DNA of 64,000 bases from Coptis chinensis (lineage: Eukaryota > Streptophyta > Magnoliopsida > Ranunculales > Ranunculaceae). Of the stretch, positions 1 to 64,000 are shown one piece after another (the stretch's first letter is position 1; every line of letters begins with the position of its first letter). Location of the stretch: assembly GCA_015680905.1 (NCBI GenBank), contig CM027377.1:34124501-34188500 (forward strand), read 5' to 3'. The position numbers and the translations under genes are program-made. Under the pieces are notes generated by a model that searched no databases, was not told the DNA's origin, and saw only the letters and a list, made by a program, of their open reading frames with translations.

Positions 1-1440
1 TCGTGAGACTTTGAGTCCCTTATATCCTGATTGTGAGGACTTTACAGTTTTGAAATTTGTCGTCAAGTTGTTTCGGTTAAAGGTTACACATGGGTGGACA
101 GACAAGAGTTTTACGGTACTCCTCGAATTACTTCGTGTGGCTTTTCCACGTGACAACAAGACTCTAGAGAATACTTATAGGGCAGAAAAATTAATAAAAG
201 AGTTGGGCCTTAAATATGAGAAAATTGATGCTTGCCCAAATGATTGCATGCTATTTTGGAGAGATGATGATTGGAGGGATACTTGTACTACGTGTGGAGT
301 GTCGAGGTATAAATATGCTGATATCAAACAAAGGAAGAAACATATTAGGATTCCAGTAAAGATACTCCGATACTTTCCAATTACAGAGAGGTTAAAGAGG
401 TTGTATAATGTACCATGGGTGGCAAAGGAGATGTGTTGGCACTCGAAAAATCGATGGAAAGGTGGAGAGATGGGGCATCTAGTTGACTCATCTAATTGGA
501 AATTAATTGATCGGAAGTATAAAGACTTTTCAGCTGAAGCTCGTAATGTTCGATTAGGACTAGCGATAGATATATGGTTTCAATCCTTTTGGAACTTGTG
601 GCACATTATACAGCTCTTGGCCTGTAATGTGTGTTGCCTATAACCTTCCTCCGTGGCTTTGCATGAAACCCAAATTTACCATGCACTCTTTACTCATTGA
701 AGGGCCACGACAACCAGGAAAGGATATCGACATATATTTACAGCCTCTTGTTTGTGAATTGCAATCTTTGTGGAATACCGGGGTGACTGTGAAGGACGCA
801 AATAGAGGCAAGATGTTCAATATGCGTGCAGTTTTATTATGAACTATCCATGACTTTCCTGCGTTAGGTAACATATCTGGTTGTAGAACCCATGGCAAAT
901 ATGCTTGTCCCATTTGTGGTCTAAATACCTCCTCATTGAGACTCCAACATATCCATAAATTTGCTTACATGGATAGTAGACGATTCTTGCCCTCGTCGGA
1001 TGCTAGTAGGATGGACACTAGACCAAGCACCTTTAACGAGACTGAAGAGCTTAGAGAACAGCCTTTGAGATTGACCAGACTGCAAGTTGAACAAATGACA
1101 TAGAATCTGAAAGTGCAATTGGGTAAGGGCAAAGAGAAGGAAAAGGGGAATGGAAAAAGGAAAAAAAAAGTGAAGGGCAGTAGAAAAAAAAAAAGAGGAC
1201 AACGGGGATGGGACATGTTTTTTCAAACAGTCGATATTATTTAGGCTTCCATATTGGGCATAATTTCTTATCCATCACAACTTGGACGTTATGCACATTG
1301 AAAAAAATGTTTGTGAACTCCTGATTACTATGATGTTGAACACAAAAGGAAAAACAAAAGATAACGTCAATGCACGCAAAGATTTGCAACTTCTTGGGAT
1401 TAAAATGAAGTATTGGTTGAGTGATCAAACACAAATATTA
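1..1440 (+). mobile_element. CACTA (En/Spm) TNP2-like transposase remnant
   Basis: Decayed transposase of the TNP2/Transposase_21 family, which in intact elements binds and cuts CACTA ends. Translation from about 11 gives the family's conserved order: the CPNDCMLFW segment, a CxxCG pair (CTTCG), then YFPITERLKRLY. From about 575 it continues in another frame with YNLPPWLCMK and EGPRQPGKDIDIYLQPL, and near 900 with a KYACPICG zinc-finger-like motif. Around 1288-1430 a further frame reads LDVMHIEKNVCELL and then an AR.DLQLLGIK stretch. At least one frameshift (near 571-575), a TGA in place of the usual Trp near 842 and later stops make it non-functional. The 5' part lies outside the window. No terminal inverted repeat is visible here, so element borders are unknown. 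Host-gene fragments follow directly on the same strand, as is common for CACTA elements that capture genes. Confidence 0.85.
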
Positions 1441-1486
1441 TGAGCTTATATGGTTTTTTTAACTTACCCTTTCTTTTGAAATTTTA

Positions 1487-2470
1487 GTGCTTGCTTCTTG
1501 GTTCCGTTTGAAATACCCCCACATTGCTTTGGGTGCTTGGGCATCTTCTGCTCCTATTTTATACTACTTGTGTGATACCAAGGTCAATTAAATTTTGAAC
1601 CTCAACCAATTCCTTGTATGTAATACCATGTAGGAAACAAGTGTTAACTGTTATGAGACCATAAAAAGAAGCTGGGACTTGATCGATGATATTGGATCCA
1701 ACGGCAACGGTTTGAAGGAACTTAGCCAGAAGTTCAAATCTTGCAGGTAATCTTATAAATTACACAAGTATTACACATCAAATACTATTCTCATTATTTT
1801 GTATCTATTATACTTCCTATGATAATTGCTTTCAATTTGCTGATTTTATTTCTTTTCTTCCTAGCCTTTTGAAGTCATCCAAAGAGTTGAAAGATTATCT
1901 TCAAAGGAAATATCAAGATGCTGCATAGTACGATTCACCGGAGGACACCCCAGTGGAAAAGATATGCAGTGTTATAGATGCAATGTCTGCAAATTCCGAT
2001 GTTCTTGATGTTCTTAGCAGAATATTTGCAGGTGTTGTGTTTTAAATTTTAAAGTTAAATATAAATATCGTTTTTCTAAGACAATCACTATATATACACT
2101 GATTTCTCAACTTATTATTCTTCGTGGATTCGCGGCATAAAGTTTGGTTTACACACTAACAAGTAACAACTCTCTATGTAGGAATTGAAGGCGATTGAAG
2201 GAAATGAACCACCTAAATGTTACCCAATATCAATACTTACGACTTATGTGAGCATATATCAATGAATGTGGCAAGTATCTCAAGTATACTATCGTCTCAG
2301 GCTCTTAGCCATAACATTTTCAGATGGATTTGCTTACCTTATTGTTTGTTGCAATACTTCAGATATGCACGGAGCTGATAGAACCAAGTACAACGAGCAC
2401 TAATGACACGATGTTCCAGATTCCCAGTGCAAGTTACAGTCAAAAGGAGTATTGTGAAAAACTGTATGGA
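1487..2470 (+). pseudogene. Lysosomal Pro-X carboxypeptidase-like (peptidase S28) exon fragments
   Basis: Exon remnants of the plant S28 serine carboxypeptidase family (lysosomal Pro-X carboxypeptidase), which trims residues after proline. The first exon (about 1487-1582) reads [20 protein letters not shown], followed by APILYY, a family hallmark just after the catalytic serine. Exon two (about 1634-1746) gives NCYETIKRSWDLIDD and LSQKFKSC. Exon three (about 1865-2031) gives LLKSSKELKDYLQRKYQDAA with a TAG near 1927. A later exon (2363-2470) reads ICTELIEP then NDTMF, the segment near the catalytic Asp. Introns are bounded by recognisable GT and AG. The N-terminus, the catalytic Ser and the C-terminal His exon are absent. 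It lies between CACTA transposase remnants and kinase fragments on the same strand, so capture by that element is likely but not proven. Confidence 0.8.
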
Positions 2471-2501
2471 CCTCTCAACCATCCTGCCTTAGTGTTCATT
2501 G

Positions 2502-3076
<575 letters not shown>

Positions 3077-4073
3077 TGGGTGTTTCGACCAAATATGATC
3101 AAAACATTAAGTAGTGACGAAAGAGATGAAGAACATAGAAAAGTAGTGAAAAGGTAATGTTGATTAAGTGAATGATGAGACTGTACCTTTTGGTTGCCTA
3201 CGTACCCAAATTATCAATGAGATCAAGTCTCAAGAACGTAGTTCTGTATGAAAAATAGTTTGGTATTTATATAGGTAGGATAGAGACTCCTTGTAGCTCA
3301 AGTATTCTTGTAGCTTAAGTAATTGTGATTAAATATAACTCTCAACTGATAATTATCTCTTTGATAAGAAACTAATCTGGACATAAATTAATGTACATTA
3401 GTAGCAAGCCATGTGGCTAAAGTTCAGCCTTAGACACATGAGTTAATGAGCCTGTACATTGATCTATGGTATTGCAAATTAGGCTTTACCCTTGTCGATT
3501 AAACGAATAAAATAGAGACCCCTACTAATGGACGTTTGCCACGTAGGTGGGGGTCGAAACACCGCCCCTTTTTTAGCATGCGAACAAAGTTCATATGGCA
3601 AAGAAGAGAAGAAAAACCAAGGAAAAAATGGAAAAAGAAAAGAGTGAACGGAATGTATAACAAAATGTCGTGTGAACGTAAACGATAGGAAAATGGACAG
3701 TCAGGAAAAATTTGTGAATTATCAAGAACGAAAAAATGTCAAACTAACGTATACGAGACACAATGTAATTAAATAAAAGATGGTTGAAAATACATAGAAA
3801 AACTAAAAGATGCACTGAAAAAAAAATTGCAAAAGAAATTGATTGCCGAAAACCTGTATCAACGCGATCACGTAAACAATCACGAAAAAGTTGATTTCGA
3901 CGGCGTGCCCGTGAAATAAATAGCGATACTAGGATTAAACCGTTGAAATTAAATGTAGGGGCAGTTTAGTAATAATAATAATACAAGGAAGTTAAATACT
4001 AATTGGACTCAAAGTGTTTGGATGAGATAAGAATGTGGAGTAGATAAGAATTGAGATTAGAGATGAAGTTGGA

Positions 4074-4298
4074 TTAGAAAAGAATCCCACCAGCAATGGA
4101 AAACCCGCTCGGAAACCTATATAAGTGCTGGTGCAGCTCCCGCATATCCCAATCTAGGAAAAAATAGTGACTCTCATCAAACAGAATGTGGCCAAGGCTC
4201 CCCTGAGGCAAGTATTTGTAAACAAGTATCGTCACTCCGTTGTCGAAACACAAACCCAACAACCTGACGAGAGTTCTGCGTGGAAGTTCAGTAACCAA
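4074..4298 (-). pseudogene. Receptor-like kinase fragment inside the Tat/Ogre-like LTR
   Basis: An open minus-strand stretch of about 74 codons reads TLVRLLGLCFDNGVTILVYK, YLPQGSLGHILFDES and then LDWDMR. This matches subdomains IV-V of plant receptor-like serine/threonine kinases, most like the G-type lectin (S-domain) group, where HRNLVRLLG and LLVYEYM are typical. Only about 60 residues of the kinase are present, and no catalytic loop or DFG is nearby. The corresponding place in the LTR copies at 53287-56350 and 60346-63124 holds different sequence, so the fragment was acquired by this copy or its sublineage. Start and stop are formal only, because it is a fragment and not a gene. Confidence 0.7.
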
Positions 4299-4569
4299 TA
4301 CGAACTTACTTCAGCAGATACGACAACCAGGGGTTATCAGTGTTAAGCGTTGCACGTCCTTACCCTGCAGTCATAGAAAGCTATAACACAGAAACGTGTT
4401 CATGGTACAAAACAAAAACAAGAGAGTCGGCGCTGTCAGCTCTGTCGTTAGTAGTATTGCCAACACTGCTGCTTTATAACTCTGTGATCCTTCTTCGCGT
4501 CGACCCACAGGTACGTCTCTCTCCATTAATCTTTGTTTAGAAATAGACTTGCGTTGGTGTGGATAAAGC

Positions 4570-4860
4570 TAGAAAATTGCATGTGGAGGACACGAAACTC
4601 TGTGGAGAAAACACTGTAGAAGATGGTGCCCATATTCAAAACTGAAATCAACAAACATGATGTCTATTCGCTGTAGTGCTATCACCATGAAGCTTTGTGG
4701 AGATAAAGTCTTGGGGCGGTGTGTATAGACAGAGAAAAGTGCATGTGGAGGAAGCTGCAGATGTGAAAAGAAAAAAAACGTAAACTCTGGTGGCGAGAGA
4801 TGATGGTGGCGCCAGTATTCAAAAACTGAAATTAACAAACATGATACGGTGCAGCACCAG
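4570..4860. repeat. Two-copy direct repeat of about 170 bp inside the LTR
   Basis: The stretch beginning GCATGTGGAGGA near 4578 is repeated near 4741. Both copies end with a segment of the type ATTCAAAACTGAAAT then AACAAACATGAT. The copies are diverged. They lie in the variable middle of the Tat/Ogre-like LTR, where the family copies do not align with one another. Confidence 0.6.
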
Positions 4861-5269
4861 CAAAGGAAGGGCATCGTACCTACTTTTCTTTAATTTGGCC
4901 CGGTGCACCCCATTTGGATAAAGTGAACCCGGTTTTTTAGCTATCTGACCCATTTTTTTTTTTTTTTTTTTTGCAGGTAGAAACAACCGTATTATACGGG
5001 TGAAAGATAATCGAGACGAAGAAGACTCGATGACGATCGTAGACATGGTGAGGTGGAAAGAATGTGACAGATACAGCGAATACACAAAGTTGCGGTGATG
5101 GTCACTTAAAGAATTACATAAAATATTAGTAATGCGAATTTTCACCGCACGAAGAAACGCGCGGTATTACGAGCAAAATATATTCACAAAGAGTCGACGG
5201 AGAAAAGTTTCGTGCATATGTCAATTAATGTCGTAGAAGAATTAAAGAAGTTGATAGAAGTTTCGGTGA

Positions 5270-6195
5270 GAAAGATTGGCTCAATGCCTTAGAAAAAATA
5301 ATGAAGCTGTTGGAAAATTTCAATTCGCTCGGAAAAATCGGCTCAATGCCTTAGAAAAAATAACGAAACTGTCAAAAAATTTCGCTCAGAAAATTTCTTG
5401 TATAACGATCGGCATAATGCCTTAGAAAAAAATAATGAATTGTCAAAATATTTCGCTCGGAAAATTTTTTGTAGAAAGATCGGCACAATGGCTTCGAAAA
5501 AATAATGAAGCTCTCAAAAATCTTCGCTCGGAAAATTTCTCGTAGAAATATCGGTAGAATGCCATAGAAAAAATAATGAAGTTGTCAAAAAAATTCGCTC
5601 GAAAAATTTATCGTAGAAAGATCGGTACAATGCCTTAGAAAAAAGGGGCTTGCGCGCGAGCGAGAAAAATAAAAGAACCGGATTGTAAAGGAAAAAATGA
5701 TAGAGAATGTCGGGGTGACTATTCGAAAAGCAATGGCTAAAGAAAAAGTATCGTTCACCGTGGATGAGCTTGAAAAATACTTTAAGCGAAGTTAATGATT
5801 GTCGACAGCATTAAACAGGTATGTTAGTATTTTTTATCAGTTATCTTAAAACTTTAGTTAAATTTGAAAGACTGATAAAAAGATTTGTATTTTTGTCGCA
5901 GGTTGAAATTAAACGGAGGAATTACGAGCAAAAGATATTGACGAAAAATTTCGAGTGGAAAGATCTCAATGCCTTAGAAAAAAGAAAGAAGCTGAAGAAA
6001 GGTTTTGCTCAGGGTGATCGCGCCGCAATGCCATAGAAGAAATAAAGAAGTCGGAGAAAATTTTTGCTCGTAAAAAAATCGGCGAAAAAATGTGTCTCTC
6101 GAAATATCCGCCCAATGCCTTAGAAAAAAAATGAAGAAATTTGTGGAAGTTTTAGTTGAGAAAGAGCGCAATGCCTTAGAAAAAATAATGAATCA
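5270..6195. repeat. Degenerate tandem repeats of about 60-75 bp in the inner LTR
   Basis: A core resembling AATGCCTTAGAAAAAATAAT, followed by AAGCTGTC and TTTCGCTCGG, recurs about six times between 5278 and 5640, and again at about 5950-6185. Spacing is irregular, roughly 60-75 bp. The same motif family occurs in the other copy at 55905-56065 and, inverted, at 60620-60790, so the repeats belong to the element and not to the insertion site. Confidence 0.65.
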
Positions 6196-6529
6196 CGGAA
6201 GATAGTTAACCGAAAAGTGCTAAGCGGGTTTAATGTAGATTCGAAGAAAAAAACGAAGATTTAATCGAGTGATCGTAAGACAATTTACAGAGACAATTGA
6301 TTAGGTAATTGTGTGAATGTAATACCATATAGTTAAAACTTCTTTTGATGAAAAATAAAAATAAAGTATGGGTTTGCTATTGAATATTGTTGTGGTGACA
6401 GATAACATACCTGCGGAAAACTGACAATGTTGTTGATTTATGTAGTTGAAATGAAATAGAACGAGATGCCCCTATGTAGAGAAAAACACCCCCAATGCTA
6501 ACTTAACTCGGCAAAATTATACTAAAGCG

Positions 6530-7182
6530 AGTGTAAAAATGTTCAAACTTCGACTGACAAAACGAAACGCAGTGACTTAGTCGGATATTGTCGTAGTGAT
6601 AGTAACGGACTAAGCGAGCGTAAAAGCGTTCAAACTTAAACTGACGAAGTTAAACATGGTAACTTCGTCAGATTTTGTCAAACGATAGTAACGAACTAAG
6701 CGAGCGTAAAAAGTGTTCAAACCGACTGACGAAGCTACACGTGGTAACTTCGTCAGATTTTGTCGTAGCGATAGTAACGAACTAAGCGAGTGTAAAAACG
6801 TTCAAACTTATACTGACGAAGCTAGACGTGGTAGCTTCGTCAGATTTTGTCGTAGCGATAGTAACAAACTAAGCCAGCGTAAAAGCGTTCAAATTTAGGT
6901 ATCGACGAAGCTAAACCACGGTAACCGTCCGGATTTTGTCGTAGCGATAATAACGAACTAAGCGAGTGTAAAAGCGTTCAAACTAAGACTAACGAAGCTA
7001 ATCAGCGGTAACTTCATCAGATTTTGTTGTAGCAATAGTAACGAACTAAGCGAACGTAAAAGCGTTCAAACATATTGAAGAAGCTAAACGTGGTAGCTTC
7101 GTCAAATTTTGTCGTAGCGATAGTAACAAACTAAGCGAGCGTAAAAAAGTTCAAACTTAGACTGATGAAGCTAAACGCGGTA
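6530..7182. repeat. 87-bp tandem array, left part (3' UTR of Tat/Ogre-like copy 1)
   Basis: Eight units with starts marked by GTTCAAAC near 6541, 6628, 6715, 6801, 6887, 6976, 7063 and 7149, so the period is 86-89 bp. A unit consists of GTTCAAACTTAGACTGACGA, a short spacer, a CTTCGTCAG segment, TTTTGTCGTAGCGATAGTAA and CGAACTAAGCGAGCG. Each unit contains an inverted repeat. In the unit at 6813-6843 it is a perfect 12-bp stem, CTGACGAAGCTA with TAGCTTCGTCAG, around a 7-nt loop. The array is cut at 7182 by the nested gypsy element and resumes at 19561. Confidence 0.9.
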
Positions 7183-10100
7183 TATAACACCCCGTGTTTT
7201 TATTCTTTTATTTTCCTAATAATAATAATAATAGATAATAGATAAAATAAAATAGAATAAGTGTAAGTGGAAATAGGAGACGTGGGTTTATGGGATAAAC
7301 CTTCTTCCCTATTTCGGGGGTTTTGTTTTTAACAGAAAGGAAATAAAATAGGGTTGGTCAAAAACACAGTGAGGGTTTTAGAAAAAAAATGGAGTTTTAC
7401 TGAAAGAAGAAAAGGTTTTGAACGAGGAAGATCGTCCTTTCACGCAACAGTCGACTTCGGTCTTTCGGGATTTTTCCCATTTTTAGAAAGATGTTCGGTT
7501 TATAAACAGTGAGTAGTTTAGTTTTATTTCACGTCTATACATAAATAGTTTACTGTAAAAAAAAAAAAAAAAAAAGGTTTACACGTTGTATGTTTTCTGC
7601 TTATCATTCTGTAGTGATTCTATAATAGTTTGTGGTCTCGCAAATTGGTAAAAACGGTTCACTGTTAGTATATTGTTGTTGGTATACTGTTTAGCTAGAC
7701 AACTGCGGGAAACTCTGTTTTGGGCGTTAATGGCGACGTGAATGACACTCACTCCTTTTTTGTGTATGGATGATGTAGATAGATGATAGTCGTTGAACAA
7801 ATAGAAGCCTATCAAAACCTAATTATCCCTCAATAAGTAAAGGATGAGTAGGGTATTGTTCCACTTTTTAGTATATATTATATGAAGGACAGGATTGGAA
7901 AGGGGGTTTAAGGGATTAAAAACTATGATTATAAAGATTTAGATTCTAGTACTAAACTAAACTAAATTAATTAAACTATTGGGAATTTATAAGAGAGAGA
8001 ATTTAAGAGATTAGAATCCACCAATACTTTTAATCTATGACCTTCTGCTTCATGGTTATTCTTACAAGTAGACTACAATTAGGCAATCGAGTAAGTGCCG
8101 ATGCCCTCTTGGACGAAACATCGTTAACAATTAACTCTACTTAAGGTTGTTCCTATGTTTATGCTATGAATATCTTCTTTCCTTTTATGTGAGCTCGGGC
8201 AGCCATTCAATATATTACCAAGAGCAACATCAAGGGGTACTTCCTAATAGGGCGGCCATTCAATGAATCACCACTTAAGACAAACACAAAGAATACTTCC
8301 CCTAGGCAGCCACTCCTTGAGCTACCCCTTCTAAGGCAACATAAAGAATACTTCTCTAACTCTAAAGAATTATACTACTAGAAGAAAAGTAAAGAACACT
8401 AGCATGATATTAATATTGCAAAACATAAACCCTATTCTATACTTCCATCCCCCGGTTGGTGTGGGTAATGGAACTAATAACTAAAAATATAAATAACTAA
8501 CCTGATTGAAGAACACCATGAACCAGAAGAATCATTAAACCTTAAGCACTGGCTTCATCTCCTCCCTTGAAGGAGAAGATTAGCCTTCCATATAGAAGGA
8601 AGAACACAAAGAATGAGAAGAAGAAGAGTCAAGAACATAAGACTAGAAAGACTAATTTATTAAGACTTCGACTAGTTAAAATCGATATTTTATTATTAAT
8701 CTCTTTTGCCTCAAGTTAAGAGACAAGAATATAAGTGAATTGGCCCTTTTACATGAGGCACTTAGGTCCTCTATTTATAGGGGTTACAATGAGCTCTAGA
8801 AGCATTCCAAACCGTCATTTGTTTCCTAATACAAATAGACTTCTTTCGAGAGTCCAACTTCGCCTTCAAAACCGAGAAGGAATTGGCTCAAGAAATCGAT
8901 TCATGCATCCGATGCACTATTCATGCATCCCGCACTTAATCAATGCGTCCGGATGCTTGATCTATCGTCCCAAATGCATGGGTCGGTCTGAACCACCGAT
9001 CGATAGTCGTCGTCTCAAAACGCGAGACTCTATTTTTCCACCTTTGGTCTATTTTTCTTTCCTCTTTTGCGGGTTTTGGTCCAAGCAACGAATCCTTTGG
9101 TCTTGGGCTTCCAAATAGGCTTTAAAATAGATCCAAGTCGCCTATTTAATAGCTTCAATTCCTTGGCCTTTTCCATGATTGTCCACGGGTTTCCCATGTA
9201 ATCCTTAATGCTCCGTATTGCTCTGTTTTACCCCTTTTTCTAATATTCTACAAAACTCTCTTTTTCACCTGTAGAATCTTAAAACATAACTTACAAACAC
9301 TATTAGTCCACTAAGATGGCTAAACAAGAGGCATAATCGAGGGTTAAATTACACTTTTTGAGCACTTATCAGTGAACCAAAGCCAAAGAATAGTTAGGAT
9401 TGTTAATTTCCATTATAGGTGGTCCTAATATAAATTGGTTGGGTTGAGTAAATAGTTGGAGGTAGTTAGGGGCGTGTGAGTATGGAAGAATGGGGCTGTC
9501 GAAGCTTTGGAGAATGTTAATGGCGTCGGCTGTTGGGATTGTTGTTTAAATTCTTGGGTTATTAAATAGAATTTCTTGAATTGAATGGGGGTTTTGGTGG
9601 GTTTATACTTGGTTGTGGGTCGTTGGATGATGAAGAATAGATGGGTTGTTGGTTTTGGTTCGCGGGAAGCTTTTACAGAGAATTAATGGCCGTAGATCGC
9701 GATTTTCGCAGTATAAGGAAATCGCGAATTGTTGGTACTGGTGTCTAGGGGTTTTCTCAAGGAAACCAATCGTTGGGTTCAAATTGGGTGGCGAGTGATG
9801 GCCGGTGGTGGCTGTGGTGGTGGAGGCGCTGTGAGGGGAAGAAGATGAACATCGTTTTCCTTGTCTGTTGGGCTTGGGCCGAACCATTTCTAGTGTGGGT
9901 TGGGTAGAACCAACTCATCTTGAGTGATGGCCGGTGGTGGCTAGAGCTAGTGGAGGTTTTGTGAGGAAGGAGATGAACAGTAAATTTTGATTTGGGCTTG
10001 GGCCAAATCATGGGTGGGCTTTGGGTTTTATTTTTGACATTTCAATTTGGATTTTTTTTGTTTTAGACTTTGGGCCTTAGACTTTGGGCTATTAGGATAG

Positions 10101-11367
10101 GTCTAGGGCTATTAGCATGCTTGGCTTTAGGCTAAGACCTTTATATATACGTGTGTATGTGTATTAACTACTATGTGATATTTCAGTTTTTATGTTATAC
10201 AACGCTATGACACTTAGACATCAATCTAATTAATAACGCGTAAACCAAAAATACATGAACCAAGATACTCCTACGTTCTCTGAAATAATATATGCAATAA
10301 GGTTCAATAATGCGTAAACAAATTTACCACCTCTTTTAGAACTCTTCACGCCTCAAGTTTTGGAATTGAGTTTTATGACTACTGATGTCATATATTAGGT
10401 GGGCATTTATTGAATGTGCCATAAATGGACCGTTAGCGTTATATAGGGGTATTCATTGAATGTGCCATGAATGAGCAGATTGTTTGGACTGCCCTAGAGA
10501 GGAACTAAGGTATTCGCCTTGCGGGTTAGTGGTATTAATTTGATTATGCGAGTGTTTGGGTTTGCTTTTGAATACCTAATATAATATCTACATATGTTAT
10601 ATAGAAGTTCTAACTTTCTTTTGCAGGATAGTAGGACTTAATAATATTTTGTGTAGGGACGCGGTCCTACTCTTATACAGCAGTGGATATCGGTAAGTTT
10701 TAATTCAATGATTTAGATATTAAAACGAGTTATTAGAATGAGGTAATATAATGGAAGTTTTGCTTGGGAAGAAACTATGTCGGTTGAAATGACTTTAACT
10801 ACCTTGCCTTCCAAGCCGAAGAATGATTCAGTTATGAGAAAATATAAAGTGATTGTTTGGATAATTAAAGTATGATAATATTTATATGTGGTTAGTCTAC
10901 TCATACCAGAAAATTCCATTTTGCTGACCCATGTTTGCTTTGTTTTGGCAACGTGGGTGTGTTCTTGGGAATATAGGTGGAAGGCAGTGGAACCGCGGCG
11001 TGTGATTTGGATTCTTGCCTGGAGCAGTCCGGGAGGTTATTTTATTAGGTCTGATCTTTTGGAAGTATGTAATAACGTAGTTTTCTTTTCATAGGACATG
11101 AAAATACGATGTTGAAGACCTGTTATTCTTAGAGTGGTTTGATGTTTTATTGGGACGGAAGATAGACTTTTTTATAAAGTAATAAAGAGAATTTTGGAGA
11201 TTTTTTTGTTGTTAAGATTCTTTTATGATGTGGGTTTCGGTTTTTGGCATGTGTAGTATCCACCCCGTCACAGCCTGGGTTTTTAGACAATTGAATATAG
11301 TGATGTTTGAGATATTTATATTTCAAATATTCATTTTCTTAATTGTTTAGAAATTCGGGCTGTGACA
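7183..11367 (+). repeat. 5' LTR of the gag-only gypsy element (carries a nested solo LTR)
   Basis: Begins TATAACACCCCGTG and ends CGGGCTGTGACA just before the primer binding site. It aligns with 13372-14994 plus 18645-19560 once the insertion 7743-9371 is removed. A short open stretch on the minus strand at 9603-9887 recurs in the 3' LTR, but it is simple Ser/His/Pro-rich translation of LTR sequence and not a gene. Confidence 0.9.
7743..9371 (-). mobile_element. Solo LTR of a different gypsy-like family, inserted in the 5' LTR
   Basis: A 1629-bp insertion that is absent from the 3' LTR. It is bounded by TG...CA (starts TGACACTCAC, ends GCACTTATCA) and flanked by the 5-bp duplication GTGAA (7738-7742 and 9372-9376). 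On the minus strand it starts TGATAAGTGCTCAAAA, the same LTR opening as the fossil ending at 45092. A TATA-like CTATAAATAG lies on the minus strand near 8770-8780. No internal region, primer binding site or polypurine tract is present, so it is a solo LTR left by recombination. Confidence 0.88.
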
Positions 11368-13371
11368 TTTTGGTATCGGAGCTTAGTTTAGCCTAGATTT
11401 GAAAGGTCTAGGTGATCCTTGGAATGTGGTGATTGGGTGTGTTTGAGTTTAAGATGTTTGGAGTATTAATAGAAGTCCGTTTTGTTTAAGGTGATGGCTG
11501 GAGATGACAATATCGTTACTGGTACTGGAAGTAATACTATATCTGCTGATTTGGGAGCAATATTAACTTAGTTGGTGCAAACTATTCAGAGGGGTCAACA
11601 TGTTAATCTAGGGGATCCTATTGCTAGGAGAAACAAGGATTTTGTAACTTTAGGAGGTCAGAAGTTCAAGGGAGAGAAAGGAGCCATTGATGCTGAGAAA
11701 TGGATTACTATGTGTGAGTCCGTGTTTGCTAAGATGCAACTCATTTGAGGTGCGTAGCGAGGAGTTGGCTTCTCACCAGTTTGGAGGGTCACTTTATTTT
11801 GGTGGAGGTCTATCAAGGATAATGTGGATGTGGGAACTATGACTTGGGAGGATTTCGAGTAAGATTTGAGGGAAGGTTTGTTCCCACCGCTTTGTTAAGG
11901 AGCAATTAACCGAGAAATTCTTTAATCGACCCAAGAAGGGAAAAAAACGCTTCGAGATGCGTGACTAAGTTCAATGAACTATCAAGGTATGCTCCTTATC
12001 TAGTGGATACCCAAGTAAAGAAGAACCGAAGTTCATCCGTGGACTAGAGCCATATCTATCGAAGTTATTTGATACCCTTTGATTCGAAACTTTTCGATCG
12101 TGTTAGATTTGGCATTAAGATATGAACAATTGGATAATAAATCCAAAGATGAGAAGATTAAAGAGAATGCCCCAAAACAAGCCAGCTTACACCTTATTTC
12201 TAGTCAACCACGCCAAGGGCGAGAAAAAGTCGCAATCACCCATATAATAGGCAAACAAGTAAGCAGTGAATAAGGACGTGAGTGCTTCGCTAAAGAGATT
12301 TGATGGTAATTGTTTGAACTCCGGGGAAGTTGGACATACTATTCGAAGATGTTCTAAACCAAATGAACTAGTAGGCAAGTATTATAAATGTGGACAGTTG
12401 GGACACTATGCTAAGAACTGCACTGGTTAATGTTAGGTATGTTTGAATTTGTTGTTTACTAGTTCCTTTATTGGTACTTAGCATGTAAGAAAGTATCGTA
12501 TGATTATGAAAATAAAATGCTGGTTGTTTTAATGGTTAGTTTCTTATGAAATTTATAATTGAAATTGTTCAGCATGTTATAGTGTTGTTTTCCTAACGGA
12601 GTTTTCTATTTTAAGTAAGTATTGGCTAAAGAAGAAATTGTTATTTTAAAATTTCATATTTGAGTAATTTGGAATTAACCCAAGGAATAAGGGAAACCCT
12701 TTTGATAAATGTTGGATTTAAAAGTTTTTTTTTATATATATTGTCCAAGTTATGTATATCGTTGGTGTGTGATCCAATATACATAACATCTCTTAGTATG
12801 CATCGTTGGTGTGTGAACCATTGTATACTTGCATATCGTTAGAGTGTGATCCAGTGTGCATACCACACATTGTTGGTGTTTGATCCTATGTGATGGTAGA
12901 AAGTTAGTATGCATCGTTGGTGTGTGAACCAATGTATACTTGCATATCGTTGGTGTGTGAGCCAGTGTGCATGCATCACATTGTAGGTGTTTGATCCTAT
13001 GTGATAGTGGACATAGTATAAGTCGTTGATGATATGAATCTGTTGAACTGTGAAAGAATGATTTTAATTAAGTGTTGGAAATTGAAGAAAACTAATTACG
13101 TTTATTCCTTTTAAGGTGTGTATACTTGCGTATACACGTATGTCTCATTTTTATATGGGTGTACTATGATTATTGGGTGCAAGCTATAAATGATGTGTTT
13201 AATTTAATCTCCTTGCTGATATGTTATACATTATTACTTAAAGTTTAGTTGTTGGGATATAAGTTGTTAACTGTATACTCTGTAAAGATTTATTGGTTGA
13301 CGTACTGGTTGTTTGGTTAATCTACACTCTACCATGAATCTCGGGACGAGATCCTTTTAAGGTGTGTATAT
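11368..13371 (+). mobile_element. Internal region of the gag-only gypsy element: PBS, gag, 3' leader to PPT
   Basis: The primer binding site lies at about 11370-11385. Gag-like coding from about 11492 to 12428 includes a retrotransposon-gag core and ends with paired zinc-knuckle-like motifs (a degenerate first and KCGQLGHYAKNCTG near 12390-12425). No protease, RT, RNase H or integrase follows. From 12429 to 13345 the sequence is AT-rich non-coding with a tandem repeat. A CTCGGGACGAGATCCTTTTA segment, like the polypurine region of plant chromoviruses, precedes the 3' LTR. The element would need proteins in trans. It is treated as a fossil. Confidence 0.8.
12795..13020. repeat. Two-copy 112-bp tandem repeat
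   Basis: The unit starts AGTATGCATCGTTGGTGTGT at 12795 and again at 12907. A smaller motif, CGTTGGTGTGTGA, recurs within and just before each unit. It lies between gag and the 3' LTR of the gag-only gypsy element, in non-coding sequence. Confidence 0.85.
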
Positions 13372-14994
13372 TATAAAACCCGTGTTTTTATTCTTTTATT
13401 TTCCTAATAATAATAATAATAGATAATAGATAAAATAAAATAGGATAAGTATAAGTGGAAATAGGAGACGTGGGTTTATGGGATAAACCTTCTTCCCTAT
13501 TTCGGGGGTTTTGTTTTTAACAGAAAGGAAACAGAATAGGGTTGGTCAAAAACACAGCGAGGGTTTTAGAAAAAAAATGGAGTTTTACTGAAAGAAGAAA
13601 AAGTTTTAAACGAGGAAGATCGTCCTTTTCGGCAGAACAAATGACTTCGGTCTTTCGGGATTTTTCCCATTTTCAGAAAGCTGTTCGGTTTATAAACAGT
13701 GAGTAGTTTAGTTTTATTTCACGTCTATACATAAATAGTTTACTATAAAAAAAAAAAAAAAAGGTTTACACGCTGTATGTTTTCTGCTTATCGTTCTGTA
13801 GTGATTCTATAATAATTTGTGGTCTTGCAAATTGGTAAAAACGGTTCTCTGTTAGTATATTGTTGTTGGTATACTGTTTAGCTGGACAACTGCGGAAAAC
13901 TTTATTTTGGGCGTTAATGGCGATGTGAACCAAAGCCAAAGAATAGTTAGGACTGTTAATTTCCATTACAGGTGGTCCTAATATAAATTGGTTGGGTTGA
14001 GTAAATAGTTGGAGGTAGTTAAGGGCGTGTGAGTATGGAAGAATGGGGCTGTCAAAGCTTTGGAGAATGTTAATGGTGTCGGCTGTTGGGATTGTTGTTT
14101 AAATTCTTGGGTTATTAAATAGAATTTCTTGAATTGAATGGGGGTTTTGGTGGGTTTATACTTGGTTGTGGGTCGTTGGATGATGAAGAATAGATGGGCT
14201 ATTGGTTTAGGTTCGCGGGAAGCTTTTACAGAGAATTAATGGCCGTAGATTGTGATTTTCGCAGTATAAGGAAATCGCGAATTGTTGGTACTGTTGTCTA
14301 GGGGTTTTCTCAACGAAACCAACCGCTGGGTTCAAATTGGGTGGCGAGTGATGGCCGGTGGTGGCTGTGGTGGTGGAGGCGCTGTGAGGGGAAGAAGATG
14401 AACAGCGTTTTCCTTGTCTGTTGGGCTTGGGCCGAACCATTTCTAGTGTGGGTTGGGTAGAACCAACTCATCTTGAGTGATGGCCGGTGGTGGCTAGAGC
14501 TGGTGGAGGTTTTGTGAGGAAGGAGATGAACAGTAAATTTCGATTTGGGCTTGGGCCAAATTGTGGGTGGGCTTACGGGTTTTATTTTTGACATTTCAAT
14601 TTGGATTTTTTTTGTTTTAGACTTTGGGCCTTAGACTTTGGGATATTAGGATAGGTCTAGGGCTATTAGCATGCTTGGCTTTAGGCTAAGACCTTTATAT
14701 AAACGTCTGTATGTGTATTAACTACTATGTGATATTCCAGTTTTTATGTTGCTATGACACTTAGACATCAATCTAATTAATAACGCGTAAACCAAAAATA
14801 CATGAAACAAGATACTCCTACGTTCTCTGAAATAATATATGCAATAAGGTTCAATAATGCATAAACAAATTTACCACCTCTTTTAGAACTCTTCACGCCT
14901 CAAGTTTTGGAATTGAGTTTTATGACTGCTGATGTCATACATTAGGTGGGCATTTATTGAATGTGCCATAAATGGCCCGTTAGCGTTATATAGG

Positions 14995-17900
14995 TGTCAC
15001 AGCCCGATTTTCTAAACAATTAAAATAATGAATATTTGAAATATAAATATCTCAAACATCACTATATTCAATTGTCTAAAAACCCAGGCTATGACGGGGT
15101 GATACAACACATGTCAAAACCTAAAACCCACATCACAACAGGATCAACTTAACAACAAAAAAAAACTCCAAATTCCTCAACTATCACTTTATTAAAAACT
15201 TTCTTCCATCCCAATACAAACATAAACAAACTTTAAGAATAACAGGTCTTCAACATTGTATTTCATGTCATATGAAAATGTAACCTACGTTATTACATCC
15301 TTCCAAAAGATCATACCTAATAAACTAAACTCCCAGACTGCTCGGTTTCCCAATCACACGCCCGCGATTCCATCCTTCCACCTATGTTCCCAAGAACACA
15401 CCCACGCTGCAAAAACAAAGCAAACATGGGTTACAAATTGAATTTGCTGGTATGAGTAGACTAACTACATATAAACATTATCATACTTTAATTATCCAAA
15501 CAACACTTTAACTCTATCATAACCTAATCATTCTCAGCTTGGAAGACGGTGTAGTTCCGCTCATCTCAACCGGCATAGTTCTTCCCAAGCAAAACTTATA
15601 TTATCTTAACTCATTCAAATCACTTTCGTTTTAATATCTAAATAATTGAATTACACTTACCGATATCCGCCAGTATAAGGGTAGGACCCGTCCCCTCCTG
15701 ACAAAATATTATTAAGTCCTACCCTCCTCCGAAAAGAAAGTTAGAACTTGTATATAACATATGTACATATCCTATATGTATTCAAAAGTAAGCCCAAACA
15801 CACTTGCATCATCAAATAAATTTCTCTTATCACTTAATCAATTACTTTTCTTATACACCCACCCTTTAGTACCTACTCCACGATTTGCACTCCACACATT
15901 TGCCAAATCACACATTCCTGTGTGCCTCTCTCTCCCACCGAATACCACAATATCATAGCCATCTCCTCGGCTTTCATACACATATTGCATGTCTTTGGGC
16001 AAAAAACTTCGTGTCATTCATGGCACATTCAATGAATACCTTAGGTCATTCCCGCCACATTCAAGGAATACCTATCATATCACTAACGGGCCATTCATGG
16101 CACATTCAATGAATGCCCTGGGTCATTCCTGCCACATTCAAGGAATACCCAATCCTACATTCCCGTACACTCAAGGAATACAACTAACCCGCAAGGCGAA
16201 TACCTTAGTTCCTCTTTAGGGCAGTCCACTACAATCTAGTCATTCATGGCACATTCAATGAATACCCTTATATAACGCTAACGGGCCATTTATGGCACAT
16301 TCAATAAATGCCCACCTAACATATGACATAATCAGTCATAAAACTCAATTCCAAAACTTGAGGTGGAGAGTTCTAAAAGAGTTAAATTTATTTACGTTAT
16401 TGAACTTTATTTTATATATCATTTAAGATAACGAATGAGTATCTTGATTCCTGTATTTTTGATTTACTGGCGTTATTAATTTCGGGGGATGTCTTAGTGT
16501 CATAACGTTGCATATCATAAAATAATTTGCCAAAATTACATAGTAGTTAATACACATACACATCGTATATATAGAGGTCTTAGCCTAAAGTCAAGTATGC
16601 TAATAGCCTTAGACCTACCTTAATAACCCAAATCATAATCCGAAGTTAAAATGTCAAATTTCAACTGGTCAAAGTCAACCCTAGTCAATAAATCAACCAC
16701 GTCAAAGTCAAACTGGTTTCCAAGTTCAATTGGTTCGAGGTCATAGCCATGGTTCATAGCTAAGGTCAATGTGCATGGCTCGAGGGCTCCGACTAAGGTA
16801 ATGGTTCGACCCAACCGCCAAGCCCAAAACCTTAGAACCCGAAAGTCCAAACATGTAAAGACCCAGAAAGATCTATTTTAAGTCCAATGGACTGGCCCAA
16901 GCAATATCAGAAACGGGCCCAAAAACTTATACTGACCTGGCCCAAAACATAATTGGATTCGGCCCGAAAATTAAACTGAAACCGGCCCAACAAAACAATC
17001 TAAGTTCTGGCCCAAAGACTTAAAAGAAAATGGACCAAACCAACTAAAACAAACCGGGCCCAAGTAGCTAAAAGAATTTGGCCCAAACCAAATAGACATG
17101 AACTGGCCCAACACAACTCAAAATTTGCTAAGGTCCAAGGCCCAACTAAACAAAACAAGGTCGGCCCAACCAAAACTAAACCGGCCCAAAACAAAAACTT
17201 AAGGTTTTTGGCCCAAGGCCCAAAGCCCAACTAAGATGAACAGTGTCATCTTCTTCACCAATTCTCTTCCACCACCGGCCACCAAATCGCGCCGCCACCA
17301 TCTCCCATTCCATTAAGTCGGTTAGACTCCCCATCCAAACCCAACCAACTTTAATGAAAACAAAAACTCCAATCCTTCAATCCCCATTTATACATCAACC
17401 TAGATCTAAAATTCGACCTCCATTAAAGCTTGTTTTCAAGCTTCAATCGACAGCCCCACAACCCTCAACCACCACTAACCAACCAATAACCAATTCCTCC
17501 ATCTTCAATCAACAACAAAACAACAAAAAACAATAAAAAAATCAAATTCGGAAGGGCCTGCATGCGCGCCATTGACGCACCTTCAAGCTTCAACTCCCAC
17601 TCTCCAAAAGGTCCACTACCACCATCATCAAACCATAATCACACAACCAACCAAAATCCATCCAAAACAGTCCAGAATTATATTTTTCTGGAGGATGATG
17701 GAAACCCACCATTATTGCCGGTTCAAAGCTTCACCCACACCTACCCAATCAAGTTATACAACTCGACCGCAACAAAGTATAACCAACCAAATGAAATACA
17801 AACACTTCCAAAACATATACAGGATGGTTTGGTCGCGAGGGCTCGCGCGCCATTAACGACCTCAGTCCCAACAGTTCAACAGTTTAATAACAAAAACGAA

Positions 17901-18639
17901 ATTTAACAAAGTTAAATAATACAAAGACACGAAGTCCAATCCAACAGGTTTTAACAATGCTTTCTACGGCCGAAATGAAAGCGAGTAAAATTAGTGAAAA
18001 CATATGACAATAAAACGGTTTCTGTATTCCGGTGAAATAGCAAAAGAGCTACTCACCTTAACTAACAGCTCGACGAATTTTCCTAGCCCGAATCGTCGTG
18101 CTCCACCTCTCCAGCAAACCAGCTTCTTTCTCTGCCTCCATTTTTTTTTTATTTTATTATCTTCCAAAACCCTATTCTCTAGAACAATGTGTTTTATATA
18201 CTTGGGTCCTAAACCCAAGCCCAACACCGACTTCGGCCCAAAACCAAGCCCACGTATCCCGAGTCCAATCCGATGAATTTTAAAATAAACAATTAAATTA
18301 ATTAATTAAATAGAAAAATCATTATTTAAAAAATACGGTGAGATGCCTCCTCGTGCTCCGCCCATTAACGACCTCAGAGCCGATAGTTCAACGACCGCGG
18401 TATCCGCGATGTCTGGTTTGACAGTTCTATATCAAATCCGAGTTTCTCTAGAGTTTTAACAACTCGACGACACGACGTAGAATAAAAACAAGGACAACAC
18501 TTATCCATTTATCTACGGACTTTTATCCGTCCGAAACTGCTGGATATCCTATATCTGTTTTATCTGTTATCTATTTTCATTATTATCTTTATTATTATTA
18601 TTATTAGAAAAACAAAGAAATAAAACACGGGGTGTTATA
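14995..18639 (-). mobile_element. Inverted solo LTR of a related gypsy family inside the 3' LTR
   Basis: A 3645-bp insertion starting TGTCACAGCCCG and ending ACACGGGGTGTTATA, the reverse complement of the host LTR's own ends. It is flanked by the duplication ATAGG (14990-14994 and 18640-18644), and the undisturbed target is readable in the 5' LTR near 10442. It is longer than the host LTRs and clearly diverged from them, so it belongs to a related subfamily. It has no internal domain. Plus-strand open stretches at 17243-17906 are Pro/Thr/Asn-rich translation of LTR sequence and I do not call them genes. Confidence 0.88.
16016..16290. repeat. LTR minisatellite, period about 76 bp
   Basis: Alternating CATTCATGGCACATTCAATG and GCCACATTCAAGGAATACC motifs recur in this solo LTR. 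The same motif pair is expanded at 30780-31040 and nearly single-copy in the gag-only element (10390-10470), so copy number differs between LTR subfamilies. Confidence 0.8.
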
Positions 18640-19560
18640 ATAGGGGTATTCATTGAATGTGCCATGAATGACCAGATTGTTTGGATTGCCCTAGAGAGGA
18701 ACTAAGGTATTCACCTTGCGGGTTAGTGGTATTAATTTGATTATGCGAGTGTTTGGGTTTGCTTTTGAATACCTAATATAATATCTACATATGTTATATA
18801 GAAGTTCTAACTTTCTTTTGTAGGAGAGTAGGACTTAATAACATTTTGTGCAGGGACGCGGTCCTACTCTTATACAGCAGTGGATATCGGTAAGTTTTAA
18901 TTCAATGATTTAGATATTAAAACGAGTTATTAGAATGAGGTAATATAATGGAAGTTTTGCTTGAGAAGAAACTATGCCGGTTGAAATGACAGAACTATCT
19001 GTCTTCCAAGCTGAGAATGATTCAGATATGGGAAAATATAAAGTGATTGTTTGGATAATTAAAGTATGATAATGTTTATATGTGGTTAGTCTACTCATAC
19101 CAGCAAATTCCATTTTGCTGACCCATGTTTGCTTTGTTTTGGCAGCGTGGGTGTGTTCTTGGGAACATAGGTGGAAGGCGATGGAACCGCGGCGCAGATT
19201 TGGATTTTTGCCCGAGCGATCCGGAGATTATTTTATTAGGTCTGATCTTTTGGAAGTATGTAATAACGTAGTTTTCTTTTCATAGGACATGAAAATACGA
19301 TGTTGAAGACCTGTTATTCTTAGAGTGGTTTGATGTTTTATTGGGACGGAAGATAGACTTTTTTATAAAGTAATAAAGAGAATTTTGGAGATTTTTTGTT
19401 GTTGTTAAGATTCTTTTATGATGTGGGTTTTCGGTTTTGGCATGTGTAGTATCCACCCCGTCACAGCCTGGGTTTTTAGACAATTGAATATAGTGATGTT
19501 TGAGATATTTATATTTCAAATATTCATTTTTTTAATTGTTTAGAAATTCGGGCTGTGATA

Positions 19561-19935
19561 CGGTAACTTCGTCAGATTTTGTCGTAGCGATAATAACGAA
19601 CTAAGCGAGCATAAAAACGTTCAAACTTAGATTGACGAAGCTAAATGCGATAACTTCGTCAGATTTTGTCATAGCGATAGTAACAAACTAAGCAAGCGTA
19701 AAAGCGTTCAAACTTAGACTGACGAAGCTAAACGTGGTAACTTCGTCAGATTTTGTCGTACCGATAGTAACGAACTAAAAGAAAAGCGTTTAAACTTAGG
19801 ACCGATGAAGCTAAATACGGTAACCTCGTCAGATTTTGTCGTAGCGATAGTAACGAACTAAGCGAACGTAAAAGCGTTCAAACTTAGACTGACGAAGCTA
19901 AACGCGGTAACTTCGTCAGATTTTTTCGTGACGAT
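19561..19935. repeat. 87-bp tandem array, right part (copy 1)
   Basis: Continues the array broken at 7182. GTTCAAACTTAGA-type unit starts fall near 19618, 19706, 19788 and 19878. The last unit degenerates near 19930, where the pol remnant begins. Together with the left part, copy 1 holds about twelve units. Confidence 0.88.
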
Positions 19936-21970
19936 AATAATATTGCGATGGAAACAAAATGGTACCATTAGAACTGAAGTGAAAGAAAGACTTTATTGAG
20001 CACCAAATCTTGAAAAATGCAAAGATAATAATAGAAAAGAAACTATTGAACTGGAAATAGACGAACAAATTTTTGTCTGGTTTTTCGTTCAACTTGTCTA
20101 TTTTGTCCGTTCCCTTAATAAAATAATTTGTTATAACGAGCAAGAAACGAACACTGTTGGAGCTGTCAAAAATAAACCAATAATGTCAAGGCCTCATTTA
20201 GCAAATGACCAAGGTTTATGGATTGGATGACGCTTCATTACGGAAGTTTGACCCATATCACATATCATGTTTTTGACAAGGCATACACTTCTCGGAGAAA
20301 CGTTTAACATCCTTTGGCATGTACGGCCACCAATACCATTGGTTCATTGCTATGTGAGCGAGACCTTGCCCTCGAAGTGGTGTTCACATAGTCCTGAATG
20401 AATTTCTTCGACGCCTAGTAAATCGTTCGTTATGCCCAAACAACGAAGGGTATAGTAGGATTGAGACTTGCGCTGCTGCGATAGAGTGTTTGGTCATCAA
20501 GAATTCCGAAGCATTGTCAGCTGCATGATCGTCGTCGGTAGATACCGAGACATTATCAGTGTCATGCTCATTGGAATTATCTGACAGCATAAGTGGTTAA
20601 TCTAATGTTGTCGTGACAGTGACGACTTGATTTTCCACGGATAAGTATGTGATAGAATTAGGATGCCTTACATCATAACGCGAGATACTGTACAATACTG
20701 ATAGATGTAAAATTTTATGCAATTCGTTGAACTAAGTCTAAAGAAACGTCCATTCTATTATTGCGAGCCGCATATTATCATTCAAAGTGGCTAGCAACTA
20801 GCTTAGAATAATTAATCGTAACTTAGTCGCCCCCAGCTGAAGAGTTGTGTGTATACCGCAAATGACAGTTTTGTACTCGGTCATATTATGTGAAGCGTCA
20901 AAACCCAAACGTAGAGATTATGCAAACCTAATTATGTTTTCATTCAGCTTCAAGATGTCAAAACCAAAATCGGAGCCAGACTTATTATGCAAACTATCGG
21001 TGTAAATCTAACAATCAGCTAATATATCCGATAAGTATTTCAAGTCATCGCCCCCGTGAGATAATGACAATTAGGGATTGACGTGTTTCTCATCGAGTAA
21101 TACGTTCGACATAGGAATATCATCGATAAGAAAATCAGCCATTAGTGAAACCAAAGTTTGTCTTGTTTTAACTGTATGAGTGTCAGAGACAATGTTGTAA
21201 GCGTTAAGGTAACTTTTCTATTCTGCGACTCGATCCGTAGATATTGCAAAAAAACTTGCACAACAGATATTCGATAAGTATAAACTTATCGAATAAGCTT
21301 AAGACGTTTGACAGCATGAAACAAGACCAATACAATTTTCTTAAAGTAAGAATGCTTCCATTCAGCTGAAATAAGAGCCGTACTAACAAATAATATGAGA
21401 CGACCATCATCACTATCAAACGACAATGGACAAATATGAATTAGATACACTTTGCTGAGATTCGTGAAAAATAATAATTGCGAAGTCCGTATTTATTGTC
21501 TTGAACTCGTGGGTAACCATTGTGAATAACGAGAATCTAATCATCACCACTTAAATGAACCCACACGTAACTATGTTGTTGGCATGTGTGACGTTGTGGT
21601 ATGACAGATACAACATCATCTGACGAGAGGAATGGTTGGTTTCATACGACGGTTGTAGTAGTTGTTATGTTTGTCGTACACTTGTGCACTTTTGAAGAAG
21701 TGTTTCTAGAGACATATGACTGACATTATCCGCAACAGATGACGAAGAATTGTCAGAGGCAATAACTTCGTGCCGAATAATTTGGCTCATCGGTGGAACG
21801 GTAGCCGGGTCGCATGCAATCGGGTGTTGAAAAAGAATAAGAGGGAGTAGTCCAATACCGCCAGGGTGACCTTGAACCTCACATTCGCGATGATCGTCAG
21901 TAAGTGCATCGAGAACTTAGGCTCATCGAGTATTCGTCATAACTTTTGTAGAACGTGATCGTCAGTTTTG
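19936..21970 (-). mobile_element. Tat-like gypsy pol remnant (RNase H and integrase), copy 1
   Basis: Minus-strand traces of gypsy pol in the expected order. An RNase H-like stretch lies near 21450-21150, a second RNase H-like region near 20950-20750 (LRLI and LQLGATKL), and the integrase zinc-binding and core start near 20450-20170 (EIHSGLCEHH, then PIHKPWSFAK and LDIIG). Two RNase H-like regions suit the Tat lineage, which has a dual RNase H, but the assignment is by eye. The region is heavily broken and is not a gene. The copy ends near 21970, where similarity to 57420-59105 stops. Confidence 0.62.
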
Positions 21971-22896
21971 AATAAGAACCGCATATGACTCGTAGAAAAC
22001 AAGCACCTAAAGTACATCATTTACAATTTTGTTATCTTTACGACTGAGGAAATAACTTATTTAGAGTGCCCACTACACTACTATTAATGTATCAACTATC
22101 AAAGCCCACTTGGCGACGTACGTATTTCTGATTCATATTATCTATTATTATTTGGTGACAGATTCCTCGATATCTCTACTAGTAGCAACAACAATTTCTT
22201 CTAATATGCAATTGTCTCGTTGAGATTCAACATTGACATTGACTAGCTATCTAAAGAATATGATGTACATGTCTCTATTCTTTCACTTCTTTGCCACATA
22301 GGCCGAAGCCCATGCTCCAAAGAGGGGACGATGTTTGGACCCCCACTATGGAGATGGGCCCAATACGTTCTCTACAATGAAGAATCCTCATCAAGCAAGA
22401 AGACTATTTGTCCAAGTACAACGCACCTCAATGAGATAAATACCAAATCACATTAATTAGAAGATCACCATCAACAAGTTTAAGTTCTATCCAATCACTA
22501 CCTATTGTAATCTATATAATTAAGACCTTCATGTAAAGAGCACAGGGAGAAACTCTTATTCTCTTCTTCATTCTCATGTAATCTCTAAGCAACACCATTA
22601 ACAAATTAAAGATCAGTGTGGACGTAGGCACTTTTGCCGAACCACAATAAAATTATTGTGTTCTTTTTTCTATTGTGTTTGACCAAAGAAATTGTGTCAA
22701 AACAATAGGACCCTAAGAAACGGATTAATGCTGCCCAAGCCCTTGGTGAGTACCATGGAAAAATGATAGAAGCTCTAATTTATTTACTTTATAGTCACTC
22801 CTGTTACATCAGTCTCATTTTATGAAAACTCAGGGTGCTTGTTTCAGTAGTAATAATAACTAATAGAGCTATATAAAGTACAGCTTGAAACTTCAC
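21971..22896. other. Intergenic stretch with an LTR-like U5 signature
   Basis: No coding sequence recognised. Around 22330-22700 the text looks like the end of a retroelement LTR: a TGGACGTAGGCA...GCCGAACCAC segment near 22618-22652, of the type found in plant copia LTRs (compare 48595-48640 on the other strand), then a T-rich run. I cannot define its borders. The segment 22740-22896 should contain the 3' UTR of the plantacyanin gene on the minus strand. Confidence 0.4.
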
Positions 22897-23463
22897 TCAT
22901 ATTGCATTAACAATGATCTTCATCCAAGACTCACAGTGCCCAATATAATTGCAGATAAAAAAGTTGGGACCCTTTGCCAATCTGATCCGATCAGTCCCAC
23001 TCTTAAGCACTATTGCACCCCTTGGAGTCCGGCATGTGTTGTAGCTCCTCGGGTCAACGACAACCACTTTATGGAATGAAGGGTTGTACTTGAAAATTAC
23101 ACCATGAACACACGCTTTAGCATGTATGTGAATTTTAATCTAAATGAGTGAAGACACACAAAAGAGCATTTTCCGCATGCAGTTCCCCCTAATTAAGTTT
23201 GATTTCATCTTATTATAATAATAAAATTAAAGTGCTAAAAAACAAAAAACAAAAATGTTTTTATGTGAATATGGTCAATACCTATCCATTTTCATTTATA
23301 TTTTTTCAGATATGCTTTTTCATTTTTTTTTATTTAGCTAAAACACTTTTGCCCAGTACTTATAGTATGGCAGTTGTGGCTCACTCTTGTTTACTATTTA
23401 ATTTTTCACAATAAGGCCCTAAGTCTATCATCGTTAGCTCCACTAGGTAATCGAACAATGCAA

Positions 23464-23749
23464 GGTGCCAGTACTGGCTACTGGGAGACTTGGCCTAAGG
23501 TCATTAGTTGTGATTGAGCACTTGGTTGTAAGAATCCAGAATCTCAATGCATATACTCCAATAATGTATTTCAATGAGAGTCAGATCCTCCAGCGCATCA
23601 CCAATAAAGCCCTCACTACGAAGGTACTGCCTAGTGGGCATTGTGGGTAAAATTTCTACGTGGAATAAATCTATCGAATGACATATTTCACATATTTTGG
23701 CAGGGGACAAACATAATGCCGGGTGGTGCTACAAGTTTTGGGAGACTCA
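23464..23749 (+). other. Unidentified exon-like segments opposite the plantacyanin intron
   Basis: On the plus strand an open stretch (about 23465-23623) reads LRSLVVIEHLVVRIQNLNAY, TPIMYFNESQ and ITNKALTTK, and ends at a possible donor (AAG/GTACTG). A second candidate exon begins after TTTTGGCAG at 23704 and runs into the CACTA end at 23749. I do not recognise the family. The pieces look like a captured or inserted gene fragment within the plantacyanin intron, older than the CACTA insertion, but could be chance. Confidence 0.3.
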
Positions 23750-23939
23750 CACTACACCAGAACTGTTAAAATACGACAACATCTTTTTAACTCAAACGAC
23801 ACTTGTCGTCTATCGAGCGCTTCCAACACAAATAAGCATCGTCGTGTCCTGTCTAAAACCGACGATACGTACATCTAGAAGATATGTTTGGAATTTACTC
23901 AAATACGGTTTCTTTCTCGTTTTCATTTTTCAAGTTTCT

Positions 23940-26259
23940 CTGAGATTTAAATGGCGAAAACCCTAGGGTTTTGATTCGCTTATTTTCCCTCTACTCAATT
24001 CTTCATCTTCTCTCCTAAACTCCCAATCTCTTTCTCTCTGAACTGCGTTGAAGGGCTTCAATTGCTACCTTATGGTAAGTGTTCTTCTTTCCATGGTTGT
24101 TTTCTTTCAATCAATTCCGTCAATTCACCTATTTGTTCAAGTAATGTTAGTTAAAATATTATTTAGAACGAAGAATTGCATTATATATCCTAATTATAAC
24201 CTTTAGTTTGGATTGAATTTATTTGTCTCATTTTCAGAATTGCAAATAAAATTTTGTGATTGAATGGAACTCAATGAAATCAAATTTTCAAGTTTTTATA
24301 TAAGACCTAGAAGAATTAATACACATACTGAGTTGAAACTCAGAGTAGAATATCGACTATCGAATATTCACGAGAGAAAGCTTGTAGCCTGGTAAAACAG
24401 GTTTAATATCTTGTTATTCTATGTAATTTGAGTTTAATGTTGTTGAAAATTTGAATGTATGATTTGATATGTTGTTAGATAGTGATGGCATCAGGGTATG
24501 ATGAAACACGCATTGGATTGGACAATTATAGCATTGAATACTCATTTTGGTTTGAGCGTTGTTTTTTTGGTGTTCATATTGGCGGCACATTTTTTTTTTC
24601 ACCTTCGTTTGCTTTTTGTATCACTAGTTGCGTTTTTCGGTTTGGAAATTGACGTTGTTTTTGTGTTTGTGTATGAAGGGCGGAAAGTCTTCTAGTGGTT
24701 GTAATTATTTTTCTACTTTTACGGAAAAGTTATAAGCCACCTAAGAAGCCATTAACACAAAAGGTTGGTAATTATGGATTCTTTTTTATTGGAGTTATAC
24801 AATATTTTATTGCCCAACTGGTTAATTATACCATCTTTGTGGTAGTTAAATCTCGATATAATTACTTTAAGAGAATAATTGAATTTAACCAGTCTCTATT
24901 GTCTTTTTTCTCCCTCTTTTCTATAACATATATTTTTTTTATAGAAAGTATAGTGATAAAGATGGTATGGTGCTGGTCTCAAGTTAGTGGTCTATGTGAA
25001 TAATACGTAACTCAAGACAAATAGTAAGAATTGTAGGGAGGATAAGCCACCAAGAACTTGACCAAGATTAACAACCTTTGTGCAAGAGTAAATGTCCTTG
25101 TTTTATATTATTATTAGGTTCCATTTAATTCTTCTTCCCCGTTTGAGGTCTCTTTGTACATCTCATGATAATATTATTTTATGTTAGACATTGTTTGTCC
25201 ATTGTCCAGTTCACCATCTAGAGGAGGCACTCATGCAAAGTATAATTGTCCTCGATGTAGTACATTCGTTCTTTACATAACCAAACATATTTGAAATGTT
25301 GATCCAAAGTGGTTGAATATCTGTATTGGGATTTATCCGTTAGTTTTGAAACTTATGAAATAATGGTGGGTGATTCCGTGGATGGGATGCTGAATTTGCT
25401 ACTAAGGCATATAAGGATGAAGTTGAGGCGTTGCACAAATACGGTCAGTTCGTGATATGATGTTATTTATGGGTTTTATTGATATTTAGGACTACTTTAT
25501 ATGTTTATTGTATATGATGTTTCACAGTTGTTAGAGGATCCGAATATGAAGCGAGAGAGGTCAAGAGGCAAATGAAGGAAACTTTGAGTCCGCAAGGTAA
25601 GAAAATAAAGTCCCTAATAATGAAATTTCATTGTTATGAAGTTTTGGTTGGAAATCGAAAAGGATTTTCGCATTTGTTTGGTATATTTGGAGACCTTGAT
25701 ACATAATAAAAAAAAAATTTAAGAGGTTTTGTATTTATATTATCTGATGATTCATGATTCAGCTCAGATTCCTTATTTTCTTACTCAATCAAATAAAGAA
25801 GTTACCATTTCTTCGAGAAAATAAAGATTCTCATTGAGAAAGAGCCTACTGTTTCCTTTAAGATCTTGAATGACTTATTTCAAGTTTCAATGCTTCTACC
25901 AGTCCTTATTTTAGTCATTTGGTTGTTTGGGTGAAGTTTATAAGTTCAGTAATGTAAGTGGTGCTTGATTCAAAATAGCACATCAGGTTATGTTATGCTT
26001 TTCTAGTGGTAGCTGAAATTAATGCTTAGAAACTAATTAGAGGGACTAATTGAAATCTTCAGCTTTCCAATCTCCAGGCAATGATCCTGTGATGAAGGAA
26101 GAAGAATTCTAGATAAGTAGTTTTTGCCTCTTTAAAATTCAAACAGAAATTAACTAGTCTGTTCTTTTAAAGTAGGAAGGAGATACTAACAGAGCATAAA
26201 TCGAAATCAAAAAAGAAAGCCAAGAAAACAAAGTTCAAGTCTTTGAAGAAAGGAGTTTA
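23940..26259 (+). pseudogene. Unknown captured gene fragment(s) with telo-box leader and Lys-rich tail
   Basis: Sequence at 23951-23975 contains AAAACCCTAGGGTTTT, a telo-box as found in leaders of plant ribosomal and translation genes, followed by a CT-rich leader and a GTAAGT donor near 24074. Later exon-like pieces follow: one at 24484 reading MASGYDETRIGLDNYSIEY, one near 25390-25445 reading WDAEFATKAYKDEVEALHKY, and one near 26177-26259 reading HKSKSKKKAKKTKFKSLKKG then V and a stop. I do not recognise the family, and the pieces may come from more than one gene. Between them lies AT-rich sequence, likely intron. Position inside the CACTA and orientation match the phospholipase D fragments, which suggests the same capture process. 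Confidence 0.4.
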
Positions 26260-26893
26260 GTAAGTGACAAACCTTGAACATTGTTTTGTGGAGGTTCATT
26301 GCTTTATCAAATGCTATATAAATGTTCATATATAGTCATGGCTATTGCAAGAAGTTCAATTTTTTATTTTTTATTTTCACTGATCGTTACCTTTTTGAGA
26401 ATTTGGGTTCAAGTATCTTCTGATGTTTATTTGAAGTTTTCCTTCTTTACAAAATGGTTAAATTTCAAAATCCTATCCACGTGCTTCTCTTTCTCTCACT
26501 CGAATATAAAAATGTCTTACCACAGCTACCTATGTTTGTCCATGAAGTTAAATCAGTTGTTTATACAATTAGGAAAATAGGGGAAGTTAATGCACTGTGT
26601 TGAATCTTCTTGACATCTATACATGTTTGATAGATGTAGTTTTAATGTAGGAAGGTGTTATGCAAACTCATGATGAAGAGACTCATAAGTTCTTTTGACA
26701 CTCAAGTGTCCATTGCGTACTCTCTCCGCGTTATGCCAGCAATAAGCTTAGTATTTTTAAGCAACAGGTAGAGATATTATTTGAGGAGCAAAATGTTATT
26801 AATAGCTACAAAGACAATAACTTTATTATGCATTTTGATTATCTTAGATTACTAGCATTACTAATTAGTCTTGGAGTGAACCTTCCAATCCAG
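26260..26893. other. AT-rich non-coding stretch between captured fragments
   Basis: No recognisable exon. An open stretch at 26281-26580 gives a low-complexity hydrophobic translation typical of AT-rich introns. It ends at the acceptor CCAG (26893) that starts the first phospholipase D exon. Confidence 0.5.
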
Positions 26894-28140
26894 GTTGTTG
26901 GGACACTTTTACACACCATCGGTGTATTGTTGTTGATACCCGTGCATCTGGAAATAACCGAAAAATAACTTCTTTCATTGGTGGCCTTGATCTCTGTGAT
27001 GGTCACTATGACACCCCTAAACATCGGCTCTTTCGCGATCTTGACATTGTCTTTGCGAATGATTTTCACAATCCAACATTTCTTGTAAGTGCTGATAATC
27101 TTACAAAATAAAAATGATTTTGCACCATTGCTTCTCGTTTTAAAGAAATTTCTTCATATCACTTTACTTTAGTAAATGACGCTACTCTGATAGTTTAAAT
27201 AGGAGTTTATTCACACCTTTTGTGTTTTACTCTCTCACTGTGTATCTACTTTCTTGTGTTTGTGTTTTGTTCATGAACAGAAAGAATAGTTTTATAGATC
27301 ATTTCTCAAAAAGAAAATATTTCTGTTTTAGTATGTATTTAGCCTTTAAGTTTCCCTCGATAACGCTTTTAGTCTCGGTTAGAGGTCCAAGACAACCCTT
27401 GCATGATTTACACTCGCAGAATCGATGGGCCTGCTGCACATGACATACTAACCAACTTTGAACAAAGATGGAGAAAAGCTACAAAATGGAAAGATATCGA
27501 TCAAGAAAGTCACATCACACGGGGTACGATGATGCGTTGATAAACTTATATCGGATGTCATGGATACTTACTCCTGCTGCTTCTAATGATGAGAATGTGC
27601 GTGTTTCCAAAGAAGGAGATCCTGAAAACTGGCATGTGCAGGTAAGAATGAAGATGTATGTAGTTCTTGATTTTTTTTAAAGAAAAGGAATGTCATTGTG
27701 CTTCTATTCCATATGAACAAATAATCGGTACCTTCTTCTAGGTGTTTCACTCAATTGATTCCGATCTGTTAAGGGATTCCCAAAAGTAGTGAAGGAAGCT
27801 GAAAAACAGGTGAGTTACTGTTGGACATTATATTGCATCTCTGTTCTTTGAATTCAGTATCCATGCTCAATTATACTTGTCTCGACTTGTGCATCAACAG
27901 TATCTCCCATTTTGCGTCAGCCAATGTGAAACGTTATTATTATGGCAGTTATTCCAAAAATATTTTTAGTTGCGTGTTTGTATTTTTGGCAGTTGTTTAT
28001 GATTATGGCTGTTGTTCATTTCTTTATAAATATTTTTAGTTAGTTTGTATTTTTGTTTGTAGAATCTCATGTGTGGAAAGAACTTGAAAATTGACAGGAG
28101 CATACATGCTGCATATGTGAAAGCAATAAGATCCCTACAG
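26894..28140 (+). pseudogene. Phospholipase D (delta-like) multi-exon fragment captured by the CACTA
   Basis: Four exons with GT-AG borders. Exon a (26894-27084) reads DTRASGNNRKITSFIGGLDL, then CDGHYDTPKHRLFRDLDIVF and NDFHNPTF. Exon b (about 27384-27642) contains LTNFEQRWRKATKWKDI, DDALINLYRMSWILTP and VSKEGDPENWHVQ. Exon c (27742-27809) reads VFHSIDSD. Exon d (28063-28140) reads NLMCGKNLKIDRSIHAAYVK then AIRSLQ. This order is that of plant phospholipase D between the first HKD motif and the second catalytic region, closest by eye to PLD-delta. The HKD stretch (about 26910-26935) and exon b carry small indels that shift the frame, and exon c has stops. The C2 domain and the second HKD are absent. 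Retained introns show capture at the DNA level, not by a processed transcript. Confidence 0.9.
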
Positions 28141-28653
28141 GGTGGCTTCTAATGCTTGTTTTGACGGCCAAAGTCTGGATTGGGCTTCATCAGCTGGGTA
28201 GGACTTTGGTTAAATAGTGAGTGGTTTATGGACACACTAACATTAGTACATCGCGGTCACTGCTATCAGCTTTTGGGCTTGTTAAGTGATGTGGGAGCAT
28301 GGACCCATTATTCACTTTGTGAAGTTTCTTTATTTTTTATGGAAGGTATATTTGGATATGGGTTGTGCTTTTAAAGAGAATTTTGGGTCAGTAAAAAATG
28401 GATCCAATGACCCTGTACTGGGTGGGTTTCTTTTGGCCATGATTTAGTAGATTTTGGGCTAGGGGCTCTTTTTGGCCCTGATTTGGCCTTTTTTTTTAAA
28501 AAAATGAAAAAATGAAAAACGACACTTGTCAAGTGTTGTAGAAAAAAAAAACAACTGCAAAAAAAACGGGTCACCATACGACACCCAAAAGTGTCTTTTT
28601 TTTGGAAAAACGATACATCTGTCACGTCTTTTTTCAACAGATATGGTGTAGTG
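28141..28653. other. Right subterminal region of the CACTA
   Basis: Non-coding. It contains runs of A or T, the subterminal motif ACGACACTTGTC at 28519-28530 and related GACACCCAAAAGTGTC and ACACTTGTCAAGTGT short palindromes at about 28520-28595. These would be candidate transposase-binding sites, as subterminal repeats are in En/Spm. Confidence 0.6.
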
Positions 28654-28947
28654 TCAGCTGGATCGTTTAGCTACCAAAGATCAAACTTACCAAGTACATC
28701 ACCAGCCTTGAACCTCTTTCCCGTAGGCCAGCTTACAGTGTTAAAGGTTCAGCCACGAGCATCTCCAATTGTGTAGATTGCTGCATGAGCAATTTCACAA
28801 TGAACCAGTAGGACTAGTAGTGTGACTGCAATGGTCACAACATGATTTGCACTGCCTCTTCCCTGCACCATCTTAAGAAAAACAACAACTATAAGTGATG
28901 AAAGATGAAAACTGAGAAACTTGAGGTTTTGTGGTGATGGACTTCAA

Positions 28948-29170
28948 CTGAGGAGATCAGCATGCTCCGCCAGGTGCTCTGTCGTTTAACGTTACGTAAC
29001 TTATTTTCACATTTTGTTCAAGATGAGATGATTGACACCCGCGGTGTTCTGTGATGTTTGGTTTGGCTAGCTGTTCAGATTGTTGTTGATTGCCCTAGGA
29101 CTGTACCTGATGTTACTTTCTTTCAGCAATTGGAGGTTCATAAATCCTTGGAACGAATTCTATATACGTG
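28948..29170 (+). pseudogene. TBC (RabGAP) domain fragment, TBC1D22-like
   Basis: Two short exons. The first ends TEEISMLRQ at 28973 with a GTGCTC donor. The second (29079-29170) starts after CTGTTCAG and reads IVVDCPRTVPDVTFFQQ then LEVHKSLERILYTW, ending at a GTGAGT donor. This is the start of the TBC domain of plant RabGAP proteins, where RTVPDVTFFQ is strongly conserved. The catalytic Arg/Gln fingers and the rest of the domain are not seen downstream. It lies head-to-head with the plantacyanin start, 77 bp away, so it may be older debris or part of a captured mosaic. It is not a working gene. Confidence 0.75.
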
Positions 29171-29716
29171 GTGAGTTCCTTTACATGATTATATGGGATA
29201 AATGTATACTATTGTGTAGACCTTTAGGCATTTAAAAGAATACTATTATGATGTAGACTTTGGCAGCTGGGATTAATTAGAACAACATTCCATATGTAAT
29301 GGTTAGTACTTTCTCCTTCATTTGATATTTGCTATATTAGATGATTTTCAGTTCTAATGATTGCTTTTAAATGTTGTAGAAATATCTTCGAAGCCTGCTC
29401 TAAGGCAGGATCATGAAGAGGTACAAATGAGGAATATCGTCTGTCGAGTTTAGGCACTATATACGATGATGTTTTCATTTTTCTTAAGAGTCATTCTAAA
29501 TAGTGTTTCAATTTTTAAAGAGTGTTATATTTGTTCTTTTATGTAAGTTAGGATGCCTAATGGGATCTATGTTGTAAAAAAACCTTATGCCAAGTACATA
29601 TTGAGTATGAAATATTGAATTGTGGATAATTAAGATTCTTATGGGTTTGATTGGAATGATAGAATTTTGTATGAATTGCAGGTGATGTGAATTGTATGAA
29701 TTTTGTATGGCGCTAG
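29171..29716. other. No gene recognised
   Basis: AT-rich sequence after the TBC fragment. A short exon-like piece near 29380-29420 (EISSKPALRQDHEE) is not identifiable. No repeat or regulatory element stands out. Confidence 0.4.
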
Positions 29717-30039
29717 AATCAATTTTTTTTTATCCAACAAAAGACATTTGCCATGGCCATAAAATGTGGCGAAATTTTAGATACACTCCACAAAAGACAT
29801 TTGCCACGGCCTAAACCTGTTGCCAAATTATAGATCCCAGCCCACAAAAGACATTGGGCACGGGTCGTGTGAGGAATGGCTACGGTTTAGTGCTGTGGCA
29901 AAAGGGGACATTGACCATGGCCCTTGTAACGGTTTATATCCATGGCCAAAAATGAAGTTGTACCCACGGTCATGAGCTATGGCTAAAGGTCTTTTGCCAT
30001 AGCTCATGACCGTGGCTAATACTCGGTATTCTTGTAGTG
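29717..30039. mobile_element. CACTA-type terminus with subterminal repeats and a 20-bp hairpin
   Basis: The right edge reads, inverted, CACTACAAGAATACCGAG, a classic plant CACTA end. Inward lie repeated motifs (AAAAGACATTTGCCA and GCCATGGCC types at about 29741, 29788 and 29848) and a perfect inverted repeat: CCACGGTCATGAGCTATGGC at 29964-29983 and its complement at 29996-30015, with a 12-nt loop. The matching left terminus was not found, so this is a truncated element. It abuts the gypsy LTR fossil that continues from 30040. Confidence 0.7.
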
Positions 30040-32197
30040 ATGAGTTTGATACACTTTACCTTTAAGCCAACACTTTGTCTTAGGGTATGATATTTACGTC
30101 CATGCATAAAAGATTAATAGATCCTACCCTCCTACAAAACAGAGTTAGACATCACAATAAAATGATTTATCTCAGCCAGTCAAATTTCCATTCATAATCA
30201 AACCTCATTTAAGACATTTAAGTCTAATTGATACAACCTGGTTCGTCACACATATTCGGGGAATACCACTTATCATAATACATATATCAAGGGTAGTCAT
30301 TCACATGCCATCATTATGTCATAAAGTTTTTGCGTGCATAACCATAGATCTCAGACTATCACAAGTCATTAATATTTTTGTAATAACATATCAAGTTATA
30401 GCCATTTCACAATCACATAAAAGATCACAAGCATTCATTAATATTATTTACAGTCACACTTTACATCCATAACATCACACAAATTAACATACTTTTAGTT
30501 CATTCAATTCCACAATGTATTTTGTTTATTAATCACTTATTTACTGACCTCACCTTTAGTTCCTACTCTACGATTTGCACTCACACATTTGCCAAATCAC
30601 ACATACTCATGTGCCTCTCTCACACCGAGTACCACTATAAGACATATGTCCCAAGCGGGGATATCGCCTCCAGGAACATATTTACATCTTGCAAACTCGT
30701 AACTTGTGAGTCACATGCAACCATCTCTGGGCTTTCCATTCGCATAATCACAACCTCTTATGGGCATTCAATATCTCAGGTCATTCATGGCACATTCAAT
30801 GAATATCTTGGGTCATTCCTGCCATATTCAAGGAATACCCATCATACACTAACAGGTCATTCATGGCACATTCAATGAATACCTTGGGTCATTCCCACCA
30901 CATTCAAGGAATACCCATCATAACACTAACATGTCATTCATGGTATATTCAATGAATACCTTGGGTCATTCCCGCCACATTCAAGAAATACCCATCATAA
31001 CACTAACAGGTCATTCATGACACATTCAATGAATACCTTCCTATCACATGACATCTCAACTCATAATATATCATTACCAAATCCTGAGGCATGGAGAGTT
31101 CTAAAGGTATGGTCGACTCGTTGAAAATATTATTCTCAGCTCACTTATAATTGTACTAGCATTAATCATACACAACAATTGATCACACGTTCATAAAGTT
31201 ATTTTCATGCATCAATGCAAATCAATCACACATTTAAATATTATTGAACGCAACACGAATAGTCATCAATCAAATATAATTAAAACAACCACAATCACGT
31301 ACACAATTAAATACTAACATTATACACATATAGTTATCACAAAAACTAATATATACTATATAATATAATGGCTACACCTGTACATAAGGTTGCCTATGTA
31401 TCCAATCTTTCAAGATTAGAATCAAACCTTACGTAGCTCTTATTAGCCACATAGTCAGAATCAAAGTCCATCAGTGCCAATATATATTATTGCATAATAC
31501 ACCACGCCAAATCTTTATTAGATAATGACAAACATGTTTATACAAGTTTCGACAACTAAAATAGATCCACATAAAAACACTTAAATGATAAGGGACCCAG
31601 CCTACACAAAGTTAAGAACCGACCCCTATAACTAGACCAAGCCTAACTAGAACAGATTCGGCCAAAAAACAAACTCTAACCAAAGCCCATCTAAATTAAT
31701 ATCATCCGGTCCACTTAAAATAAAAAGGACCCAACCCACAAAAATAATAGAAACCAGCCCAACAACTCAAGGCCCAAAACCATAAACTAAACTTAAGCCC
31801 AAAAATTTATAACTTAAAACAAACTCAAGCCCACAAGTTATATTTCTTAAAAACAACTCAAGCCCACAAGTTCTATTTCGGCCCAAGCCCAACTAAAATA
31901 AATTAAAGCTCTGGAGCACTAGATCGTAGTCTCCTTCTTCTTCCTCAAACAGCTCACACCACCACCAAACCAGCAAACCCTAAGCACTAATCCACCGACC
32001 GCCACCACCAATCGGCCCAAAAATCATTCAAAATTGGTTAGGGTGAAAAACCCAATAACGTTAATTAATCAAAAATACTAAATCATCAACTGAAAAACCC
32101 TCCCAAAAAAAACATATCTAAACTTATACGTTTACACTTCTAAGTCAGTCACTAGCCAACGGTTTACCATAGACCAAATGTATATATATATATAGCC
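30040..32197 (-). mobile_element. Old gypsy LTR fossil, first part (split by a Mutator-like element)
   Basis: Diverged relative of the solo LTR at 14995-18639, in the same orientation. Shared landmarks are TCCTACCCTCCTACAAAA-like text near 30122, the CTACGATTTGCACTC...CATTTGCCAAATCACACAT block near 30566, the 76-bp minisatellite, then GGCCCAAAAC-rich text. The LTR resumes at 37544 and ends at 38229 with GGTGTTATA. The left end is replaced by the CACTA terminus. It is older than the other LTRs of this family here, judging from divergence. No coding sequence. Confidence 0.72.
30780..31040. repeat. Expanded 76-bp LTR minisatellite
   Basis: Four rounds of GGTCATTCATGGCACATTCA...CTTGGGTCATTCC...CATTCAAGGAATACCCATCA, with small variations. 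Same motif as 16016-16290. Confidence 0.88.
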
Positions 32198-32339
32198 CCG
32201 CTCATAGACGGACATCCATAAAATGGACTTGATGTAAATATTGAAATATCGCGATATATACTCTCAACAAACTTTAGTGCGTGGTCCCTCAAAACCGCTC
32301 ATATATACTCTTTTTTCTAATTAAAATTCATGTCACTCA

Positions 32340-34000
32340 ATATTTTGTAGATAGAATTTGGAATATGATTCTTCTTTCACTTGTATGACTACCAATATTT
32401 ATGAAACAAGGCTGCAAATTCGCGTGAAGAAAAGAAGAGTCAATCAATTGGGGTATTGCTTATGGTGCTACTCATGGGATCTGTACAGCTCGAAATGGGT
32501 TCAGCGTAGCAACGGTTTTTGCAATCGGTGTTGGGGTTCTTGCTGACTGAAACATGATCAAAGTGTATACTTTTTCTTAAAGGAAGTAATTCACTTTTCC
32601 ATTGATATGATACCCAGATAGGGACACTGTATACAATGTACATATAAAGAAAACAATTGGAGTAGATTATCTGAGAAAGGGAACACCTAAACTTCGACAC
32701 CGTACTACTTGCGTGCATTTGCTATTTTGTTTTTGCATTTTTTCCTTGAAGTTCCTGCATAAGAGAACCTTGCACCCATTGGGTTCAGAACAAAGTCGGG
32801 AATGTAGTTCCAAGAGTTGCCACATTCTCTTGGAATGGATGCATCCCAGGGACTCTCAACTTGCAACCAACAAAGTGATTACATGCTGCAAAGTTGGTAT
32901 GGCCAGACTCTCAACTGGCATCACTAGGAGTTGTTTCTATGGAGACAGTTGGTAGCCCGTTTGCCCCTGCAATGATGTATGAAGCAATTGGCCTGTAGGA
33001 AAGACGTGTGGTTCGCCCTCTTCTCAGTCATCGGTTGGGATCGATAGTTGGTGTAGCGAATGCAGCGAGGATTTATCAAAGTTCTGTAAAGGCTTCAAAC
33101 TTGGTGACAGACTCTTGCGGCCATGAATGGTGAATGTGTCTGCGGAACCAAGTCCAAGACGAGCAAAGTGTATTTGTGACTGGGAAGTGGGAGAGCGTAT
33201 TTGTTTTGCTACCATATGGTTATTAATTTTATTTGTTTTGTTGAATATACCAAACTGTTACTTTGGAATCTGGATACTAGCACCTCTGTATTAACAAATT
33301 AACTTGGTACATTGTTGCAAGGTACATATATTAGTGCATACTTGCTTCTGCAGGTTGATGGTATTAAGACTCTAAGAGAGCCTTCATGTGTACGCTACAA
33401 GCAACCATTTTTAGTAATGATGGCTAGAATGAAGTTTCTGTTAAACTTTGGAAGAAGTATAAGTTTGAAGTTCATATATAACAGTAACCCATAAACAAGT
33501 TCATAACCTATGTTAGAAGTTCAAAAATAAGAACCTGCTAAGGTTTGGAAGAATTTGTTAGAAGTTCAAATTACATCCAGCAATAACCCATTAATCCTGA
33601 AAAACCTGGCGCCATATGATAAGTGGCATGCACATGCACAACCAATGAATCTGGAACAAGTTTGGAAATTCATAAACAAGATCACACTTCTATAGAAATT
33701 GTCATTGTTCACCAGAAAATGTAAGCACCAGATACCAAGTCTGACACAGGAAAAAAACTCTCGTCAACTATATATATGCTTACAATACCTCTATTTGATC
33801 TAACTAGAGCTAACTAATTGTAGGAAATCATAAAAACTTAAGCATTAGATAGCTTGTTTCTTCAAATTGCAGTAACCTTTGAAATGCAACCTTTAGAATC
33901 CAATTATGTGGAACTCTCTTTAATCAAGCGACATTCCTACAACAAAAACATATGAATATTCAAAGCTTTGAAAATACAATAAACATACATACAAATAAAT
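32340..34000. other. Left internal part of the Mutator-like element, exon-like but unidentified
   Basis: Between the left terminal repeat and the 3' end of the transposase there are about 1.6 kb with short exon-like readings on the plus strand, for example GIAYGATHGICTARNGFSVA followed by TVFAIGVGVL at about 32450-32545, and a Cys/Ser-rich stretch at 32713-32955. The first looks like a membrane segment. I do not recognise a family. Captured gene pieces are common in Mutator-like elements, so this is a candidate, but it could be chance. Confidence 0.3.
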
Positions 34001-34195
34001 AATTAAAAATGCATATTTTACCCGAAGATGAACAAGAATCATCATTTGTGGTATAGTCCGAAGTTGTGTCCTCGTTGTACAAGGAAGATTTTTCACTGCA
34101 AGTCAATTAACATAAGAAGGGAATATGTGAATACTCTAATAGGAATAAAAATAAAGAAAGAAAAATTTGTGTTTCTTACCCCTTCTTTAGCTCTC

Positions 34196-36418
34196 CTAGA
34201 CAATTCTTCTTAATCTCTGGACAATTCCTTTTATCGTGTGACACTCCAACCTTGTTACTTCCATTCCACCGTCTCCTTTTATATTTTTTCGCCTTTTTGA
34301 GTGCTTTCTCTTTCTCACCTTTAAGCCTTTTTCCACATCCTTTTTCTTTTGTTGACTCGGTTCACGATAATTACTTTCCAAATTAGAACTCTTTGCTCCA
34401 AAAACTCCTACACTTGTATCACAACCAAATGCTTGACTACCTTTCTCATGCGGTGATGCTGCATTTGTACCACAACCAACCAATTTACTAATTTTTTCAA
34501 GTGCATCACTTAAAGCATCAGTAAACATTTTAGTTGCTTCTTCACTTCCAAGGGCTTTATCAACTACAAGTGTTGACATTTGAATCAATTCATTCCACTT
34601 TATGAGGAATAATTTATTAGCTTGAATCTCCATTCCGCTATCATCAATGACTACCCCTGACTTTGCAGTTTTACACCATCTCTTCAAAATGTATTGATTC
34701 AGCAACTTATCAAAATCATACATCTTGTTCAAATAAGCCAAAATATGCCTACAAGGGACCCCCAAGCTCTCAAACTTTTTGCAAGTGCATGAAGCAAAAT
34801 CTAGATCTTTTTGATAAGAAATATCCCACACTCTAGACTTTTCGGCCCCCATTTTTCTATGAACCTTATAAATGCAACACTTCTCATTCTCACTAACAAG
34901 CACAAATCTATAATTCAAGCTCTCCCATAACTCATCTTGAAATTTTTAAAAAAAACTCATGTGTATAAACATCAACCTTGTGTACCAAAAAGCTATGGGG
35001 CATTTTCATTTTTGGTTTCTCAATCATATCTTTGTTATCTGTCATTAATTCTTCATGACGTTGGGGCACAAGTCCCCTACCAAATTGAACCATAAAATAT
35101 ACCAAAGAATTTTCATTTGAAACATACGTTTTGAAGAATGAATGAGCACTTTCTGCTCGTTGACTCATTGTGATTCACATGTGTAGGCACCCATTGTGAT
35201 CGGATTTCATACATCGACTCCAGCCATTTGTTCTCATGTAAACCACTCCTTTGAAGAATATCATTCCACTTCAAGTCAAACTCATCTTTCATCAGTATGT
35301 GCCAACTGCAGTACTTGTTGACAAAGTACCCAAAGCTTCAGTATGTAAAACAAATAAAAAAAATAATGTGTGCAAATTAATTATAAAATAATAATAATAA
35401 GAAGAAAAAACCTGTGAAAAGTGGTTGGAAGAGTTTGAGAAATGGCTTTTGTCATTGCTAGATCTTGATCTGTAATAATAATCTTTGGAGGATCACCTGG
35501 CATAGCTTCTAAAAATTGGTTGAACAACCAAACAAATGATTCTGTGGTCTCATCACATAAAAATGAACAAGCAAAAACAACTGTCTGACCATGATTATTA
35601 ACCCCAAATAGCGGTGCAAGAATCAATCCATACCTATTAGTGTTGTACGTAGTATCAAAGATAACCACATCACCATAAAATGTGTATCCTCGTCTTGAGG
35701 TCGCATCAGCCCAAAAACATCGAGTAATTCTCTGGTCATCGTCTGTCTCAATTTTAAAAGTGAAATAAGGATCCCTCCCTTGTTCCAATTTTAAAAACTC
35801 GTGAAACATTTTTCCACCATGACCTTTCATCTCTTTACACTTGTCCCTTTCCTGGTTATTTAAATTTTTCTGTGTAAAACCAATATTTTCTATCCCTCCG
35901 AATTGAACTCCAAGAAGACTGAATTGTTGATGTTGTGGTATGTTTACCGTGCCAAGTTGCTACATTAAACATTTTTAGGCACAAGAAACACCACGGTGAG
36001 ATCTTAGAAGATGTACTCTACGCGGGATCGACAACAGGTGAGAATGCCCTTCATCGAATAAAGTAACAACAAATGTACCAGAGTTTGATTTCACCACAAC
36101 AACTATTGCTTTACAATCTTCTTTTATATTTCCCCGACACCTTTTCGTATCAACGTCTGCTACTTCTGAACTTTGTCCTTGTTTGTAACACACATATTCC
36201 TTTCTTACACATTCACCATCTTTCTTCCTATTAGACCAACTACGAACACTGAATCCATCGACTTTGGCATATGTATTGTAGAAACTATAGACATCATCAA
36301 GTGAGTCAAACTCTTGTCCTTTTCTAGGTTTGGCATCATTTGATACTTGGGGATTGTAAACCTGATTAGGCTTCCCACGTACACTCTCACTCTCAATTAC
36401 AAAATCATCATCTTCCAT
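34196..36418 (-). pseudogene. FAR1/FHY3-type (MULE) transposase gene, decayed
   Basis: From the start at 36418 (MEDDDFVIESESVRG) comes a FAR1 DNA-binding domain with SFYNTYAKVDGFSVRSWSNR and a Cys/His zinc motif (CYKQ, CRGN, HSH). From about 35840 there is a MULE transposase core with VVIFDTTYNTNRYGL, APLFGVNNHGQTVVFA and IIITDQDLAM, the Asp residues being likely catalytic. After a probable intron at about 35391-35340 come MYEIRSQWVPTHVNH and SQRAESAHSFFKTYVS. A SWIM zinc finger, CTCKKFESLGVPCRHIL, lies near 34790-34740, with a Lys-rich tail to 34196. Breaks include stops near 35973 and 35960, and frameshifts near 35165 and 34935. It sits inside a pair of terminal inverted repeats, so I call it the element's transposase and not a host FRS gene. 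Confidence 0.85.
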
Positions 36419-36481
36419 CTCAATGTAACCTGAAAAAAGAAAAGAAAATAAGAAGGTATATCAAACACAAGTTCAAATTAA

Positions 36482-36485
<4 letters not shown>

Positions 36486-36526
<41 letters not shown>
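36486..36526. repeat. (TA)n microsatellite
   Basis: About 40 bp of pure TA dinucleotides, just upstream of the transposase start on the minus strand, likely in its leader or a leader intron. Confidence 0.95.
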
Positions 36527-36528
<2 letters not shown>

Positions 36529-37510
36529 TGATACCTGCTGATAGTATGTATAAATAAATACAATACTAGTAACACTTCAAAAAGATTAGAATTATACGAC
36601 ACGAAATATAGTAGGAATGAAATTACTAGGGAATAACCAACTCAACTGAATGAACGAGAAATTGGAATTAGCCTGTAAAAACTTCATTTTTGTAGGTAAA
36701 GGTACAATCGTCACATGGGAAGTTGCACTCTAAAATCTATGTACCCTAGCCTATGGATATTCTTATTTTGTACATTGAGGAGGTGGAAAAGATTATACAG
36801 ACTTTCCATCATCTAAGTATTCATATATTTGAGAAAACATATCTAATACGACATTCCACACTATTTAGTACTAATTAGTTTATGGCAATGTAATATCTGA
36901 TCCTTTTAAGTTAGTTTCCAGTGCATATAAAGAAGCCACATCACATATATGATTCAAAGAAGAGAGCAATGAAAAGAAGACAAAAGAATCCATGCAATGT
37001 CATTGTATTGCCATGTATGATGTATTACATTTTGGCGTATGATGTTTTTACACAAGCTATAATTTCCTTTTGGAAGAGATGGGTTAGTAGAGTAACTATT
37101 CTTTTGGGATGTCATGGTCCTAAAGACCGAACACATATAATTGTGTGAGCAAGCAGTCCTCAAGAAAAACAAATGTAAAAGATGTATTTACCACTAAAGC
37201 AAGCATAAACAAGCATGAACAGTTGGTTTCTTTGAAGTCACAACAATGGATATTGATGTTAGGAAAAAAAAAAACATTAAACTTACGTGTAATCGAGATT
37301 TGCAAAGCTTGTGTAAAGCCGGCTGCGTTTTTTGTTTAGACTTATAAGATGAGAAAGAGAGAAAAGAGAAACCCTTTGATAGAGAAAGAGAGTACCAGGA
37401 GGGAGAGAGTCACGGTAATATTGAGAGAGAATAGGAGAGAGAGAGTCACGAATGAAGATATGGGAGAGAGAATAGGAGAGAGGGATTTCGTGAAATTTCA
37501 CTTTTTAGTT
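36527..37510. other. 5' region of the Mutator-like element, GA-rich leader
   Basis: No coding sequence recognised. A GA-rich tract with GAGAGAG repeats lies at about 37350-37485, next to the right terminal repeat, in the place where Mutator-like elements carry the promoter and leader of the transposase. Confidence 0.45.
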
Positions 37511-37543
37511 AAGTCCGTTTTACGGATGTCCGTCTATGAGCGG

Positions 37544-38229
37544 TACGTATCACAACTGTATCAAAAGGTATATATATATTCCCATGAAAATGTATCAAAA
37601 GGTCTTAACCTTAACATCAGTATCACAACTCCACATTTCTCACATGTACAGGTACGTTAGATACTTCAAGACAAAGGAAGTGGAATATAACCACTTCACA
37701 CAATGCAATAAATTTCATACATAATACTATGGGGAATATCTAACCATACCAATGAAACAAATAGATAAAAATGACAGTATATTCTGCATGACTATGAGTA
37801 GATTTTCATCTCTTTGATCCAGTAGATTTTCATCTCTTTGATCCAAACAAAATAACTTAAACCATTAACTAACTAATAAAATCAGTTGATAATCCATTAA
37901 TATTTAAAACAAATAAAAGTTAGACTACTCACCCAAAGATAACCGGCGAACTCGAAAACTAACGGTAAGGTGTTGTCTTCTTCCGCTTCTCTCTCTCTCT
38001 CTGTTTTTCTCTTGTATTTCAAAAACCAAAAAAAAAAAAAAAAAATTACTAACAAAGAGGGAGGATTCGGTTGTAACCAAACCCCTCTAACTCTCCCACA
38101 TTTTTATTTTATTTTATATTTATATTTATCTTTATCTTTTTATTATATTTATATTTTATTATTATTATTATTACCTTTTAAACCCTAATAAATAGGGAAA
38201 AATATAAAGAAAATAAATAGGGTGTTATA
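37544..38229 (-). mobile_element. Old gypsy LTR fossil, second part
   Basis: Continuation of the LTR starting at 30040. CT-rich text and TTATTATTATTATTA runs precede the terminal AGGGTGTTATA, as in the solo LTR ending at 18639. No coding sequence. Confidence 0.65.
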
Positions 38230-38337
38230 CGCTCGGTGTCATTGAGCTTTATTTTGATATGAACCTTGTTAAACCATGAGCTGTGTTTCTATTTTAGTGA
38301 AAATCTTATATTACTCTCCATTTACTAATTAGGATTG

Positions 38338-39660
38338 TGTTGGGACAATTTAAGTATTACCTCAATCGCCTACAAAAAATGAGAAAAACAATAATAACAC
38401 CGAACCGAATTCTTTTGTTCTTGGGTTGAGTCGTGGACTAGGTCGCTCTCTTTAAGACGTTCCACGGCTCTGCCCTCTCTTGTGCAAGCAGTGATAGTCA
38501 CGGTATCCCTAGGATAAAACAGCCCAAAATTCCCCTGTCTCGATCCTTCTTGCACGGAGGAGAAAGGATTGGTAAACTATTACACTTCGATCTCTTGCTC
38601 AAAAACAATATTTTAAAGAGGAAAAACCGAAAAATACAAAACTCCATTGTTGTATTCCCCCTACCTTCTTCAACGAGTTAATCCTCTTTTTATAACCCAT
38701 CAAAGAAATCAATTATGAAATCATTTTCCAATCACCATTAAGAGAATAATTTATTTTTCACAATAAATTACCTCCAACGGCTATATAACGACTAGTAGAT
38801 TTATCACAAATAAATCTTCCAACAGATATATAACGGCTAGTTTTACTAGTAAACAAAATCAGTTAGATTTCTCAAGAATTAAAATATTTAAAATATATTT
38901 TCCAAGAAACAAATATTTTTAATTATATTTAAAAACACCAACAATCCCCAACTTTTTAAAATATATTAAAAACATTATCCCCCACTTACATTTAAAAAAC
39001 CAAAACTCTTTAGAGCAAGAGATATATAGATGTGCGTAAGTAAAGGTATCTTTCGATTTGAACCTATACTTAGTGAATGTGTTTTCATGGTATAAGAGTA
39101 AAGAGACTTTAATTAGTCTTAAACCCTAACCCTTGGATATACAACGAATGCACAACACACACAACTCTACTAGTGTAAAGTCCTAAAGCTAGCACATTAC
39201 GGCCATGCACTTATATCCCAGTTTAACAAAGGCTCTAGAAAACTTGCCCAAATCTTTCATTGGAAGCAGTCTCACTTCCACCTTCGTAAAGGTGAGACTA
39301 TCAAGAGTACTCCTGTAACTAAGTACTCCACTCAAACTAGAGGTATAGTCTTCATTAAGAGTTAAATAACTCAACCTAATCTAGTTACAAGAAATCTTAT
39401 CATGCTCTATCTTTAGGGATGGACTAGGAGTAAAACTCCTATAATAATACATGACTCTGTCCCTATCACTATGTGGCTCGTTTTTCCCTCTCAACCTATT
39501 TCTTGGGATCTCTAGTCTATAGGTTGGGTATCCACCACAAGTGACTCATTTCTCATGGGCTTTAGTCACATCCCTTTATAGGTGTTCCAACACCTATTCT
39601 CTAGCTTATCCTTTCGTCAAAGGACTAGCCAAATGCTCATTAACCTGTTGACATGTTGAG
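38338..39660 (-). mobile_element. Ty1-copia fossil: 3' LTR and end of pol
   Basis: A 606-bp LTR (38338-38943) starts TGTTGGGACAATT and ends CACCAACA. Next to it on the minus strand is a polypurine tract (AAAGTTGGGGAT), then the tail of pol (RNase H end) at about 39390-39650. On the far side it stops near 39660 against other repeat sequence, so most of the element is gone. Broken in several places. Confidence 0.7.
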
Positions 39661-40575
39661 AAAGTGGGATTGGGTTTTGTTGTTCATCTTAAATCCTTTG
39701 TTTAGAGGAATGGTTTGATAGTTGGAAAAATCTCTTTCTAAACTCTTTAAACTTTCTTTAGTCTTGTTCTTGAAGTTTTAATGGTGGAAACACTAGTTCT
39801 TTATCTAGAATAGGTTAAACTCTTGAATAAACTATTGATTTGATTGCAAAATATGTATGGAAATGGTTTTTATGGATATCTTGCTCACAAAGTTATACTC
39901 ATTTGAACTTGTGAAATGAGTATGACTAGTGTTTTTGGGATTGAATCAAAGATTAGAGAAGTAATGAAAACTTGTATTGAAGAGAAGATTGAAAACTAGT
40001 ATTGAAGATAATAAGAACTTGATTTAATCACTAAAGCTTGAAGAACATAAAAATGGAAAATAAGTAAATAACAAATTACACTATTAATTTAAAACATATT
40101 ATCTACTCCTAATAACCAATGATTAGTTCTAGGGTAATGTTCTTTCTCTACTAGCTACTTTGGTTTATATAGGACACCAATTGCATAATTGCCCTTTTTC
40201 TAGAAATAACCTTGAGGATAAGATAAAGTTTTGTGGGCTTTTGACTTTAGCCCATATAATTGAATTTTTGATTTAGCTTTAAGTCCTTGAGCCATAGCTT
40301 TTAGTCTTGAGTCTTTGGGTCTTCAGGTTTTAGTCCTGAGTCCTTGAGAGTTGACTTTGACTTTTTGGCATTTTTGCTTCTAAGCTGGAATTTTCCCAAG
40401 CAGCGTTAATAGCAATCCTTTTTGCGCTAAAATGCACGTATTAGGAATATATGTCCTAAATGGCCTGTATCCTGCAAAATATAGCAAAAGCTATAAGTTG
40501 TCTGTTCGTTAAGCATAAGAAGAGCATATTTGAAGCATTGTAAAGGTAATAAAATGCATATTTGGGGACTGATCA
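39661..40575 (-). mobile_element. Gypsy-like 3' LTR fossil A (TGATCAGTCC type)
   Basis: On the minus strand the LTR opens TGATCAGTCCCCAAATATGC right after a polypurine tract (TGTTTTGGGGTAGT, 40589-40576). A TATA-like CCTATATAAACC on the minus strand lies near 40165-40175. The far end of the LTR near 39661 is not clear. Same general plan as the LTRs ending at 45092 and 9371. Confidence 0.55.
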
Positions 40576-42402
40576 ACTACCCCAAAACAGCATTTTGCTT
40601 GTCCTCAAGCAAAGATGAGAGAAAAAACTAAGATCACAAATGTGTGATTTATTATACTAGTCTAGTTTCGCGGAGTGCGATTGCATTGACCATATGCAAC
40701 AAGGCCTTAAACCACTAGGAATTCCCTAGTGGACGAGCTTAAGCCTCGTGAGAGTTTTCCATAGAAGGTACTCACAAACTTTCTCTATTTAGTACAAAGA
40801 GTCTTGTTTCCTTGCTTATTCTCAGAGGTCTATACATCTCATTAGTGGGGGAATAAAGAAAAGCTCCTTTGAACTTAGAATAATATATACACAGTAATTT
40901 AATCATCTAAAGATAAACATGCAAAATATGAATGGTGAAATACAAAAGTAGAGTCGTTTTTAAAACTTTTGGAGAGCGTCCTTAAGGTGGGTTCTCACAG
41001 GGGTGTGTTGCAATCACAACTTTTTGATAGATTCACTTAAGTTTCGTTTTCTCAAGTGCAGAGGACACTTATATTCCTCACATTACACGAGTGACGTCCA
41101 AAGAAATCGCGGTCGATTAATCACAATATCTACTTACTATCACACCATCCTATTCTAGTTGAGCTAGAGGTATTTTATTAGGAGTTACGGGGCTAAGGTA
41201 GTGGTTTAGAAATAAAGGGAAGGGAAGACAAACTCTGATAAGTTGAGAAATTGGGTCTTCAGGATATTTGTAACTAGAGATGAACCTCGTTTTGGTTTTT
41301 TGCTTTTGCTTTCGAATTTGTGATTTATTCTTTATCCCTTTGGCTTTGTGTCTCCATATGATTTTGATTTTTGGGAGTTCTAACTTTGCTTTTGTTTCTT
41401 TTGAAATCGACTTCTTTTGATTTTGAACTTTTGGGAGATTTTGATTTTTGAATCTTTTATTTCTTTTCTTTTCAAAGCTTCTAACTATTCTGTTTTTGTA
41501 TAAAGCATTCTCTTCTCTTTTTACTGTTCATCTAATTCTTAGCTCGTTAGCTGGGTACACTTTTTATTATGTGTGTAGTAACGGTTCAAGGATTGATAAC
41601 GAAGAAATAAAAAGGCTTTTAGAAATTGGTGAAGGCTCAAAGGGGGATAACTAGAGAAAAACTATCTTTTTGGGTTTTAACATTTATTTGGCTATATCGA
41701 TAAAAAAAGGACCTAAATTCTCTCCTAGGACATGGCGTGGTGATCAAGCAAGTGGATGTGTTATCTCTCTATCCGGACATCCTTTGTGTCATCACTCAAT
41801 AATCATTCAGATGAGACTTTTGGCTAGATTCTCACATGATATGGAACTTAACTGTTATAACCTAGCTTGGTCTCGGAAACTTATTGCTATATACAATCAA
41901 ATGCTGATGCATGTCATTTATGAAAAGATGCATAAACTATTGTATGTATATTAGTCTGAGTTTGAAGAACAAATCTTTACTCTATTGTTATAATGAGATT
42001 TCTAAACCATTTATTCATCATAGAAAAAGGAAAACAAGGCTTTTAATACTAAATAGAAAAATATTTTTGGTCTTTTCAAAATATTTTAAGAAAGAAAGAA
42101 ATATAGAAATATACTTAATATATATAATATAAGAATTGCTATATAATAAATGCCTAGTTTTTGCAGAATATTACTATACCACCCCCAAATAGAAATATGA
42201 TTTGTTCTCAAAATATGAAGAAAAGGAAAGAGATTACCATAAGAACATGTGCAAAATGGCAGTAACATGTACTATGTTCTTCATGATGGGGATATACCAC
42301 CCCCAAACAAGTTTGGAGCGTGGTTTGATAAATATAGAACAAGATGTACATGAGTTAACTATATTAGGAATTTACGTAATTATTCTATTATGAAATTTGG
42401 TG
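40576..42402 (-). mobile_element. Non-coding 3' region of gypsy-like element A
   Basis: On the minus strand this precedes LTR A and contains TTTGCTTGAGGACAAGCAAA next to the polypurine tract, a text common upstream of the PPT in plant Athila/Tat-type elements. It aligns with 45093-47150: both contain CACTAGGAATTCCCTAGTGG and GATCAA(G/A)CAAGTGGATGTG. No pol is visible. A LINE-like copy is inserted at 42403. Confidence 0.6.
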
Positions 42403-43010
42403 GGGTTTTTTTTTTTTTTTAAGTGGAAATTTTATTGATACTGATAAGGATTTTTACAAATAATTAGGACAAGCGTGCAACAAGCTGCGCCTCAAGTCCT
42501 TTCTAAATAACAAATCCTATTATTCTAAAAACAAACTCGTTAGAACCAGCTATCATAACATTACTGTCCATGACTTTCTGAAGTCTCTTGAGAAGCTCAA
42601 CAAACTGTTGTTCCAAGAAACCGAAAGTGTCGAAACTAAACGGAATGAAACAATGCTGGTTAGCCGTGCAAGCTTCCTCATGCTTCTCCATCTTCCCTGT
42701 CGCTGCTCTCTTAGCTTCTTCTCCCACCTCAAAAACTCCATTCCCAAGCCCTACCAATGGAGAGGCTCCAGTTACATCAACACATGCATGTCTCCCCTCA
42801 GACCAACTGTATATCAACACATCCGCAGGCCAAAGTGTAGATCTTCCCTCATTCGGATCAGTGAGAAAGTTCACAGGAGCCTCCTTCTTCACTTGTACCC
42901 CAGCCTTCCAAAATGCATCACATAAAATATCTCTAACATGATCATGTTGGTATTTGAAACCTGGAAAATGCCTACAATGTGCTGCATGATCCCTGAAAGC
43001 ATTTAGTCTA
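42403..43010 (-). mobile_element. LINE-like 5'-truncated copy with endonuclease-like C-terminal domain
   Basis: On the minus strand coding text from about 43002 reads FRDHAAHCRHFPGFKYQHDH, VRDILCDAFWKAGVQVKKEA, NFLTDPNEGRSTLWPADVLI, YSWSEGRHACVDVTGASPL, and near the end CFIPFSFDTFGFLEQQ. I recognise this as the C-terminal part of plant reverse-transcriptase-domain proteins, where CGDHAVHC, KEAPVNFL and RPADVLVY...DVTG are conserved. A PD-(D/E)XK-like nuclease fold is plausible. A TAG near 42505 replaces a codon, and similarity (KGLEAQLVARLS) continues to a TAA at about 42464. Downstream are AATAAA (42436-42431) and a 15-A tail (42420-42406), the marks of retroposition. No RT domain remains. 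A 26-A run at 43036-43011 lies at the upstream edge. Confidence 0.7.
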
Positions 43011-43036
43011 TTTTTTTTTTTTTTTTTTTTTTTTTT

Positions 43037-43640
43037 ATTTTTCTCAAAAGGAATCTCTAACCATATAGAGGGTTTTCTACGAGAAGATAAAACCATACGT
43101 TTATCCAGTATCATTTTGGTTACTCTGGGGCGTAAGATTTTAATTTTTATATCCTCAAATTTTTGAAAAACTATGGAGAGATGTTATAAAAATAACTCGA
43201 ACAAAAGTTGTAATTTTTCTAAAGCTAAGTTTGAAAAACAAACCATACAGGTGATCTTAGGCAACTTTCATGTGGGCTCTTATTGAACCCAATCCAGTTA
43301 GACTGTGGCTTCAGTTATGTGTGTTGGGGGATTTACTATGCAAGACTTAAGATGTTTCGTACGAATATCATGGTGATATGGGCAACTCTTAGTAATACAT
43401 AATTGATCCTCAAACCACCCTTAGAAGAATGGAGATTGTGTACTTCTAAGGGTTGGTGTATGTGGAATCCATTGCCCGTTTTTGAAAATCACATGACTAG
43501 TGTTGTATCGAGAATCCTCTATTATAAGCACATGAAAAACAAGAACTTTTATGAAAGGGTGAGAGATTTCTTTTTGGTTTTTTGGGTTTTTGTTCCTAAA
43601 TTACTTAAAACAATAACAGAAAAAAATAAATAAAAAAATA
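43037..43640. other. No gene recognised
   Basis: AT-rich sequence between the LINE-like copy and the next LTR, perhaps a continuation of the region interrupted at 42402. An open stretch at 43403-43633 has no recognisable motif. Confidence 0.4.
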
Positions 43641-45092
43641 AAATAACTGATAAGTTTAAGTTTAATAGTGTAAAAACAGTAGTTAAAATAGTACTAAAAT
43701 CATGTTATCAATCAATATATTATACTCTCTAAACATGTGTTGAAGAGGAGAGTAGTCGTGTTCGAACCACTCTTGCTTGTACGTATTTAACACGAATCTA
43801 AACTAATTAAACTAATCACTAATGAGAGAGTAATATTTTAGGCTATGAAAACAGTCAACTAAGATATCAAAACAGTGAATTAAACTATGAGAAAAATAAT
43901 AGAGAAAGTAATGAATCCACCTAATGATTAGTTTCATGCAAGTTACGAATTATTCATTGAAAAGAGATCGTCTTTAGGTTTTCACGCAATGATCAAACCT
44001 AAAGCCTCAAACTTTATCATCCTTACCAACAACTTACATCTCTATAGTCATTAGTACTAGCATGTAGGATTATTATTACAACCAAATCTCTCGACTTAAT
44101 CATAACAATCCATAGTTTAATTTACTATATGTTTATTTTGGAAATCATATAATAAACTAAGCCCATTGAAAAACATACACAATTAAATAATTCTACTTAA
44201 CAATCTATTCCTCATTAGGTTTTATAATCACTCCCTCTAATGGGGGATTAGCCTAATATCATTAGATTAATTAAACTAAGACAAGAAGAAGAAGACAAAA
44301 TAATGTAAAGATAATAATTGAAATTAACTAAATAATAGAGTAAAAACATAATGTAAATAAGAATTGAATAAATACTAAGCTTTTATTGATGGGGAATTAA
44401 TGGAGGCTACACTATAAACTAATTAATTAACTAATCCTAAACTAAATTAAAGAGGGAGAAAGAGAGAGAGAGAGAACCCTAATTACAACTAAACTAAAAA
44501 GGAGAGTAGCCAAGTTTTGTTTAGCCTTTAACCTTCTTTATATAGGAGAGAGTTAGTGGTTACATTTTTATGCATGGGCAAAAAGGGAGACTTTGGGCCT
44601 CTAAAGTGAGCCCAAAGCCCATTAGGTTAAGTCTAAAAGGGCCAATTATGTTAGAAATTACTTTAGTACCATTTTCATCCACTTTTATAGTTTTGATTGG
44701 GGAAAATCCAGGTCCATTGGAAAGCTTATTCCGAGCCGGTCGTTTTGACATAAAGTAGGCCAATTCCAAGGCCCGAGTCTAAAGATATGCCCATTTGAAG
44801 TTATGTTAACTTTTATTTTCTTTTTCTACCCAAATTAACTTTGACTTCCAAGCTTTGACTAGGCTTGAAAATGCTTTTTCTTCTTGATTCTTGGGATTTA
44901 AACATATAATTCTTCTAGCAATCATTTTGACTCATTTTCCACGTAAAATGACATCTTTAAACACATAAACAATTTCAAAACCTGAAATACACAAAAATAC
45001 GTAAACAATACTAACTCTTATTTATTATAAACATAATTGGCCTAAATGTAATACTATTAAGGAGTTTAAACTACACTTTTGGGTGCTTATCA
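43641..45092 (-). mobile_element. Gypsy-like 3' LTR fossil B (TGATAAGCACC type)
   Basis: On the minus strand it opens TGATAAGCACCCAAAAGTGT directly after a polypurine tract (ACTGTTTGGGGGTGATG, 45109-45093). A TATA-like CTATATAAAGAAGG on the minus strand lies near 44530-44545. The opening resembles that of the solo LTR at 7743-9371 (TGATAAGTGCTCAAAA). The left border is approximate. Confidence 0.65.
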
Positions 45093-48000
45093 CATCACCC
45101 CCAAACAGTATTTTTCTTGTCCTCAAGCAAAGATGAGTGGCAAAAAATGTGGTCCTAACTAATCTCGTTTCGCAGAGTGCGATTGCATTGGCCATATAGA
45201 ATAAGGCCTTAAACCACTAGGAATTCCCTAGTGGACGAGTTATAGCCTCAAGAGAATTTTCTATAGAAGATACTCACAAACTTCATTTATACTACAATGA
45301 CTAAGAAATAAAAGCAATTGCATGTCCTCTTATTTATCTCAGAATCTATACATCTCACTAGCATTTAAACAAGGATCATCAATTTAACTCCAAAATTAAT
45401 ACATGTATAATAATCAAATCATCTTAAGATAAACAACTATACAATGAACTATGCTATGAAATGAAATAGTAGGTCCGTATCTGAAACTTTTGGGTAGCGT
45501 GCCTAAGTAGGTTCTCACAAGGAATGTGTCAAGACACATAATACTCTGATTTTTCCACTCAAGTTTGCTAACTCCAGTGTGTAGTGGGCACACATTTCCT
45601 CATAATCTCAATGACAATCCAAGGAAGCCGAGGTCGATCAAACACATCTACCACTTACTATCATACCAACCTATTTCTGATTGAGCTAAATGTCTTTATT
45701 AGGTGATACAGGGATGAGGTGATGCTTTTAAGAAGAAACGGAATGGATATTCAAAAAGATAAGTCTGAGAAAATAGGGTTTTCATATTATGTAACTAGAT
45801 AAAACCTTGTTCTTACTTTGCTTCGACACTTTGTTTCCATTTTCAGCCCTTTTATTTTGGCTTTTGAATCATTTGATTCTGTTTTTTAGAGTTCTAAGTT
45901 TTTATTTTATTTTTATTTTTATTTTTCTTTTCTTTGGATGGAAAATTTCTTTTAATTCCTTTTTCTACTTCTTTTTCTTTGGAAGCAACTAACTAATTTT
46001 TATTTACACAGGTTTTTCTCTTCTCTTTTATCCACTCATTCTATTTCTCAGACTTATCCAGATAGGTAGGCTGATTTTATTTATTTATTTATTATTTTGT
46101 TTTATTAGGTAAAGGATTTGTGGTTTGTGAAAATGTTAATGAAAATGCTCAGTGTGGTGACTAGCGGAAAATATACTTAGGTTAAAATTTCTGGCTATAT
46201 CGATCCAAAAAGGGCATAAATTCTCGCTTAGGATATGGTATGGTGATCAAACAAGTGGATGTGTGATTTTTCTACTTTGAATTTACTTCTCCTTTGTGTC
46301 ATCACTAAGATATTTCATTCTTATGAGGCTTTTAGCTATATGCTCACAAGATATGTATTAAGTACTTTAACCTAGGTCTCAAAAAAATACTGCCAAGTAC
46401 AATTATAGATGCTCATGCAAGATGTTCATGAAAAGATGCAATGACTATTACCTACATATTAATCTAAGTTTTAAAAATTAAATCCTAATTCAAGTGCTAC
46501 GTGAGATTTCTAAACTAATATCATCATGGAGAAGGGAATAATACCATTATCACTAAGTGCATAGTATAAACAATTTTATGATTTTGATAATTTTCTAATT
46601 TTTATACGACAATTAATATATAATATACAACCTAATATGTGCTTAAACATTTACAACGTGTTTCTATATCACCTACCCCCAAACATAATCATGCTTTGTC
46701 CCCAAAGTATGGAATGAAAATAAAGGATAGAGAGTATCATAGAAACATGCTTATAAAAGGGAACACTTGAAAAAGAAGGTTAATCTATACTAATATAAAG
46801 AAATAAAAACATACGCAACTCCTATATGAGTTCCTCCCTTTATGGGGATAACAACATGAAATAATAAATAGCACTTGGGACATAAGCGGACTCTAACAAA
46901 AATAAAATAATACCATACGTTCACAATTCAAGCATGAGCATATCGTGGCTCCTATAGGATTAACTTTTGAAATTCCGTGAAATAGGTAAATTCAACGAAA
47001 TTAAGGTACCTAATTACATTATGCATTCCAATTAAATCAACAAGGTCCACAGGTTCTATATTTCCATATTTATACATGCAATTTTAATACATGAACATAC
47101 AATGTGCTAAAATTGAATATACCACCCCCAAACAATTTGAGAGAAATGGGTTCATGAAATAATTTAATAACACATTTAAATTACTTAACTAACTAACCTA
47201 CACTTTACTGGAGTAAATATGACAAGCAAAAGGGTGGCAAAAAGTTTTGAAATGAAATACAAAAATATACCACCCCCAAAAAAAATTGAAAACACTTTTT
47301 AAGTTTGAAAATTTTTGTTTGGCCTATACTCCAGAAAGGTTGTATTTTACAAAAACTTGGGTCTTTTAAAGTAAGATTTCCTAGACTTACTAATACATGT
47401 TTATGTTTTAATTTTTTAATTTTTATATGTTTGATTTTTGGAAAAACAAAATTACAAAGAAAAAATGAAAATGAAACTCATTGTGTATTCCCATAATATA
47501 AGATTGGAATAGAGTACACCGAAGAATACTATGAGTCTTTTATAGTAAGATACTCGAAACTTTATCTAATATATATTAACATGCAGTTTACTATATATCA
47601 ACAATCTAAAGAGTTGTGAGTCTTTCCATAAATAATTATTATAGAAAGCACCTCCAAACAGAATGAAGCACCATGATTTTCTACGACGTGGCTTAGCGGA
47701 ATGAGAGTGAGATCTGATGGACCTATAACGTAACCGAGCATGTACTATCTTCTTTTTCCTCCAACAAAATTAAATGGTGGCTAAGTGAATGATCGTGAGA
47801 AAATAGATGGTTGTAGAAGATATGTGGGATATGGATAAGTTTTAGAAGGAAGAAATGGAAAAAATGAAAATGTGCCAGGTGGCTTGTCCTTAGGTATTAC
47901 TTCTTCACCAGATAGGTTTAGAAGGTCATGAAGCATAGGAGAAACAAGAAGGTTAAATTAAGAGGGGAGTAGGCAAGTTTTGTTTAGTCTTAACCCTCTT

Positions 48001-48170
48001 TATATAGGAGAGAGTTAGGTTTACAATTTCGTGCATAGGCTTTGGAGCTGTGTTTTGGGCAACTAAATTAAACCCAAAACCTAATTAATTAAGTCCAAAA
48101 AGGGTTTCTCTGCAGGAATTCACTATAACACCACTTTTCGTCCACTTTTACTGCTATATATATATCTCGC
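45093..48170 (-). mobile_element. Internal region and 5' LTR fragment of gypsy-like element B
   Basis: Non-coding interior homologous to 40576-42402, starting with the polypurine tract and TTTGCTTGAGGACAAGAAAA on the minus strand. Several extra TTTGGGGGTGGTATA-like tracts occur on the minus strand (near 46674, 47130 and 47275). At 47940-48170 the text GCAAGTTTTGTTTAG...CTTTATATAGGAGAGAGTTA repeats that of LTR B (44510-44560), so a piece of the 5' LTR is probably present and the element would be a short, pol-less derivative. Broken and old. Confidence 0.55.
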
Positions 48171-48407
48171 CCTATGCTCATTTAGAATATTTATATATAA
48201 TTTATGTATATGAATGTTTTTGAAGTTTGATTCCTTGTTCGCATGGCTTGTTAGTGCTCACTCTAGCAAGTGATAGTCTAGGCCATTGGTGCTTCAATGG
48301 CTTATTATGAGGAGTGAGTTATATGTACCCTTCTAGGTATATCTATTTGTTTTTATCATTTTTATGTGCATACACATATGAAATACAAAAATATAGGCCT
48401 TAATTAT
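48171..48407. other. Spacer left of the copia element
   Basis: AT-rich, no gene or repeat recognised. It ends CTTAATTAT just before the copia LTR. Confidence 0.5.
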
Positions 48408-49061
48408 TGGGGTTAAACCAATATCAATCGATCCCTACTACACAGATAACTCGTACTAGAACCAACAACAATCACCAGACAACAATCTAAATATCAACTA
48501 CAACCTAGCTAACATGCCCAACTCACTAAACAACTATTAACAACAGATAATAATGTAAGGAGAAGAACAAGCATACCACAACACAAAGATATACCGTGGT
48601 TCGGCCAATGGTGCCTACTTCCACAAGAGCTAATCCTTTTATAAAGTGGGAAGGAAGATTACAATCACTCCTTTCAGTCTCTCACCTTACTAGATTACTC
48701 TTCTCTCTTTACAGGGTTGTTTCTCTGTAAAGGTTATCTCTCAATCTTGATTGCTTTCAAGATTGGGTTTTCTCTCTCTTGTGTTGCCTTGGTTTGTGTT
48801 TTAGGTTTTGCCAAAAACCCCAACATAAATTGCAAACTCGTGGTTTCATAAAAATAGAATTCTGCCGAAAATAGGCATTGGCGCAGGCACGCCTTGAGCA
48901 AGGCCAATGTCGAGCGCGCACGCACCCTAAAAACACTATAAGTTGTCCACGGCATAGGTGCGTGCGCGCCTTAAGCAAGACCAGATTGAACGTGCGCGTG
49001 CTCAACCTTATTCACGTAGACTGAACTTCTTTTCCTCCTCATGTGAGGGATAACTTTAACA
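48408..49061 (-). repeat. Copia 3' LTR
   Basis: On the plus strand it starts TGGGGTTAAACC and ends AACTTTAACA. A TATA-like TTTATAAAAGG on the minus strand lies near 48645-48655, and the U5-type CCGTGGTTCGGCCAATGGTG text near 48595-48615. Followed inward by the polypurine tract CGGGAGGGAGAGAT (minus strand). Confidence 0.88.
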
Positions 49062-49357
49062 ATCTCTCCCTCCCGAACAGTGAGGTAGGCTACCTCCATG
49101 CAATTTCCAAATCAACAAGATGAGTTTGCTACCATTCCAACGGTAGCACAACAAACATCAAACTTACCTTTTGGTAAGACTTTGGTCATTATATCCGACC
49201 CGTTCTTTTCGGTATGGATCTTCTCGATACACAAATGCTTGTCTTCGAGTACTTCTCTAATCCAATGATAACGCACATGTATATGCTTGGATCTAGAATG
49301 AAAACTCAGATTTTTGCTTAAATAGATGGCACTCTAACTATCACATAGAACTACAAA

Positions 49358-52300
49358 CTATTTCTGCTTTAGCCCTAGCTCATTGAAGAACCTCTTCATC
49401 CATAGCATCTCTTTGCAACAGTCAGTGGCTGTAATATACTCAGCTTCTGTAGTAGATAGGGCAACACACTTTTGAAACTTAGATTGCCAAGAAACTGCTC
49501 CCCCTGTAAAAGTAACCATATAACTAGAGGTGGACTTCATCGAGTCAACATCACCTGCCATGTTTGCATCAATGTAGCCTTCAAGTAAGGGCTTACTTCC
49601 ACCAAGACACAAACACGATTTGGAAGTGCCCTTGAGATATCTCAATATCCACTTAACACCTTCCCAATGCTCCTTACCCGGATTTGACAGAAATCGGCTT
49701 ACAACACCAACAGCGAAAGCAATATCTGGTCTTGTACACACCATTGCATACATTAAGCTGTCCACTGCGGGTGCATAAGAAATCTTTTCCATCTAACTCT
49801 GCTCATGATCACTACCCTTTGGACATATCTCTTTGGTCATGCAGAACTGGCCACCAAACGGATAACTGACTGGCTTTGCTTGATCCATTTTGAATCTCTT
49901 CAACAACTTCTCAATGTAGTTTTCTTGAGAAAGCCACAACTTCCCACTCTTTCTGTCACGAGTGATCTGCATCCCAAGTATCTGCTTTGCTTGGCCCAAA
50001 TCCTTCATCTCAAAGGACTTACTTAAGTCTTTCTTTAGCTTGGATATCTTGTTGATGTTTGGGCCAACTATCAACATATCATCCACATACAACAAGAGCA
50101 CTATGAAATCTCCATCTGAAAATTTCTGAACAAACACACAATGATCGAAAAGCAGACTTCTTGTATCCTTGCTTCGCCATAAAGGAATCAAACTTTATGT
50201 ACCACTGTCTCGGTACTTGTTTCAACCCATACAAGCTCTTTATCAACTTGTATACTAGGTGCTCCTTGCCTTTGACCTCAAACCCTCCGGCTAGTCCATG
50301 TAGACATCTTCTTCAAGGTCTCCATGAAGAAAAGATGTCTTAGCATCTAGCTGCTCAACCTCCAGGTTCATACTTGCGGTCATACCCAATACCACCCGGA
50401 TAGAAGTCATCTTCACTACAGGAGATAAAATCTCATCAAAGTCAATTCCTTTCCTTTGACCGAATCCCTTCACAACAAGGTGAGCTTTATGCCTTGGGTG
50501 TGGATTATTCTCCTCATGCTTGACTTTGTAGATCCACTTATTCTTGAGAATTTTTCTTCCTTCCGGTTTCTCAACTAACTCATAAGTGTGATTCTTATGC
50601 AAAGAATTCATCTCATCATGCATGGCCTTCAACCACTTCTCTTTGTCTGTATCTTCAAGAGCCTCTTGATAGTACATAGGTTCTCCACCATCCAATAGTA
50701 GAACATACGTATATGGTGGATACCTGGTTGAAGTTTGTCTCTCTCTATCTGACCTCCTTGCCCTATCTGCTGGTGCCTCAGGAGGATGCACTTCTGCTTG
50801 CTCTGGTGGTGGTTCATGCACTTCATCTGCATCTTCTATATCGATAGGTTCTATCCCATCATGAGCAATAAGATTCTCATCATGAGCTTCAAACTCATGG
50901 TTCTCTATACTCTCAATGCCTTCTGCACGTTCCACAGTAGGAAGAACTTCTGGTTCTAAATCAACAAGATCATTAGTGAAAGCTTGTAGCTTTTCACCTT
51001 CCTTGAAATCTGCTATGGTTTGGTCTTCCAAGAACACAACATCTCAACTTCGAATTACCTTCTTGTTATTTAGATCGTAGAGTTTGTAGCCAAACTTCTC
51101 ATCCCCATAACCCAGAAAAATGCACTACTTGGCTTTGTCATCAAGCTTGGATCTCTCATCCTTCGAAATATGCACAAATACCCTGCACCCAAATACCCTC
51201 AAGTATCTATAATCAACATCTCTGCCTGACCATACTCTCTCTGGATAGTTACTATTCAGAGGCTTCGACGGCAATAGGTTGATCACATGCACGGCTGTAC
51301 GCATTGCTTCTACCCAGTAGATTCTAGGTAGCTTAGAGTGAGACAACATGCATCTCATCCTCTCTACAATGGTACGATTCATCATCTCGGCTATTCCATT
51401 ATGTTGCGGTGTCTTAGGAATGGTCTGCTCATGGCAAATCCGACGACTCTTGCAATACCCTTCAAACGATCATATGTACTCACCCCCATTATCTGAGCGA
51501 ATACACTTCAAAGGCTTCCCTGTCTTTCTTTCCACCATGCTATGGAAGTCTTGAACATGCCAAGTACTTCATCCTTGGTCTTCAGACTATATGCCCATAT
51601 TTTTCTTGACGCATCATTAATAAGGGTCAAGAAGTACAAAGCTCCCCCGTGGGACTTTACTTTCATAGGATCATATAAGTCAATGTGAACTAGCTCAAGG
51701 ACATTGTCCTTTCTGTGAGTCGGGAATCTTTGGAAGGACACCCTGTGTTGCTTTCCTACCAAACAATGAGTACATCTATTTAAATGTGTACCTTTGATGT
51801 CTGGCAATGCCTTTTGCTTGGCAAGAACTTCCATCCCTTTTAGCCCATATGACCGCGGTCTTTTTGTGCCACGGAGGAAGCTTCTTCTTCCTCGCAGATT
51901 TATACGCTTTACACAAACTAGCCTGAGTTTTGTAAAGAGAGCAAGTTTTCTTCCCTCTGGCTATTAGAATGGAACTTCTACTCAATTTCCATACCCCGTT
52001 ACCAAACAAGTTTACAAAGCCAACATCATCTAACTTCCCAGCCGAAATTAGGTTTAGCCGAATGTCAGGGACATATCTTACATCCTTGAGTGTCAATGTG
52101 TAACTGACATTGGTTTCTACATGAACATCACCAATGCCTATAATCTTCAAGACTCCAGTGTTACCCATCTTTACTTCACCAAATTCACCACAGTTGTAGA
52201 TAGTGAAGAATCCCCTGTGCGGTGTGATGTGATAGGATGCTCCTATATCTATCACTGACTTTGTATCCTGGCATGAGGTACTAAGATAGCACACACCACA

Positions 52301-53144
52301 TTCTGACATAATTCCCACTAGATCATTGACTAGTGCGGTAGTATCTCTGCATGTGTTTCCGTCCTCTGCACTATGTCTTCATGTACACAGTTATTCTTCT
52401 TATCCCTCTTTAGTGTTCTACACTCATATCTGAAGTGACCCTTGGTGGCACAATAGTAACATTGTCTCTCTGCCTTAGGAGTTCTAGTTTCACCCCTAGA
52501 TTTACTTCTATCATCACCTCTAGAATGAAATGGTTTTCTGCTTCTACCTTTCCCCCATTTCTCTGTGACAAGGATCTTTGAGTAAGAGGAGCTGCTTCTT
52601 GGACTCCTTCTAGTATCCTCATTCAACAAAGACGCAGTAGCCATCTCCATGGAAATGATTCCATCCTTAGCTGATCTGTGTAGAGAAACTGCTAACGTCT
52701 CCCAACTTTTGGGTAGAGAGTCTAATAGAAACAAGCCTCAACTTCGTCTTCCATATTAATCTTCATCAAATGTAACTGATTGATGATATTATGTACTTCA
52801 TTAAGGTGCTCAGACATTGAAGAACATTCTTGGTATTTCGTGTTGGCAAACTTCTTAACAAGCAGCACTTTGTTTCCGCCCGAATTCCTCTCATAGAGGT
52901 CTTTGAGTTTCTTCCACAAGCCAAAAGTTGTAGTCTCTTGGGATACATGGTGAAAGACACTGTCATCAATCCACTGTAGAATACACCCAATTGCTTTTTT
53001 GTCAAGTTTGCTCCACTCAGCCGAAAGAATCTTTTCCAGTTTTTCTCCTCCATTTTCAATGGGTTGTGCCAAGTCCTTGCAATATAGCAAGTCTTTCATC
53101 TTGGCTTTCCAAATGGTGTAGTTCTTCCTATTCAGACTCGTCAA
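49358..53144 (-). mobile_element. Copia gag-pol coding region (fossil)
   Basis: Domains in order on the minus strand, approximate positions: gag (UBN2-type) 53140-52400 with a CCHC knuckle CYYCATKGHFRYEC; protease with the DIGASYHITP active-site motif and GAG-pre-integrase 52320-51800; integrase core 51790-51130; RT 50800-49850 with the YVDDMLI catalytic motif; RNase H 49790-49360 with the LSTTEAEY motif. This is the standard Ty1-copia order, and the sequence resembles the Tnt1 group. The whole is a fossil. Confidence 0.93.
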
Positions 53145-53286
53145 TGCGAGTGTGCACGAAATGGTCCATCTCTACAAGTTATTTTCAACTCAAACCTCCT
53201 CTTAGGAATTTGTTCAAACACCTTCTGGGTTAGGTTTGGATAATACCCTAGGTTAATCTAACCAAGGCTCTGAACCACTTGTTTGG

Positions 53287-56200
53287 TGTTTCGACCAAAT
53301 ATGATCAAAACACTAAGTGTTGATGAAAGAGACGAAGAACGTAGAAAAGTAATTAGAAAAATGATGGTGATCGGGAGAATGATAAGACTGTACCTTGCGG
53401 TTGCCTACGTACCCAAATTATCAATGGGATCAAGTCTCAAGAACGTAGTTCTGAATGAAAAATAGTTTGGTATTTATATAGGTAGAGTAGAGAATCCTTG
53501 TAGCTCAAGTATTCTTATAGCTTGAGTCATTGTGATAGAATATAACTCTCAACTGATAATTATCTCTTTGATAAGAAATGAATCTGGACATAAATCAATG
53601 TACATTAGTGGCAAACCATGTGGCTAAGGTTCACCTTAGACACATGAGTTAATGAGCCCGCATTGATCCATGGTACTTGTAAATTGGGCTTTAGTCCCGT
53701 CGATTAAACGAATAAAGTGGAGATTCCTACCAATGGACGTTAAGCCCGCGCGTGGGTGGGGTCGAACATCACCCCTCTTTTGGCATGCTAACAAAGTTCA
53801 TATGGCAAAGAAGAAAAAAAAAATGAGCGGAATATAGAACGAAGTGTCGTGCGAAAAGAAATAATTGGAAAATTGACTATCGAAAAAAATTCGTGAATTA
53901 TCGGGAACGAAATAATGTCAAACTAACGTATACGGGACGCAATGTAGTTAAATAAAAGATGGCCGAAAATGCACAGAAAAAAATAAAATATGCACAGAAA
54001 TAAAATTGCAAAAAAAATTCAATTGGCGAAAATTGTACCGAACGCGTCACGTAATAATACGAAATTTGAATTCGACGATGCGTGCCAATGGAATAGCGAT
54101 ACTTGGATTATACCGTTGAAAATTAAACGTAGGGGCAGTTTAATAATAATAGTAATAAAAGGAAGTTAAATACGAATTGGATTCAAAAGTGAAGATTTTA
54201 GGGACTAAAACTGGATGCCAACTTCGGATTAGATAAGAATTCGGATTAGATAAGAGTTCAACCAGCAATGGAAAACTAGATCGAAGAAATATTATATAAA
54301 CAGTGGCTAAGCTCTATAAACTGCGAAGACGTTTATGCATAGACAACGAAATGGTTAGTATAAGTGGTGAAGCCGATGCATGTAGGGTAATCTTTTTTCT
54401 CTTGTTCGTATTTGCCTCTTCTCAAAACGATAAGCGTTATTTAATCAAAACGATAGGCATTATTTACAGTAGCTTGGCAAGATACAAATGAACCAAGAAT
54501 TAATGGCTGTCATCTATTCAGAATATCACAAGATCACTATTTTAGGCGTTAAAAATACTCAAAGGTTTAACATAATTCATAATGGTCATACCATATTTGT
54601 TTTCGCTAAAGAACTCATACTATACTAAATATATACAACAAATCTGAATAAGCATGGTGCACATGACTATGACTTCATTGGTCGGCATGAACATGGGGTT
54701 ACTTGGGTTTTATACCTCATCGACAATTATCACATCGAGATAGAGAGAAAAACAGGCTAATTTTGGCTATCTTTTTTTCTCACTTTGACCTTCTCTCTTC
54801 AATAACTTCCAATATTCAAGCTTTATCTTTCAAGAACGAATCTAAAGCAAGAAAGAGATGAGATCTTTAGAAGATGAATTGTATCCATCTAGTGGAGCTG
54901 TTTTATCTGTTTTATATGTATTTTTCCTTATATGGCGTATATATTGTTTACTCTTAGCTAATGTCTATGTGTTGCGTGACTTTCCAATTCTTTCTATTAG
55001 AGATTGACACTTAATACGATGTAAAGTTCATCTAGCTCTTTAGGATATTTAGATTAGCACTCTTAGCTAATGTCACTTGTTCAAGTTTGGCTTTTCAGTT
55101 TGTTACTTCGCATGATCATCGCTTTCAGATAACTATAGTCATGTTCAAGGCAGCACTAGAATAACAATAGTCACTCACTTGCTCTTTCTTTGCACTGAAC
55201 AGGAAGATGGTGAGCACTAGATAACTGACGAAAAGTTTTTTTTTTTTTTTTCACAGGAAGAAACGACTGTATTACACGGACGAAAGATAATCAAGAATAG
55301 TAAGAATCGATGACGATTGTAGACTTGGTGAGGTGGAAAAAAAAGTGACAGATATATAAGCTTAATACACGAGGGTCGCTACCGGTCACTTAAAGAACTA
55401 CGGAAAATACTAGTACTCGAGAGATTTGAGATGGACGAAGTGTATGCATTTGAAACGAAAGTCGAAGAAGATGAAGTAGTAACGGCTTAATCACAATTAA
55501 GTTGCGGGAGTGCAATTCCATTAAACAAAGAAATTGCGCAATTATTGAGTTATTTTGGGCTGCCAAAGAAGACGGAGAAAAGTTCGGAGAATATGACAAA
55601 ACAGTGGCAAAAAAATTCGACAACATGAAACAGGTATGTCAGTATTTTTTTCCATTTAGCTTCAAATTTTGGTTAAGTCTGAAAGACTAAAAAAAGATTT
55701 GTATTTTCTTCGCAGGTTGAAATGGCGGAATTACGAGCAAAAGATATTGACGAAAAATTTCGAACGGAATGATCACAATGCCGTTGAGAAATAAATAAAT
55801 AAGCTGAATAAAGTTTTAAACACAAAGTTAACGTAAAAGCAAAATTTTTGCGCATTGCAGAAACGACGGTTATGCGAGCCTCGAAAAGTTTCGCTTAGAA
55901 AGTTCGGCTTAATGCCTTAGAAAAAATAATGAAGCTGTCAAAAAATTTCACTTGGTAAATTTCTCGTAAAAAGATCGATAGAATGCCTTAGAAAAAATAA
56001 TGACGCTGATGAAAATTTTCGATCGAAAATTTTTTCGTAGAAAGATCGGCATAATTCCTTAGAAAAAAGAATGACTGTGGAAAATAGTTAACCGAAAGTG
56101 CTAAGCGAAGCGAATGCAGATTACGAAGAAGAAAATGAAGATTTAATCGAACAACCATAAGAAAATTGACAGAGACAATTGATTAGGTAATTGTGTGAAT

Positions 56201-56350
56201 GTAATACCATAGAGCTAAAACTTCTTTTGATGAAAAATAAAAATAAAGTATGTTTTGACAATTGAATATAGTTGCGATGTCTGATAACATACATGTGTAA
56301 AACTGACAATGTTGTTGATTTATATAGATGACACGAAATAGAATGAAACG
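53287..56350 (-). repeat. Left LTR of the palindromic insert
   Basis: Aligns with 3081-6488 at both ends but not in the middle (about 54250-55215). It holds a short exon-intron-like unit on the plus strand: EYDKTVAKKFDNMKQ ending at a CAG/GTATGT donor (55633), and VEMAELRAKDIDEKF after a TTCGCAG acceptor near 55715. Copy 1 has the same splice-like borders at 5819 and 5902. A poly(T) run at 55238-55252 precedes the shared inner part. Confidence 0.65.
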
Positions 56351-56449
56351 CCCCCAATACTAACTTTAAGCTTGTAAAATTAGATTGATCGAAAAACGCC
56401 GACGCTAACCCAATTTAAACGAAACGGGTAATCTTCATCGATGTTGACA

Positions 56450-57420
56450 TAAGCGAGAAAAACCACTAGCGAAATGCGTAAAAGATTCAACTTAGACTGC
56501 CGAAATTAAACGTGGTAATTTCATCAGATTTTGTCGGAGCAATAGTAACGACTAAGCGAGCGTAAAAGCTTTCAAACTTAGACTGACGAAGCTAAACGCG
56601 GTAACTTCGTCAGATTTTGTCGTAGCGATAGTAACGACTAAGCCGAAAATAAAAGCGTTCAAACTTAGGATCGACGGCTAAACGCGGTAACTTCGTCGAT
56701 TATGTTGTAGCGATAGTAACGAACTAAGCGGAAATAAAAAGCGTTCAACTTAGATCGACGAAATTAAACATAGTAATTTCGCCGATTTTGTTTTGTCAAA
56801 AGCGATAGTAACAAACTAAGCTTGAAGCGTAAAAGCGTTCAAACTTAGATCGACGGCTAAACGCGTAACCGTCGCCGATTTTGTCGTAATGATAATAACG
56901 ACTAAGCGAGCATAAAAGCGCTCAACTTAAACCGACTAAATTAAACGTGGTAAGACTTTGTTGTAGCGATAGTAATGACTAAGTGAGCCAAAAAAAGCTC
57001 AACTTAGGACCGATGAAATTAAACGTGGTAATTTCGTCGATTTGTCGGAGCGATAACTAATTCGACTAAATGCTAAAAGCCGCTCAACTTTTTAGACCGA
57101 CAAAATTAAACGCGTGGTAATTTTGCTAGATTTTTGTTGTAGCGATAGTAACTACTAATTAAGCGAAATAAAAAGCGCTCAACTTAGACCGATGAAATTA
57201 AACGCGGGTAATTTCGCCGATTTTGTTGTAGTGATAGTAACGAACGACTAAATGGCGTAAAAGCGTTCAACTTAAACCGACAAAATTAAACGCGGATTTT
57301 GCTAGATTTTGTTGTAGTGATAGTAACGACTAAGCCGGCGTAAAAGCGTTCAACTTAGGACTCCATGAAATTAAATGTGGTAATTTCGCCGATTTTGTCG
57401 AGCGATTATAAGGTTAAGCT
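56450..57420. repeat. 87-bp tandem array, left arm of the palindrome
   Basis: About eleven units of the same repeat as 6530-7182, with the TAGTAACGACTAAGC and GTTCAACTTAGA-type landmarks in the same orientation. Units are more variable in length than in copy 1, with recurrent small differences that may be partly sequence-quality effects. Confidence 0.82.
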
Positions 57421-59105
57421 AGAACCAAAATCATACCATTTAAACCGGTGAAAGAAAACGCTTTTTATTGATTACCGAAGTCTTGAAAAATGCAAAGATA
57501 ATAACGGAAAAGAAACTATTGAACTAGAAACGGAAATTAACAAATTTTTTGTCCGTTTTTCGTTCGCTAGAACTCAACCATTGAACCGGTGTCTATTTTG
57601 TCCGCCATTATTAAAATAATTTGTTGCAACGAGGTTTAAACTAACACCGCCGTGGGTCATAAAAATAAACCAACAATGTCAAAACCCCATTTCGCGAAAT
57701 GACCAAGGTTTATGGATTGGATGACGCCGTCGGGAAGTTCACCCATATCATATATCATGTGTTTGACAAGGCACGCGACTTCTCGGACAAACGCTTAACA
57801 TCCTTTGGCATGTATGACCACCAATACCATTGAGTCATTGCTATGTGAGCGACTTAAGCCCGGGAGTGGTGTTCACATAGTCCCGAATGAATTCCTTCGA
57901 GGCCTAGTAAATTGTTCGCTCGCCCAAACAACGGCGGATAGGATTGAGACTTGTCTTTCGGATGATAGAGTTTTAGTCATCGAAATCCACGAGCATCGTC
58001 ACCGCATGATTGTCGCCGGTAGATACCGGTGACATTATCGCTACTGCTCGTTGGAATCATCTTACAAAGATAAGTGGTTAATCCAAAGTGTTGTCATAAC
58101 GGTGATGACTTGATTTTCTACGGATAAGTATGCGATAGAATCGGGATGCTTTATATCATAACGCCGGATAATTGTCACATGAATGATAGATGTAAAATTT
58201 CATGCAATTCATTGAACGAAGTCTAAATAAACGTCCATTCTATCATTGCGAGCGATATTTATCATTCAAATTGGCTAACGACTAGCTTAGAATAATTAAT
58301 CGTAACTTAGTCGCCCCCAGCTGAAGAGTTGTGCGTATACCACAAATGACAGTTTTGGACTCGGCCATAGTATTTGACGTGTCAAATCCCCAATGTAGAG
58401 ACCTCTCAATTATGTCTTCATTCAGCTTCAAGATAACACAAACAAGACCGGAGGCAGACTTATTATGCGAACTATAGGTATAAATCTAGCAAGTAGCTAA
58501 TATATCCGATAAATATTTCAAGTCATCGCCCTCGGGAGGTAATGACAATTAGAGATTGACGTTTTCCTCATCGAGTAATGCTTTCGACATAAGAATATCA
58601 TCAATAAGAAAATCAGTCATTAGCGAAACCAAAGTTTGTCTCTGTTTAATTGTATGAGTGTCAGAGACAATATTGTAAACGCTAATGTAACTTTTCCATT
58701 CTGCGACTCGATCCGTAGACGTTGCGAAAAAACTTGCGCAGCGGATATTCGACAAATATAAACTTCGACTATTCCTTCTTTGAAATAAGCTTAAGATGTC
58801 TGACAGCATGAAACAAGGCCAATGTAATATTTTCAATACAAGAATGCCTCGAGACATATGACGGACATTATCCGCTACAGATGACGAAAAATCGTCAGAG
58901 GCAATAACTTCGTGCTGAATAATTTGGCGCATCGGTGGAACGGTAGCCGGGTCGTATGCAATCGGATGTTGAAAAGGAATAGGAGGGAGTAGTTCGATAC
59001 CGCCAGGTTGACCTGGAACCGCACATCCACGATGATTGTCAGTAAGTGCATCAAGAACTTAGGCTCGTCGAGTATTAGTCATAACTTTTGTAGAACGTGA
59101 TCGTT
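57420..59105 (-). mobile_element. Tat-like pol remnant, centre of the palindrome
   Basis: Aligns with 19936-21970 in the same orientation. On the minus strand an RNase H-like stretch (SLMTDFLIDD near 58630-58600) comes first and the integrase zinc-binding region last (near 57900-57650). It is present once, so it breaks the symmetry of the palindrome. Heavily broken fossil. Confidence 0.62.
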
Positions 59106-60245
59106 GGTGTTGCATAAGTTGAACGCTTTTACGCTCGCTTAGTCGTTACTATCACTACAACAAAATCTGGCGAAATTATCACGTTTAATTTTGTCAACCT
59201 AAGTTGAACGCATTTACGCTCGCTTAATCGTTACTATCATTACAACAAAATCTAGCGAAATTACCACGTTTAATTTCATCAGTCTAAGTTGAACGCTTTT
59301 ACACTCGCTTAGTCGTTACTATCACTACAACAAAATCTAACAAAATTACCACGTTTAATTTCGTAGGTCTAAGTTGAACATTTTTACGCTCGCTTAGTCG
59401 TTACTATCGCCCGATAAAATCGACCGAAATTACCACGTTTAATTTCATCAGTCTAAGTTGAACGCTTTTTCGCTCGCTTAGTCGTTACTATCGCTACAAC
59501 AAAATCTTGCCACGTTTCATTTCGTCAGTCTAAGTTGAACGCTTTTATGCTCGCTTAGTCGTTATTATCGCTACGACAAAATCTGACGAAGTTACCGCGT
59601 TTAGCTTCGTCAGTCTAAGTTGAACGCTATTACGCTCGCTTAGTTCGTTACTATTGCTACGACAAAATCTGATGAAATTACTACGTTTAATTTTGTCAGT
59701 CTAAGTTGAACGCTTTTACGCTCGCTTAGTCGTTACTATCAATACAACATAATCCGACGAAGTTACCGCATTTAGCTTCGTCAGTCTAAGTTTGAACGCT
59801 TTACGCTTTAGTCGTTAGTTATATTTTACAAAATCTAACGGTTACCACGCTTTTAGCCGTCGGTCTAAGTTTGAACGCTTTACGCCGCTTAGTTCGTTAC
59901 TATTGCTACGACATAATCCGACGGTTACCGCGTTTAACTTCGTCGATCCTAAGTTGAACGTTATTCGCCTCTTAGTTCGTTACTATCGCCTTTACAAAAT
60001 CGGCGAAATTACCACGTTTAATTTAAAATCGGTCTAAGTTGAACGGCTTTACGCCGCTTTTAGTGTTACTATCGCTACATACAAAATCTAACGGTTACCG
60101 CTTAGCCGAATCGTTTAAGTTTGAAAGCTTTTACGCTCGCTTTGTCGTTACAATCGCTCTAACAAAATCTGACGAAATTACCACGTTTAATTTCGGCAGT
60201 CTAAGTTGAATGCTGTTACGCTCGCTTAGTCGGTTACTCGCGCTA
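59105..60245. repeat. 87-bp tandem array, right arm of the palindrome (inverted)
   Basis: About thirteen units in reverse orientation, for example GTCTAAGTTGAACGCTTTTA followed by CGCTCGCTTAGTCGTTACTA. The array starts abruptly after the pol remnant near 59110. Confidence 0.85.
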
Positions 60246-60345
60246 TGTCAACATCTGATGAAGATTATCCCATTTCGCTTCGGTTACCGTGGTCGGGTTT
60301 TTTTCTCCAATCTAATTTTGCAAGCTTAAAGTTAGTATTGGGGGC

Positions 60346-63124
60346 GTTTTATTCTATTTCGTGTCATCTATATAAATCAATAACATTGTCAGTTTTACAC
60401 AGGTATGTTATCAGACATCGCCACTATATTCAATTGTCAAAACATACTTTATTTTTATTTTTCATCAAAAGAAGTTTTAGCTCTATGGTATTACATTCAC
60501 ACAATTACCTAATCAATTGTCTTTGTCAATTGTCTTACGGTTGTTCGATTAAATCTTCATTTTCTTCTTCGAATCAGATTCGCCTTCGGCTTTTTTAACT
60601 ATTTTTCACGCCATTCTTTTTCTAAGGAATTATGCCGATCTTTCTACGAAAAAATTTCCGAACGAAAATTTTCGTCAGCGTCATTATTTTTTCTAAGGCA
60701 TTCTGCCGATCTTTCTACGAGAAATTTACTAAGTGAAAATTTTTGACAAATTCATTATTTTTCTAAGGCATTAAGCCGAACTTTCTCGCGAAAACTTTTC
60801 GAGGCTCGTGAAACCGCGTGCTTATCCTCATAGGGCAAAAATTCGCTTTTACGTTAACTTTGTGTTTAAAACTTTATTCAAATTTTATTTATTTATTTCT
60901 CTACGGCATTGTGATCATTCCGCTCGAAATTTTTCACAATATCATTTGCTTTCGTAATTCCGCTTTCAACCTCAAGAAAAAATACAAATATTTTGTTAGT
61001 CTTTCAAACTTAACCAAAATTTGAAGCTAAATGGAAAAAAATACTGACATACCTGTTTCATGTTGTCGAATTTTTTTGCAAACGCTTTGTCATATTCTTC
61101 GAACTTTTATCCGTCTTCTTCAGCAGCCCAAATTCAATTTCCCAAATTCAATTTTGATCGAAACCCAACAATTCAAACAATCAATATCCATCACAGATTA
61201 CCACCGCCCACCACACCAAGTACACCCTTCCTGTCAACAATTCCTCCGAACACCATATGTCTAATTCAACATCAGAGACGCTTGTGGGGCACAAGCATCC
61301 TTTTACCTTTGGTAAGCGAAAGTAAGTTTGGTTTTTGGGATTTTTCTCAATCTCTCTAATGGAACCTCAGTCCTCCTTTGGTTCTCTATTGTGACGTCAA
61401 TTGAATATATGTAACGATCCTGGAAAAAAAAATTAAAAAATCCTTAACTTTGTAAACCCCTGTTTAAAAATATCTCAAGTTGAAGTTCCCTTTCCACTAT
61501 ATGAAATATGGTCAAGTCAACTCTACCTTCTTAACCAAACATGGCAACTAGGACATGGAGAGCCCTGTTGTTTTCTGTCTCCGTTTAATTCCAATGATTG
61601 TGCGATAATTCAAGCTCCCGTAGTAACTCGAACTCTAGCCTCTCTCCCCCTTGCTACTATTTCTCTCTGCGTTTCTGTGTTGTCAGGAGCTCTGTATTCT
61701 GGAGAGCCCCTTGTTTATATCTGGGTCTTCTTTCCTTGAGTATTCGGTTTTGATTTGAATGGAAAGTTCTTATTCGGTTTAGCTCACGCAAGATTCGGAA
61801 TTCGATCGGGATTAGAAACCCCCAAAGATATATTGCTCACGTCTTTTACTAGTAGGAATCGGGTATTGTTTTCGTACCCAAAGGGATTGGGATTAGAAGG
61901 GATTCGTGACTGTAATTGGACTGCTCTTCGTGAGCATTTCGGTGTTTATGCGATCGAATCGGAAAGAGCAAAGTCGGTTTTTCTCCTGTTCGTGAGAAAT
62001 GGAGATGGAGAAGGAAACTATTGTTTTGATCCAATGATCCGGTTCTAGTATAACTTGAGGAGTGGTAGATCATAGCAAAAACTTAAGCCTTCATCTTGGG
62101 TGCTGATCACTTAAGCCCAAAAGCCCATTGCCCTTTTTAATTTCTTTTGTGTCTTCTTTTCTTTAGTTGGCCCAACATCACAACTAACAAGGCCCATCCA
62201 AATAAACCAAGCCATATCCAAATGCAAATAGTGAATTCACCAACCCTAGGCACCTCTACAAAATTACCAAAAACTAATTATGTCCACTTCTCACTCCAAC
62301 TCTTGTTAATGTTTCAGTACAATTCTTTGGTCCTATTTTACTCCACCTACTCTTGTATATTTTTCAAATCCCAATTATTTCATACACAATAATTCACGCA
62401 TTTTTTTTGACAATCAGTTTTCATATCGTTTACGTTCACACGACACTTTCGTATACGTTAATTTGACATTATTTCGTTTTCGATAATTCACGAATTTTTT
62501 CCGATTGTCCATTATTCTATCGTTTACGTTCACACGACACTTTGTTATACATTCCGTTTACTCTTTTCTTATTTCAAGTTTTCCTTGATTTTTCTTCTCT
62601 TCTTTGCCATGTGAACTTTGTTCGCATGACAAAGAAAGAAAGCGGTGTTTCGACCCCACCTTACGCAAGCAAACGCTCATTAGTAGGGTCTCTAATTTAT
62701 TCATTTAATCGTTAAAGCCAAATTTGCAATACCATGGATCAACGTGACGGGCCATTAACTTCGTATGTCTGCGTCAACCTTAACCTTACCACATGGCCAC
62801 TAAATGTAACGCTAATTTATGTCCAGATTCGTTTCTTATCAAAAGAGATAATTATCAGTTGAGAGTTATATTCTATCACAATGACTCAAGTTACAAGAAT
62901 ACTTGAGCTACAAGAAATCTCTACTCTACACATATAAATACCAAACTATTTTTCATTCAGAACTACGTTCTTGAGACTTGATCCCATTGATAATTTGGGT
63001 ATGTAGACAACCGCAAGGTACAGTCTCATCATTCTCCCGATCACCATCATTTTTCTAATTACTTTTCTACGTTCTTCGTCTCTTTTATCAACACTTAGTG
63101 TTTTGATCATATTTGGTCGAAACA
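60346..63124 (+). repeat. Right LTR of the palindromic insert
   Basis: Starts just after the polypurine tract AGTATTGGGGG (60335-60345) and ends GGTCGAAACA. The PPT-proximal part (60346-61130) and the outer part (62400-63124) mirror the left LTR. The middle (61130-62400) does not and contains an unidentified 97-codon open stretch at 61755-62048 with no recognised motif. A segment TATCGTTTACGTTCACACGA is duplicated about 95 bp apart (62427 and 62520). Confidence 0.65.
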
Positions 63125-63125
63125 T

Positions 63126-63762
63126 TGGGTTAATACCAATATCAATCGATCCCCACTACACAGATAACTCGTACAAGGACCAACAACAATCACCTGACAA
63201 TAATCTAAATATCAACTACAACCTAGCTAACATGCTCAACTCACTAAACGGCTATTAACAATAGATAAATAATATAAGAAGAAGAACAAGCATACCACAA
63301 CACAAAGATATACCGTGGTTCGGCCAATGGTGCCTACTTCCACAAGAGCTAATCCTTTTATAAAGTGGGAAAGAAGATTACAATCACTCATTTTAATCTC
63401 TCACCTTACTAGATCACTCCTCTCTCTTTACAGGGTTGTTTCTCTGTAAAGATTATCTCTCAATCCTGATTGCTTTCAAGATTGGGTTTTCTCTCTCTTG
63501 TGTTGCCTTGGTTCGTGTGTTAGGTTTTGCCAAAAACCCCAACATATATTGCAAACTCGCGGTTTCACAATAATAGAATTCTGCCGAAAATAGGCATGGC
63601 GGTAGCGCCTTTGCAAGGCCAATGTCAGCTGTCAAGGCCTAAAACACTTGTAAAGTTGTCCACGGCATGGGCGCTGCGTGGCAAGAAGACCGATCGAATA
63701 CATCGGCGCCAATTTCTTCACGCAGACTGAACTTATTTTCCTCCTAATGTGAGGGATAACTC
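63126..63762 (-). repeat. Copia 5' LTR
   Basis: Aligns with 48408-49061 over nearly its full length. GC-rich text at about 63590-63710 is locally scrambled relative to the other LTR. The outer end near 63762 is unclear, because the sequence beyond belongs to another copia element. Confidence 0.82.
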
Positions 63763-64000
63763 CTGTTAGGAATATCCAACTTAATTGTACCCATCCTAGA
63801 GATCTTAATTCCTAGGATAACATCAGCGACACCTAAATCTTTCATGCCAAACTTACTAGACAACATTTGCTTGGTAGATTTTATGACATCCATATTACTA
63901 CCCAAAATTAGCATATCGTCTACATAGAGACAAACAATGACACATCCCTTTTGAGTGCTTTTGACATAGACACACTTGTCACACTCGTTTATTTTGAAAC
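63763..64000 (-). mobile_element. Reverse transcriptase piece of a second Ty1-copia element
   Basis: On the minus strand the text reads VIVCLYVDDMLILGSNMDVI and FGMKDLGVADVILGIKISR, the catalytic YVDD region of copia RT. It is a different, diverged element from the one at 48408-63762 (which has YVDDMLIVGPN). It continues past the window end. Confidence 0.9.

Follow-up and report, generated by a model that had tools for sequence, protein, structure and literature searches.

A palindromic insertion with Tat-like LTR ends inside a Ty1/copia element of Coptis chinensis

In grasses, Sabot and Schulman (2007) described retrotransposon complexes that, like the locus reported here, are considered to fuse two parent RNAs during reverse transcription, arose by one integration, have alike ends and are flanked by a target duplication, in their case of 5 bp (PMC1950507). 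In these complexes there are two complete cores and an additional LTR, the third, inside the element, and all LTRs point in the same direction (PMC1950507). For the Tat lineage of Ty3/gypsy (Ogre/Retand), the available parts of two reports describe an RNase H-like domain before integrase, arrays downstream of the coding region, and large LTRs (PMC6317226, PMC7004042). Inverted ends comparable to those described below are known from Ginger elements, where they surround an integrase region and are accompanied by a 4-bp duplication (PMC2836005, available part), and from the retroelement DIRS-1, which uses a tyrosine recombinase (PMC5633606, available part).

The window, the whole stretch of 64,000 nt that was analysed, contains a palindromic insertion with exact edges at 53287 and 63124. 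Unlike the grass complexes, it is built head-to-head, has its two LTRs in inverted orientation, and lacks an LTR in the centre; it has a flanking target duplication, of 4 bp (TTGG) rather than 5 bp, and neither an internal third LTR nor two complete cores was found in it. The features of the locus, in window positions, are:

53172 to 53286, minus strand: left flank, leader and putative primer-binding site (PBS) of the host Ty1/copia element, next to its gag open reading frame (52800-53171)
53283 to 53286, no strand: TTGG of the target duplication on the left side
53287 to 55235, minus strand: left LTR with TG/CA end, U5 outward at 53287, U3 start probably near 55235
55236 to 55252, minus strand: A-rich sense purine tract of the left arm, resembling a polypurine tract (PPT)
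55554 to 57460, minus strand: left 3' untranslated region, with a 71-bp array (55881-56075) and an array of about 86 bp (56476-57406)
57461 to 59114, minus strand: unpaired centre, with remnants of an RNase H-like domain (RVT_3) and of an integrase zinc finger, followed by a further stretch
59115 to 59118, no strand: TAAG microhomology at the joint of the centre and the right array, seen by comparison with the second copy (21928-22020) and array units
59115 to 61154, plus strand: right 3' untranslated region, with an 85-bp array (59115-60245) and 71-bp units (60612-60793)
61155 to 62373, plus strand: middle of the right arm, without counterpart in the window; a different U3 or a later replacement
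62374 to 63124, plus strand: outer part of the right LTR, U5 end outward at 63124, TATA box 192 bp from the outer end
63125 to 63128, no strand: TTGG of the target duplication on the right side
63126 to 63767, minus strand: right flank, formed by the 5' LTR belonging to the host copia, whose 3' LTR lies at about 48408-49066

The palindromic structure of 53287-63124 is real. The outermost 38 nt are identical between the two ends in inverted orientation and the outer 283 nt are 96% complementary. Further inverted blocks occur at 56124-56403/60292-60571 (95%), 55554-55722/60964-61132 (91%), and 55922-56067/60617-60762 (93%), tandem arrays of about 85-87 bp are present in both arms, and the centre between the arms, at about 57461-59114, is unpaired. 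Longer stretches of the arms align in two BLAST pieces with 81-82% identity. An earlier note on this DNA had described the same inverted LTR end at both edges, matching LTR parts and arrays inward of it, one unpaired pol remnant in the middle, and two ends of U5 type; our analysis bears out this description. Both edges read as the same U5-type end of a Tat-like Ty3/gypsy LTR, where the label LTR rests on anatomy, the window containing no complete direct-LTR element of this family. Long inverted repeats are prone to replication template-switch duplication and to misassembly, and either an inverted duplication after insertion or an assembly error could be proposed for a structure of this kind. 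We consider this very improbable: the arms are 4-16% divergent with unlike U3 parts and are thus neither a copied read nor a recent local duplication, a change after insertion needs a second breakpoint exactly at the LTR end and TTGG, and no inverted copia leader lies next to the right edge.

The host was recognized by a Retrotran_gag_2 match (Pfam, E = 1.3e-16) at 52800-53171 and by a pair of copia LTRs (48410-49055 and 63127-63761) that match at 88.8%. At the far end of the 5' LTR (about 63767), the expected CA with ATTAT next to it was not found. On the left flank the insertion is adjoined by TGGTTCAGAGCC, read in copia sense, which we take to be the primer-binding site of the host copia. 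Both ends of the insertion are flush with the TTGG duplication (probability of a 4-bp match at random positions in the window, 0.0055), and once one TTGG is removed the PBS-like sequence stands next to the LTR with a 6-nt spacer in between. The region 53287-63124 is a single insertion inside this Ty1/copia element; the entry as one unit between TTGG copies claimed previously is upheld by the 4-bp duplication and by flanks that are adjoining parts of one copia. A different way to reach such a locus would be that two ordinary elements entered the same copia in opposite orientations and that a later deletion extended from the pol or leader of one element to the 3' array of its partner. Nested insertions do occur in the window and the microhomology at the inner joint (chance of at least 4 shared bases, 0.018) is compatible with a deletion. 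However, the flanks adjoin and share TTGG, and two insertions would need to have struck the same position within about 4 bp, leaving this history unlikely. In one survey, 93.4% of plant LTR elements have a 5-bp duplication (PMC6317226, available part). A 4-bp duplication in place of the usual 5 bp counts against the origin that we favor below; TTTGG minus one T would also fit.

From the centre, remnants of RNase H and integrase extend in the direction of the left LTR and are followed by arrays, and the left arm is therefore a 3' end. The left LTR aligns with a second copy in the window at 3081-4104, and the A-rich tract at 55236-55252 is homologous to a sense A-rich tract of that copy (4953-4972), which is followed by TG. 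The polypurine tracts named in the earlier note did not hold up. The matched purine runs exist (53807-53823 on the plus strand and 62589-62605 on the minus strand), but they lie within the LTR and antisense to the element, and we rejected them as PPTs. There are no sense purine runs of at least 13 within 60290-63124 of the right arm, and of 61133-62449 only 62374-62449 has partners in the window. The missing PPT region of this arm (61155-62373) could be a later replacement, which counts against the favored origin. We rejected a nested solo LTR as an explanation for the unlike middle of the right arm; scans gave only 7-bp repeats and a sole TG..CA pair (61336-62416, GTTTT).

The second copy occupies 3081-7182 and 19561-21976, with part order and orientation like the left half of the palindrome, and neither a second LTR nor a 5' LTR was found for it (3081-21976) within the window. 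Like both arms, it has 71-bp and 85-87-bp arrays between integrase and LTR; tandem repeats in the 3' untranslated region are common, although not universal, in the Tat lineage. In Tat (Ogre/Retand) elements an additional, archaeal-type RNase H lies between RNase H and integrase, and the palindrome has an RVT_3 match (E = 0.031, below the curated Pfam cut-off) upstream of its integrase remnant; the piece of the second copy gave no Pfam match to RVT_3. The palindrome's own integrase reached only E = 0.19 for Integrase_H2C2 in a 52-residue piece, its 96-residue piece and 495-residue frame gave no match to this family, and most pieces of the integrase stretch were without a Pfam match. The homologous segment of the second copy gave Integrase_H2C2 matches with E = 4.6e-6 and 2.5e-7, and the gypsy-type integrase is assigned from this segment. 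At the transition of the palindrome to the inverted array, the second copy runs into other sequence; therefore, the centre joint is not common to it. Unlike members of the Tat lineage, the insertion consists of two 3' halves facing each other, its LTRs are inverted rather than direct, and no PBS or 5' LTR was found in it. We class it as derived from Tat elements and not as an intact member.

The arms form a mosaic. K2P between them is 0.040 (0.020-0.065) in the outer 310 bp and 0.158 (0.112-0.210) in LTR columns 311-648, where the alignment omits 64 gap columns and divergence may be overstated. The arm-versus-arm breakpoint falls at column 310, with a gain reached in 0 of 300 permutations. For the host copia LTR pair, K2P is 0.075 (0.055-0.099) with trimmed ends and 0.084 untrimmed, and in 1 of 1000 paired bootstrap draws the U3 value was not above the copia value. 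Two stretches of the 3' untranslated region (55554-55860 and 55886-56123) have a K2P of 0.074 each, between the two LTR values; all K2P counts left out the 85-87-bp arrays and gapped columns and took in the 71-bp region. The excess of 0.158 over 0.075 beyond the outer 310 bp indicates that the arms derive from two different parent copies, in agreement with the two parent genomes suggested before. The outer 310 bp may have undergone gene conversion at a later time, which is counted against the favored origin. Comparison of the left arm with the second copy also places a breakpoint, at column 438, with a gain of 7.2 that 2 of 300 permutations attained. Recombination in the family therefore extends beyond the two arms. 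Identity to the second copy varies along the LTR, the left arm having 93.5% in columns 300-399 and 74.0% in columns 400-499.

We propose, with a probability of about 0.5, that the 5' sides of two cDNAs were joined and that the product entered as a whole by way of its two U5 ends. The cDNAs would belong to one Tat-like Ty3/gypsy family, with two different parent RNAs, presumably in one particle, as templates. Joining would probably precede integration and would leave a U5 end at each extremity; either a minus strand would have switched to another minus strand as its template, or cDNAs that were incomplete would have been end-joined. Integrase would then take the two U5 ends as a normal pair and make one insertion, with the boundary of the primer-binding site and 5' LTR of the copia as the target. 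This joined-cDNA origin is supported by the anatomy, by flanks that adjoin and carry TTGG, by the mosaic of two parents, and by the microhomology. A possible though rather improbable alternative is that integrase paired the U5 ends of two separate cDNAs at one target and that the free 5' sides, either incomplete or trimmed, were then joined by the host through microhomology end joining. Such two-donor integration covers the two U5 ends, the two parents, the near-normal duplication, and a microhomology joint with unequal cut depths in the halves, and it fits the active integrase tetramer, which pairs two ends in HIV-1 (PMC2615046, available part). One complex would have to contain two mature U5 ends and a broken chromosome would have to be rescued, and no in vivo case was among the literature matches listed. 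The present sequence does not distinguish between template switching, end joining, and two-donor integration.

The inverted ends, 4-bp duplication, and integrase remnant would also be covered by a repeatedly mobile, Ginger-like family of TIR DNA transposons with a retro-derived integrase and LTR-derived inverted ends. As described in the available part of the source, Ginger elements have TGTNR ends, arms of 40-270 bp, and CCGG/CCGT (Ginger1) or RTATAY (Ginger2) as targets (PMC2836005). The insertion has TGTTT ends, a TTGG target, arms of about 4 kb, and no intact transposase, and we rejected membership of Ginger. The palindrome also contains the weak RNase H remnant and the sole other copy seen is without the centre joint, so that even a Ginger-like family is highly improbable. 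Membership of DIRS was rejected based on TTGG on both sides and the integrase zinc-finger remnant in the second copy; DIRS elements are not known to make a target duplication. There was no tyrosine recombinase match in the scanned parts of the three minus-strand centre frames. A palindromic LTR insertion with two U5 ends was not described among the literature matches listed, from a collection that covers few subscription papers, and IMG/VR gave 0 matches to the same LTR end. A report on inversions in cod (PMC12368964, available part) concerns those between separate insertions and was set aside.

The authors of the Ginger study proposed that an LTR retrotransposon could become a DNA transposon through a unit made up of a 3' LTR, an integrase region, and an inverted LTR (PMC2836005, available part), and the arrangement seen here matches the one proposed. 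The locus appears to record an accident of a rare kind, similar to a step that has been proposed between copy-and-paste and cut-and-paste elements. It is improbable that head-to-head insertions with two U5 ends recur as products of Tat-type reverse transcription and that such units, with inverted LTR ends on either side of an integrase gene, are intermediates from LTR retrotransposons to integrase-driven TIR transposons such as Ginger. The sequence is evidence that U5-type ends of two different parent copies entered a single target site and that inverted units can arise by reverse transcription or by the joining of cDNAs. Searches requiring direct LTRs, as in PMC1950507 and the available part of PMC6317226, would overlook inverted units, and their true frequency may therefore be hidden.

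The TATA boxes of the insertion point outward and its pol remnants are broken; therefore, the unit is most likely incapable of copying itself. In the left arm the TATA box is on the sense strand 194 bp from the outer end, against 192 and 193 bp in the other two copies, and the left arm has another match at 1012 bp.

The insert at 53287-63124 is a palindrome whose inverted repeats lie where an earlier note had placed them, with 53287-53569 and 62842-63124 being 96% complementary and the outermost 38 nt of the left and right arms identical. The mirrored order is kept further inward by additional inverted blocks (91-95%). BLAST joined the outer arm pair as 53287-53934/63124-62450 (82.0%) and the inner pair as 55554-57460/61132-59267 (81.1%). 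Both arms contain arrays with a unit of about 85-87 bp, and a single segment, about 57461-59114, lacks an inverted partner. For the right middle (61155-62373) no partner was found within the window; it could be a different U3 or have been replaced later. Another member of this Tat-like Ty3/gypsy family, the second copy, lies in two parts (3081-7182 and 19561-21976) separated by a nested element. The U3 middle differs among all three family copies (54315-55217, 4140-4937, and 61155-62373), which suggests a hypervariable or exchangeable U3.

Minus-strand translation of the palindrome centre gave decayed RNase H-like and integrase-like sequence directed toward the left edge. Pfam matches were weak (RVT_3, E=0.031, below the cut-off; Integrase_H2C2, E=0.19, in one 52-residue piece), and longer pieces of the integrase stretch had no match in Pfam. 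Integrase_H2C2 was clearer in the second copy (E=4.6e-6 and 2.5e-7), whose RNase H piece had no Pfam match. The second copy has the same order as the palindrome: LTR end, 71-bp repeats, 87-bp repeats, and pol remnants. Two papers describe tandem arrays 3' of the coding sequence as a frequent feature of Tat-lineage elements (PMC7004042, PMC6317226). Based on the direction of the pol remnants, the order in the second copy, and these arrays, we read the left arm as a 3' end with its outer edge being the U5 end of the 3' LTR. The right arm is read as the same U5-type end in the reversed direction. A sense-strand TATA box occurs 192-194 bp from the outer end in all three copies, and the left arm has one extra TATA match at 1012 bp. 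The tracts previously taken for polypurine tracts (53807-53823, 62589-62605) proved to be antisense and within the LTR. The left-arm polypurine tract is likely the A-rich tract at 55236-55252; in the right arm, no sense purine tract of at least 13 nt was found across 60290-63124. Because the window lacks a complete family element with direct LTRs, we use the term LTR on anatomical grounds.

The insert is flanked by adjoining parts of a Ty1/copia element, with TTGG on both sides, in agreement with the proposal of the earlier note that it was inserted as one unit. The left flank has a Retrotran_gag_2 match (E=1.3e-16) for copia gag; Pol_BBD and RVT_2 domains lie farther along, and the flank ends in what we take to be a PBS-like sequence. 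The right flank begins at the U5 end of the copia 5' LTR; the other LTR of that pair lies at about 48408-49066. When the flanks are read side by side (not joined) minus one TTGG, just a 6-nt spacer is left between the PBS-like sequence and the LTR. The chance of a 4-bp match between two random window points is P = 0.0055. It is equally possible that the duplication was a 5-bp TTTGG with one right-side T lost; in one survey, 93.4% of plant LTR element duplications were 5-bp and 6.2% 4-bp (PMC6317226). Two ordinary insertions plus a deletion, or a rearrangement, are less likely origins for an insert flanked in this way. Past the copia 5' LTR, at 63767-63800, the expected LTR end is absent and the sequence is TGTTAGGAATATCC, perhaps the start of another element.

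The arms differ at 12/310 positions in the outer 310 bp (K2P 0.040) and at 45/319 across LTR positions 311-648, without 64 gap columns (K2P 0.158; Fisher P = 5.8e-6). Misassembly of a sequence against its own inverse predicts near-identical arms, whereas these differ, making it less likely. Pooled arm-to-second-copy distances changed little (0.106 and 0.117 in the outer 310, 0.139 and 0.126 in 311-648), although they were not constant across shorter windows. The best single break between the arms was at column 310 (likelihood gain 30.1, reached by 0/300 permutations). Against the second copy, the break of the left arm, at column 438, was weaker (gain 7.2, 2/300), and the right arm had practically none (gain 2.9, 59/300). 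In agreement with the break at column 310, informative sites, with gapped columns left out, paired the two arms at 28/39 in columns 0-310, 3/26 in 311-419, and 10/59 in 420-699. The host copia LTR pair has a K2P of 0.075 (0.055-0.099), below that of the arms' U3 at 0.158 (0.112-0.210), with 1/1000 paired bootstrap draws against. Since the copia must predate the insert, the U3 parts had diverged before insertion, which upholds the idea of two parent genomes. Divergence in the 3' UTR (56124-56403, 0.041) and at 55554-55860 and 55886-56123 (0.074) falls within the age of the copia. Post-insertion gene conversion could possibly have homogenised the outer 310 bp. For Onsen of Arabidopsis, burst-time recombination among family members, LTRs included, is on record (PMC5668417).

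At the switch from the palindrome centre to the right array, the second copy continues into other sequence. The joint is thus private relative to the second copy, the only other copy comparable, which argues against a propagating family. Ginger DNA transposons were proposed to originate from a 3' LTR, integrase region, and inverted LTR (PMC2836005), an arrangement that the palindrome matches in decayed form; a propagating Ginger-like family is less likely because the second copy does not have the joint. TAAG is common to the centre and right array at the switch point; of simulated joints, 1.8% had at least four shared bases by chance.

The anatomy, single site, mosaic arms, and microhomology observed here point to two cDNAs, from two parents, that would have joined at their 5' sides, the product then inserting once via its two U5 ends. 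When and how they joined we infer. We give about even odds (roughly 0.5) that joining preceded integration, either by a minus-strand template switch onto another minus strand or by end joining of cDNAs that were incomplete. Two-donor integration with subsequent repair seems rather unlikely to us; all three routes would yield the product as observed. The template-switching complexes of grasses have two complete cores along with three LTRs (PMC1950507), and DIRS-1 has inverted LTRs and a tyrosine recombinase (PMC5633606). Among the literature matches listed, with most subscription papers outside reach, none described a palindromic LTR insertion with two U5 ends. Viral contigs, the sole collection scanned for the palindrome's LTR end, gave no match.

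Other features in the window are:
2940-3080, a stretch that we take to resemble a calcium-dependent protein kinase exon, with the U5 end of the second copy flush against it
7183-19560, an LTR element inside the 87-bp array of the second copy, with CGGTA flanking each side
About 7183-11367 and 13372-19560, LTR pair of that element, both interrupted
14995-18639, a reversed piece within its second LTR, edged by the two ends of that LTR
22900-23139, minus strand, a plastocyanin-like ORF (Cu_bind_like, E=4.3e-15) resembling a host gene
34199-36460, minus strand, ORFs that we take to resemble FAR1/MULE-type transposase

A 46-residue piece of 2940-3080 had no match in Pfam. No partner was found for much of the 14995-18639 interior; with ATAGG on each flank, this piece is probably an ordinary nested solo LTR.
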